Assembly (NCBI GenBank): GCA_019454045.1
Contig: SKCR01007779.1
Coordinates: 62,001 to 126,000, forward strand
Source of the DNA: Zanthoxylum bungeanum
Taxonomy: Eukaryota > Streptophyta > Magnoliopsida > Sapindales > Rutaceae
DNA length: 64,000 nucleotides
Reading direction: 5' to 3'
Shown: positions 1-64,000 of the stretch, piece after piece
Layout: each line of letters opens with the position of its first letter
Numbering within the stretch: the stretch's first letter is position 1
Notes under the pieces: generated by a model
Seen by the model: the letters and a program-made list of their open reading frames with translations, nothing else
What the model was told of the DNA's origin: nothing
Databases searched by the model: none
Position numbers and translations under genes: made by a program

Positions 1-757
1 CAGCCCAAACAGTGAAACAGCGAAGGAAAACGTTGGATTAGTGAACCAGAAAAGTTGCGGAATATCAACCCTTCCGACGGCCGTGTAACGCGCTTTCGAG
101 AGACGACAAAAGAGGTTAGACCTGAGGGCACATTCTTTATTTATTATTCTTCGTTTTTTTATTTATTTTAATATATTATCGCATGAGAGTCGTTTGTTGA
201 TGCATGATGTGAATTCCGGGTGAACGAAATATGTGTTCTCTTTTGTGGTATATTGGATGGAAAAACCCGGACGTAAATTCCGTAGCCAATCCGAATGGAC
301 GGTAGTGCGGTTTGCACTCGGGATACAATGCCACATACTACTTAAGAGACACACGTATTTCGTTTCATCCAAACATGTATGCGAGCATGATTAGTCTAAT
401 ATGTTATTTTTTTTTTTAAGCATGATTTAGTCTAGTATGTTATTTATTTTTTAAGCATGATTTAGTTGTTTATTTTTAAGCATTATTAGTTATTTATTTT
501 GCGTTTGGAATTTGCATTAGGTTTATGTTGTTGTTTGCTTTTCACATTATATAATTGAAATATGTTCATGAGATTCCGTGTGTTGTCATGTGTTATGAGG
601 ACTTACTTTCCAAACATGCAAACTTAGACATAGGATTTATCTTTATGAACTTGAACTAGATATAGGTTGTTCTTGAGCATGTTGCGTAGATTCGGTTAAG
701 ATATTGCACAAATCATATCATTACAAGTAGCATAAGTAAGGGACCATTCCGAACCCA
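1..757 (+). repeat. Left part of the Tat-like 5' LTR (interrupted at 757)
   Basis: Bases 245-345 resemble 14450-14550, sharing a stretch around 'ccgaatggacggtagtgcgg'. Bases 680-757 resemble 15015-15091, ending in 'gggaccattccgaaccc'. The middle portion is diverged. Bases 1-180 have no clear match in the window and could be LTR or internal sequence. No gene is seen. Confidence 0.6.
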
Positions 758-762
758 ACAGG
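758..762. repeat. Left target-site duplication of the Athila element (ACAGG)
   Basis: ACAGG lies directly before the LTR start (TGATAAG) and recurs at 11812-11816 directly after the 3' LTR. Joining the flanks restores the Tat-like LTR sequence seen uninterrupted near 15090. Confidence 0.85.
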
Positions 763-947
763 TGATAAGTGTGAAATTTACACACCAATTCTGTACCATC
801 AGCTTATCATTTTATTGGATTCCGTATTATTTAATGTTGCTTTTGGAGTTGTTTAGTGTTGTGATGACAGGAAACAAGAACAGGAAAATTCAGGTTATTT
901 TCGGGAATAATTGGATGCAAGCAAAAGCTGACAAAAAGGACAAAACT

Positions 948-1259
948 GGCGCCACGGCGCGATGATCTCCATACATTTTCCAGCAAAGGAGGCGCCATGG
1001 CGCGTTATTGAGGACAGAAGAACAGGCGCCACGACGCCTAATATCCAATACAAATTCCAGTGAGAATGGCGCCGTGGCGCCATTGACAACTTAACATGAG
1101 GCGCCATGGCGCCTTCCTACATACTGAATATGGCGCCGTGGCGCCTTCAGCAGCCCTAAGAAGAACTGGCGCCACGGCGCCAGCACTCCATACAGTTTCC
1201 CGCAGAATTGGCGCCATGGCGCCAGTAAGAAGGTGAAAATAAATAAGCGCCCAGGCGCT
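948..1259. repeat. Array of GGCGCC-NN-GGCGCC palindromes in the LTR U3
   Basis: Nine 14-bp palindromic units begin at 948, 991, 1025, 1068, 1100, 1132, 1168, 1210 and 1246, spaced 32-43 bp apart. Five are exact GGCGCC-NN-GGCGCC with NN = AT, GT or AC. Several spacers resemble each other (for example around 'ctccataca'), which suggests an underlying longer tandem repeat. The array ends about 40 bp upstream of the LTR TATA box, where promoter elements would be expected. The 3' LTR copy is degraded, partly by C-to-T type changes. Confidence 0.9.
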
Positions 1260-1299
1260 GCGATAGGGGAATTGGAGCGTGACTGGGAGACTTGGAAAT

Positions 1300-1310
1300 A
1301 TTATAAATAG
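1300..1310 (+). promoter_or_regulatory. LTR TATA box (U3 promoter)
   Basis: TATTATAAATA, conserved at the matching place in the 3' LTR (10901-10911). The inferred transcription start, roughly 1330-1345, lies in or next to the G run. Confidence 0.65.
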
Positions 1311-2226
1311 ACCCATTACACAACATAAACGGGGGGGGGGGGGAGAAAAACCCTAAAACAAGACATCAATTATCAAGAGGCAGATTGGGAGATCTAGAAA
1401 GAAGAAAGCGTCAACTTCAGAATTACAAGGAATCTGTCTCGGGTTCCATTCTTTTATTTTCTTCTTAGATTCTCTTTATATTTTGATGTATTTCTTAAGA
1501 GTGTTGTTTTGTTTTGAAATAGCCATGAGCTAATACTCTTATTCTAGGGTTTGATGTATCCTATTGCCTGAAACTATGTATTAAGTATCAATTGAATCTC
1601 ATAATAATTCTCTGAAAGTTTATTTATATTATCTATATGCTTAATGCTTTATATTTGCTGGCCACAATTGTAATGATATTATACTTAGATCTGTCACTTG
1701 AGAGAGGAGATTTGAGTAGGAATTGAGAAATATAATCAAGAATGTTATAGGGTTCAAGAGAATTTATAACTCTCTTGAAAGTAGTTAATAAGAATCACCG
1801 TACTAAATCAATTGTTAATTGTTGGAGTCTATAGAGATATTGATTTTTGACACTTAACAATACCTCCATTGGTATTCGAGAGAAAGAGTGGAGAAATTTA
1901 TGGTTTTGGCTTATAAACTTGGAATTTGACATAAGATAAATGAATGTGTAATTACATAGTGGATGGCTAGGTGAAATCAAACTCTAGGATTCATTCTTCT
2001 TTCGTATTATTTAGTTTTTCAATAATTTACCTTTAATTAGCATTGTGTTGGTTCTTCAATTAATTTCAAATCTGATTTTTCTGTGTCTAGATAGGGCTAA
2101 GGTTAGTAATTATAGTACTTAGTGTAATTTAGATTTCAATCCTTGTGGGTATGACACTCTACTCGTTTATACTAAAACTTGACACCGTACACTTGCGGTA
2201 TGATACAAAATATCACTACAAGTTTT

Positions 2227-2244
2227 TGGCGCCGTTGCTGGGGA
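2227..2244 (+). other. Primer-binding site, tRNA-Asp type
   Basis: TGGCGCCGTTGCTGGGGA is the tRNA-Asp-complementary site typical of Athila elements, with one difference from the usual GTTGCCGGGG form. It lies 6 nt after the LTR. The element at 50593-50616 has the same site and the same 6-nt spacer on the other strand. Confidence 0.88.
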
Positions 2245-2378
2245 TTGATTGTTTAGATCACATTAATACTATTACCGAATAATCTTAGCGTTAATTTAGA
2301 AGTTTATTTTTCTTTAAAAAGTCTTTTTGTTTATACCCACTGTGTTCCTGTCTGATCTTATTTGATGCTTGGCAGTGA

Positions 2379-3271
2379 ATGAGACAAAAAGGAAGTCTTG
2401 ACTCACTATTATTTGATCCTGAAATAGAACGCACTGCAAGAAGACTCAGAAAGAAGCAAGGAGTGAAGGAACGAAAATGGCAGAAGCAAACAGGGAATAA
2501 ACAGCGGCAAGTAGCAATTGCAGATGAAAACAGAGAAATGTTCCACGACAGGTACCAATCTGTGACCATTTTAAACCTGTCATTGAGGATAATTATTCTG
2601 GAATTGCATATCAACCAATTGATGCCAATAATTTTGAATTGAAACCTGCTCTTATTAACATGGTCCAACAAAACCAATATGGGGGATCAGCTGTCGAGGA
2701 TCCCAACATTCATTTAAGGATGTTCCTAGAGATAGCTGACACCATTAAGATGAATGGTGTACCCAAAGAAACGATTAGGTTGCGACTATTTCCATTTTCC
2801 TTGAGAGACCGAGCTAGGGGTTGGATGCAATCCATACCTGTAGGAAGCAACCAAACTTGGGAAGATATGGCTGTACGATTCTTGGAAAAGTTCTTTCCAC
2901 CTGCTAAAACTGCCCAATTACAAACTGAAATAAGATGCCCATAACATAATTTTGCGGATTTGGTCCAAATTCAGTTGTTCTATAATGGGCTTAATGGCCC
3001 GAATAGAACCATGGTTGACACAGCTGCATGAGGTGCTCTGTTCAAGAAGTCTGCAGAAGAAGCATATACATTACTGATCGGAATGGCCATTAATCACTTC
3101 CAATGGCCAACTGAGCAAACTACGATAACCAAACTGGCGGGCATACATGAAGTAGACCCGCTAGTTGCACTAACAGCTCAGATTTCAACCCTCTCATCTC
3201 ATGTGGCAGCTTTAAGGAATCAACATGTGAAACCATCTATCGAATCTGCTGCAACTGTGAATATGTAATTA
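2379..3271 (+). pseudogene. gag: Athila gag (capsid part), broken
   Basis: This encodes the structural protein that packages element RNA into cytoplasmic virus-like particles. The N-terminal stretch (from 2379, with the family-typical DPEIERTARRLRK segment) is separated by a frameshift near 2540-2567 from the capsid core. The core continues in another frame with the conserved PFSLRDRARGWM and FLEKFFPPAKTA segments. In that frame there are in-frame stops at 2942-2944 (TAA), 3029-3031 (TGA) and 3266-3268 (TAA). A CCHC zinc knuckle is expected near 3256-3290, but only a degenerate Cys-rich trace in another frame remains. The next coding part starts directly after the last stop in the same frame. 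Confidence 0.85.
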
Positions 3272-4447
3272 GTGGAAGGAACCCCGAGCTTTGAGCAAGC
3301 TCAATATGTGAACAACAGAAATTTCAACAATTATAGGGGAAATCCTGCATCAAACCAATATCATCCGGGACTCAGGCATCATGAAAATTTTTCTTATGCA
3401 AACACAAAGAATACCTTGATGCCCCCACCTGGTTTCAGCAACCAAATGTCGGAACAGAAACCATCATTAGAAGACCTTTTGAGCACGTTTGTCGCCAAAT
3501 CCTCAGAAAGGTTCGAGAAGAATGAGTCGCGATTAAGCAATATAGAGACCTACATGGGCAACATGGGAGCTACGATGAAATCATTAGAAACCCAGATTGG
3601 TCAGCTTGCCTCCTCGATTAGGCAACCACAAAAAGGGGCATTTCCTAGCAATACCGAAATAAACCCTAAGGAACAGTGTCAAGCTATCACCCTTAGGAAC
3701 GGAAGACAAGTCGGACATACCCCTGATGAAAGTAGCCTAGATAAGGAAGTAGAGATACAGGAAGAGCCAGTAATGACTAAAGATCAGAGCGACATCCCTT
3801 CTGTAGTCGCGAAACCTCAGATTCCAAAGCCATCTCTTCCATATCCTCAACGTTTCCAAAAGAAGAAGTTAGATGCCCAATTTGCTAAATTTTTGGAAAT
3901 TTTCAAAAAAATCCACATTAACATTCCCTTTGCTGAAGCTTTAGCTCAAATGCCCCATTATGTAAAGTTCATGAAGGAGATTATGTCTAAAAAGCGAAGG
4001 TTGGAGGATTTTGAAACTGTGAAACTCACAGAAGAATGCAGTGCTATAATTCAAAAGAAATTGCCTCAAAAGCTCAAAGACCCAGGAAGTTTCACCATAC
4101 CATGCAATATTGGAGGGTCTACTTTCACTAAAGCATTGTGTGATCTGGGAGCAAGCATTAATTTGATGCCTCTCTCGGTTTTCCGAAAATTGGGCCTTGG
4201 AGACACCAAGCCCACAACTATCACACTGCAACTGGCAGACAGGTCCCTAACATACCCTAAAGGAGTCATCGAAGATGTGTTAGTAAAAGTGGATAAGTTC
4301 ATCTTTCCCGCAGATTTCGTAGTCTTGGATATGGAGGAAGACCAAGAAATACCATTGATTTTGGGACGCCCATTCTTGGCAACTGGGAAGGCTTTAATTG
4401 ATGTACAAAAAGGGAGACTAACTTTGAGAGTAGATGAGATGATGTAA
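3272..4447 (+). pseudogene. pol: Athila gag C-terminus plus aspartic protease
   Basis: An open stretch of about 391 codons continues the gag frame. The first ~130 residues are the Asn/Pro-rich linker and a coiled-coil-like gag tail. The last ~150 residues are a retropepsin that would cut the Gag-Pol polyprotein. Its catalytic motif reads ALCDLGASINLMP, with Asp at about residue 291. D-L-G instead of D-T/S-G is normal for Athila. The flap and second conserved segment (PLILGRPFLATG) are present. A stop at 4445-4447 separates it from the RT, which lies in another frame beginning near 4576. No start of its own is expected, because it is part of a polyprotein. Confidence 0.85.
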
Positions 4448-4575
4448 CATTTGACATCTACCAAACTCTAAATTATCCCGAAGAAACCCACACTTGTAAC
4501 CGGGTGGATGTTACAGATATCTATACATAAGAGATAAGCCTGGAGAATGAGTCCACTGACCCTTTAGAGCGATGT

Positions 4576-6000
4576 TTGATCAACTCAGTTATCGATAGAG
4601 AAACGCCATTTGACGATCAGGACCTTAAACAAATGACCTTAGCACTCGATAGTTTGCCAAAAGAAACAGTGGCACGAGCCCAGTTTGAAACATTGCAAGC
4701 CCCACCATCTTTGGAAGAACAAAAAGATACAGCGGAATTGAAAACACTACCGGAGCATCTCCGCTATGCTTTTTTGGGCGAAAACTCAACATTTCCAGTG
4801 ATCATCTCTTCCACACTATCTACAGTAGAAGAGGAGAAATTACTGAGGATTTTACGAAAGTATAAATCTGCTCTGGGGTGGTCGATTGCAGACATAAAGG
4901 GAATTAATCCGTCCGTATGCATGCATAGGATTCTGATGGAAGATACTTATAAACCATCCATTGAACACCAGAGAAGGTTGAATCCAGCCATGAAAGAAGT
5001 CGTGAGAGCTGAAGTGTTGAAATGGCTAAAAGCTGGAATCATCTATGCGATCTCTGATAGCTCATGGGTAGCACCAGTTCAAGTGGTACCTAAAAAGGGA
5101 GGAATGACTGTAGTAAAGAATGATCAAAATGAACTCATTTCCACCAGGACTGTCACTGGATGGCGTGTCTGTATAGACTACAGGAAACTTAACAAGGCGA
5201 CCAGAAAAGACCATTTTCCCCTTCCTTTCATTGACCAAATGTTAGACCGATTGGCCGGTTTTGAGTATTACTGTTTCCTCGACGGTTATTCGGGGTATAA
5301 CCAAATCGCCATAGCACCAGAAGATCAAGAGAAGACAACCTTTACCTGCCCTTATGGTACTTATGCTTTCCGACGAATGCCATTTGGGTTGTGTAATGCC
5401 CCTGCAACCTTCCAGCGATGTATGATGGCCATATTCTCTGACATGGTGGAAGAGATTGTAGAAATTTTTATGGATGACTTCTCCGTATTCGGATCAAGTT
5501 TTGATCACTGTCTACACAATTTATCCTTAGTTCTACAAAGATGTGAGGAAAAGAGTCTGGTGTTGAATTGGGAAAAGTGTCATTTTATGGTCCAAGAAGG
5601 CATTGTGCTGGGCCACAAAATATCTTCAAAAGGAGTGGAAGTTGATAGAGCTAAGATAGCTGTGATAGAAAAACTCCCGCCGCCAATAAACGTCAAAGGA
5701 GTTCGAAGTTTCCTTGGTCATGCCGGTTTTTATCGTCGATTCATATTGAACTTTTCTAAAATTGCTAAACCATTGTGCAATCTCTTAGAAAATGACACTC
5801 TTTTTGTGATGGATGAGAACTGTTTACAAGCTTTTCAAAAGATCAAACAAGCATTGATCTCTGCTCCGATCATGATAACCCCAAATTGGGATGAACCGTT
5901 TGAAGTAATGTGTGACGCCAGCGATCAGGCAATCGGTGCAGTCTTGGGTCAGAAGCGCGACAAGCTTTTCAGAGCGATATACTACGCAAGTAGACATTAG
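4576..6000 (+). pseudogene. pol: Athila reverse transcriptase and start of RNase H
   Basis: This is an open stretch of about 474 codons. The fingers and palm motifs are in order: WRVCIDYRKLNKAT; motif A FLDGYSGYNQ (catalytic Asp about residue 236); the CPYGTYAFRRMPFGLCNAP motif; and FMDD at residues 298-301. The connection (LGHKISSKGVEVD, FLGHAGFYRRFI) follows. RNase H begins with FEVMCDASDQAIGAVLGQ. All RT catalytic residues are intact. The frame closes at a TAG (5998-6000) created by a one-base loss near 5993, because the RNase H homology continues in the next frame. This is a broken part of the Gag-Pol polyprotein, not a separate gene. Confidence 0.9.
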
Positions 6001-7619
6001 ATAGTGCCCAGCAAAACTACACCACCACCGAAAAAGAAATGTTGGCAGTCGTGTTTGCATTTGATAAATTTCGGTCTTATCTAATTGGGACGAAAGTAAT
6101 CGTCTATACCGATCATGCAGCCATACGTTATCTTTTTGCAAAGAAGGATGCCAAACCTCGCCTGATACGATGGGTACTCTTATTACAAGAATTTGATCTT
6201 GAAATAAGGGACAAGAAGGGCAGCGAGAATGTGGTAGCTGATCATTTATCTCGAATTGAATCTGATGAGCCCAGAGAGGGAACTATCCAAGAGGTCTTTC
6301 CAGATGAACAACTTTTTGAGGTATTTGCCAGAGTTCCGTGGTTTGCTGACTATGCAAACTACTTAGCTTGTGGAGAACTACCACCGGACATTACATACCA
6401 ACAAAAGAAGAAATTCCTTCATGATGTAAAATTTTACATCTGGGATGAACCTTTACTTTTCAAAAGATGTCCGGATCAGATAATTCGTAGATGCGTTCCC
6501 GATGAGGAAACTCGCGAAATCCTTGACCAATGCCATGCCGCACCTTATGGAGGACACTTTGGAGCAACACGAACCGCAGCCAAAGTACTTCAATCTGGAT
6601 TCTTTTGGCCCACATTATTCCGAGATAGCTACCAACTGGTCAAAACATGTGATCGTTGCCAACGACTGGGAAATATTTCCAGGCGTCATGAAATGCCTTT
6701 GAACACTATTCAAGAGGTTGAGCTCTTTGATGTCTGGGGAATTGACTTTATGGGGCCATTTCCTCCTTCATTTGGCCAAACATATATTCTACTAGCAGTT
6801 GACTACGTATCCAAATGGGTGGAAGCCATCGCCACAACTACCAATGATGCGAAAGTTGTCATTAAGTTTGTCCGAAAATACATCTTTACCAGGTTTGGCA
6901 CCCCCAGAGCCATTTTGAGCGATGAAGGCACACATTTTTGTAATAGACTTTTCAACACTCTTCTTGCTAAATATGGTGTGAAGCATAAAGTCGCGTTAGG
7001 ATATCACCCACAAACAAATGGCCAGGCCGAAACTTCGAATCGGGAGATCAAACAAATCCTGGAGAAAACGGTAAACACAAACCGAAAGGATTGGGCTCAA
7101 AAACTCGATGACGCTTTATGGGCATATCGAACGGCTTTCAAAACACCTATTGGGATGTCACCATACCGACTAGTATTTGGAAAAGCATGTCACTTGCCAA
7201 TTGAGCTGGAACATCGGGCCTTCTGGGCTGTGAAAAAGTTGAACTTCGATCCCAAAGTAGCAGGAGAGCACCGCCTTCTTCAACTAAATGAAATGATGGA
7301 ATTCCGTAATGATGCATACGAAAATGCCAAGATCTACAAAGCTCGAACAAAACAATGGCACGATAAACAAATACTTCAGCGAGAATTTCAACATGGCCAA
7401 CAAGTACTGTTATTTAATTCGCGTCTAAAATTGTTTCCTGGAAAACTGAAATCGAGATGGTCCGGCCCGTTCACCGTAAAGGAAGTATTCCCCTATGGCG
7501 CAATTGAAGTACAGTGTAAGGATGGCTCGGTATTCAAAGTCAATGGTCAGCGTTTGAAGCACTATTACGGCACTGAGGCGCGCTCGAAAGACCATCTTAT
7601 CATCACTGATCCAAAATAA
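5995..7619 (+). pseudogene. pol: Athila RNase H C-terminal part plus integrase
   Basis: The frame picks up the RNase H immediately after the frameshift ([27 protein letters not shown]). It then continues through the H2C2 zinc-binding domain of integrase ([11 protein letters not shown]...CDRCQ) to the catalytic core. The D,D-35-E triad is present: GIDFMGPF at about residue 236 counted from the Met at 6039, ILSDEGTHF at 295 and GQAETSNRE at 331. A C-terminal chromatin/DNA-binding region ends at 7619. The segment is uninterrupted and looks the best preserved of the element. Alone it would lack its polyprotein context. Confidence 0.9.
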
Positions 7620-8115
7620 ATAAGGGCTTTCTGTCTGGCTGAAGACAATAAAACAAGCGCTCATTGGAAGGCAGCACATCATAAAAAAAAAATCCTTCAG
7701 GCGCCGCGGCGCCAAAATCCCATACAAAGAGCCGAGGATTAGGCGCCACGGCGCCTCCCTGGGCATATAAATTGGCGCCTCAGCGCCTAATTCCAATAGC
7801 GCCTCCCTCACACATTTAGCAGCAAACCCCACGCATCAAGCACTTCAGCGCCCCCCACGCCTTCAGCACACCCCAATCATTCACAAACCACACGCAATCA
7901 CCAACTTGTTAGATCTTTAATTCATCCTATCTTTTGTTGTTGAATTGTTGCTTTTGTTTGTAATTTTTGGAAATTTGGCAGCACCAATTACACTCATTCT
8001 AAGCCAATCTCAACCTTGCCCACCAACTGTTTGATAAATTGCCGCAAAGAGAAATCCTAAGTTTTCTAACAGTGAACCCCCCTCTATAACCTGTCGGATC
8101 ATTCCAAGTGCTTCC
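7620..8115 (+). other. Post-pol spacer with a second GGCGCC palindrome cluster
   Basis: There is no gene here. The segment 7634-7675 ('ctggctgaagac' ... 'agcgctcattgg' ... 'aaggcagc') matches 49000-49070 of the minus-strand Athila-like element, marking a conserved post-integrase block. GGCGCC palindromes recur at 7700-7713, 7742-7755 and 7774-7787, each followed by spacers like those of the LTR array. Confidence 0.75.
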
Positions 8116-9243
8116 ATGGCCCCAAAGAGACGACGGCCTACCCCCGTGCTATCCTATGATCCGACTCATTTTTGGAATGATGAGGCTTACCTTAATTACA
8201 CTGCTTTTCTGTCGAAGAACTTTATTCCGAACGGGGTATACGAGTCTCTAACGCCCATGACCCCGACGTCTCCGATATCATTCAGAATAGAGGATGGCAA
8301 GCATTCACTCAACCTCCTGCGGATGCCGTGATACCCATTGTTCGCGAATTATAAGCCAATCTCAAGGTGCGACATGAAAACATGACGGTGCTAGTTCGCG
8401 GCAAAATGGTCCCATTCGATCAACGCACCATCAATGCACTTTACAACCTACCTGACATTGAAGATGATGAATTCACAACTTACCTTGCCACCGCTCTTAA
8501 CTATGACACAATCCTTGCCGCATTATGTGACGCGGGAGCTAGTTGGAAAACTAGTCAAGGCCATCATGTGCATTTCAACAAGAGTCACTTGGAGAAGTAT
8601 GCTAAAGCTTGGTTCTACTTCGTGTCTGCCAAGCTCTTGCCGACCAGTCACACCTCTCAGGTCACCACAGACCGTGCAGCGCTAACATATGCTATTATAT
8701 CTAGAAAATCCATCAATGTAGGTCGGATTATTCAGGATTCCATTCTTGCTACGGTGAGGAACACTACCATACGTGGCCTCCCTCACCCTTCACTCATAAT
8801 CGACCTGTGCCACAAATTAGGAGTTGTCTGGGAAAAGGGCGAAGAGATACTTCCTGCTCAAGCCCCAATCGATGCGGGTATCCTGGCCTGTTACCAAACA
8901 AGGGATGATGACACCAACCAGAGGCGGATCCAATCAATTAGCCAGCTCCTCCCATGGTACTAACTCGACGCAACCACACCAAACCACTGCACCTACACTT
9001 CCTTCCAACTTGGAAATCCGGTTATCCCTGCCAGAGACGGAGACCCAACACAATTATCAGGTGGAGCAAATTTTCAAGGAACGTGTAGATAATTACATGG
9101 CTTATGCTGTTGATTTCAACAACGCCTTAGTGGAGATGTTCGCACGCTATGGATTGAACTCAGGAGCTAATGCTGTCCAATTCCCTTCACCACCAGCATT
9201 TCCGCCTTATCCAGCTGACCCCGCTGAAGAGGATGACGACTGA
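8116..9243 (+). pseudogene. Athila post-pol ORF (putative plant transposon protein domain), broken
   Basis: This ORF sits where Athila elements carry their extra, often called env-like, ORF. The start is chosen at MAPKRRRPTPV. The central part (about 8367-8930) has the family pattern VLVRGKMVPFD, ALYNLPD, KAWFYFVSAKLLPTSHTSQVT and AIISRKSINVGRIIQ. I recognise this as the 'putative plant transposon protein' family (PF20167, from memory). Breaks are a frameshift near 8240-8275, an in-frame TAA at 8352-8354 where the family has a Tyr codon, and a second frameshift near 8920. The tail ends in an acidic run (AEEDDD) at 9243. No signal peptide or membrane helix is evident, so an envelope function is not supported. 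The molecular role is unknown. Confidence 0.75.
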
Positions 9244-10353
9244 GGGCCACCCCTCCGGGTACGTATTTTAATCTTTAATTTTTATTTCTTTCGCTCTTTT
9301 GTTTTACGCATTGTGGACATTGCTTGTTTTTAAGTTTGGGGGTGTTAATTTAGTGTTATGTGTTTAGTTATGTGTAAGTTTCAAGTTAATATTAGTTTCT
9401 TTATGTCTGTGTTAGTTTTAAGTTTAATGAAAAAAAAAGTTTGGGAGTATTGGTTGCTAGTTCAATGAGGAAACTAGATGCACTATATGAGAACAGAGAA
9501 AACGATAAGCATGTAAACACCTTTTATCTAATGCCTCGAGTATCATATCTAATTCAGACTCATAAGCACTTAATATTGAGGTTCTGACAGTACGACCCTA
9601 AGACTATAGCAAGGTGATGAGCTGATGAAATTAGTTGAAGATGAATGACCGTTTGCGTAGATATTCATCTCCGTTTGCAATCAATCATACTATATGAGAT
9701 GTAAAAAAAAAAAAATGTAACCGATAAGCGTGAAGGTACCCATGGGCGAGTATTAGGACCACCATGAGGAGAAATGCTACCTTAAATGGTAGATTAAAAA
9801 AATTAATAATAAAAAAAAAATTTGCATATCATATCAAACTAAAAAAAAAAAGCAAATATGAAGTGATTTTCCAGATATCTAGGTTGGTTTGACCCTTTGG
9901 ATACAAATTTCATTGACGACCTCACTCAGCTAGACTCTTTAGGATTTGATCTGTTATCAACCTTTAGCACACACGCACCTTCCGAGTCTGAATTAGATAT
10001 TGTATTGGAGAAATGTGATCCAAGCTAATTTATTTGCTTTGAAGGTTTCTTTATTCTCAACATTAGGCATCCCTTGAGGACACGCCAAGCACCAGTTATC
10101 CCATGACTCTAGATAGTTTTGTGTACAATACTTAGGTTAAAATTTATTGAGTATGTGAGATTTGTTCAAAACGTTTGTGGGTGTCGTTTCTGTAAGCCCT
10201 CACGAGACTATAACTCGTCCACTAGGGCCGCCTAGGGGTTTAAAGGCTTGTTGCATACGCTAAATGCAATCGTGATCCCTACGAAAGTGGCTTAGTTAAT
10301 TTAGTAATCTTTATTTGTTTATTTTATCTTTTGCTCGGGACTAGCAAAATCAT
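9244..10353 (+). other. Athila 3' noncoding region with internal polypurine-like tracts
   Basis: No ORF of note. 'aagtttgggggtg' at 9332-9344 and 'aagtttggga' at 9438-9447 resemble the true polypurine tract. The segment 9728-9784 is nearly identical to 13101-13157 of the surrounding Tat-like element. The segment 10190-10298 is conserved, in reverse orientation, at 46601-46701 in the other Athila-like element. Confidence 0.75.
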
Positions 10354-10368
10354 AAGTTTGGGGGTATT
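10354..10368 (+). other. Polypurine tract of the Athila element
   Basis: AAGTTTGGGGGTATT lies directly before the 3' LTR and would prime plus-strand DNA synthesis. The upstream 'ctagcaaaat' is also present before the polypurine tract of the element at 46526-46538 (opposite strand). Confidence 0.8.
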
Positions 10369-11811
10369 TGATAAGTGTGAAATTTACACACCAATTCTGT
10401 ACCGTCAGCTTATCATTTTGTTGGATTCCGTATTATTTAATGTTGCTTTTGGAGTTGTTTAGTGTTGTGATGACAGGAAACAGGAAGAGGAAAATTCAGG
10501 TTATTTTCGGGAATAATTGGATGCAAGCAAAAGCTGACAAAACTGGCCCACGGCGCGATGATCTCCATACATTTTCCAGCAAAGACGGCTGGCGGTCATG
10601 GCGCGTTATTGAGGACAGAAGAATAGGCGCCACGACGCCTAATAGCCAATACAAATTCCAGTTAGAATGGCGTTGTGGCGCCATTGACAACTTAACATGA
10701 GGCGCCATGGCGCCTTCCTACATACTGAATATGGCGCCGTGGTGCCTTCAGCAGCCCTAAGAAGAACTAGCGCCACGGCGCCAGCACTCCATACAGTTTC
10801 CCGCAGAATTAGCCCCATGACGCCAGTAAGAAGGTGAAAATAAAAAGCGCACAGACGCTGCGATAGGGGAATTGGAGCGTGACTGGGAGACTTGGAAATA
10901 TTATAAATAGACCCATTACACAACATAAACGGGGGGGGAGAAAAACCATAAAACAAGACATCAATTATCAAGAGGCAGATTGGGAGATCTAGAAAAGAAG
11001 AAAGCGAACTTCAGAAATTACAAGGAATCTGTCTCGGGTTCCATTCTTTTATTTTCTTCTTAGATTCTCTTTATTATTGTGATGTATTTCTTAAGGGTGT
11101 TGTTTTGTTTTGAAATCCATGAGCTAATACTCTTATTCTAGGGTTTGATGTATTCTATTGCCTGAAACTATGTATTAAGTATCAATTGAATCTCATAATA
11201 ATTCTATGAAAGTTTATTTATATTATCTCTATGCTTAATGCTTTTATTTGCTGGCCACAATTGTAATGATATTATACTTAGATCTGTCACTCGAGAGAGG
11301 AGATTTGAGTAGGAATTGAGAAATATAATCAAGAATGTTATAGGGTTCGAGAGAATTTATAACTCTTGAAAGCAGTTAATAAGAATCACCGTACGAATCA
11401 ATTGTTAATTGTTGGAGTCTATAGAGATATTGATTTTTGACACTTGACAATACCTCCATTGGTATTCGAGAGAAAGAGTGGAGAAATTTATGGTTTTGGC
11501 TTATAAACTTGGAATTTGACATGAGATAAATGAATGCGTAATTACATAGTGGATGGCTAGGTGAAATCAAACTCTAGGATTCATTCTCATTTCGTATTAT
11601 TTAGTTTTTCAATAATTTACCTTTAATTAGCATTGTGTTGGTTCTTCAATTAATTTCAAATCTGATTTTTCTGTGTCTAGATAGGGCTAAGGTTAGTAAT
11701 TATAGTACTTAGTGTAATTTAGATTTCAATCCTTGCGGGTACGACACTCTACTCGTTTATACTAAAACTTGACACCGTACACTTGCGGTATGATACAAAA
11801 TTATCACTATA
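10369..11811 (+). repeat. Athila 3' LTR
   Basis: Matches 763-2220 over its length. It ends CACTATA (the 5' copy ends CACTACA) and is followed by the duplication ACAGG at 11812-11816. The G run is shorter (8 G at 10931-10938) and several GGCGCC palindromes have point changes or small insertions. Confidence 0.9.
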
Positions 11812-11980
11812 ACAGGTTTGAGGTCTGCCCTGCGAGGGGTGAGTGCGGCCTTAAATCTTTATCTCGGTTTCACACTGGGTGGCGACTCCATGTTATTTCT
11901 TGGTTTAGTTCCCCGCGAGCTATTTCGTACTCCAACAGGCCGCGAGCCTAGAACAGCGTCACCGATTTCTGTGTCCTACA
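11812..11980 (+). repeat. Right part of the Tat-like 5' LTR (U5 end)
   Basis: Resembles 15093-15248, with shared landmarks 'gaggggtgagtgcggcctta', 'cactgggtggcgactc' and 'gccgcgagcc'. It ends CCTACA before the primer site. The first five bases are the Athila target duplication. Confidence 0.8.
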
Positions 11981-11983
11981 GTC

Positions 11984-12001
11984 TGGCGACTCCACTGGGG
12001 A
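11984..12001 (+). other. Primer-binding site of the Tat-like element
   Basis: TGGCGACTCCACTGGGGA follows the LTR by 3 nt. This form is used by Tat/Ogre elements; assignment to tRNA-Arg is from memory. A decayed copy with the same following 'tagagaatcagccccg' lies on the minus strand at 53265-53306. Confidence 0.7.
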
Positions 12002-13363
12002 TAGAGAATCAGCCCCGAAATAATGTCTTGTAGTGATTATGATTTGTGTTTTAGTTAACCGTGTCTATAGTGGGTTGAAATCTGTTTAATCGAAGGCATT
12101 ATTAAGGCTATGTGATGGTTTGGTATCTTCCTTCATTCACTACCTTTCTATAAGGAAAAGTTGTGAATGCACCAAGATAATCATTGCCCGTAGCTCGTTG
12201 TGACAGACTAGTTTGGAGGACTTGTTGTTTAAACCTGTCACCAAGGCGATAAGAGCCTAAGAGACTTGGGTATTTAAGAGAGTTCGCTCCACTCTCTCTC
12301 TGGGGAATCTACAATGGGAAACCCATTCGACAGTTAGTCACACACCATAACTCGTTGGCACGTACCGCAAGGTATTAAAAAGGTGCGTTCACTTGGTCGC
12401 TTGAACCCTTGAGTGGGGAGTCCTAGTTGTGGGAAATCCTTCGTCAGCGAGAGCCTTTTTGTACACTCCCATAAACCCACATGTGAACCGTAGTTGTATG
12501 ACCTATAGAAGCCACCATTTATGCTTTTGATAACCACATGCATATTATATCTCATGCATCGCACACATTTCATGCATCTCATGCATACACGCATCATGTT
12601 AACCCCCGTGTCTTAAAAGCCATTATAGATATCCGTTGGGTTAGAAAAAAAAAAGATTTGTCAAGAAGAGTTTAGCAAACATGGATATAGAGAAAAGAAA
12701 GCCGAGAAACAGAAAATTTTACAGCAATGATAGAAAGATCATGGTGGGCCCGAAAAAAAAAATTTTGTTGTTTGTTTTTAGTCCTTGATAGTTAGACATA
12801 AGTCCAATAATGAAATCGTTTGCTTTAGGGTGAAATCTTAGAAACGATAAACTCTTGATGTATTTTTATCTGATACTTTGAGTGATTGATCTATGTTAGA
12901 CTAGTAAGCACTTCACTATAGGTTCTTAGCGGTGAAAACCTGAGTAGTTGGCAAGGTGAATAGTCGAAGAAATTGTAGGTCGGTGAATGACTGTTTGCTT
13001 AGATGTCTATCTTGATTTGCTTATGTTATGATGTGTGGTATGGTTGAAAATAAAAGAAAAGTCTCTAAAGAAAAGAATTGAACCACCTATAACCAACAAG
13101 CGTGAAGCTACCTATGGGCGAGTATTAGGACCACCATGAGGAGAAATGCTACCTTAAAGGGTAGGTGTGTTGAAAAAAAAACAAAAAGAAAAAAAGAGAA
13201 AGAAAAAAAAAAGAAAAAAAAGAAAAGAAAAGAAAAGAAAAGAAAAAAGAATTTCAAAATGAAAAGAAAACAGAAAGAGACAAAAGAGAAAGAAAACCAT
13301 ACCACATTGAGCACAGAAAAGCAACTGCAGCATAATTGAGACATCTAGGTTGGTTTGACCCAC
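12002..13363 (+). other. Tat-like leader and 3' noncoding remnant without coding sequence
   Basis: No gag or pol homology is seen. A run of 'catgcat' motifs lies at 12537-12595. The region 12780-13360 resembles the Athila 3' noncoding region at 9500-9895, including the near-identical block 13101-13157 and 'tctaggttggtttgacc' at 13344-13360. A long A/G-rich low-complexity run at 13171-13315 gives false Lys-rich and Phe-rich ORFs. Confidence 0.65.
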
Positions 13364-14345
13364 CGCGCCAGATGAAGTATACTAGATTGAATGTGAAATA
13401 CGTTCAATCGGGCATACAAGGCCCCATATAGATGTCGGCCTAGGTTGCATCTGTTTTATTTTCCGTTATTTACTTCCCGCATGTTATTGCTTTATTTATT
13501 TATGCATTGTTAATCAAGTGCACATGGGCTAATCATGTTGGATTAAAGGTCCTATATTTGATGGAAATGCCTAAAGGCTACCTTTACCATGACATTTTAC
13601 CACGCCGGGCGAAGTATTCTTGATTGAATGTGAAATACGTTCAATCGGGCTTACGAGGTCCCATATAGATATTGGCCTTGGTCGCATCTCTTTTATTATT
13701 ATGTTATTTACTTTTTGGGTATCATTGCTTTGTTTATTTATGCATTGTTAATCTAGTGTGTATGGGCTAATCATGTTGGATTAAAGGTCCTCTATTCGAG
13801 GGAAATGCCTAAAGGCTACCTTTACCACGACGTTTTGGCGCACCGGACGAAGTATAAATGATTGAATGTGAAATACGTTCAATCGGGCATACGAGGTCCC
13901 ATATAGATGTTGTCCTAAGTCGTATCTCTTTTATTTTTCGTTACTTACTTTCGCATGTTATTGCTTTATTTATTTATGCATTGTTAATCTAGTGCGCATG
14001 GGCTAATCATTGGATTAAAGGTCCTATATTCGAGGGAAATGCCTAAAGGCTACCTTTACCACGATGTTTTGCCGCGCCGGATGAGGTATACTTGATTGAA
14101 TGTGAAATACGTATTGAAATACCCATATAGATGTCGGCCTTGGTCACATCTCTTTTATTATTTTGTCATTTACTTTCTGCATGTTATTCCGTCTCTTTAC
14201 TTTTGCGTCGTCATTTGGTGCACATGGGCTAATCGCGTTGGATTAAAGGTCCTCCATTTGAAGGAAATGCCTAAAGGCTACCTTTACCACAATGTTTTGC
14301 CGCGCCGGGTATACAAGATCCCATATGGACGTTGGCCAAAGCTCT
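13364..14345 (+). repeat. Tandem repeat, about 4.2 units of ~235 bp, with a conserved stem-loop
   Basis: Units start near 13364, 13601, 13838, 14073 and 14301, each beginning with a CGCGCCGG-like motif. Each full unit has GATTGAATG, a 7-nt loop and CGTTCAATC (the fourth unit is truncated here), a T-rich middle, 'catgggctaatc' and 'aaatgcctaaaggctacctttacca'. Tandem arrays in the 3' untranslated region are known for Tat/Ogre elements and can seed satellite DNA. Confidence 0.88.
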
Positions 14346-14349
14346 TGGT

Positions 14350-15248
14350 CACACCATTCTTCTGTTGATCTTGTTATTCGCCTTTTTGGTTGTCATTTTT
14401 CATTTTTTACTTCGCATTCATGCTGTGTTAATACTTGAGTGTTGCCTCTCGCGGTATATCAGATGGAAACCCAGACATAAATTATGTAGCCGAATCCGAA
14501 TGGACGGTAGTGCGGTCTATACTTGGGATACAACTCCACGTACCGCTTGATAAACGCTCGCGCACGCGTTTATGTCATTTTAGATACCACTTTGGTAATC
14601 TCGTTTGATCATGTTCTCAAGCGCTACACGAACGCATGCATTCTGCCTTATTTTTGTTCGAACGTGTTTCCGAACGCATGCATTATGTTTACCGTTCGAA
14701 CGCGTTTCCAAACTCTACTCGAACGCATGCATTCTGTTTACCGTTCGAACGCGTTTTCGAACGCTACACGAACGTGCATGCAGTGAATCGACTTCTCTTC
14801 CTCATATTTCATGCATGTTTGCTTCTTTGGTCATTTCTTTTGCATTACATACTTAATCATCTCACTTTATTATTGATGTTTTTTATCGTTATTATTTATT
14901 TATATTTTCGCATTTCTTTATTTGATATGTTTATGGAAATATGCGCTCGTTTTTTATTTTATTTACTTTTATAGGTGTGCAAATTTGAGTGTTGATTAAA
15001 TTATCTTGCTTGTGTTTCATAAGACTTGGTTATACTATTGCAAAATCCTTTCATTACAATTGGCATAAGTAAGGGACCATTCCGAACCCAACGGTTTGAG
15101 GTCTTCCATTGCGAGGGGTGAGTGCGGCCTTAAATCATTTCCCAGTTCACACTGGGTGGCGACTCATTTATTCCCCCGCGGGCTACTCCGTACTCCCGAC
15201 CGGGCCGCGAGCCCGGACAGCGTCGCCCACCTCTGTACCATGTCTACA
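14350..15248 (+). repeat. 3' LTR of the Tat-like element
   Basis: The right end (GTCTACA at 15242-15248) is set where copia LTR sequence resumes at 15249. The left edge is uncertain. It contains short repeats of a GAACGCATGCATT motif at 14629-14780. Confidence 0.6.
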
Positions 15249-15511
15249 CCAATATCAATTACAAACTACGTTGTAACTGCGCACTATATTGTAAATCCTA
15301 AGGTCTTTGTCTAATATACATGTATCACTAAACCGAATTTAGTTTCGATCTAATCATAATCATATATCTAATCGTAATTAGATCGAATAAGTTTATAAAA
15401 GACAAGGGTGCTACCATTAAATTAGTAATATTATGGAAAATAAAATTACTCGTATTTATGAATCGGACATAAATACGATCCGAATTGGCACTCTGAGCAC
15501 CAACCCTGACA
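15249..15511 (-). repeat. Remnant of the copia 3' LTR
   Basis: Closely matches 22065-22326. It ends 'caaccctgaca' and is followed by the polypurine tract (15512-15526, read on the minus strand as GCAAGTGGGAGAAAT). The left edge coincides with the Tat-like LTR end. Confidence 0.85.
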
Positions 15512-15526
15512 ATTTCTCCCACTTGC

Positions 15527-18500
15527 TCTAGTGCCAATCCATGGTATCCTATACACATCTTAATATGTATCGCATACTCATGGCCCTTAAGAGCTCACCT
15601 TGCACTCAAAAGGTAGGCAACAACAAGTAAGTCTGCTTAACAAATCGAGTATGTTCAACAAACCCAACCGTTTTCCTTAGCCAGCGTCATTCATATTTTA
15701 CAGAATTCAAATTCTAAATCAATATGACTCAGACGCTATATCAGTTCTGTGTTATAGCTGCTGAGTTGTCTAAGTATATATGGATCAAATCCAAAATACT
15801 ATAAGACAACCGCAAACACAAAACTAATATGAAAACTTCTAATTTATAGGGTCACTAGGCAACTTCATAAGTCAATACTTCATAAGTTGCAACTGATTCC
15901 ACTATTTTAGTAGAATAAACGGTGACACTCTCACTGCATTTTTTCTGACTTTATATGACACAGACCATCTAATGCCATAATTAGGATCAAAACTAATCTG
16001 ACTTTATGGTTACAAACTAAATTCTCCATGAATAAGAAACTCATTCTTAATATCTATAAGATAACAAAGAATATGTTTCAAGACCCATCACATGGTCTGC
16101 AGCATATCAAAATAACTCGTAACAATTATAATTAAATTGATATCTTTAATCGCACATAATATAATAATCATTACGCCATCATCCTATGATGCATAAGACT
16201 GACTAGACATTCCAATCAATCTCTCTTTCGACAAAGGAATCATCATTTACGAAAGATGAATACTATATATATAAAAGACACGTTAACTGTCAAACAGTTA
16301 TACTAACTGTCATATATATAGTCTTACTGTGTCCTTTTTATATCATATCTAATACGCGAATAATGGGAGTATCTCACAAGTCTCTTAGTTTTATATCATA
16401 TATGAAACTTTATATCAAATATAACAGAGACTACTCTCACTGCTTCCACAGAGAAAAAAAATACTTAAGTAAACATTTTACTGTACAAACATCTCATTAT
16501 TACTTTAATAATGATAATGTCGTTAGGATATATAATCTTAGAAAGAAATTTGTACGCTCCCACTTACCCCACTATCGAATATGTATTCTCTCTGCTTTGA
16601 TAAAACCAGACAATCTGACAGTATCAAAATTAGAGAACACAGATTTTCAGAAAGCTTACATGAGTCTACAATAGGCTCTATAAGCTAGTATATCAAACTG
16701 TGACTTTAACAGAATACAAACTTCATGGCCATTCTAGACTAAAATGTTCAAACAAAGAAATCACGACGGATCTCGCATTCGAAGAAATCACTCAAGAACG
16801 CCACTTTGCATTCTTTAGCCAAAATACTTAGTTTAATATCAACATTAACCAACAAATCATTAATTGTTCAATTAGTGTGACTATAGACAAGTTTTCTCAG
16901 AATGTACAATAGACTACTGAGCATAACCTTTCTCACTGTCATACTATAAAGGTCAAACCTTTATCAAGCTCACTTTGCTTTTGCTGCGCAAATAATTTAC
17001 ACATTTTATAAACGATTCATACCAAAAGCTTAATCAAGTTCAAAAACTTGATCGTAGTAAGCTATGAACAATCTTAGATCTATGGTTCAATGCTAATTTC
17101 TGAAATCTATATCAAATATCGCTCACACTATAAGTTATAGGATAATTTTCTTCGATAAGAAAACAAAAGAACCAATAAGTATCAAATACTTCGCAAATGA
17201 TTCTGACATCCTATTGGACTTATATTGAATAGACTAAGGGTCATTTCATCTTATTAATTATGTAGTTCCACTTATAGTTTATCACACTCACATTTGACTT
17301 TAATAAGTCAAGTCTGTTCTACAATTGGTCAACATCTAATGTTACAAACCAAGTAATAAAACTATTTTATCGCTCGGGATCGTAGAAAAGATATTATATC
17401 AAACAGAATACAATATTCTATTAAATAGAATAAATGATAAACTTTCACTTGTACCTCTTAGGCGCAAGTACTTTCAATTATATAACAATTATACAAAAGA
17501 ATGATTCAAATCTCAAACTTTTCAAGATTCGAATTTTCTACTATACATATCATATACGTATTGTAGAAACGAATGAAACCTTAATTAAAGAGATGAATTA
17601 ATGTTACTGGAGCATAACCCTAAGATTATTAAAAAACTAATTCGGTAACACTCAATATCAACGAATCAAATCATATAAGATTCAATTACTCTCACTGACC
17701 AATTCCATCAAGATGGAATCGTGGAAGTTTAATATTGAGTAAGAATCTTATTCATAAAATAACTTTAGAACTAATTGCCTTAAATTCATATGTTCGATCA
17801 TATCAAACATCTTTGAACAGTTCAAAGATTCACGATGAATTATAAAATTATAGTTTTCAACACTTCAAATAGAATATCTTTGAACCATTCAAAATATTCT
17901 ATTCGCGTTTCATCAGAAACATATTGAAAGTTCTCGAACCATTCAAGACGTTCAATATATATTCTTTCATAAACTCGCAACTAAGTCATGACAATTCATT
18001 AACTAAGTTACGGAGTAAAAAAAACTATCTAAGGCAATTACTAATTCATTAAACTACATACATCCAATGTATTAGTCTAATAAATCTTGTGGTCCAATGA
18101 TGATCATTGGTTAAATGAGATTTAATCACATCCCGAATACAATATTCATTAAATGGACAAGGATATGTGGTGTGAACTCGTATCAGACCATCATTTACCA
18201 TAAGGAACAAGCATCAATGCTTTTATGATAAAATTTCATAAAGCACAGTTCTAAGTTATTTATTTTACCAAATATTTTTCTTAATGTTTATCTTTTCATT
18301 AATGACACTACTAGTTATATTAAAATATGTAACAACTGTTTATAAAGAACAAATAACTATCTAATAGTCACAAGTTCTGATATCAAATATCAAAACAGTT
18401 ATTAAATATTATTTTAATTAACTAGACGGGAGATCCGGTATCCAATACCTACAGTTGTCGTATTGTGAGAATCAATATTCTCTATACACAACTACACACA

Positions 18501-19800
18501 TCTCTTTTCTTTAGCTTTATAATTTATGTTCAATTATTCACAACAATTACAAATAATTGATTAGCAAACTGTGTCAGACACGTGACTTCTAAAAGTCACT
18601 AAAGCCAAGAAACGTCATTATAAGATAAACAAATACTAATGGGGTTTTCTTAATGCCAGTCAAGAATCTCGAGACATGAACTAGTTCGTGTCAATTCTTA
18701 CTGCACAAGAAACTATTCTCTCTAGATAATTATATCCTAAACAGATATCTATTTAGATTACTAATCGTGACTTAGAAACTAAGTCACTAACCATCTTGAT
18801 TTTTCAGAAAATCGGAACAACAGTTCCCGATGGTTTGAACTAATCTAATAATATCTAAGTCTACTGTCTTTCTAGAACATATTCTAGATTTACGCAACCA
18901 TAAGTAAAGTCGAGAAAACATATTCAAGTAATAAGCATGCAGTGGATTAGAAGTATAATTCTATAAACAATATAGAATAAAAGGAAAACCAAGTAGAATT
19001 TTCCATAAAATTACGCACTGCTTTAGTTATGGATTTTTAACCCAGCAGTGTCTCCCACTACTTTACGTAATACCGTAATCCCCAACAGAGAACGAGAATT
19101 CAATAATTAAATCGAATTCCATAGTGAGAGTAGGATCCCATGAATATATTTCAACCCACAGCTTTGTCACGATCTCGCCTACGTATATTCATTAGGTAGA
19201 CAACTCATTGTCAATCACTCACCAGTGACTCCTGATTTTGGTCCTGACCGTTTCTCGTTATGACAGCTTTGCACGTTCACAAGGAGGCGTATCAAGGCTT
19301 CACTTGTCAATGACAAACTCAAGCTACCGATGTAGTCCTGACAGCTTTGGAACGTTCAGGATTTCCACTTTCACTTGAATTTGTCTAGTATCAAAATACA
19401 ACCGGCATGGATAAAATCCCATAACCTACACCCTCACAGCTTTGGCACGATTTTAGATGCAGTTATAGAAAGATACTCATAAACCGTACTGACAAGACGG
19501 ACCAAGAAACATGTATCCAATACACGTCACTTTACAGCTTTTTTCTAAGCGGGGATTTTCCTCAAGAAGCTATACTCTACATCAAATGCAGAATTTTAAT
19601 CTAAATCATTTTCCAAACAATTAAATTCTACCTATAGAAAATATAACTTAATTTAACGATTAAATTTCCGTTACATTTCCGTTAGCGTAGAACTGAAAAG
19701 TCAAGAAACATATATAGATTATATGCATGTGTGAACATTAAAACTGGATTAAATATCAAATATCAAGTATGAATAATGTAATGGATGAAGCATCAGACCT
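15527..19800 (-). other. Copia interior without recognisable genes
   Basis: AT-rich, with stops in all frames. At 19155-19545 a motif 'acagctttg' recurs five times about 80-105 bp apart. I could not align any part with gag, protease, integrase or RT by eye. Confidence 0.6.
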
Positions 19801-19812
19801 GCTCTGATACCA
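19801..19812 (-). other. Primer-binding site, initiator tRNA-Met type
   Basis: The plus strand reads GCTCTGATACCA, the complement of TGGTATCAGAGC, the usual copia primer site. It lies 4 nt from the LTR edge at 19817. Confidence 0.88.
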
Positions 19813-19816
19813 TTTT

Positions 19817-22326
19817 TGTTAGGGTTTTCGGGCAATGGGCGCAGCGGAAGCGCGGTTCGGGCGAAATCGTAATTTAAAACTTTTTCAAATTACCGAATAA
19901 ATTATTCAATATCTAATATGAATAATTTATTCATATTTCACCTAAACCTATTTATTCGATATCAGATAGCGACATAAATATAAATGAAACGTCGTGAAAC
20001 TTTTACGAAAAATATTTTTCCGCAAAATGACGCTAAACACGTTTTTGACCGAACCTACCACCCGACACTTATGGAGACTACCTAGGTCAGCCCCAATAGT
20101 GTTATGGGCTGCCTGAACAGTGACGAACTCACTGTTTGGATAGCTGTCACCCGGTTGGCTCAAAAAGTCACCAAGTAACGCCGTTTTTCACTGTTTTCGC
20201 TTATTTCAACTCCGAAACACTTTTCGGCAATTGTTCCAACTCCCAAAACACATCCAATACAATCATATGACATCAAATTCATCACAGAATTTCCATTTTA
20301 CACAGATCTGATCCAGAAACCGAAATTACCAAATTCATGTTTTAAATCCAATTTTTCAAGATTAAATCAATTAATCAAAAACACCAACTCAAGTCACCAC
20401 ATATGAATCACCCAATAAAAAATTTAGGAATTACAATAGTGGTCATAACACTCTAGAATAGAACCTCATCATCAAATGATTAATTTGAACAATAATTACA
20501 ATAATTTCATCCAATATACTTCACACATGCACATAAGCTTCCAATTCATCATCAACAACCAAAAGCCCTAATTTTTCAGAATTGAAGGAACCCTAGAACC
20601 TTTCTAAATCATCAAGAAATAAGAAACTAAATTTCCAAGCTTATGGTTAAAGTAGATTACCTTTAATCTCCAATTTCCTAAACCTTTTTCTTTGATTTTA
20701 CTTCATTTCTTCATGGATTTGATGAAGCAAATCCTAGGGCTAATGTTTGGTGTTTATTCGGCCATGGGTGGATAATGGATGAAGAAGAAAATATTTTCCC
20801 TTTTGAATAATGATTAACGACTTTAGCAAGGGTAATTTGGCATTTTGTAAAATTAAATCAATTAATTAATATTAAACTTTTTGGTGGCAATCAAATGTAC
20901 ATACCTTTAGCTTAATAAAATTATGCCATGTGTTCAAATAATAATTGGACAAATTCATAACATTTATGAAAAAGTTTATAATTAATCATTTAAATATTTA
21001 ACAATTAAATACCCAAATAATCAATTAATATAATTATTATTATATATGTATTTTATTTACAATAAATAACAAATACATATATTTATGGCATGTGTCAAAA
21101 TCTCATTTGACGAATAATTAATGTGTATCTAATCGTATTATGTATCAATTACAAATACCAATAATTACGATTGGCCAAAATCCTATAATGCACGTGTTAT
21201 CGTTTAACTGATTAAACGATTCGAATTAACTCATTTAATCCGATAAAGTATTATTAATAATCTGTATTATTCATAACGTGTTGTCCAAGTGCTCAACGAG
21301 TACACTTCATATTGTGGTGACTCTCTAAGTTTAGGTTTATCAGTCACGAAATCCAATTTCGTGTCCATAATTCACCCACTCATGAATTATGACGACCACG
21401 GATAATCTCGCTAAACTATACAAGTCGAGGTCATTGCATACGTATAATCCATCTGTCATAAGCTATCGATATTATACCTGGGGTATAGATAAAACGTCAA
21501 ACTCATTCGATATAATATAGTCGACTTTCAATTTACGATCTCTAAATAACACTCGGAACTGATTTCCGAAGTTATACCATGGCCATGGATTTATTAGATC
21601 GTAAACATGTGAGGATGCATATGTCATGTACACAGGACTGACGGATTCTATCTTGATACGCATTGGATATCATGAGCATCAGTCCACATCCAACGAACAT
21701 GCGGAGGTCTGATCATGAATAGATCGGTGACGTGACTGCCATGAAAGTGTGGAGGATAACTCATATATCCCACTGTGGTATCTCAAGTCGAATGACCGCT
21801 ATGCTCGCTCAACTCGAGAAGATTCATATTGACGTTGGTGTACCATTTATTAGGAAATCTTCAGTGAGTCGTTCAATGTCTTATCAAATAAATACATACA
21901 TGTCTATACGAGTCTCCCGAGACTCATGGTTCACTGGGATAAACCATCAGACCAAGTCACGATATACGACATGTACTTGTCTCAGCAGATTTTACTAACC
22001 GACCCGTGTTAGTAAATCTTGACCAGAAACTTTATTTAAGGATATACATCTTATAGTGTGCTTCCTAATATCAATTACAAACTACGTTGTAACTGCGCAC
22101 TATATTGTAAATCCTATGGTCTTTGTTTAATATACATGTATCACTAAATCAGATTTAGTTTCGATCTAATCATAATCAGATATCTAATCGTAATTAGATC
22201 GAATAAGTGTATAAAAGACAATGGTGCTACAATTAAATTAGTAATATTATGGAAAATAGAATTGTTCGTATTTATGATCAGACATAAATACGATCTGGAT
22301 TGGCACTCTGAGCATCAACCCTAACA
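19817..22326 (-). repeat. Copia 5' LTR, about 2.5 kb
   Basis: Bounded by TGTTAGGGTT at 19817 and AACCCTAACA ending at 22326. The last ~260 bp match 15249-15511. No gene is seen; short ORFs inside are chance. Confidence 0.82.
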
Positions 22327-23233
22327 GATGTTTCATGTAAACATCTTTAAAACTATCACCATTAAGAAGACATTTTTCATATCAATTTGAAATAGTGTCC
22401 CTTGTTGGGAGGCTGCAACATCTACCAAGCTACATATGGAAGTGAATCGAGCAACATGAGCAAAGTAAAAAATCGATAAGGTTCTGATCCTTATACACTT
22501 ATGGGGGGAATATGTGTAAAACTTGTGGAAATTAAAGACTAACTATAATAATTTAATAAAATTCCTAATTATTATTTCTATAATTAAAATCATACACCCT
22601 TAAGTCTAACTAATGGCCACACTCTTAATCTATGTAAAATTAAAGAGTTGAAAAATAAACAAGGCAATAAAAAAAATCAACACAAAGATTTGTTGATGGA
22701 GTAGAAAATTCTTGATATAGAAAAATAACTTCGGATATATGTTACTACCTGAATTCACTGAGTATAGAAAACTTACAGTGATGGTTATAAGACTTATGGA
22801 AACAACTTTACGGACTCAAATTCCTCAACTATAATAACCTGAAGAAACTCCTCGAGCCAACACCAAGAAGCCTTCTTCATAATATCTGAAGTTGAATCAA
22901 ATCCACGAACTCGCGATATCGGAACTCTGACTACCAATCTCCACCTTAGAACTCTAAGGGTTTAGGGTATTGCCTAGATTTGTGATTATATTGATGATTA
23001 TCAATAGAGAAACTCACCAAAAGAAAGAAAACATGGGATTAATTAAGTTTTCAAGGTGAACTCTGAAGAAGAAGGAAACAAATGATATGGAGGCTCTGAA
23101 TATTATATTTTCAACACTTAGTAAAGTGGTTTATTTTTTTTTTATTTTTTTTATTTTTTTAGTAGGGTTTTCAAGCCTTTGAAAAGCCTTTAAAATGCAT
23201 CCGGGAAAAAGAAAAATATCAAGCGGAATTCCT
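22327..23233. other. Intergenic, nothing recognised
   Basis: AT-rich sequence right of the copia element. A T-rich run lies near 23130-23160. There is no coding or repeat structure that I can assign. Confidence 0.5.
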
Positions 23234-23870
23234 GTAACACCCCGAAAAATTCCGATGACTGCTATGTTATAGGTGGCATAATACATGACATAAATCATGC
23301 TCAAGCGTGTATGTGATAGTGAATTTAATTTTTGGAATATTCGATGAATTATTTACAATTCCGATATGAAGTTCACTTTCGATTCTACTCCGAATAGTCT
23401 TTAGTATTTGGGCCATAACTATTTTATACGGTCTCCGATTTTTATGAAGTTTATATCGTCGGAAAGCTAAGACCGATACCTACAACTTTTACGTTGAATA
23501 TTTTTCCAAATTCGAATCAAAAATAGGTCAAAAATCATAATTTCCATGGCTGATACAGTAAATTTCGAAAATACCTAGAATTGAGTGATGTGGTAAATTT
23601 TGAACCACTCATTTAAAACAACAACAAAAACAAAACAAAAAAAAAAATCAGCCATTCTCAGTATAAAATATGTACTATTCACCCATCTGTCTCATTTTGG
23701 CAAAAAACGTAGGAAGCTTGAAGAAAAGCTTCATCATTTTTCTTTCACTCACACTACTTTGGAAGTGATTGGTGTTGATCTTAAGCTCCTTTCTCATACA
23801 AGTAAGCTTATTTTTCTTCTTCCTCCCTCTAATCCATTTGCAAGAAGATGAGATTTATATCGTTCAATAG
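23234..23870 (+). repeat. Probable LTR fragment of a Ty3-gypsy element
   Basis: It starts TGTAACACCCCG, a common gypsy LTR start. A block at 23410-23500 ('ggccataact', 'ctccgatttttatgaa', 'tacaactttta') is of a kind widespread in plant LTRs. TATA-like 'tataaaat' lies near 23660. No partner LTR, primer site or coding part is present. Confidence 0.4.
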
Positions 23871-23911
23871 ATTTATTTGACTTAATCTTTATTTTATAAA
23901 TTCATTTACAC

Positions 23912-24541
23912 TAGGGGTAGACAAAAAAATTATTGAAACCGGAAAAATTGAATTGAAGTACAGTTTTTTATTTTCAAAAAAATTGTTCGATATTTTAATT
24001 AAAAAACCGAACTAAACAGAATTAAAATAATTTTAACTTAGAAATCAAATCGAATTGAATTAATTGAATAATTTAATTTATTAAATTTTTTAAAATCTAA
24101 TCTTATTATGTAATTATTTTATAATTATATTTGTTACATTATTTAATTTATTTAGTGATGATTAATTTCATTAAATATTTATAATTTTTTACTTTGGTTA
24201 TTATTCTTTTTGTTTTCCTACATTTTTAATAATTTAAATGATGATTATTTCTTATGAAAATTTTTATTAGTGTAATTGTGATGATTTGAAGAGTTACAGT
24301 ATAAAAAAAATTAAGAAAATATTAGATTCAATGAATATTATTAATTTATTACTATTATTATTAAAAAAATTGAAAACCTGAATTGAACCGAACCAAACCA
24401 AACCAAACCGACAATTAAAAATAATTATAATTTTTTTTTAAATAAAAAAAGGTACAATTACTTTTTTTAAAAAATTGAATAATTATAATTACAATTTTTT
24501 TTATAATCATAACAAACCAGACAAAACCATGTCCACCCCTA
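23912..24541. mobile_element. Non-autonomous hAT-type element (MITE-like)
   Basis: Terminal inverted repeats TAGGGGTAGACA and TGTCCACCCCTA are flanked by 8-bp duplications ATTTACAC (23904-23911) and ATTTCCAC (24542-24549), 7 of 8 identical. The interior is very AT-rich with 'ccgaaccaaacc'-like runs near the ends and no ORF. Confidence 0.8.
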
Positions 24542-24549
24542 ATTTCCAC

Positions 24550-25862
24550 CCAATAGCAGATTTGTTTGGTGGAAGATAAACTAAATCTCAGTCTCAATTG
24601 TAATTTGGGAGATTTGTCATAATAGTGAGGTGGTTATATCCATAATAAGGAGATTGGAATGAATATTATATAAATTAGTATGGGGCTCGTGCTTTGTGCA
24701 AGTTGATCAAAATTAAAATGTTATACTTATTATGTCAATTAAAAAATCTCTTAGAAAATTACTTAAGACTTGTGATGATACATTTTCTCGATATAAACTA
24801 AAGTTATATCACTACTTAAGTTGGAAATGTAAATATATTAACCCATGATATTAATTATCAGATTAATATTATTTATAAAACATAATTATGAGTAGATTTG
24901 CTTTAGACATTTTATTTTGTATTATTTTAGATGGATAATAGTGTAAAAGTTGGATAGTTTTTCTTATTTTAGTAAGTTTTCTTATTTTAACACATCCAAA
25001 TAATATAGCAAAAAGTTAAATATAAAAAATAAATTAGCAAAAGAAATATATGATTTGAGAACATGGAATTGATCACATTCATAATTTGTGATGCCAATAA
25101 AATAACTAATGAAGGTAAGAATATCTAGAACAGAGTCAGACATTCAGTCGAAAGGGAGATAAATAAATAAATAAAAATGGAAAATGAAAAAAAAATTATA
25201 TGACCATGTCTGTTACATTTCAAAAACAATATTTATATTTATTTTATTAATACTTGATAGATTAAATTAATTGAAGAAAAATAACAGAGACCATTATCAT
25301 TTTGGTTTTATGTGCTCGGTTGAGGAGATGAAGGTGCTGCACTGCATTAATCTATATATATTATTAGGTTTTTTATTTTTATTTTTTATTTAAGTTATTT
25401 AATTTAATTTATTTTTAATAGAATGTTTAATTTCGAGAATTTTAAAGAAATAGTTTTATTTGGATTTTACACAAATCAGAATTTAAGCATGAGATAATGA
25501 TTTTTTTTTAATTTATTATTGTGAGCTTATTTTTCATTTTTTCAATATGCAAATAAGAATTATAAATTTTATTTTAATAAGTTTCTTATTTTAAGACTTT
25601 TTATTTTAAAAGTTAGATTTAAATTAAATAAATAATAGATTTTTTAGGTGGTGCCATGTTTTTTCATATATAGAAAAATTATATTTCTTATTTTAATAGG
25701 TTTATATTTTTAATACTTCTTATCTAATTATGTTTCATATTTTAATAGGTTTATTATTTTAAAACTTCTTATCTTTTGTTAAAGATATATTTAAATTAAA
25801 TAAATAATAGAATTTTTAGGTGGTGTCACGTGGTGTGTTGAGGGAGTAGAAAATATTTAACC

Positions 25863-25893
<31 letters not shown>

Positions 25894-25984
25894 GCTCATC
25901 ATCTATCTTAACACACATATATATTATAATACTAATTAAATAAATTATAGGATTATTATTATTATTATTATATTATTATTATTA

Positions 25985-26045
<61 letters not shown>

Positions 26046-27023
26046 TGTATTTTCTGTAATCTGAGGAAAACTGAATAATTATTTAGTTACATACAAACAA
26101 GATGCATACTCTTTTTTTTTCCTATACATATAAACAATTGATTATATATTTTTAAATTATAAAAAATTATTTTGTACATTAATCCATCTGATTCCTTAAC
26201 ATTAAAAGAAGTGCCTAACCTAACCTAACCTAACCTAACCTATGTTTGTAAAGTATTCAATTGAACATGGCAGAAAAGCCAAGAACTACAATGTATCTAA
26301 TAATTGAAGTTGAATAATTAAAAATGATAACAATGGCCCAATCTCACGCCCTTTCCTAGCAAGTTGACATTGTGGCATTCTTTTGGGTAGGTGCTCATCT
26401 TTTTCTCCCATATGCTAATAATAGAGGATGATTTTTCTTTTTAAGTTAAAAAATTCCATAAAGATACGATGTGATTTTCTTTATCTCAATTAAGGAATTG
26501 CTGTCGGGATTTAATGATGACTTTTTCTCGATTTATTATTTTAAAAATCACAATCTCAGTCTTTTATGTTTTCTTATTGTTCGACATAGAATTGAAATGA
26601 TTTTTTTTATCCGATTGAAAAATCTTTATTCGATTGAAAAATAAGAATTCAAAAAATAATTTCTTTTATAATCGACCGAAATTGAGATTTGCAAATCCAT
26701 ATCGATATTCTGCAATACAAAATTTGACACCAAATCTCATCCAATACCTTCAAATTTTGACTCCAGATCTCATCAGTTGATGTATCATATAATGTTTCTA
26801 TTTTCAACCATTATACAAGATCAATGGATGAGAAACCGTGTTAAAAAATTTAACTTAAAATATTATCACCGTAATTATAATAATTTAACAGTAATTAAAC
26901 ATCTTTATTAATTGAAATTTGAATAGGCAAGTCCTTTTTGAAAGAAGGACAAAAATTGAAAACTATTTCACATAAATCCTTTTTAATAACAGTTTCCATC
27001 ACTTGGGTTTTTACCCTATTTAA

Positions 27024-27061
<38 letters not shown>

Positions 27062-27095
27062 TGAAGGCATTTTTTTGTCAAATCAAAACCGTTGC
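24550..27095. other. AT-rich intergenic DNA with microsatellites
   Basis: It contains (TA)n at 25863-25887, a long imperfect (ATT)n at 25951-26044, six CCTAA units at 26214-26243 and (AAT)n at 27025-27060. Parts of 25570-25660 resemble 25744-25840 (shared 'taaattaaataaataatag' and 'aggtggtg'), a diverged direct duplication. No gene is seen. Confidence 0.7.
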
Positions 27096-27103
27096 CTCCT
27101 AAT

Positions 27104-27535
27104 CATTGTTTTAAAAATAAGACCGGTGATTGAACCAATGATCTAAGAAATTTAATGGGTATTGGTTCGATTAGTTGAATTGTTTTGATTGAACTAATAT
27201 AATCGGTTGGTGTCATAAATAATTTTGTTTATTTATAAATTAGAAAGAAAATCTATAAAAATATAAAAATTACACATACACATATATGTATATATATAAT
27301 CATTAATTCTAACAATATTTAACATAAAAACAATGATTTGCACTAAAAAGTTGATTTAAAACCCTCTTGATCAAAAAAAAAAAAAAAAAAAAACCTCCAG
27401 GGTTCACCGATTTTGGCCAATTTCAACTGATTTTTTTTTACTAATTGATTTTAAGGATTTTTCAGACCGAACTCATGACGGATTCTTGATTCGATTGGTT
27501 TAATCGGTTAGTTCGGTTCAATTCTAAAAACACTG
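27104..27535. mobile_element. MITE with 8-bp target duplication
   Basis: The ends CATTGTTTTAAAAAT and (reverse complement) CAGTGTTTTTAGAAT form terminal inverted repeats. Flanks are CTCCTAAT (27096-27103) and ATCCTAAT (27536-27543), 7 of 8 identical. The interior has 'ggttcgatt'/'aatcggtt' motifs and a poly-A run at about 27374-27394. Confidence 0.72.
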
Positions 27536-27543
27536 ATCCTAAT

Positions 27544-28111
27544 AATGAATGGGGCAATGAGACTTTTGAAGGACTTGTTGGGTGAGAAACGAGAACTTGA
27601 GAAGAACAATAAGAGAGATGTTGGTTTTTTTAATAGTTAATATCAATTTTATCAATTTTTTGACTTCGTTGCTTCTTTTTTTTTTCTTTTTTGTTTTTTT
27701 CCCCAAAAGTGGTGAAGGACTGTGACACTCGTGAAATATATAGTTTGTCTTTATTATTATTTTCTTGCCCGCATATTACCTTACAATCTAAATAATATTA
27801 CAATTAAAATTCATTAATTTAAGCAGGTGAGAACCATCTAATCAAGAAAAAAGTATTATCCTTTCATTAACCACACATATGAGCGAGACTCAAACCCCAT
27901 ATCTATTTTTTCTTATAAGAGATTTAACAATTAAATTAACTTTGTTATCTATTATCATTTTGATAAAATCAAAGCAACCTACTTGGTGATTTAATTTTCA
28001 AAATTTGATGTGAATTTACTGCACCGTCCCATTGTCTATTTGATGTGGGGCACCATTTGTTATCGAAATTTGCCACCGATCGACGATATCGCTGCCTTAC
28101 TTCGGCGGGTT
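27544..28111. other. Intergenic, nothing recognised
   Basis: AT-rich, with T runs near 27680-27710. No supported feature. Confidence 0.5.
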
Positions 28112-28123
28112 TTTATGCTAAGT

Positions 28124-28291
28124 CTTCTGATTTGGTGGTGTATGATTTATAATCTCACCTTAATATTTTGGGTTCGAATACAGAATGTGCGTTTTTTATA
28201 AAAGCCTGTGATAGGGAGAGATTTTACCTACTCCATTTATACTTTGAAGAGATGATTTAACCGTGAAATTTCCAACCATTTAAAAAAAAAA
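28124..28291 (+). mobile_element. tRNA-derived SINE, copy 1
   Basis: B-box-like GGGTTCGAATAC at 28170-28181 and an A-box-like 'tggtggtgtatga' upstream. The 3' part shares 'tgcgttttttataa', 'gagattttacctactcc' and 'ttccaaccattt' with the other three copies, and it ends in poly-A. Target duplications are TTTATGCTAAGT (28112-28123) and TTTATGCCAAGT (28292-28303). Confidence 0.82.
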
Positions 28292-28540
28292 TTTATGCCA
28301 AGTTTAATACCGTTAGAATTCGTAAAGGAATTTATATCACCAGTAACGGAGCTTTTTTTTTTCATGTGACTAGAGATCTAAGCTTACGGAAAACGAAAAC
28401 CCCGTTTCAAACAATATTAGTACTGTTACGTAGAGCTATAGACAATAATCCAACGACATCAAATATAATTGAAACAGATTATATAATTAAATTATCACTT
28501 ATCAGCAGCTGTCGGTGGTGGCCGCCCGAGGTTATTCTAT

Positions 28541-29104
28541 TTTTTTAAAGAAATTGACATTCCATTCCACCCTTATTTTAACGGCAAGTTAACAGAGTTG
28601 AGAAATATTCTGACATCATCCTTATTTCGGATTGGACCGAGCAAATTTTTTTACTTTGAAGTTATGCTAGAGCGCATAACTATATGATAGGGTGCATAAA
28701 TATTCTGTCATTCTGATACATTCAAAAATCCAACTGATTTATTGTAAAAATTAGATCAAAACTACGATCCTGGAGTGTTATTAATGAACGACAAAAAACA
28801 AACAAATATGAAATCATCGAGCAGCTAAAATACAACAAACAAACAAACAACCAAAACTTCATATTACCAAATCAAAACATCATATAACAAAGACAAAAAC
28901 AACACATCAGAAATAAGACAAGATCAAAAATACCCAGATCAACAAACAGCAAAAGAAACAACAAAATGATGGACGAGCTGGCAATAAAGATACTGAGAAA
29001 AGGGTGAAATGTCAATTTTTTGATTCATGATTCTTCTCAATTAACAGAGCGTGTATTACACGCTAACGGATTCTGTGAAATAAGGGTGGAATGTCAATTT
29101 TTTA
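28541..29104. mobile_element. Possible Mutator-like MITE with inverted ends
   Basis: The left end 'aaattgacattcca' plus 'cccttattt' is mirrored by 'aaataagggtggaatgtc' at the right end, about 28 bp of inverted repeat. No clear 9-bp duplication is seen. Copies of the 'agggtgnaatgt' motif continue to 29235. Confidence 0.4.
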
Positions 29105-29240
29105 AGAGTGCAAGGGTGTAATGTGTGGAAAATTTAATACAGGGGTGCAATGTAAAAAACATTGAGAGTACAAGGGTGCAATGTGTAGAAAATTTAGTAT
29201 AAGGGTGCAATGTAAAAAACATTGAGAGTACAGAGGCCTC
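29105..29240. repeat. Direct repeat, two units of about 60 bp
   Basis: A unit with 'caagggtg', 'aatgtgtngaaaattta' and 'ggggtgcaatgtaaaaaac' occurs at about 29110-29168 and 29171-29231. The motif matches the ends of the neighbouring inverted-repeat element. Confidence 0.7.
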
Positions 29241-29397
29241 AAGATCGGTTTTTCCTTTTTTTAATTAAAATGTAGAGTACAAATCATACTGCACCAAATA
29301 TAATATACATTAAATTTAATACACTAATTGAAATATCTTTTAATACAATAAAAGCACCAAAATTACCCCATATTTAACTTTTACTTGGAACATATAC

Positions 29398-29819
29398 AGG
29401 GATGGCAACGGGCCGGGCTCGAGCCGGGGCTTATCAATTTTGGCTCGGGTCCGGAAAAGCCCGGCCCAGGTTGTCACCGGGCCGGGTTCGGGCCTGATTT
29501 TTTAATTATAAAAAATTATAAATAAAAAAAATTATTATAAAAATATATATATTTTATAAAAAAAAATATTTAATTATTTATTTTAAACCCGGACCCGATT
29601 TTTTATTATAAAAAAATTATAAATATAAAAAATTTATTATATAAATATATATTTTATAAATTAAAATATTAAATTATTTATTTTAAGCCCGGACCGGCTT
29701 TTTGAGTGAAGTCCGGCCCGGGCCCGGGCCCGAGCCCGAGCCGGGCCTTCATTTTGAAGCCCAGCCCGGGATTTTCGTATCCCGGATCGTGCCGGACTTC
29801 GGCCTTTTCTGCCAAGTAT
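29398..29819. mobile_element. Non-autonomous hAT-type element, GC-rich ends
   Basis: Exact 8-bp duplications ACATATAC at 29390-29397 and 29820-29827. It starts AGGGATGGCA; the right end TGCCAAGTAT is a degenerate mate. Both ends are rich in 'cccgg' words around an AT-rich core. The apparent Pro/Gly-rich ORFs here come from the repeats. Confidence 0.78.
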
Positions 29820-29827
29820 ACATATAC

Positions 29828-30517
29828 ATGCACGCACGACCAGCTTTACTTCCAAATTGTCTCTATCTTATCCATTGCAATTTATAAAGTTTCTGTTTGG
29901 TTTTGTGGTTTGACTTGTGATAAGGAGATAAAATTATATTTTGATTAAAATAGAATTTTTAAGTGTTTGGTTAATGATAAGAATTTAAAATTATTAATTG
30001 TATTTTTTTTAAAAAAAATAAGTTTTATAAAAGATAAAATTTGTAATTTTTCTCTATCACAAAATATTAAAAAAATACACCGTAATTACTTTTTTAAACA
30101 TAAATCAAAATTACTTAATAATATTTATAAATCACAATCCGTTTTTAATCGCAACACTAAAAAAAATCACCGCTAGAAGATGAATGAAGTTATATTATTG
30201 GAGGCGGCCAGCATGAAACCTTCAATCGCGCCTTCGTATCAGTATTGCGGGTACTTTAATCTGTCAATATCATCCATGTCCACCAAATTGCATGTCTTTT
30301 TAGCAAATTGGCATAAAATATGAACCATCTGGACTTCTCTTTCGGAGGGATGCATCATGTTTCCTTTATTAATTAGCATATGCCAATGCAAGATGCTTAC
30401 TAAGTATCTTACTTTAATTAATTTGTGTTAGCAATTAATTGCAGCTGATTTTCGTTTCAGAGGTAAATCCGGAAACTCGCTCCTCGAACAATCTTCCCCC
30501 AACTGTGAATTTGTTTG
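29828..30517. other. Intergenic, nothing recognised
   Basis: AT-rich to about 30180, then mixed sequence up to the copia insertion. No supported gene. Confidence 0.5.
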
Positions 30518-30522
30518 GTTTG

Positions 30523-30834
30523 TGTTGGAAAAAATGCTTATGAGTAAGCATTTTGAGGCTCAATTTTAAGCATGGTCCAGTTCATGTTAGTGGTTGTTAT
30601 TGAATGATTCAGATACTCCTCCGTGAGTACTTCGAAATGGTATATTCATATGCTTAAAATGATGTTTGGGTGAATGGGAAATTGTTGCTCAAAGTTCACC
30701 CATTGGTGTTAGAAAATAAAGAGAAGTTAGCTTGTCCCATATGAGAAAGCTATAGAGAGAAAATTATGCTTATATATGATTGTTCATTAGTAGATGGGTA
30801 AGAGTTATAAGGATAGAGACTCTCTCTACGTGCG

Positions 30835-30874
<40 letters not shown>

Positions 30875-31263
30875 GCAAATCAAATCTGAATCAAGCTTGG
30901 CTCGTGTGCACCCGCGTGTCCTGCGTACACGAATGTGCGGGCCCGGCCCAGCCGAATTTTTACTTGTCTCTTTATTTTTCCAAGCCTTTTAAAGTTCCAT
31001 AACAATTGAAACAATCGTCTCGTGTTCTACTGCACCTAAGGTGGGAGACGAATTTGTTTTAAGGAAATTGTTGCCATCAACAAGCCTCGGAATTCTCTCT
31101 GTTTCGTTCGATTACTGCACTGCCTCCGTTCTGAATTGTTCCTGTCTCTAGTTCATTGATGCTCAGCTGTTTTCACTCCTGTATCTGTGTTATTTTCATT
31201 ACTGTTGTTTAGTTATTACCGATACTTTATTGTACCATCTTTGTTCTGTTTTACTGTTGTTCA
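30523..31263 (+). repeat. Copia-1 5' LTR, internally deleted
   Basis: Matches 35851-36888 except for a ~290-bp gap and the loss of the end. It contains TATA-like 'ttatatatga' near 30770 and a 38-base G run at 30836-30873. Confidence 0.85.
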
Positions 31264-32235
31264 TTGTCCTCGGAAAACAGTCCAAACACAGTAGATCCGA
31301 ATGTGGCAGCCTCTTCGGCTAGCCAAAATGTTGTGGCAGCCCCCGTGGCTAACCAAAGTGCAGTGGCAGCCCCTTCGGCTGGCCAACTTGCAACAGCCTC
31401 TGGGCTTAATATGGCAGCCGTTGTGGCTGGCCAGGTGTTTGCTGCCTCTATGGCTAGACAACCTGTTGGACATGTGAGCCATGTCAATCCTGCTGCGGAA
31501 AAACCTGAAAAATTCAGTGGTCAGAATTTCAAAAGGTGGCAACAGAAAATATTTTTCTACTTGACCACGTTGAACCTTGCGAGGTTCTAAAGGAAGATGC
31601 TCATGTACCCGCGGAGGGTGAGATTGATATCCAAATGATCAGTGCGATCGATGCTTGGAAAACATTCTGAATTCCTATGTAGGAAGCCGGTACTAAGAAA
31701 TTTGTCGTGGGCCGTTTCCTTGATTTTAAGCCAAGTACAAGAACTGCAGATTATTCTAGCAGAAATTCATGCTGAGGGGATGAGTTTAAGTGAAACTTCC
31801 AAGTAGCCTCGATAATTGAGAACTACCACCTGGTTGGAAAGATTCCAAAAATTATCTAAAACATAAGCGAAAAGAGATGAGCATTGAAGACCTGGTTCTT
31901 AAGCTCAGAATTGAAGAAGATAATCGAGTATCTGACAAGAGAGGAATATCTCATGAGGCCAAAGCAAATGTTGTTGAACATGGCCATAAGAACAAGAACC
32001 CTAAGAACAAAGGGTCAAAGATGGCCCTAAAGGAGGAGTTTCCAAGAAATCCAAATTTCAAGGAAGATGCTTCAACTGTAACAAAATGGGTCACAAGTTC
32101 TTCTGAGTGCAGACTGCCGAAGAAGAAAAAGAATCAAGAGGCTAATGTGATGGAAAATATGACTCAAGATGTTTCAGACATTAACCTTTCAGCTGTGGTT
32201 TATGAGGTGAATCTGGTGGGTTCTAACCAAGAGAG
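31264..32235 (+). pseudogene. gag: Copia-1 gag, broken
   Basis: The N-terminal part (31264-31590) has an Ala/Ser/Val-rich head with imperfect repeats, then the family segment EKPEKFSGQNFKRWQQKI. The first codon is TTG where ATG would be expected. Frameshifts follow between 31590 and 31877. The C-terminal part (from 31877, MSIEDLVLKLRIEEDNR) holds Lys-rich sequence. A CCHC knuckle (CFNCNKMGHK) is readable near 32068 only in another frame, flanked by compensating frameshifts. The product would be the nucleocapsid of virus-like particles. Confidence 0.82.
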
Positions 32236-32515
32236 TGGTGGATTGACACTGGTGCCACTCGACATGTGTGCTCGGACAAGAGCATGTTCTCTTCATTTGA
32301 GCCTACTGGTAATGGGGAAAAATTATACATGGGAAATTCAGCAACATCTGAGATTGAAGGTCAATGCAAGGTGATTCTGAAGATGACCTCTGGGAAAGAG
32401 TTGACTTTGAACAACGTTCTGTATGTACCAGAAATACGGAAGAATCTTGTGTCTGGATCACTTCTGAACAAGCACGGATTCCGGATGGTGTTCGAGTCTG
32501 ATAAAGTAGTTTAAC
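32236..32515 (+). pseudogene. pol: Copia-1 aspartic protease
   Basis: The catalytic DTGA motif is at 32245 (D-T-G-A-T-R-H-V-C). It is followed in the same frame by [10 protein letters not shown] and [18 protein letters not shown], the usual pattern of copia proteases. The frame ends at a TAA at 32512-32514. It is out of frame with the preceding gag segment. Confidence 0.82.
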
Positions 32516-32525
32516 TAAAAATGGG

Positions 32526-33680
32526 ATGTATGTGGGAAAATGGTATGTAACTGATGGGCTCTTTAAGCTCAATGTAATGGTTGTTAAACCTAAGAATATC
32601 AATAAAGCTAGTTCTTCTGCTCTTATTGTTGAGTACTCTAATCTATGGCATGGTAGATTAGGACATGTTAATTTTAATTCATTATGGAAATTAATTAATA
32701 TGAACCACATTCCCAATTTTAAAATTGATAACAAACATAAGTGTGATACTTGTGTTGAGGCAAAACTGACTAGATCATCTTTTCATAGTATGAAAGAAAC
32801 TCTGAACCACTTGATCTAATTCATACCGCTGTATGTGATTTTAATTCAATACAATCGAGAGGCGGTAAATATTTTATTACCTTTATTGATGATTGCATAA
32901 GATTTTGCTATGTGTATTTGATGAAAAGTAAGGACGAAGCTATAGAGAAATTTGTTCTCTATAAGAATGAAGTTGAGAATCAACTGAATAAAAGAATTAA
33001 GGAGTTGAAAAGTGATCGTGGTGGTGAGTATGTTTTCCCTTTTGAATCACTTTGTGAACAAAATGGAATCATACATCAAACCACAGCTCCTTATTCACCT
33101 CAATCCAATGGGATTGCAGAACGGAAGAATCGTACCTTGAAAGAGATGATGAACGCTATGTTAATCAGCTCTGGCTTACCTCAGAATATGTGGGGAGAAG
33201 CTGTCTTATCAGCTAATTACCTTTTAAATAAGGTACCACGGAAAGAAGTAGGGAAAACTCCTTATGAAATGTGGAAAGGAAGAGTACATTCCTATAAATT
33301 CCTACGAGTGTGGGGGTGTCTTGCCAAGGTAATCATTCCTCCACCTAAGAAGGTGAAGATAGGACCAAAAACTGTTGATTGTGTTTTCATAGGATATGCA
33401 CATAACAGTAATGCTTATCGATTTCTTGTGTATGAGTCTACTGTACCAGATATTCACAAGAATACGATAATGGAGTCGAGGAATGCATCATTTTTCGAAT
33501 ATGTTTTCCCCTGTAAAACTAATTCGAATTCAAATATGCACAAACGGGCACATGAGACTATCATTGAAGATAGTCAGGACCAAGAACACATAAATGTTCC
33601 AGAGGATCAACAAGTTGTTGAACTTGAACCAAGACGTAGCAAAAGAGCTAGAACAGAAAAATCATTTGGTCCAGATTTTC
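32526..33680 (+). pseudogene. pol: Copia-1 integrase, catalytic Asp lost
   Basis: The GAG-pre-integrase zinc domain (WHGRLGHVN...CDTCVEAK) lies in 32526-32819, which ends after a frameshift. The core continues in the frame of 32912-34057. The first catalytic Asp of the HTDV-type motif is an Ala codon (GCT at 32828-32830). The second Asp (SDRGGEY, 33014) and the Glu (IAERKN, 33119) are present at the D-35-E distance. The C-terminal region includes KVKIGPKTVDCVFIGYA. The enzyme would be inactive even without the frameshift. Confidence 0.85.
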
Positions 33681-33689
33681 TGACATTTT

Positions 33690-34560
33690 TGCTAGAGAAT
33701 GATCCTCAAAGCTATAACGAAGCTGTAAGGTCAACTGATGGTGCCTTGTGGAAAGATGCCATCAATAGTGAAATTAGATCCATCTTACAAAATCACACCT
33801 GGGAGTTAGTGAATCTTCCTCCAGGATGTAAACCTTTAGGGTCCAAGTGGATTTTCAAAAAGAAAATAAAGGCAGATGGATCAATTGACAAGTACAAAGC
33901 AAGACTTGTAATTAAAGGTTACAGACAATGTGAAGGTGTTGATTACTTTGATACTTATTCTCCTGTAACGAGAATAAATTCCATAAAGATGATACTAGCG
34001 ATTGCAGCTTTGCGCAATCTTGAGGTACATCAGATGAATGTGAAAACAGCCTTCTAAATGGAGATTTAGATGAAGAAATCTACATGGAACAACCTGAAGG
34101 CTTTATAGCTCCAGGACAAGCAAAGAAAGTCTGTAAGTTAGTTAAATCCTTGTATGGATTGAAACAAGCCCCGAAACAGTGACATAAAAAGTTTGATGAT
34201 ACCATGTTGGCAAATGGTTTCAAAATCAATGAATGTGATAAATGCATTTATGTCAGAGAGACAGAAGTTGGCTATGTCATTTTATGTCTCTACGTTGATG
34301 ACATATTGATTGTCGGAAGTAATGTTAAAATGGTGAAATCTACCAAGAATATGCTGAAATCCAAGTTTGACATGAAAGACATGGGTCTAGCAGATGTCAT
34401 TCTGGGAATAAAGATGTCGAGAAGTCCTGATGGACTTATTCTTGATCAGTCGCACTATGTGGACAAGATTCTTGGTAAATTTAACAATGATGATTCTGAT
34501 GTGGCTAGAACTCCTTTAGATGTGAGTCTACATCTATCGAAGAATAGGGGACATGGTATA
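33690..34560 (+). pseudogene. pol: Copia-1 reverse transcriptase, broken
   Basis: Starts with WKDAINSEIRSI and WELVNLPPGCKPLGSKWIFKKK. A one-base loss near 34053 creates a TAA (34055-34057) inside the KTAFLNGD motif. A TGA at 34180-34182 replaces the Trp codon after YGLKQAP. The YVDD active site at 34291-34302 is intact. Confidence 0.87.
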
Positions 34561-34566
34561 TCTTAA

Positions 34567-35049
34567 GTAGAATACTCTAGAGTGATCGGGAGTTTGATGT
34601 ATCTATTGAGTTGTGCAAGGCCTGATATAGCCTGTACAGTAAACAAGCTCAGCAGATATACGAGTAATCCATGGGTTGATCACTGAAAAGCAATAGTAAG
34701 AGTACTTAGGTACTTACGTTTTACTCGTAATTATGGGTTGCACTATCATAGATATTCAGCTGTAGTCGAAGGATACAGTGATGCTAATTGGATATCTGAC
34801 ATAAAAGACTCAAAGTCTACCAGTGGCTATGTGTTTACACTAGCAGGTGCGGCTATATCATGGAAATCCTCCAAACAGACTGTGATAGCCAGATCTACAA
34901 TGGAATCAGAATTCATTGCATTAGATAAGTGTCCTGAAGAAGCAGAATGGCTTCGAAATTTTCTAGAGGATATTCCAAGTTGGCCTAAGCCAGTGCCAGC
35001 AATTTGCATTCATTGTGATAGTCAATCTGCAATTGGAAGGGCACATAAC

Positions 35050-35090
<41 letters not shown>

Positions 35091-35241
35091 CAATACCGTT
35101 AGACAATTACTCTCTACTGGAGTTATTTCGATTGACTATGTAAAGTCAAAGGACAACATTGCGGATCCGCTAACCAAAGGGTTAAATAGAGAGTTGGTTG
35201 TGAAATCATCGAGGGGAATGGGACTAAAACCCATTAGATAA
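34567..35241 (+). pseudogene. pol: Copia-1 RNase H, broken
   Basis: Conserved words [45 protein letters not shown] and [11 protein letters not shown] show a copia RNase H with its acidic residues. A stop (TGA, about 34684-34686) interrupts the first part. The frame is open from 34687 to 35241, ending in [11 protein letters not shown], the usual end of this polyprotein. Confidence 0.87.
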
Positions 35242-35850
35242 ATGTTTATTACGAAGGAAAACCCAACCTTGTTGACTGGAGATCCCAAGATCTAGGTTCA
35301 ATGGGACAACCTACTCGTAAAAGACATAATTGGTTCACTGTGAGGGGTTACCCTATAGTCCATTCCTATGGTGAAATGAAACAGTGATGCTCGTATGGAT
35401 TGAGGTTAAGCAAAGAATTTTAATGATTCTTATGCGTCGGGAATCCGAGCAGAGTATTACGAGATGCTCTTGAATAAGAAATCACCTATGTGAGAGAGAA
35501 GTGGGGCCGCTTCAAAGGGAATTGTACGGGGCTCAATTCTTAGAAACTCTTGCGGAACCAGGTTGATGTTCATGGCCAAAATGAACATAATAATGAGAAC
35601 TCAGATGTGTTAGGTTAAATATCTGTGTGATATATATTCTCCATTTACATGAACGACAGTACAGTTCAATGACATCGCGTCCACTGTCAGCTAGTAAATG
35701 AGATATATTTTCACAAGGGAAGGTTCAAAGACTGAGGCCTACCTATCCTATGCATGTGTTGAACCGTTGAACTCTTCTAGGTCAAAACAAAATGTTTTAT
35801 AAAAAAAATTTATTCGACTTTTTTCCGCCAATTTCATTCATGTGTGGGAT
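35242..35850 (+). other. Copia-1 3' noncoding region
   Basis: Lies between the polyprotein stop and the 3' LTR. It matches 61388-62030 of the inverted copy. A short purine run (GTGGGAT) precedes the LTR. Confidence 0.7.
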
Positions 35851-36913
35851 TGTTGGAAAAAATGCTTATGAGTAAGAATTTTGAGGCTCAATTTTAAGCA
35901 TGGTCCACTTCGTGTTAGTGGTTGTTATTGAATGATTCGGATACTCTTCCGTGAGTACTTCGAAATGGTATATTCATATGCTTAAAATGATGTTTGGGTG
36001 AATGAGAAATTGTTACTCAAAGTTCACCAATTGGTGTTAGAAAATAAAGAGAAGTTAGCTTGTCCCATATGAGAAAGCTATAGAGAGAAAATTATGCTTA
36101 TATATGATTGTTCATTAGTAGATGGGTAAGAGTTATAAGGATAGAGGCTCTCTCTACGTGCGCGGGGGGGGGGGGGGGGGGGTGAAAATCAAATCTGAAT
36201 CAAGCTTGGCTCGTGTGCACCCGCGTGTCTTGCATATACGAATGCCGGACCAAAATGTGCGGGCCCGGCCCAGCCGAATTTTTACTTGTCTCTTTATTTT
36301 TCCAAGCCTTTTAAAGTTCCATAACAGTTGAATTAATGATATTAATCAACTTGGTGGTTACAAGCAATGGAAGGTCTCCCACTCATGTGATTAATTGACA
36401 TGTTAATGTCCTTTATTTGAGCTGTGATTTTCGTTTTTTGTGTATGCACAACACATAAATATTGTTCACAAGACATTGACACAACATACACTGGTTCCTT
36501 TCGTTTTTTCATTTGTTTTCGACTTTTTTTTTAAGAAGAGTTCAAACGCTTTAGTGGTTCGTTGGATACGAGTTCGGTGGTGCCCTTACTCGTCCGTTTT
36601 TTCATTGTATCCTGGGAAACAATCGTCTCGTGTTCTACTGCACCTAAGGTGAGAGACGAATTTGTTTTAAGGAAATTGTTGCCATCAACAAGCCTCGGAA
36701 TTCTCTCTGTTTCGTTCGATTACTGCACTGCCTCCGTTCTGAATTGTTCCTGTCGCTGGTTCATTGCTGCTCAGCTGTTTTCGATCATATATCTGTGTTA
36801 TTTTCATTACTGTTGTTTAGTTATTACCGATACTTTATTGTACCATCCGTGTTCTGTTTTACTGTTGTTCATTGTCATTTGTAAGAACACAGTAACCAAA
36901 TATAATTGTAATA
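35851..36913 (+). repeat. Copia-1 3' LTR
   Basis: Starts TGTTGGAAAA. It has a 19-base G run at 36164-36182 and retains the segment 36326-36616 missing from the 5' LTR. The end at 36913 is set by the GTTTG duplication and by comparison with the LTR at 60415. Confidence 0.8.
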
Positions 36914-36918
36914 GTTTG

Positions 36919-37460
36919 TTGGGAACCAAAAGCAAACTTAGTAGGAAAAAGTAAACACACGGACGAAAACAGAGGATATAACGTGGTTCAGTGGAATGAA
37001 TCCAGTCTACGTCCACGAGCACAAGGAAATGAGAGATTTTATAACGTGGTCGGTCTTAATCGACTTCTTTCTACATGTGGTCGGGTAGTGCCGAGCTTAG
37101 TGTTTTCTCACTGTTTCTTACAAGTAATACTTGGAAATAAAATAACTAATCTTACAAAAATGTTCTCAATCTCTTTATATACTAAGGAAAATTACACTGT
37201 TTCACTATCCTCGTGACGTCAGCCACATGTGTCTATCTCTGCCGAAAGTAAAACCTGCCACTACTGAAAGTGAAACCTGTGTCTGACATTTCATTAAATC
37301 ACTTTATTTTGGGTACTGCCACACACAACAATTATGATGTCAGCATGTATCCAATCGTTCACTCGGTGGCGTGTGTCAGAGGAGAATCATCAAGTTGCCC
37401 CTACCATATCTAAACTTTATGGAGAATACCAATGTCCTCGGTCTCTGGTCCTTGTATAGC
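36919..37460. other. Intergenic, nothing certain
   Basis: Includes 'ataacgtggttcagtggaa', a phrase I associate with retrotransposon leaders, but there is no structure around it. No gene is seen. Confidence 0.4.
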
Positions 37461-37468
37461 CTTATTCC

Positions 37469-37979
37469 TAGGTATGGCAAAATCTGGATCCGGATCCGGG
37501 TTCGGTCGGATCCGAAAGCAATTTGGTTACCCCGGGTCCGGTTCCGGACCTAGGTCTACCCGGTCCGGATCCGGATACCCGGGTTACTTTTTTTTTAATT
37601 TTTTTTAATTTTTTAATTTTTAATTGTATTATTTTATATTTATATTTGAATTTTGTCAATTTTATTAGTTTTATTTCAATTCTTTTATATTTTTTTAATA
37701 TATTCAATTATATTATATATATATATATATATATATATGCATATTATTTTTTATTTTTCATTATATTTTAATTTATTATATTTATTTTTTCCGGACCCGG
37801 GTCTATCCGGGCCAGACCCGTGCGAACCCGGTCCGGATCCGGATTCGCCAAGGTCCAAAATTTTAAGACTCGGGTCCGGATTTTTTAATCCTGGACCCGG
37901 GTCGTCCGGGTCCATGCGGACCCGAGTTGTCCGGGTCCATGCGGACCCGGGCCGGGTCCGGATATTATTGCCATGCCTA
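37469..37979. mobile_element. Non-autonomous hAT-type element with 'ggatccgg' ends
   Basis: Exact 8-bp duplications CTTATTCC at 37461-37468 and 37980-37987. Ends TAGGTATGGCA and TGCCATGCCTA are inverted repeats. Dense CCGGATCCGG-type words lie on both sides of an AT-rich core with (AT)n at about 37714-37738. Confidence 0.88.
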
Positions 37980-37987
37980 CTTATTCC

Positions 37988-38812
37988 TCGGGTCGGTAGA
38001 ATATTGGAGACCGAGACCGACTACCCTGCTGAGTCAGGTATCTAGCAATATCATCGAATTACAATGTTCTGAATGTGAAATTTCCTTTCTGCCCTTCCCG
38101 AACACTTGGCCATATTTATACCCAAAAATCACCATCAACAATGTTGATAAATTTCATGTTGAAAATACGAAACTTATGATTCGAACGCCGTTTATATGGA
38201 TGAGAAGAAATTGAATTGTTATCACACCAAATAAACAAGTATTATTTAGTTAATTATATTATCCATTATTCTCTATTTTATGAGGCCACATTATTTCGAA
38301 ACTCTTCTAAATCCCCAGGACTCGAGATTTCCCCAGCCTTTGGTCTGCCAGCTGTTTATATGTATTACGTGTGATGGGACGGGTTGCTTATAAATTGATC
38401 TATTTAGCTGTCATGGTCCTCATGGACTTATTATTGTAATAATTTTCTATTTGAATGGTATATGTATTTGTATTTTTGGTAAAAAAAATTTTAAAAAATG
38501 TGGCGACTAGACAATATTTCTTCATGAAGAAGACATTCGAATGAGATAAGGTTTGAATCATGACATCAACTTGGGCGTCCAGAATAAATGCTTTCAAAAT
38601 GACATATAAACAATATAATTCAAAGCAAAGCAATCAATTTGGACAGGGGCAGCGGGGTATTTTTTTTTTTTTTTTTTATTTTATGAAATCATTGAAAATC
38701 GTATCGTTAAATTATCTTATGAAAACCTCTCACTGTCACATCAAGCAGCAGCGGGCCTATCTGTTAAACAATAAACAATAATTGTACAAGCAACTTATCT
38801 TCCCCTTCAGCC
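37988..38812. other. Upstream region of the EP1-like gene
   Basis: AT-rich, with a poly-T run at about 38661-38678. No ORF is supported. Confidence 0.5.
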
Positions 38813-38822
38813 TATTATAAAT
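38813..38822 (+). promoter_or_regulatory. TATA box of the EP1-like gene
   Basis: TATTATAAAT lies about 45 bp before the start codon, implying a short 5' leader beginning near 38845. The leader 'catcaccaacaaaATG' has a favourable plant start context. Confidence 0.7.
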
Positions 38823-38861
38823 AACGACCTGCCTCAGCTCTCGATATTCATCACCAACAAA

Positions 38862-40199
38862 ATGTCATCTTCCTCAGCATTATCCTCCTTCTTGTTCCTC
38901 TCATCACTCATTTTCTCCATAGCCAATGCTCAAGTCCCTTCCAATGAAACATTCAAGTTTGTTAACGAAGGCGAATTCGGTCCATACATTAATGAATACG
39001 ACGCTGATTACAGAATGATAAGCATCTTCAGCTCTCCCTTCCAGCTTGCCTTTTACAACACAACACCAAATGCTTACACTCTTGCCCTCCGCTTGGGTAT
39101 TCAGCGAAACGAACCGCTTTACCGTTGGGTCTGGGAAGCAAACCGGGGCAAACCGGTTCGCGAAAATGCTACCTTCTCCCTCGGAACCGACGGCAATCTT
39201 GTCTTGGCCGAAGCGGACGGCACTGTCGTTTGGCAGTCCAACACAGCCAACAAAGGTGTTGTTGGGTTCGAGTTGCTTCCAAATGGCAACATGGTGCTTC
39301 GTGACTCGAAGGGTAATTTTATTTGGCAGAGTTTCGATTACCCAACTGATACTCTCTTGGTGGGCCAGTCTCTTCGTATCGGTGGGATCTCCAAGCTCGT
39401 TAGTCGACTCTCCGTTAAAGAAAACGTTGATGGCCCTTACAGCTTCGTATTGGAGCCTAAAAGAGTGGCAATGTACTACAAAATCACCAATTCTCCCCGG
39501 CCTGTTCTCTATTTTACATTCTCCGATTTGTTTAGCGGCTCACAAGAGAATGTAACATTCGATATTAACCCAGTAAATGATTTTGGACCGGATGATGAAC
39601 CTGCTGCTTATCAACTAAAACTAGTTTTTTCATCCGGAGGCAGTCTAATTTTGGCTCGGCCAAAATACAATGCCACGACGTCGTTTCTTCGGCTAAGCAT
39701 AGATGGGAATCTCAGGATCCTTACTTACTACGATAAGGTCGATTCGCAACCAACGGAAGAGACTTTCACTCTATTTGATAGAGATTCAAATTGGGAAACT
39801 GAGTGTCAGCTGCCGGAGAGATGTGGAAAATTGGGAGTGTGTGATGACAATCAATGTGTTGCTTGCCCTACTGAAAAGGGCTTGCTTGGCTGGAGCAAGG
39901 AGTGTGAGTCCAAGAAAGTTACTTCTTGTAGGCCGAATGATTTTAATTATTATAAAGTTGAAGGGATTGATCATTACATGAGTAGGTATACAAGTGGGAC
40001 AGCCATTAAAGTTGAAGATTGTGGCAAGAAATGCACTTCGGATTGCAAATGCTTGGGCTATTTTTACCACCAAGAGAAGTCGAGATGTTGGATTGCTTAT
40101 GACTTGAAGACTCTTACTAAATTCCCCAACTCTACACATGTTGGATTCATAAAGGCTCCCAACAATTTAATTCAACTAAGAGGAAGCCTTTCCACTTAA
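38862..40199 (+). CDS. EP1: EP1-like secreted glycoprotein (bulb-type lectin and PAN domains)
   Basis: A single exon of 445 residues. Residues 1-23 are a signal peptide with predicted cleavage after IANA, so the protein should enter the secretory pathway and the cell wall. A bulb-type (curculin-like) lectin domain spans about residues 45-180, with repeats LGTDGNLVLAEADG, LLPNGNMVLRDSKG and IWQSFDYPTDTLL. The mannose-binding residues are not clearly kept, so sugar binding is uncertain. A Cys-rich EGF-like stretch (CQLPERCGKLGVC...CVACP) lies near 315-340. A PAN/apple-like region with CGKKCTSDCKCLGYFY lies near 385-430. N-glycosylation sequons are present (for example at Asn28). There is no membrane helix or kinase, so it is not a receptor kinase. 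Length and order fit carrot EP1 and the Arabidopsis curculin-like lectin proteins. The frame is intact with TATA and poly-A signals, so it is probably functional. Confidence 0.9.
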   Translation: MSSSSALSSFLFLSSLIFSIANAQVPSNETFKFVNEGEFGPYINEYDADYRMISIFSSPFQLAFYNTTPNAYTLALRLGIQRNEPLYRWVWEANRGKPVRENATFSLGTDGNLVLAEADGTVVWQSNTANKGVVGFELLPNGNMVLRDSKGNFIWQSFDYPTDTLLVGQSLRIGGISKLVSRLSVKENVDGPYSFVLEPKRVAMYYKITNSPRPVLYFTFSDLFSGSQENVTFDINPVNDFGPDDEPAAYQLKLVFSSGGSLILARPKYNATTSFLRLSIDGNLRILTYYDKVDSQPTEETFTLFDRDSNWETECQLPERCGKLGVCDDNQCVACPTEKGLLGWSKECESKKVTSCRPNDFNYYKVEGIDHYMSRYTSGTAIKVEDCGKKCTSDCKCLGYFYHQEKSRCWIAYDLKTLTKFPNSTHVGFIKAPNNLIQLRGSLST

Positions 40200-40296
40200 T
40201 TTGAAGCTTAATGATTATTATTTGTATTGTATTTTCGGAGATTAGTTACTTTTCAGTCATTTTCTTTTCTTTTCTTTTCTTTTGTTTTTGGTTTTT

Positions 40297-40304
40297 AAAT
40301 AAAA
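40297..40304 (+). terminator. Candidate polyadenylation signal
   Basis: AAATAAAA lies about 100 bp after the stop codon, downstream of a T-rich element at 40258-40285. Confidence 0.5.
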
Positions 40305-41169
40305 GTGATAGTTGAGTGTTTGTAATCAGATGTGGGAATTGAGGTCACAAATGGAAGAACTGTTTCTGTTTTTATTGTTCAAATAAATAAACGAATTAAG
40401 TATCTTTTTATCATTGTATTTTCGAAGAACTGTTTCTGTTTTTACTGTTTTTATAATCATTATCATTTTTTTTTTATATATATTTATATATCACATGTCA
40501 ATAAGTTAAAAACTTAAAATAGTAATGAGAGCCATTGAAAAGAAGAAGAAGAAGATTCTTGTCATGATTTTTGATGGCAAGTCTACATAAGTTTTTCAAC
40601 AGTTATGTACGTTGTGAAATTTAGACTTGGACCTAAACGATGTTTATAATCTATTATTATTGTGTTATTTAAAATGGAAAAAATATTTGAAGTTTACTCA
40701 TATAGACATATTTGGACATATAAAGGTTCCCAACAAATAATTATCTAGAGATGAAGTTATTTCATTATACTCATTTCATTATCATGTCCTTAATTATTTA
40801 ACAGTGATAAGTATTAGTCGATTTTATTTTCCATCTTAATGTGATAATATTCACCACCCATTAAATGATGAAACCTCATGCCACATCACATGTAAATCAA
40901 GTATTCAAAGTATACGTAGCATCTCTCTTTATTTATTATGGAGAAAATGAACATAGCCCGTTGTTATTTCAATGAATTTCAAAACCCTGTATCATTTAAA
41001 AAATAGGTTAATATTCAATTTTTTATCTTTATCAAAATATGTAAAAGGGAACCTTTTTTTTTAAAAAAAAAAAACATAAATATAATTTTCCTTCTGGAGC
41101 CATTATTGACAGAATTTCCTTTCACTTGCGGGATATTGAGAAAAGTCTGAAAGGCTCTAACAATTACTT
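40305..41169. other. Intergenic, nothing recognised
   Basis: AT-rich DNA. A 23-base repeat ('cgaagaactgtttctgttttta'-like) occurs near 40354 and 40422. No gene. Confidence 0.5.
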
Positions 41170-41170
41170 T

Positions 41171-41306
41171 TGTCCTGGTGTAAGGTTCATAATTTGATTT
41201 TCAGGTCATAAGTTCAAATTCAAAAAATACGTTTTTTGTAAGAGTTTGGGATAGTCAGAGATTTTATCTACTTTGGCAATGAAATTTCTAATGATTTTAA
41301 AAAAAT
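41171..41306 (+). mobile_element. tRNA-derived SINE, copy 2 (diverged)
   Basis: Shares 'ataagttcaaattc' (B box), 'tacgttttttgtaagagtttgggatagtc', 'gagattttatctact' and 'tttctaatgattttaaaa' with the better copies. The segment corresponding to 'ccgtttaaatccgg...ggtttgac' is deleted. Target duplications were not found. Confidence 0.6.
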
Positions 41307-41433
41307 ATTTTTTTTAATAAATTCAACAATCAGATAAGCATGAAAATAAGTTCAAACATCCTAATTAAAACTACAACCATTACGAAAAGCTTGGCGAAGT
41401 ATAATCAGAAACCCAAAGCCCAAAGGCAAAAAT

Positions 41434-41969
41434 TAGGGGTGATCACAATTTCGGGTCAAATCGCGAATCGTACCGAACCGCACCAAACAAAATCGAACCG
41501 TGCGGTTTGAAAAAAAATATTAAAAATGATTTCGAAACGCACCGAACCGTAAATTTTAGGTCGGTGCACGATTTTGACCCAAGTCAAACCGCGAACCACC
41601 CAAACCACAATATGCAATGTATAAATGAAATTTAAAATTTAAAATATATATTATTTTATATTTTTCTTCTTCTTTAACCAATAAATTTAAAATATTTAAT
41701 GAACGTATGACAATATGCAACGTATAAATGAAAATTATATTTTTTTTTCTCTTAAATTATAATGTGAAAACTACAAAATTTTCTTTAAAAAATTTATAAT
41801 CCAAACCGCCGACCCGAACTTCCCAAACCGCTAAACCGCCAACTCGAACCGCCGCGGTTTTCCTTATCAAATTTGTTGTTTCGGTCTCTAATTTCCCAAA
41901 CTACCAACCCGCGCGGTTTGAAGTAAAAAACGAAAAAAACCGACCAGAACTGTACCGCGAACACCCCTA
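41434..41969. mobile_element. Non-autonomous hAT-type element with 'ccgaaccg' ends
   Basis: The ends TAGGGGTG and CACCCCTA are inverted. Flanks GCAAAAAT and GAAAAAAC match at 6 of 8. The ends are filled with 'accgaaccgc'/'gcggtttg' words around an AT-rich core. Confidence 0.68.
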
Positions 41970-43189
41970 GAAAAAACTCTCAACTCTGAAAGCCCTCTCT
42001 GTAAATGCAAGCTCCAGCCACCGACCAGACGCCATTTCCCTTCTTCCATCCCTCTTTCCTTTTCTCCTCCATTCTTCTCACTTCACCCCCTTGATTTAAT
42101 TGGATTAAATCAAAGTTATAGATAAAGGTGATTAGTCGCACCAAATTATACATATTTGGATAAAATAGATTAAGCCCGCATAAAAATTGATTAGAACTTT
42201 TATTAATTAAAAATTGCATAAGTTTTGCTATAAAATGTAAACTTGAGCAAAATTTTTTTTTTAAAAAAAAAAAACACAAAACAAGTTAAAACAACCATTA
42301 AGTAAAAGAAAGAAATATTAGCCTACGTAAAATTTTTATGGGATGAATTTTGAAAGTTCTCTACAACAATAAGAATAAATAATAAGGAGAATAAGATAAG
42401 ATTTTCGAATCAAGTTTGCTGGCTTTGAAATTTCTCTACAACATTTCAACAAGGAGGAGAAGTTTTGATCTTTGGTTCAAGCTTATTAGGTAAATTTGCT
42501 CTTCTCTAATAAGCTATGTTTTGTATTTGATATATAATAATATAGCTTGAAGTTGAAATTAGGCTAATAAATTTGTATATTAATATTTTGGAAGCATAAA
42601 TACCATATGCTTATAATTGGATCAAATATGAGACATATAACTTAAAATTAGAGTTTGAAACTCTTGATGAAAATTTGGAGCTATGGCTACCATTTTAGAA
42701 TCATTTGACCACCTTTGATTGACCTAGAATTATTCATACGTCACTTCATTGTGGGATTCTAATTTGGTTTGTATTTTAGATTCAAAATATCAAAAATATT
42801 TGATATTTTGAAAAATATTATTTTGTTCTTTAATATGTGTTGATGTTGATTTTGATGTCAAAATTAAATTTTGGGTATTTGAAAATCTTTACAGAAGTTC
42901 TAAACGAAATTGGATAAAATACCCAATTCCATCAATTTTTTATTTCCAAAAAGTTGATGAATGAACGCAAAAAAAAAAAATCAAAGAGCATGTACTAAGT
43001 ACACAATGCCCTCGCACACTGTGCGTGCGCGCTGCGCAAGTGTCGCTCCCCAATTTTTATTTTCTTCCGTTTTTGAGTTTCCAGACTCTGATTCAGCCCC
43101 AATTTTTTTCCCCTCACTCGTAATAAAATACAGTATTCCATTAAATTATATAAAAATACATATATGCTTGATATCAATGGGTTAGATCC
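41970..43189. other. Intergenic, nothing recognised
   Basis: AT-rich; short ORFs are chance. (A)n runs at about 42262-42274 and 42971-42981. Confidence 0.5.
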
Positions 43190-44436
43190 ACTTAAGTTGC
43201 GCGAGGCATCGATCCAACCCTAAGGATTCCACAACTGTCCCAACGACTGCATGGTCGAGTCTTTTACAAGATCATATATTATGTTAACGTCGATCAGATT
43301 CTGGATTTTGATGTCTGAGGCGGCGCATCTGTTTATCTCATGTCCTGTGAATTGGTGGAATTCGCAGTACAGGGTTGGATCAAGTTTGCTTGGCAGCGGT
43401 TTGGCACATGATTTGGGTCCAGCAGTTTCAATAGGATTTGTCTATTAAGCTTATCTAAAATCTTGGACATTGGTTTTCCCAAGTTGGAGAAATGTCATTT
43501 TTGGACAATGTTTACTTCTGATGTTCCGTATCTAGAGCCTTATTCATTACTCTTCTTCTATTGCCCTTGGCCGTAAAACTTCTTTTGCTCTACTTCATTT
43601 TCTTCTATGTCCATTACTGTTTCCTTCAACTGCCTGAAGTCTGACATCATCAAGGTCATTCACGTTAATTTTTTATAGATAGAGGGTTTGGTGTCTTTGA
43701 TGATCATTTGGATATGATACGTCTATGATGGTATTGTTTGCATCTTCAGTAACTGGTTTCTCCAGGGATCTACATAATTTTTGAAATTCTCTTCCGACTC
43801 TTATTTGGTATTCTCTAAGTCGTGGAGTGATAGGTCTAGCTCATATTCTGTCACATATTGATTGAGGAATGCCTCCGCCAGTGTCTTTCAGACATTCTTT
43901 ATTGTCTTTTCAAGGCTTTGGTACCATACCAGTAGTGCTCTTTCAAGAGATATCGTAAACATCTTCAAGAATTGATGTTTGGATAGGCGAGTAGCACTTA
44001 CAATAGACATATACTGATGGAGGTGTACTGTAAGGTCTCTATCCCCATTGAATTTGGCCATGTACGACATCTTGAACTTGGCAAGTAGTTGTTATTCAAG
44101 AGACATTGCATCATAGTTTAACAAGTCTTCATGTTTTCCCTTAATCTATTGGGCAACCGAATTCATTTTCTTTTTCAACTTTCAGAGTTCAACCTCAGCT
44201 CAGAAATTGGCCATTTTGTCTGCAACATATTCTACCAAGGCTTCAACATCATATAGAGTGGGTATTTCTGCCACCCTATTCTCAGGTTCCTCGCTCCTCT
44301 TATCGCCCTTTTCGGACTCTGCCGCGTGAGGTGCCATCATGTTGGTTATAGCATTGGCCAAAGTTTGCAGTTGTTTGGAAATTTTGTTCAAGTTTTCATC
44401 CAATCTGTCTACATGAGATTCTTCATTGTTGGTCAT
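43190..44436 (-). pseudogene. gag: Ty3-gypsy (Tat-type) gag remnant
   Basis: From high to low coordinates: an acidic N-terminal stretch with Leu-rich heptads (44436-44200); MSYMAKFNGDRDLTVHLHQYM and FTISLERALLVWYQSLE (44070-43888); then, after a stop, LAEAFLNQYVTEYELDLS...NFKNYVDPWRNQL (about 43885-43740). A later Cys/His segment (LYCEFHQFTGHEINRC) near 43380-43330 precedes KIQNLIDVN. These are typical of the gag core and knuckle-adjacent region of plant gypsy elements. Many stops, so it is a dead fragment. Confidence 0.72.
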
Positions 44437-44650
44437 TTCTGAGCTTGTTAACTGTCCTCTGACTAATCTGCCTCATTCTCTAATCCAACTGGTCGTTATG
44501 ATGGCTTCATCCATAAAGTGTTAGCGTGATGTATGCATGCATGCAATTCATGAAATGCATGATATGCTCAAAAATTACAATGTATCATTCCAACCTCGTT
44601 CCCTCCACATACGTGATAAGTCCAAAATCATTCTTCTAGGTTTGGCTTAA

Positions 44651-44655
44651 CTTAT
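44651..44655. repeat. Left target-site duplication (CTTAT) of the LOG-carrying element
   Basis: CTTAT directly before the LTR; repeated at 52491-52495 directly after the right LTR. Confidence 0.88.
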
Positions 44656-46525
44656 TGACCAGTGCATTCACACGCGTATAACGCAAGCGTACGTATCGTT
44701 CAAGTAGTATAAAAATATCGATCCCACGAGGGCTTAATTCCTATTGTTGTTATTAATTATTGATACTATTTATTTACAGATATCTAATTGAAGGAGAAGA
44801 GAATGATTGTTTGATTGATTGATTGAATGTGGTTTTCCTAATTAAAATAAAAATAGACTCAAAAGAAAATACTAAGGAAAAGAAAAGAAAAGACTCAAAG
44901 ATCTAGACGTGACTCCACACAATATTATTCTAAAGATGAATTGATTCTCTTACATATGTGTAATAGATCAGTTTGCTAACCTGGAACACGAAGATATGCA
45001 AAAGCATCTGTCGATGGTCAGACGAAAATACCCAGTATAACCCAATTGAACTATATGTCTATGTCAACCAAATTACCTGGATTCATTAAGATCAAGTTCT
45101 AATTTTGGCTACCCCCTCCCGACAGGTATATGTCTATCCTGTAAGGAAATCTATTAAAGGGTTATCTATCCTCAAGGAAGATCGTGGGCTATTGAATCTA
45201 AGGCTGAAACCTAAAATCCCTATGTCTAGTTCATTTTAAGTTTACCACATCAATCTTATTGATGATCAGGCAACAAGAAGCATTAAGCTTAAGACTCAAT
45301 AAACAAACTAAAGAATTACCCATTATATAATTAAATCAATTATTAAGCCTAGTAATATTGTGTTTCATCACTTCCCTAGAATAAAAATAAAATGTTGGGT
45401 GTTGGAGGATCCACCTTTACTATTTCTAATTTAGAAATCTCCTTTATTATAATATAGAATTTATCTGTGACATTACCAATCAGCCATATAGACGGTATCC
45501 TCATTAAATCGGAATTTAATTAAGTCCAACCAGCCATAAATGCGGTATCATTATTTGTCCATAAATGAGTCATATAGGCGATAATCATCTGTCACCTAAA
45601 GACTGGCCATATAGGCGGTGTCACATTATGTCAAATAAATAAAATCACCCATTAACGCGGTAAACCTTTTAGTTTGAATTATAATTTCCATATATAATTA
45701 AGGGAGATTAATCGAATTAAAATAATAAAAGCTTCACTCTTCCCCCAGTGAAAATCTAACTACTAAACATAAAAGAAAAGAGAAGAGAAAGAAAGTAATA
45801 CTATTACTGAAAATAAAAATGCATAAATTAAATTACTAAAAATAAACACACAAGATGCAATCCTTAAATTTCTTACAAAAACCTAAGGAAAGCATGAGAA
45901 TTACCAATGAAATGGCTTGGTATTTATAGGAAAATCTAAAGGCTTCCACCAATTTCTCCACTGATTGCTCCACGAATTGCTCCACCAAACATTGCACCAA
46001 ACATGACATCATAAATGACATCAAATATGACATCAAACATGGCACCAAACATGTAAGCATGTTTGGTGAAGTTTGATAATTTTTTATTTTTTTATTTTAT
46101 ATTTTGAAAATGACTATAGTAATTACTCAAAATCTACTGGATTATTCAGCAATTTCTGCCTTCCAAACTTAATAATTACAAAATATTTAAATCTTTAAAG
46201 TTGTAGATCTTTGTGTCTTCTTCAATCTGCAACTTGAATCAGCTCAATCGGATATCAGATGAAAACGTTATGGCCAAAATAAGAAACTTACGCAAAATTG
46301 GAAATTAGCACTGCACTTCGTGACGCATATAGTAAATTTTCATTTTTGACATTTTTTCCTCCAAATTTCATCGTTTTAACCCCGAGTTGATTCCATTAAG
46401 TCCCAATATTATTTTTATCTACAAAATAAATAAAAAAACACATCAGAACGTTCATAAAACTCGAGAAACTATATAAAATATTATGTTAAATGAGTGAGAA
46501 ATAGTGATATAATTACCACTCATCA
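44656..46525 (-). repeat. 3' LTR of the LOG-carrying element
   Basis: 1870 bp, matching 50617-52490. Plus-strand ends are TGACC and CTCATCA. Includes five 'gccatataggcggt'-like subrepeats at 45481-45665. Confidence 0.9.
45481..45665. repeat. Five LTR subrepeats of a 20-bp GCCATATAGGCGGTATCA-like motif
   Basis: Occurrences at 45481, 45531, 45567, 45604 and 45646, spaced 36-50 bp. The same five occur in the other LTR at about 51443, 51492, 51529, 51567 and 51608. Confidence 0.8.
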
Positions 46526-46538
46526 CCCACCCAAACCT
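46526..46538 (-). other. Polypurine tract of the LOG-carrying element
   Basis: The minus strand reads AGGTTTGGGTGGG directly before the 3' LTR, preceded by CTAGCAAAAT as in the Athila element. Confidence 0.78.
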
Positions 46539-47192
46539 AACATTTTGCTAGTCCTCGAGCAAAACAACAAAATAAAATAACATAAAAATAAATTAATCTA
46601 AGCCAATTTCGTAGGGATCACAATTGCATTTAGCATATGCAACAAGCCTTTAAACCCCTAGGTGTCCCTAGTGGACGAGTTGTAGTCTCGTGAGTGCTTA
46701 CAACAATGATACCCACAAATATTTTACAAAAGTAAAAAGGTAGTGAAACTAATGCACACAAAAATAAAAAGACAAGAGAAAATATAATAAAGAAGTTAGT
46801 GACTAAACAAGTGAAACTTCTACTCCAAGTTACTAGTTGTTTTCTTTCTTTCTAAATTACCAAATAAGTAAATTCTCTGATTATTTTTACCATTCTCCAT
46901 ATACACAGCCAACAAAATATTAATCAACTCATTTTTTCCCACAACAGTCACAAGTGCAGTTGAGAAGAGAGTAATATTTTTGTCCTAAAGTTCTATCAGA
47001 TTTCACGCCTTTTTGTAGCAATTGAATAATTTTTCGGATTTTTCGGATTTTTTTCTTTTTCTGATTTTATTTTTTTATTTATATACAATATATTTCATCT
47101 ATGTAACAAGCTTTGGGCCGGAGGCTCCCAAACCAGTTGGCTTTAGGGCACCAGGTGTTAAGACACCCCTACAGACTTAATTACTCAGACTT

Positions 47193-47227
<35 letters not shown>

Positions 47228-47899
47228 CAACATCTTTGATCCATGCAGCGAGCTTCGGGCCAGTAACTCCCAAACCAGTTGGTTTTAGGGCACTAGGTGT
47301 TAAAAACCCCTACGGACTTAATGACTCATATCTTAGACATTTTTTTCACACTTTTTTTACTCCATTGTCAATGATAGATGATTCCTCCAATTAAACTAGA
47401 GCATTGAATATTATAAACTCATCAAATACTCCTCATGTCCGTATGTTACCATGCATATTGATAATATCTATCAACTGAGCATATGAAGATCCATTTTAAT
47501 CAGTTTTATAAAAAATTCACAAATTAAATAATTCAAAAGGAAATAAACAAAAATTATCTTGTTTCAAAAATAGGTTTGAGATACGTCTCAGGAGTGGTAA
47601 CTCCTTACACAACTATCTTTTACCAATTTCACCTTTTTAGTCAAAATAAAAACACAAAACACAAATTTTTTTTGTAATTTTTGAAAATTTTTCATTTTTT
47701 TTTTGTATTTTTCGAAAAAATTTGGACTAAAAAAAAAAAATAAAAACATCAAACAAAACAAAATAAGAAAACAAAATACTAGTTAATTAATCTCATCCCC
47801 CAAACCTAAATGAGACATTGTCCCCAATGTCTTAAACAGTAGAAAAGGAGTTTAGAAGATCATACCTGGTTAGCTAAAATGCTACATCTAGAAAGGAAA
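46539..47899 (-). other. 3' noncoding region with conserved block, tandem duplication and internal polypurine-like tract
   Basis: 46601-46701 matches 10190-10298 of the Athila element. A ~90-bp segment is duplicated (47107-47196 and 47248-47339), separated by (TA)n at about 47198-47224. The minus strand at 47807-47796 reads AGGTTTGGGGGAT after 'gacattggggacaatgtc', the same arrangement as 9310-9344. No gene. Confidence 0.75.
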
Positions 47900-48553
47900 T
47901 TAAAGATTAAGATCCAAATTTATTCGACGCTTCTTACCATGATCATCCACAGACCATTTTATCTTAGAGAGGATAGGGTCAATTTGTGGTTTAAAGGCTA
48001 AGATTTGGTCAATTAGATCTAGGGCAGTTCTGGCAGTAAAAATGAGTTCTTTCATAGGTTTTGTCATGAACCCATTTCTCCGGGCATCATCAAGAAACAA
48101 ACAAAGAAAATCATAAAATCCCTCAACATTAAACAGCCCAATCGGTTTTTGGTGTATGTTCAAGTTTGCCTAAGATAACACTATAAAAATTTCCTCCAAT
48201 GTGCCCAAGCCACCTGGCAAAGCAATAAAAGCATCAGCACGATTAATCATTTCGACCAGTCGCTCGGACATTCTCAATATGATCAGTTCCTCTCCGTTTG
48301 ATGGACCTATTAGATTCGCCTCCGCCAAGGGTTTTGGGATGATTCCCAAAACTGGACAGCCTCATTCCTAAATGGCTTTTGAAACGATCCTCATTAGTCC
48401 AAGATTACCACCACCATATATTAAGTGCATATTTCTTTCGGCTAAGATTCGACCCAATTCCTGTGCTGCTTCTATGTATTGTGGTTTAACACCAACACTA
48501 GTACCGCAAAACACACAAATGTTCTCAACTAGTCTTCTTGAAATTGCTTCCAT
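47900..48553 (-). pseudogene. LOG: LOG-like cytokinin riboside 5'-monophosphate phosphoribohydrolase, captured by a retrotransposon
   Basis: LOG enzymes release active cytokinin bases from their nucleotides in the cytosol. One frame of 217 codons starts at MEAISRRLVENICVFCG and ends at RINLDLNL, the full length of the family. The Rossmann-fold start (ICVFCGTSVG), the nucleotide loop YGGGNLGLM (residues 46-54) and the signature PGGLGTLEE (113-121) are clear. The catalytic Arg (about 98, MSER) and Glu (121) are present, but the usual Lys after the Arg is Leu. Stops interrupt the frame at codons 62 (TAG), 64 (TGA) and 128 (TAG, where the family has Trp). There are no introns, whereas plant LOG genes have several, which points to capture from mRNA. 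It sits between the post-integrase block and the 3' noncoding region. The source gene is unknown; the C-terminal tail (DPILSKIKW and beyond) is unlike the common plant LOG proteins. Confidence 0.88.
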
Positions 48554-48999
48554 TTTTATGTATTTCTTTCTCAAATCTGGATGCCTTCAAAAGTGCAATG
48601 ACGGGCTGAATTTATAGTACCTGAAATGGATGAGTAATAATAGCATTAGTATCTTCCAAAGGACGCTTGTTAGCTAAATAACAAAAGAAATCGTGAAAGG
48701 TCAAAAAGTATGGATCCTGTCTGAGAAAATAAAGATAATTACAAAAGAAAAGCAAATCAAAGCAATAATTAAGGCAACAGAATTGTGTACGCAATACGCC
48801 ACTCGTTTGGTATATAAATCCATTAGGGTGCATCTCAAGAATCCATTCCTTACTCAGCCACCACTAATGAATTAGCTCTCAACTTTGTGATTACCAAACA
48901 CCATTCCTCCTTAAATGATCCGTTTGTGTCTTTCCCTACAAAAATAACACACAAAATTAAAAAATTTACAACATGTATACACAAAATATGAAAATAAAC

Positions 49000-49075
49000 A
49001 TTAAAACAAATTGCATGGGTTGCCTCCCTGCTAGCGCTAAATTTTTCGTCTTCAGCCAGACGTGACTGAAATCTA
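49000..49075 (-). other. Conserved post-integrase block
   Basis: The minus strand reads 'tctggctgaagacg', 'tagcgcta' and 'gggaggcaaccca', matching the segment right after integrase in the Athila element (7634-7675). It marks where pol was lost and what followed it. Confidence 0.7.
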
Positions 49076-49208
49076 TCTGTCAATGAGGTTTCAGCATCGT
49101 TTTGGATGTTCAATTAAAGACAATCCCATGGGCGTTTCTTTTGAAGGGTCTTTTCCAACGGTAAGGTGACAAAAAGAGTTTTGTCTCATTCAGAGTTTGT
49201 GCCACCTT

Positions 49209-50488
49209 TTAAAACTTTGTCGCTCCAGTGGTTCCTGAAAAGAAAAAAAGAAAATCAGGAGGTCTCGTATGGTGCTTGACTTGGAATGGAAGTTCCATTT
49301 TGTCAAGCTTTTGGGCGACATATTTAATTTGTACTCCCCAAAATAATGATGTTTCTCTTGAATGCCCGAGATCTTTAACTTGTTCAGACTTTTGCTCCTC
49401 CATTTGCTCTGCTTCTTGCTCCACCTTTTCTTCACAAATGTATTTTAAAATTTCTTCATTCAGCTCTTCATTTGTCACCTGTGAAATGCATGCTCCATAA
49501 GTGTCAACCTGAGGATGTAAAGATATGTCTGATTTTAGGTCTTTATCCTCTAAGGTTGATGCAACTGGCTCAGGTAGATATTCTTCAAACATTTGTGTAA
49601 TGAATGCTCCAAAATCTTCAACCATATGATGTAAATGTGTGTCTGTTTGTAAACTTTTATTCTATGTGATTGGTATGAACGATTCAGGTAGCTATTCTTC
49701 AAACATCATTGCAATGCATTCTTCAAGATCATCATTTTGAGGATACAAAGTTCCACCCTCAATTTTTGTTGGTGCAGTTGGTATAAATAGCTCAGCTTCT
49801 TCATCAGAATCAGAGTCTGAATAATTAAAAAAAGATTTTGCTGGTTTGGGCTCCTGAACTAATACCTATGATTCTTGATACTACTCGGCCTCCTCTTCCG
49901 CTAAAGTGTCATCATGAAATGCTTGGTTCTCGAAGGCTTCATCTATGTCATCAAAAAATGCTCCTTGAGGTATGTAGCTCTGGTTTTTTGTTAATTGTCT
50001 TGTTTGATCAGTCAGTCTCTGAATGAATTCCGATTGTCTTTGAATATTTTCAAATTGCTTCTGGCATGTTTCAAGCATTGTATCCAACTCTTCGTCTCGT
50101 TTCTTGTTCCAATCTTTGAGCATGTCAATAATCTGATTTTCCTCTGATGGTTCTGGTTCTTGTTGAAGATAGTAGGTGGGTGGTGGATAAGATGGAAAAT
50201 ATGGTTTTGTGTAATGTGATGGTTCTTCATACCTTGAATGATTCTGATAATTCTGCCACTCTGAAAAGTATATGCATTGATCACTCGGGTGGTTACCATC
50301 ACATATCACACATCTCCCCATTTTGTTCTGATGAGCAAATGCAGTATTGCTTGGTTCTGACATCCAATGATAGTTATTGGGCTGGACAAAAGGCCTCAAA
50401 AAATCGGACTGTTGCTCCCAGATTTGGGGTGTATCTTCTAGTAAAGCTCATGATCTCTCAATCTCTCAATAATGTTCCATTTTTTAAC
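49209..50488 (-). pseudogene. gag: Gag-like protein with CCHC knuckle and acidic repeats
   Basis: One frame runs from an ATG near 50488 (MEHY) to the stop at 49209, with stops after MEHY and EIERS, two after EEEAE/YQES, and two inside the repeats. A zinc knuckle CVICDGNHPSDQC lies near 50310. It is followed by a Tyr/Pro-rich stretch (PSYPPPTYYLQQ), a predicted coiled coil with LDTMLETCQKQFENIQ, and an acidic C-terminal part. The latter holds three imperfect ~38-residue repeats built on 'EECIAMMFEE', 'GAFITQMFEEYLPEP' and 'GACISQVTNEEL'. No capsid core is recognisable. Presumably it binds element RNA; function is inferred from the knuckle and its position only. Confidence 0.68.
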
Positions 50489-50592
50489 CACCTGAAAACA
50501 AAAGAAAGAAATAAAAATTACAAATAAAAATAAAGAAAAATAGATACAAGTAAATTAGATAACTTCAAAATTAATAACTCAAGAAAAATAAA

Positions 50593-50610
50593 TCCCCGGC
50601 AACGGCGCCA
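50593..50610 (-). other. Primer-binding site, tRNA-Asp type
   Basis: The minus strand reads TGGCGCCGTTGCCGGGGA, separated from the LTR by AGTTTT. Confidence 0.9.
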
Positions 50611-50616
50611 AAAACT

Positions 50617-52490
50617 TGACCGGTGCATTCACACGCGTATAACGCAAGCGCATATATCGTTCAAGTAGTATAAAAATATCGATCCCACGAAGAGTTAATT
50701 CCTACTGTTGTTATTAATTATTGATACTTTTTATTTACATATATCTAATTGAGGGAGACGAGAATGATTGTTTGATTAGTTAGTTGAATGTGGTTTTCCT
50801 AATTAAAATAAAAACTAACTCAGAAGAAAATACTAAGGAAAAGAAAAGAAAAGACTCAAAGATCTAGGGTCGTGACTCCACACAATATTATTCTAAAGAT
50901 GAATTGATTCTCTTACATATGTGTAATAGATCAGTTTGTCAACCTAGAACACGAAGATATGCAAAAGCCTTTGTTGATGGTCCGACGCAAATACCCAGTA
51001 TAACCTAATTGAACCATATATCTATGTCAACCAAATTACATGGATTCATTAAGATCAAGTTCCAATTATGACTACCCCCGCCCGACAGGTATATGTCTAT
51101 CCTGTAAGGAAATCTATTAAAGGGTTATTTATCCTCAAGGAAGATCGTGGGCTATTGAATCTAAGACTGAAACCTAAAATCTATATGTCTAGTTCATTTT
51201 AAGTTTACCATATCAATCTTATTGGTGAACAGGAAACAAGAAGCATTAAGCTTAAGACTCAATAAACAAACTAAATAATTACTCATTATATAATTAAATC
51301 AATTATTAAGCCTAGTAATATTGTGTTTCATCACTTCCCTAGAATAAAAATAAAATATCGGGGTTGAGGGATCCACATTTACTATTTCTAATTTAGAAAT
51401 CGCTCTTATTATAATATAGAATTTATCCGTGACATTACCAACTAGCCATATAAGATGTATCCTCATTAAGTCAGATTTTAATTAAGTCCAACCAGTCATA
51501 AAAGCGGTATCATTATTTGTCCATAAACCAGCCATATAGGCGGTAATCATCTGTCACCTAAAGATCGGCCATATAGGCGGTGTCACATTATGTCAAATAA
51601 ATAAAACCAGCCATTAAGGTGGTAAACTTTTTAGTTTGAATTATAATTTCCATATATAATTAAGGGAAATTAATCTAAATTAAAATAATAAAAACTTCAC
51701 CCTTTCCCTAGGGGAAATCGAACTATTAAACATAAAAGAAAGGATAAGAGAAGGAAACTACTACTATTACTAAAAATAAAAATGCATAAATTAAATTACT
51801 AAAAATAAACACATAAGATGCAATCCATAAATTCCTTACAAAAACCTAAGGAAAACATGAGAATTACAAATGAAATGGCTTGGTATTTATAGGAAAATCT
51901 AAAAGCTTCCATCAATTTCTCCACCGATTGCTCCACGAATTGCTCCACCAAACATGGAATCAAACATGGCACCAAACATAGCATCAAATATGGTACCAAA
52001 CAAGCAAGCATGTTTGGTGGAAGTTTGAAAATTTTTTATTTTTTTATTTTATTAATTTTATTTTATATTTCGAAAATGACTATAGTAATTACTCAAAATA
52101 TACTAGATTGTTCATCAATTTCGGCCTTCCAAACTTACTAATTAGAAAATATTTAAATCTTCAAAGTTGTAGATCTTTGTGTCTTCTTCAATCTACAACT
52201 TGAATCCGCTCAATCGGATATCGGATGAAAAAGTTATGGCCAAAATAATAAACTTACGCAAAGTTGGAAATTAGAACTGCACTTCGTGACGCATATAGTA
52301 AATTTTCATTTTTGACCTTTTTTCTTCCAGATTTCATCGTTTTAGCCCCATGTTAATTCAATTAAGTCACGATATTATTTTTATCTGCAAAATAAAAAAA
52401 AAACACATCAAAACGTTCATAAAACTCGAGAAACTATACAAAATATTAGGTTAAATGAGTTGGAAATAGTGATATAGTTACCACTCATCA
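50617..52490 (-). repeat. 5' LTR of the LOG-carrying element
   Basis: 1874 bp, matching 44656-46525 with scattered differences. Followed by CTTAT (52491-52495). Confidence 0.9.
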
Positions 52491-52495
52491 CTTAT

Positions 52496-53288
52496 GTACC
52501 AACAGAGGTATATAAAATCATTCTCTCTTATACTAAAAGTTGAACCTTGGCTAACTCGATCATTTTCCATCGCTAAAAGACAAAGGCCGCCCATTTACAA
52601 ATGACAAGGCCTAATAAGGTGATTGTGAAATTGTTTAAAAGTGATGAATTGGAACTTTAGTAATCATGGTCATTAGGGTGGGCTATAAAATATTTAAGAA
52701 CATCTATGAAACACGACGTATCCTTGTGAATGAAAGTCAGTACATGTATCCGACTCGTTTTTTTTGGAATTTTTGACCATAATTAAATATTTTAGGCCCA
52801 ACAATATTTTCATACAATTTGACCCACTGACATTTCAAATTTTTTAACTGAATTAACATGAAACAAAAACTTGTCCTAATTAAAATCCCAACAAGATCAT
52901 GTTCCATGAGAATAGGATTAAATGAATTCAAATGGTTAAGGCCTAAAGACAAGCATTAGGAAGGCCCATTCGTATAGTGAAGCAACTATTGGTTTATATG
53001 TGTGCTTGACCTGGTTCAGGCTTAGGCTTTCATCGGTGAAGGTTTGTCCACAATTATGTCTCTCCCTCAAGGGTTCAATCAACCAATGAACACAAATTTT
53101 TTTATCCCCGAAGGTATATGCCAACAAGTGATAGTCATCATCACATAATGATTCACCGCCTTGAGTGAAAATGATTTCACGATATGTAATGTCATCGGGG
53201 ATTGAAAGCGTATATAAAATAATGAAGACATGGTTAACCTCAATCTCCCCATGAGTACAACAATGTATTTTTCGGGGCTGATTCTCTA
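52496..53288 (-). other. Leader of the second Tat-like element
   Basis: Lies between the primer site and the insertion point. No gene; an antisense-looking ORF at 52936-53358 crosses the primer site and is spurious. Confidence 0.5.
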
Positions 53289-53306
53289 TCTCCAGTGGAG
53301 TCATCA

Positions 53307-55900
53307 TCCATAAAATCAAAATGAGGTTTGCTGCTATGCCTATAATGCCGACAACCAAGACACTATTGGGCTCGCAGTTCGTAGAGAGTACGGATAGCCT
53401 ACGGGAGACTACTCAAAGAACGAAGGGATCACCACCCAGGATATGACACTGGGAATGAGTTAAGGATGCACTAAACCTATCCTAAGGTCCGACCTTAAAC
53501 CCATTTGGGTTGAGAATGGTCCTCACTGATGTCAGTCTATTCAAGTTTAAAAGATGTATCACCATGTCTTATAATGCGATATCATACAATGACAGTTATA
53601 AAAGTACAACAACGCAAACATTAAATAATAATTTCATTAAAAAAATGCAAAATGGATAAACATTAAATGTTCAAAAATCATTAAAACAACAGCCCGAAAT
53701 AATAATTAAACAAGACATAACATATGTCTCATCGTCCTGACTTCGGAAAAAACCTGGCTGGAGATTTTTGTAGTCTTTGATGTTCGGCCGAACATATGTC
53801 ATATCTGGCCATATATATTTGTAAATTAGAAAGGTAAAAATGTGCTAAAACATGTGGAGCAATAGTAATTACTATGCAATAAATGGCATAATGGTAATAA
53901 AATAGCAATAAAACGTAGGCAAAAATATACAAATAATAATTAAAAAAAATTAAGTAAACAAAATGGGGTACGTATCTCGCTTGCCTGGCTTCTGAATAGT
54001 TTGGCAATACATACGTTCTGCAATAAATATCTGACTGGACTTAGATCAAGTCTAGCCGGATATCTTTATAAATCGGACAAAACATGAATACAGAATCATG
54101 CATAAATAATAATATTAATAGAACATTAATGATAAAAATAGAGCAAAATTAATGAAGCAATAAGATTACATAATACTAATAAATTAACTACTGAAAATAG
54201 AAAAATAGTAGTAATACCATAATTAGACAAAATAGGGTACGTGCGTCACTAGTCTGGTTTCGGGGAAGCCAGGCCAGATATCGTTTCTCATTAGGGATGT
54301 TTGGTCGGATATACAGTGAGTCCGGCCGAACATTCCAAGTGACCCAGACAGATAACAAACACAGAAACATACATTACTACAGTAAAAATCTAGAAACAAC
54401 ACAGTAATAAAAAAATGTTTATGTATAATTATTTCCCAGTAGTAAATGGAGTTATATCTCGAGTACAGACTATACCACCGTCCATTCAGAATCGGATATG
54501 GAATTTATGTTTGGATTTCAATCATATATATCAAAGAAAAATAACCATTGGATACATCAATACGTTTTTCAAATACAGCTGGACATTTCTGAATTTGTGT
54601 TTGTCCAGCTAAACGTATATCAAGTATAGCTGAAGATGTTGTGTCAGAGCAGGAATAAAATAAAAAATCAGGAAATAAAAAGCTAAAATAAAATCAGAGA
54701 GCCCTCCTATTGTAACTTAAATGTAATTGTATAAAAAAGCACATATGAGAGCTGGATTGTTGTTAGATCGCTTGTCGGATAGAGTGAACTCCAGAGGCTT
54801 CGTGGGATCGCGGAGCAGAGTTTTAGGATTCTTATTTCACATTTCTTAACTTTAGATCTTTAGGTTTCAAAACTTGAGACATTTGTGAATAGTTTAGGCA
54901 CTAATTTATAGTGTCCAAACTGAGAATGAAAATGGAAGGGGAAATCAAATCCTCTCTCTATCTCCAGTGATTGTCAATCAGCAGTGTCAGCTACAGTTCG
55001 ATCTATGTTCGACCAGATATTTATCTAAAGGAATATGTCCGGTCGGACATCAATCAAGTCCATGATTTCAATAATTGAAAAATCTTTACATTGGTCAAGA
55101 GCTTAATATATATCCAGTCGGATGTAGGGTTCTCAATATATATTCGGCCAAATACTCTAGTCTGAGAGAAGGTTGGCCAAACATATATGATGTCCGACTG
55201 GGACTTGGCTGCTTCTCTGAATTCTCTGGAGTTCCTTTCCCTTCTAACATTTAACCTTTCAACTTTCATACTTTTTATTGGTGACCCAATAAGAGACTTA
55301 TCACCGGGCTGTGTAAAAATACAATGTTTATAATTAGCCCTACCACCAGGGACATATGTCAGCATGCAATTGAATCTTCCTCAATACGCTTCCTCAGTGA
55401 GATTGTTGCCGGCAGACAGAGATTTAATGAGAGGGTAACACTTGTCATGGTATTATATTATTAGTAGACATGAGCAGTCAGACTGACTCTTAGAATCCAA
55501 ATGACTTCTAGAGAGATTAGGATCTCATATGATGATTGAGACCCTAACCCCTGAATGACATTCCTCCCGAAGTAACGTCACTCCGAGGTTATATCACTCC
55601 GGAATAGAGAAACTCTGAACTTAGTCTAATCTAATCTAGACTTTTTCCGGATAGAACTCACTTCAGAACACATCATAGTATGCCAGAAGCATTATGACCT
55701 CGACATTAGCACTTTGGGATGCATGATATCACGTATATCTCCATATAAGATTAATGGACTTTAATGGCGGTCCACATATCTTAACATGCAATTATAGTTT
55801 AGTATGTACAATAGCAGATGTGATAATACCTAATGTCATATTAAAGCATGTATCACGCTAAGTATTAACCATGCATCCGGAAAAACAGTTCAGTTTTGGA
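53307..55900 (-). repeat. LTR-like region of the second Tat-like element (right limit unknown)
   Basis: The reverse complement of 53380-53530 resembles the Tat LTR end (landmarks 'ggaccattctcaacccaa', 'tttaaggtc', 'cctgggtggtgat', 'ccgtactc'). Further right, 53700-55250 has many diverged copies of 'ggccgaaca'/'ggtcggaca'-like words, as in an old internal repeat. No genes are seen, and I could not find the outer edge. Confidence 0.4.
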
Positions 55901-56582
55901 CAAGTGTCCGTCTGAGATCAAGCCAATAAGCTTGTAAAAAACAGGGTTGGTTGGAAGAATTCATTACTCACTAATATAATTAGAGTATAAGCATATTGCA
56001 CTATGATTAGCGATATAATTGCAAACATAAAGGAATGGAACATCATAACCAAACTACATACTCATGCAGACGCAAATTATAGAAAGCATCCAAAATAAAA
56101 CCCAGAATTCAATTAGACTTCTTAAATAACAGGCTGTGCGAATTGAAAGTAATAAACACTCTCTATTTTAATTTTACCGCCCACATTTGTTATAGCAAAA
56201 CAATGGATATTACTAGGCAAAATTTTTAGTAATATATTTATAGATTATGAGAATTCTGAGGGGAAAAAAATGTTAAATCTGTCACATAAATATTTGTTTT
56301 GAATATGTCAAAGTATCCCAATGCAGGGAACATGAATCCAAGATAGCAATTTGTGAAAACAGCAAAACATTACAAAGCATCAAGTCATTTCAATCATTTA
56401 TGCATATCAGTTTCCTTTTACAGTAACAAGCACTGCGAATTTCAATGACTTCTTAAATTTGCATTCCTAAACTCTGGCATAGCAAGCAGTCTGGCCACAG
56501 TTTTCCATATACCTGTTTGAACAGCTTTCATTGTTTAGTCTCTACAGTTTGAGTCTATTACCCAGCTATTCTCTGTATTTAA
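55901..56582. other. Intergenic, nothing recognised
   Basis: AT-rich sequence without supported features. Confidence 0.5.
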
Positions 56583-56593
56583 AAATTATCCAC

Positions 56594-56785
56594 TATTTAT
56601 TTTTTTTTTCAAATGACATGATTTGGTAGTATAGGGTTTAGAATCTCACATTAAAGTCCTGAGTTTGAATCCAGAAAGTACATTTCTTGTAAGAGCCTGA
56701 GACAGTCGGGAGTTTTACTTATTCCGCTTAAATCCGGAAGGGATGGTTTGACAACAGAGTTTCCAACGATTTAAAAATTAAAAAC
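56594..56785 (+). mobile_element. tRNA-derived SINE, copy 3
   Basis: A-box-like 'tggtagtatagggttt', B-box-like GAGTTTGAATCC at 56661-56672, the family 3' part 'gagacagtcgggagttttac' and 'ggatggtttgacaacagag', and an A-rich tail. Exact 11-bp duplications AAATTATCCAC at 56583-56593 and 56786-56796. Confidence 0.85.
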
Positions 56786-56796
56786 AAATTATCCAC

Positions 56797-57230
56797 AATA
56801 CCATTGTCATTATTTTCATAACTCTCGGATCTGACTTTCCAAGTATTTCTGATTGATATTACTTAAAGTTCAAATAAATCTAACATACAACAGATGAAAA
56901 ATAGGTGACAAATACAATAACTAACTAGGTCATTGGCTCAAATTGTGGAGACTAGATGAACATTTACCCTTAATTAAACTACGTTATATTTTTATCTTTT
57001 TTTTTTTTTTTTTTTTTTTCCATTCATCCATTTAGATTGTATGTAGTTCCATTTTTATGATGAACTGAGTGCTAAGATCAATGTCTAATGTAAAAAATGA
57101 TCTTAATTTCTAAACTACAATTGCAAATGTTTACCAAAAACTTAAAAATCTAATTAAACGGACCTAAAATTTGAAAGCACAATAGCTAGAGTCTAATTAT
57201 GTGTACTAATTAACTACCTATACTTGACAG
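56797..57230. other. Intergenic, nothing recognised
   Basis: Contains a poly-T run at about 56998-57019. No gene. Confidence 0.5.
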
Positions 57231-57731
57231 CTAATGATTCTCTTTTGATTCTTCTTTCTCCTCTTTTCTTTCGCCAGAAAATCTTTCGGATAGAGATTCA
57301 TTTCCAGGTAAAGGAGCAGGCTGAGAAGACAGAATCTGAAATTTTCCATCTTCTAGGATCTGAGAAATGACCTTAGCCTTGTGCAGTGCCTCCTTACTGA
57401 ACCTGTAAACTGACCAGACATTAATGCACCATCCTCTTAAACACCTCTTGTTTGCTTTTACTTCATCATCTAAAAACTTTTCAGCTTCAGCAGTGATTTT
57501 ATCCACATCCTGTATCCACTTCTGAACATTATCAGTTTTGGTATTTTCTCCATTTCTTTCCGCAGCAGCAATTTTTCCTTGCACCATTTCTCTTTTATCT
57601 GCAAGTATCTGAGCTTGCTCTTTTAATTCCTTGATGTTGTGACTGTAGTGAAGCAAGTAACCAATCTGACGAAGTGCCGCATGAAACAGGCACACAATAA
57701 TTCTTTCAACAATTGCGGAAACAACATCCAT
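57231..57731 (-). CDS. CC-domain-only fragment of a CC-NBS-LRR resistance protein
   Basis: 166 residues from the ATG at 57731 (MDVVSAIVERII). I chose it over the longer reading because the 13 residues before it are a Lys/Phe run from low-complexity DNA. The sequence matches the N-terminal coiled coil of the RPS2/At4g27190 class of NLRs: YLLHYSHNIKELKEQAQIL, AAAERNGENTKTDNVQKWIQDVD, EAEKFLDDEVKANKRCLRGWC and YRFSKEALHKAK. After about residue 145 (APLPG) the family match ends in a charged tail, SERFSGERKEEKEESKENH. The P-loop, NB-ARC and LRRs are absent here and downstream. The frame is intact, so it may be a truncated pseudogene or an expressed CC-only protein. Upstream (57797-58160) lies a MITE-like repeat. 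Confidence 0.72.
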   Translation of the reverse strand: MDVVSAIVERIIVCLFHAALRQIGYLLHYSHNIKELKEQAQILADKREMVQGKIAAAERNGENTKTDNVQKWIQDVDKITAEAEKFLDDEVKANKRCLRGWCINVWSVYRFSKEALHKAKVISQILEDGKFQILSSQPAPLPGNESLSERFSGERKEEKEESKENH

Positions 57732-57796
57732 GTAAAAGAAATATTTCTTTTTTTTTTTTATTAATTTCAATATTGATAATTAAGATTATGTTTGTA

Positions 57797-58160
57797 TTGA
57801 TGGGAATTGATGATTTATAATGGAATGTAACTTAAAAAATTCTAAAATAATTGTTTGGTTTGATGTAAGAGAATGGAATAGAGTGTAATATAATATAACA
57901 AAAAGAGCTCATTAAACCTACCCGTTTAAATTGGGGTGTTGGGAGTGGAATGTAACTTGGAAAAATAACATTATATGTGAAAAAGAAATTATTCATTTTA
58001 ATAGAAATATCTTTCTTTTTTATTCTAAAAAGACATAACTATTTTAGAATCTATCATTATAAATCTCTCATCTGTTTTTTTTTTTGCCAAACAAGGTTAT
58101 GTTATATTATTTTTCATTTCATTTTCATATATTTCATTATAAATCATCCAATTCCATCAA
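57797..58160. mobile_element. MITE-like element upstream of the CC-domain gene
   Basis: The left end TTGATGGGAATTGATGATTT and the right end (reverse complement TTGATGGAATTGGATGATTT) are inverted repeats of about 30 bp. A possible 3-bp duplication GTA flanks them. No ORF. Confidence 0.6.
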
Positions 58161-58317
58161 GTAGGTTGATGAAGGAATGATTAGAGAATGACTGAATCTT
58201 AAGAAAAGTAAAGCATCAAAACAAGGCAGAATAAAGGAAAGGAAAATCATATTAGCTACCTACAAAGATGTTTCTGCTAAATGCTTATTATTGGGTTCTT
58301 TGATTGTAAGGTTTTCA

Positions 58318-58945
58318 TTGAAACCTTGAATCATTCTTTTCTTTACCATTCTTATAAGTTAGAATCTGTTAAAAGAAACATGCTTTATATGACTGATCAA
58401 AGAACTTAAATATATTCCCCTGATTTCTCATAGCTTGAGCATAATAAATGAATAAAGGAAAAGCTTCCAACATAAATGATCAAAAATAAAAAGTTTGCAC
58501 GACACAAATATTCAGGATGTCGATAATGATTTTAGTTCCATCTAGATATATATTACAACCTTTAGTTTATTAGGAATCTATATACATATACTTATAATAC
58601 AGCTTAAAAATCTTCTGATTATATATAATTCGAAAATCTATTCTCATTAAAATCATAGAGATATATCTACTACTATTCTAGAGGATTTTCGCATTGAAGC
58701 CATTGAGCCGTTCTTTTTGTTTACCACTCATGTAAGTTACCATCTGTCCAACATCTTAATATCTTCCTATAATTTCATATAGCGGGAGCATAAATGAATA
58801 AAGGTAAAGCTTACAACATAAATGATCAAAGATAGAAATGTCCCACCACAACAGTAATGATCACGAAGTCACTAATGATTTTAGTTACATTTATCTGAGC
58901 TCTACTGAGAATCTAAAAAATTTATACACACTCATAATAATCATA
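58318..58945. repeat. Diverged direct duplication, two units of about 250-290 bp
   Basis: 58318-58610 and 58700-58945 share in order 'ttaccat/ttaccac', 'gagcataaatgaataaaggaaaagctt', 'aacataaatgatcaaa', 'aatgattttagtt' and 'ctataa'-rich ends. No coding sequence. Confidence 0.65.
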
Positions 58946-58998
58946 AAAATCCACCAAATAGAGTTCAAAAATCAACTGTATTGGAGAGAGATCTCCCC

Positions 58999-59753
58999 TA
59001 GACCTGGCCGCGGTTCGGTTCCGGTTCGGAAACCGAACCGAACCGCCGGTTCACGTTCCACAAGTGTGGAACCGGAACCGAACCGGTTAATTCCGGTTCG
59101 GTTCCGGTTCCACACTTAAGTGGAACCGGAACGTAAACCGAACCGAAACCGAACCGGTCGGTTCCGGTTCGGTTTACGGTTCCCCTTCCGTTTTGTTTTT
59201 GTTTTTTTTTTTTTTTTTATAATAAATTTTAAAAAATAAAAAAATTCTATAATCGTAATGTTTTTTCATACTATCACATCATTTTTATAGAATCCTTTTT
59301 TATAAAATTCTTTTAACATATAATCATTTTTATAGCCAACTCTTGGCTAGTGCTTTCTTTATATAAGCGATGTGGGATATTTGTTACTTGGCTATTGTGT
59401 CCCACATCGCTTATATAAAGAAGTCATAACCAAGAGTTGGTTATAAAAAGGATGTGGACATTCATGTTTTAGTATTGCAATTTTAAACCTCATTAAGTCA
59501 TTATTATTAATTAAAAAAATTGAGATTTACTTGTGGAACCTTACGGTTCCAAGAAAATAAATTTTTTTTTTTTTTTTTACTTCCGGTTCCAACCGGAACC
59601 GTACGGTTCCGGTTGGAACCGCTGGAACCGTTCGGTTCCAGCGGTTCCAACCGGTTCGGTCAGGGTAAGAACCCTAACCGAACCGGTCAGGTTCTGGTTC
59701 GGTTCCGGAACCGGAACCGGAACCGGTTGGAACCGGAACCTTGGCCGGGTCTA
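58999..59753. mobile_element. Non-autonomous hAT-type element with 'ccggttcggttcc' ends
   Basis: Exact 8-bp duplications ATCTCCCC at 58991-58998 and 59754-59761. Ends TAGACCTGGCC and the mate GGCCGGGTCTA. About 200 bp of 'ggttccggttcgg' words at each end surround an AT-rich core, which contains the hairpin 59327-59448. Confidence 0.88.
59327..59448. repeat. Long inverted repeat with RTCCCACATCG motifs in both arms
   Basis: Two arms of about 52 bp (59327-59378 and 59397-59448) are complementary with few mismatches around an 18-bp loop. Each arm carries RTCCCACATCG, the plant snRNA upstream sequence element (59399-59409 on plus; 59368-59378 on minus), followed by TTATATAAAG. The two copies point away from each other. 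Confidence 0.82.
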
Positions 59754-59932
59754 ATCTCCCCCATTACATATTTTGTTTGGTTCAAATTACCATTCTCTCC
59801 ACCAGCCCACCATTGGGATACAAGCCCAATACCATTGTGTAGGTCTCTTAAGAATATATGGATGCAAATAGGGCAGAGTATGAATGTATTGGACATTTTA
59901 TCACATATCCGAATATTCATATTTGTTTGAGG

Positions 59933-60107
59933 TGCTCCAATGGGTGTGGTTTGGTGGCAAAAGTCTAAAACTTGGTTGTTAGGTCATTGGTTCGAGTTCA
60001 GAGGGTGCGTTTCTTATAAGATCTTGCGGCAATCGATAATTTTATCTGCTCCGTTTAAGCCCGGATTAGGTGGTTTGACGACGAGGTTTTCAAGGTTTCA
60101 AAAAATA
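59933..60107 (+). mobile_element. tRNA-derived SINE, copy 4
   Basis: A-box-like 'tggtttggtggcaaaag', B-box-like TGGTTCGAGTTC at 59988-59999, the shared 3' part 'tgcgtttcttataagatctt' and 'ggtggtttgacgac', and an A-rich end. Exact 12-bp duplications ATTTGTTTGAGG at 59921-59932 and 60108-60119. Confidence 0.87.
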
Positions 60108-60119
60108 ATTTGTTTGAGG

Positions 60120-60409
60120 CATTTTATCGAACACATTCTTAGGTTCACTAATGGCAGAACTCAAGTGACAACCCGCAATACAGAGTAAAAAAAAAAAAAA
60201 AAACTTTTTCTCTGTATTTGGGCACCAAATTTTGATAGTCTCTTTGGATTGGGACACCGAATTCGGACCGAAAAGAACAAAAAAAAAATACATTTTTTTA
60301 GAGCCGTGATATTGAAAAACAACCATGCTTGATGTATATAACTCAAATTATAAATAAAAAAAATTAATTATTTTTCTTAATTTTTATTTTTTTTCAATTT
60401 TTATGTCTA
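60120..60409. other. Intergenic, nothing recognised
   Basis: Low-complexity A/T runs, no gene. Confidence 0.5.
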
Positions 60410-60414
60410 AAAAG

Positions 60415-61387
60415 TATTACAAATATTTGGTTACTGTGTTCTTACAAAGGACTCTAAACAAACAGTAAAACACAATACGATTGCTACAATAAATAGAGGA
60501 AACAGCACAATAAGAATAATGAAAGTAACACAGTCTCAGGATAATTGCAGACGGCGGTGCAACAACGAATCAGCAACAAGAAACCAAAGAGAATTCCGAG
60601 GCTTGTTGATACGGCAATAATCTCCTTAAAACAAATTCGTCCCCTACCGAATGGTGCTGTAGAGCGCGAGACGTTTGTTTCCCAGGATGCAATGGAAAAT
60701 AAACGATAATGGGCACCACCAAAATCGTCTTCAACGAACCACGAAGTTTTTGAACTCTCTCAACAGGGAAAAACCGTTCTGTATTTTTTCTATCTTATGA
60801 TCAAAAACGAAAAAACACTGCCCACTTTAAAAGAAAATAAACATACCAATTAAATTGAGTTAGTGAGAGGCTTTTCATATGATGTAACTACCCAGTTAAT
60901 TAATAGAATTAATTTAACTGTTATGTAACTTCAAAAGAACTTCGAAAAAATAAAGAGGCTTATAAAAAGTGGCTGGGCCGGGCCTGCACAATTTGGTCCG
61001 ACATTCGTGTACGCAGGACGCGCAGGTGCACACGAGTCAGGCCTGCTCGGATTTTGATTTGCACCCCCTTGCGCGCGCACGTACGTAGAGAGCCTCTATC
61101 CTTATAACATTTACTCATCTATATATGAGCAATCATATATAAACACAATTTTCCTTTATTAGCTTTCCCATGTGGGACAAGCTTATTTCTCTTTATTTTC
61201 CAACACTAATGGGTGAATTTTGAGCAACAATTTCTCATTCACCCAAGCACCATTTTAAGCATATGAATATATCATTCCGAACTACTCACGGAGGAGTATC
61301 CGAATCACTTAAAAATAACCATTATCACGAAGTGGACCATGCTTAAAATTGTACCTCAAAATGCTTACTAGCGAGCATTTTCCAACA
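60415..61387 (-). repeat. Copia-2 3' LTR
   Basis: The minus strand starts TGTTGGAAAATGC and ends TTGTAATA. It keeps the segment that is missing in the copia-1 5' LTR. The poly-G tract of copia-1 is represented only by a short AAGGGGG-type sequence (about 61065-61072) next to GC repeats. Confidence 0.82.
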
Positions 61388-62050
61388 ATCCCCACATGAA
61401 TGAAATTGGCGAAAATACATCAAATAAAATTATTTTATAGAAATATTTTATTTTGACCTTGAAGAGTTCAACGGCTCAACACCTACATATGATAGGTAGG
61501 CCTCAGCCTTTGAACCTTCCATTGTGAAAATATATCTCCTTTACTAGTTGACAGTGGACACGATGTCATTGAACTGTACTGCCGTTCTTGTAAATGAAAA
61601 CATAAATCATACAAATATTTTACCTAACACATCTGAGTTCTCATTATTATGTTCATTTAGGCCATGAACATCTATCTGGTTCTGCAAGAGTTTCTAAGAA
61701 GTTAGCCCCGTACAATTCCCTTTAAAGCGACCCCATTTCACTCTCACATAGGTGATTTCTTATAAAGAGTAGCTCGTATTATTCTGCACGGATTCCCGAT
61801 GCATAAGAATCATTTAAAGTCTTTGCTTAACCTCTTTCCATACGAGCAACACTGTTTCATTTCACCATAGGAATAGACTAAAGGATAACCCCCAACAGTG
61901 AACCAATTATGTCTTTTACGAGTAGGTTGTCCCATTGAACCTAGATCTTGGGATCTCCAGTCAACAATGTTGGGTTTTCCTTCATAATAAACATTTATCT
62001 AATGGGCTTTAGTCCCATTCACCTCGATGATTTCACTACAAACTTTCTGT

Positions 62051-62680
62051 TTAGCCCTTGGTTAATGGATCCGCAATGTTATCCTTTAACTTTACATAAT
62101 CAATCGAAATAACTTCAGTATAGATTAATTGTCTAACGGTATTGTGTCTACGACGAATATGTGTAGACTTACCATTATACATATTGTTATGTGCCTTTCC
62201 AATTGCAGATTGACTATCGCAATGAATGCAAATTGCTGGCACTGGCTTAGGCCAACTTGGAATATCCTCTAGAAAATTACGCAGCCATTCTGCTTCTTCA
62301 GCACACTTATCTAATGCAATGAATTTTGATTCCATTGTAGATCTGGCTATCACAGTCTGTTTGGAAGATTTCTATGATATAGTTGCACCTGCTAGTGTAA
62401 ACTCATAGCCACTGGTAGACTTTGAGTCTTTCATATAAGATATCTAGTTTGTATCACAGTATCATTCGATTACAGCTGGATATCTATGATAGTGCAACCC
62501 ATAATTACGAGTAAATCGTATGTACCTGAGTATTCTTACTATTGCTTTCCAGTGAACAACCTCTGGATTACTCGTATATCTACTGAGCTTGTTTACTGTA
62601 CATGTTATATCAGGCCTTGTACAACTCGATAAATACATCAGACTCCTGATCACTCTAGATTATTCTACTTGAGATATACC
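62051..62680 (-). pseudogene. pol: Copia-2 RNase H, broken
   Basis: Segments [27 protein letters not shown] (62653-62462) and [24 protein letters not shown]...[10 protein letters not shown] (62353-62051) lie in different frames. Between them the GYSDANW segment is damaged. Inactive. Confidence 0.82.
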
Positions 62681-62683
62681 CCA

Positions 62684-63500
62684 TCACCTATTCTTTGATA
62701 AATGTAGACTCACATCTAAAGGAGTTCTAGCCACATCAGAATCATCATTGTTGAATTTACCAAGAATTTTATCCACATAGTGCGACTGATCAAGAATAAG
62801 TCCATCTGGACTTCTCGAGATTTTTATTCCTAGAATGACATCTTCTAGACCCATGTTTTTCATATCAAACTTAGATTTCAGCATATTCTTGGTGGATTTT
62901 ACCATTTTAACATCACTCCCGACAATCAATATGTCATCACGTAGAGACATAAAATGACATAGCCAACTTCTGTCTCTCTGACATAAATACATTTATCACA
63001 TTCATTGATTTAGAAACCATTTGCCAACATGGTGTCGTCAAAATTTTTATGCCACTGTTTCAGAGCTTGTTTCAATCCATACAAGGATTTTACTAACTTG
63101 CACACTTTCTTTTCTTGTCCTGGAGCTATAAAGCCTTCAGGTTGTTCCATGTAGATTTCTTCATCTAAATCTCCATTTAGAAAGGCTGTTTTCACATCCA
63201 TCTGATGTACCTCAAGATTGCGCAAAGCTGTAATCGCTAGTATCATCCTTATGGAATTTATTCTCGTTATAGGAGAGTAAGTGTCAAAGTAATCAAGACT
63301 TTCACGTTGTCTGTAGCCTTTAATTACAAGTCTTGCTTTGTACTTGTCAATTGATACATCTGCCTTCATTTTCTTTTTGAAAATCCACTTGGACCCTAAA
63401 GGTTTACACCCTGGAGGAAGATCCACTAACTCCCAGGTGTGATTTTGTAAGATGGATTCAATTTCACTATTGATGGCATCTTTCCACAAAGCACCATTAG
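62684..63500 (-). pseudogene. pol: Copia-2 reverse transcriptase, broken
   Basis: Open from upstream through KTAFLNGDLDEEIYMEQPEGF and YGLKQALKQWHKNFDDTMLANGF to a TAA at 63010-63012 (a Lys codon in copia-1). A one-base loss close to 62940 then breaks the YVDD site, leaving only the DD half readable in the next frame (62992-62684). Unlike copia-1, the KTAFLNGD motif and the Trp are intact here. Confidence 0.85.
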
Positions 63501-64000
63501 CTGACCTTACAGTTTCGTTATAGCTTTGATGATCATTTTCTAGCAAAAATGTCAGAAAATCTGGACCAAATAATTTTTCCGTTCTAGCTCTTTTTCTACG
63601 TCTTGGTTCAAGTTCAACATTTTGTTGATCCTCTGGAACATTTATGTGTTCTTGGTCCTGACTATCTTCAATGATAACCTCATGTGCCTGTTTGTGCACA
63701 TTTGAATTCGAATTAGTTTTACAAGGAAAAATATATTCGAAAAAGGATGCATTCCTCGACTTCATTATCGTATTTTTGTGAATATCTGGTATATTAGACT
63801 CATGCATAAGAAATCGATAAACATTACTGTTATGTGCATATCCTATGAAAATACAATCAATAGTTTTTGGTCCTATATTCACCTTCTTAGGTGGAGGAAT
63901 GATTACTTTGGCAAGACACCCCCACACTCGTAGAAATTTATAGGAATATACTATTCCTTTCCACATTTCATAAGGAGTTTTCCATGATTCTTTCCGTGGT
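63500..64000 (-). pseudogene. pol: Copia-2 integrase C-terminal region (partial)
   Basis: Continuous in frame with the RT. MWKGIVYSYKFLRVWGCLAKV and KVNIGPKTIDCIFIGYA match copia-1. The catalytic core lies beyond the window edge. Confidence 0.8.

Follow-up and report, generated by a model that had tools for sequence, protein, structure and literature searches.

The LOG-derived frame on the minus strand at 47900-48553 of the window (the whole 64,000-nucleotide stretch of Zanthoxylum bungeanum DNA that was analysed) lies in an old, inactive and non-autonomous Athila-type Ty3/gypsy copy of a large LOG-carrying population, in which, with a probability of about 0.7, an anciently captured LOG has become a domesticated and altered accessory gene. 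In related elements, the LOG-derived gene follows the end of pol and precedes the 3′ LTR. As judged from its residues, the protein keeps the catalytic positions of the phosphoribohydrolase fold, its base/prenyl residues are changed, and its tail is basic and leucine-rich in most relatives, including the window lineage. This retro LOG is best read as an altered accessory gene for which cytokinin production is putative at most. It is assigned here as a LOG-derived protein of an Athila-type element; since the pocket feature tested was not found in it, we do not call it a cytokinin-activating LOG.

The element in the window

The features of the element, in window coordinates, are the following.

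44651..44655, no strand: target-site duplication CTTAT, 3′ side of the element (from the sequence)
44656..46525, minus strand: 3′ LTR, in sense TGATGAGTGG...GGTCA (90.5% to the other LTR, K2P 0.085)
46526..46539, minus strand: polypurine-tract-like TAGGTTTGGGTGGG in sense, adjoining the 3′ LTR (from the sequence)
47900..48553, minus strand: LOG-derived ORF of 217 codons and a terminal stop, interrupted by stops at codons 62, 64 and 128
48610..48623, minus strand: leader motif CAG....TATAAAT in sense, 57-70 nt ahead of the LOG ATG
49209..49661, minus strand: degraded frame, weakly akin to the protease-RT linker of the LOG-bearing gag-pol element L021
49884..50447, minus strand: degraded frame, zinc-knuckle-like CX2CX4HX4C, weakly akin to the gag C-terminal part (L021, L028)
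50593..50610, minus strand: primer binding site TGGCGCCGTTGCCGGGGA in sense, beside the 5′ LTR (from the sequence)
50617..52490, minus strand: 5′ LTR (from LTR comparison)
52491..52495, no strand: target-site duplication CTTAT, 5′ side of the element (from the sequence)

Read in sense, the order is 5′ LTR, primer site, zinc-knuckle frame, the 49209-49661 frame, LOG, polypurine-tract-like stretch and 3′ LTR, and the structural features of Athila/gypsy elements (TG..CA LTR ends, a 5-base duplication, a primer binding site and a polypurine tract) were found. A sequence-only reading of this DNA had described two LTRs, a primer site, a polypurine tract and a CTTAT duplication, all of which were located in the sequence and by LTR comparison. 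The primer site is presumably of the tRNA-Asp type, and its core string recurs in seven of the 20 LOG-bearing stretches read elsewhere in the genome. The probable assignment to the Athila lineage rests on this primer type and on PF20167 in a neighbouring element, a domain that we take to link that element to Athila. The two LTRs are 90.5% identical by BLAST, with 98 transitions and 50 transversions in 1858 sites (K2P 0.085). The usual plant substitution rates are 1.3e-8 or 7e-9 per site per year, at which the LTR divergence gives the element an age of roughly 3-6 million years.

The element had also been said to lack pol, and this held: when the frames of a second gypsy element, at 763-11812, were compared by tblastn (gag, protease, RT, RNase H, integrase), none had a match in 44601-52540 at E values up to 1. 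This second element, on the plus strand, is nearly complete and of the Athila type, with an LTR K2P of 0.039; it encodes gag, protease, RT (RVT_1), RNase H and integrase (rve) and has a post-pol ORF (PF20167) at 8355-8963. It contains no LOG, the frame at 47900-48553 being the sole LOG match of the window. About 200 bases beside the polypurine tract of the LOG element (46530-46730) are 85% like the corresponding end of 763-11812, and LOG takes the place of the post-pol ORF, as had been proposed. Rfam and tRNA scans of the whole window found no match.

Several repeats were also seen in the window. On the 3′ side of LOG, at 47068-47328, a 120-base motif is duplicated at 80% (CCAAACCAGTTGG...TTTAGGGCACC); it also occurs in L020 at 6335-6541 as two 82-base copies, a non-coding feature common to both. 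Elsewhere, a 3.7-kb inverted repeat (33235-36917 and 60411-64000, 86.5%) runs past the window end and has more partial copies at 30523-31268, and 13362-14308 holds tandem copies spaced about 240 bases apart (offsets of about 237 and 477) that are 79-84% alike.

The LOG frame runs on the minus strand from an ATG at 48553-48551 to a stop at 47902-47900. With X at its internal stops, it matched PF03641 (E 1.2e-31, 110.1 bits against a cut-off of 27) and TIGR00730 (E 1.8e-46, 158.2 bits against a cut-off of 96.35), which confirms the full-length 217-codon LOG-like frame read there before; the GGGNLGLM and PGGLGTLEE motifs named with it were likewise found. The NCBIfam equivalog NF058542 gave 105.4 bits against a cut-off of 300, a threshold that plant LOGs themselves may or may not reach. 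The closest solved structure is Arabidopsis LOG3 (2a33, E 1.3e-52). PGGxGTxxE and the catalytic Arg and Glu (Arg99 and Glu122 in CgLOG) are present, and the EAR-type LxLxL motif of the frame is LDLNL. The stops at codons 62, 64 and 128 agree with the earlier view that this copy is dead.

Two other explanations for the position of LOG were rejected. The flanks of the window LOG (150 bases each) have one 10-base word in common, as a duplication of its own from an independent insertion might leave; this word was attributed to chance because 4.6% of 500 shuffles reach such a length and its 8-base core was present on both sides in none of 28 other copies examined. An assembly join was dismissed as well; the junction region recurs in many copies, and other elements of the family carry LOG.

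Copies and carriers in the host genome

The genome searched comprised 3.96 Gb in 51,709 contigs. With PF03641, the best 150 of 47,331 first-look candidates were scored, and all 150 were over the cut-off; no stop was present within the match in 147 of these 150 best-scored matches, many of which have 218-codon frames, so that stop-free copies do exist in related elements. With a 75-residue LOG3 query, the best 150 of 41,477 candidates were scored, and all had 50-58% identity; they are taken to be retro copies, no exon of a cellular host LOG being reached among them. These first-look totals are rough and do not represent copy numbers. Four contigs are common to the PF03641 and LOG3 lists, from which a crude capture-recapture gives about 5,600, the rankings not being random draws. 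When the 341 non-coding bases upstream of the window LOG were used as the query and the best 40 of 4,880 candidates were scored, the 39 matches other than the window had 91-93% identity. LOG was sought behind 20 of these 39, and 16 of the 20 align well. Taken together, the three lists place LOG copies or the leader of LOG on at least 333 contigs, and other copies inside the same element family were found. A scan of viral contigs found no relative.

The genomic context of the carriers was read in this genome, that in Citrus and Populus being taken from published reports. Twenty stretches of up to 10 kb were read around high-scoring copies, from 150 listed places. An LTR-like match lies downstream of LOG in all 20, and in 13 of them LOG is flanked by direct repeats within the stretch, which in L010 run opposite to LOG; the best-kept repeat pairs (L025, L026, L028) have about 97% identity along more than 1 kb. 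Gag and RT stand in sense ahead of LOG in three stretches, L020 and L021 with integrase, matching gag, RT and integrase of the 763-11812 element, and L017 with little integrase, matching its gag and RT. An integrase part alone was seen in two (L015, ended by the contig end, and L027), gag-protease and the end of integrase only in eight (L010, L011, L013, L018, L019, L022, L024, L028), the window type in four (L009, L016, L025, L026) and tandem arrays in two (L012, L014), while L023, which adjoins an oppositely oriented element, is without class. In the gag-protease class, pol is deleted between similar breakpoints and LOG is kept. The arrays consist of LTR-LOG units in tandem, 95-99% alike over 4-4.7 kb, that may have arisen from unequal exchange between LTRs or from circular or read-through insertion. 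Because LOG and its 3′ flank are alike in window-type elements and the other classes while the sequence more than about 200 bases upstream of LOG differs, the comparison suggests that pol-less forms arose repeatedly or by exchange.

The sequence ahead of the ATG is conserved among copies. TATAAA lies about 60 nt ahead of the ATG in all 28 distinct upstream stretches aligned, and a pyrimidine-rich run and CAG precede it in most of them. The in-frame upstream extensions of the database proteins P0008, P0013 and P0099 (Xanthoceras), back-translated by eye, read as the same leader motif. The leader at 48610-48623 may be a TATA box and/or a 3′ splice site.

The retro LOG protein

The tree was built from 65 hand-picked rows, with LOG1/3/4-type proteins (cellular by their names and identity) and LOG8 for comparison and with the LOG5, 7 and 9 types left out. 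In it, 44 retro-like proteins (that of the window, eight copies from this genome, named G000, and 35 first-search hits) stand on one side of a branch with a support of 91/93, not starred, apart from the LOG1/3/4-type proteins and LOG8. The window copy groups with the database proteins P0001 and P0003, and a separate subfamily comprises most of the G000 copies included. Where the search listings name the plant that holds a retro-like protein, it is Populus, Xanthoceras, Reevesia, Diplodiscus or Parasponia, full-length relatives in other plants having 50-65% identity. By this phylogeny, the retro LOG belongs to an old clade and is not a recent uptake. Several annotated plant proteins (P0036-P0039, P0063 and P0103 from Populus, P0074 and P0099 from Xanthoceras) fall in or near the retro-like clade. 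Populus 'LOGL10' and Xanthoceras and Reevesia 'hypothetical proteins', in the clade by the tree, may be transposon genes annotated as host genes, and the Diplodiscus proteins, which resemble the clade by search, may be transposon genes too.

According to the available text of PMC4979012, Arg99 and Glu122 are catalytic in CgLOG, and His97, Lys100 and Glu125, shared with AtLOG3, lie at the prenyl or base site. Both sets of residues were surveyed in proteins of 150-260 residues, which left out seven of 120 retro-like proteins and six of 120 LOG3-search hits. The His-Lys-Glu triad is present in 114 of 114 LOG3-search hits (cellular by names and identity) versus 8 of 113 retro-like proteins; this pocket of plant cytokinin LOGs was not found in the window frame, which has Ser-Leu-Ile, as do 23 of the 25 open G000 copies. 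Since the basal retro-like proteins (Xanthoceras, P0035, P0049, P0040) keep His-Lys-Glu, the change of the pocket is derived and came later, and the states across plants run from His-Lys-Glu to His-Ile/Met-Gln and then to Ser-Leu-Ile/Thr/His. The catalytic Arg (R98) was found in 101 and the Glu (E121) in 110 of the 113 retro-like proteins, R98 being replaced by Gln in 11 and by Leu in one. Of the 20 frames not chosen by LOG together with that of the window (21 in all), 14 have R98 and 17 have E121.

Doubtful, yet the best placed of the alternatives, is that the ancient retro LOG would still be a true cytokinin-activating enzyme, its pocket changes being tolerated and the element gaining from local cytokinin through cell division, meristem or germline activity. 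Such an enzyme would fit the retention of R98, E121 and PGGxGTxxE, and with them of the catalytic and phosphate-loop residues, in 25 of 25 open G000 copies, a dN/dS of 0.2-0.3 and the confident core of the model of P0001 (35-row alignment, mean pLDDT 85). It would not readily fit the derived replacement by Ser, Leu and Ile of the residues equivalent to His97, Lys100 and Glu125 of CgLOG, as these are described in the same source (PMC4979012).

The C-terminus differs as well. Among the first-search hits, 88 of 120 close with a basic run followed by LxLxL, counted in the final 20 residues (part of the remainder being fragments), versus none of 120 LOG3-search hits, and LxLxL is also at the end of 37 of 45 new hits of a third search. 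P0040 combines the LxLxL tail with the old His-Lys-Glu pocket. LxLxL is a short motif; the tail is regarded as an EAR-like candidate. It could be argued from this tail that the protein is no longer mainly an enzyme and that the fold would carry the basic LxLxL end as a nuclear repressor or as a decoy for TOPLESS-type corepressors. The counts above and the low model confidence of the tail (residues 204-217 of P0001 are below pLDDT 50) would suit this, as would the EAR consensus, LxLxL or DLNx(x)P, commonest at C-termini according to the available text of PMC9956375. A mere carrier, however, would not need the R98 and E121 that most retro-like proteins have, and basal members of the Xanthoceras type show the basic run but no LxLxL; we consider this account unlikely.

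Very improbable is the recent uptake of a host LOG mRNA, with the spread of a working cytokinin-activating gene under LTR control, as the sequence-only reading had it. The frame is indeed intronless within LTRs and keeps the catalytic Arg, Glu and PGGxGTxxE, but it belongs to a deep clade common to other plants and apart from LOG1/3/4-type proteins and LOG8, and LOG is also found behind gag-to-integrase in L020 and L021; on the tree and these carriers, recent capture was rejected. The Ser-Leu-Ile pocket of 23 of the 25 open copies, a C-terminal tail changed with respect to LOG1/3/4 and a conserved leader motif of its own ahead of the ATG speak in addition against a working hormone gene driven by the LTR. 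An origin from mRNA is plausible, given the lack of introns. That reading is thus supported for the LOG-derived ORF in a pol-less LTR element and for the dead copy, open relatives being found besides, and is not supported for the recent uptake and the working cytokinin gene.

Selection on LOG and relation to known systems

A stop-free frame was not counted as function because young copies need no selection to be open. For 25 distinct open copies, chosen by Pfam score, the summed dN/dS was 0.60, 0.27, 0.24, 0.21, 0.18, 0.31 and 0.28 by rising dS bin. Because of this choice, dN/dS was determined on a set not chosen by LOG, the 20 LOG frames behind non-coding leader matches (20 of the 39 besides the window), of which three are free of stops and indels with respect to the window frame. 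L050, L066, L067 and L068 were dropped as poorly aligned, and the remaining 16 frames plus the window (136 pairs) gave 0.67, 0.41, 0.33, 0.30 and 0.22 as dS rises, with 0.22-0.33 at dS above 0.15. Such a fall is to be expected if constraint acted on the old branches while the young ones are free to decay. If the four dropped frames are retained, the overall dN/dS of LOG becomes 0.495 instead of 0.31; in a neutral simulation on LOG, the mean was 0.81-0.83 and the 5% point 0.51-0.55. In the values by class, class A and class C are represented by one pair of open copies each.

Compared with the neighbouring frame 49209-49661 in 15 leader-found copies and the window (L049 was dropped from the 16, as it has no match of that frame), LOG had a dN/dS of 0.31 versus 0.51 and was lower in 98 of 120 pairs. 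By dS bin, the ratios were 0.88, 0.63, 0.51 and 0.35 for the neighbour and 0.70, 0.35, 0.30 and 0.22 for LOG. As the ratio of the neighbour also falls with dS (0.88 to 0.35), it is not a clean neutral control and may be weakly constrained itself, LOG being the more constrained of the two. This minus-strand frame is common to window-type elements and may represent another gene that the pol-less class retains under weak constraint. Within a set of five window-type elements, of which four had been picked for their LOG score, dN/dS was 0.21 (0.12-0.29) for LOG, 0.52 (0.36-0.82) for the frame 49884-50447 and 0.65 (0.56-0.91) for 49209-49661. The pattern of substitutions indicates that LOG has been under purifying selection over element generations, also in derivatives without pol. 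That LOG would be a functionless passenger, with a seeming conservation due to the choice of well-kept or young copies, is the least probable account and is already contradicted, since the ranking of PF03641 copies by Pfam score and the mere 3 of 20 intact frames not chosen by LOG would suit it, but the ratios of the leader-found frames at dS above 0.15 (16 of 20 plus the window), the 98 of 120 pairs and the full-length relatives in other plants would not.

For the preferred reading of a domesticated accessory gene, the following course is proposed. A spliced LOG mRNA or retrocopy would have been taken up once, in ancient times, by an Athila ancestor, and the retro LOG would be expressed through a short message of its own, which either starts at an internal TATA promoter or results from splicing at the conserved CAG. 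Its product would be a nuclear accessory protein that hydrolyses a nucleoside 5′-monophosphate and/or recruits TOPLESS-type corepressors by its tail, from which the carrying element would benefit. A more far-reaching version, in which a captured cytokinin enzyme would have been converted into a nuclear effector with a new base specificity, a corepressor-recruiting tail and an internal promoter, kept by pol-less derivatives as helpful, has a low probability.

Accessory genes of transposons seldom combine a recognisable enzyme with a clear evolutionary path and signs of selection. The retro LOG makes it testable why a plant retroelement carries a hormone-enzyme gene and keeps it after the loss of pol, and the intermediate pocket states and the tails without and with LxLxL across plants constitute a ready-made series.

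Steinbauerova 2011 reportedly described two Athila-like elements with LOGL4 similarity and a LOG-like extra ORF; the LOG-family ORF is said to be an extra ORF there, as in the window element. In the available text of PMC9289625, the YgdH domain, otherwise found in LONELY GUY, is described for Gypsy consensuses from two Citrus species and also, when a filter was switched off, from Populus, in agreement with Steinbauerova 2011. A LOG-like ORF in Athila-like elements of Citrus and Populus is already known. In the literature on LONELY GUY/YgdH in retrotransposons, as far as accessible in whole or in part (most subscription papers being outside its scope), no report was found of the tail, the pocket change, selection or pol-less carriers. 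The subject is a partly known one that is new and much enlarged here with respect to population, pol-less carriers, selection, pocket, tail and leader.

The Athila-like YgdH/LOGL4 ORFs, as far as they are described in PMC9289625, share with the present case a LOG-family ORF in Ty3/gypsy elements; here, in contrast, the population is large and partly open, pol-less derivatives retain the gene under selection, the pocket is changed, the tail is basic with LxLxL, and the leader is conserved. Plant LOG1/3/4, cytokinin riboside 5′-monophosphate phosphoribohydrolases, have the same fold, phosphate loop, catalytic Arg and Glu and PGGxGTxxE, and show 40-43% identity to the retro P0001 (10 of 10), whereas most retro-like proteins are without the His-Lys-Glu pocket; the C-terminal tail is another one, and the frame is intronless and lies in an element. 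The AlkB/2-ODD domain of orchid Ty3/gypsy elements is a comparable case, in which a gypsy lineage of plants has fixed an enzyme gene of host type, but it is another enzyme and, according to the same available text (PMC9289625), its activity was demonstrated in vitro, the retro LOG being known here from sequence alone. TOPLESS-binding pathogen effectors that bear EAR motifs (HaRxL21, Jsi1), as far as their descriptions were available, similarly place an EAR-type motif in a protein of a hostile or selfish agent, whereas the retro LOG is a transposon protein on a metabolic enzyme fold, with putative TOPLESS binding.
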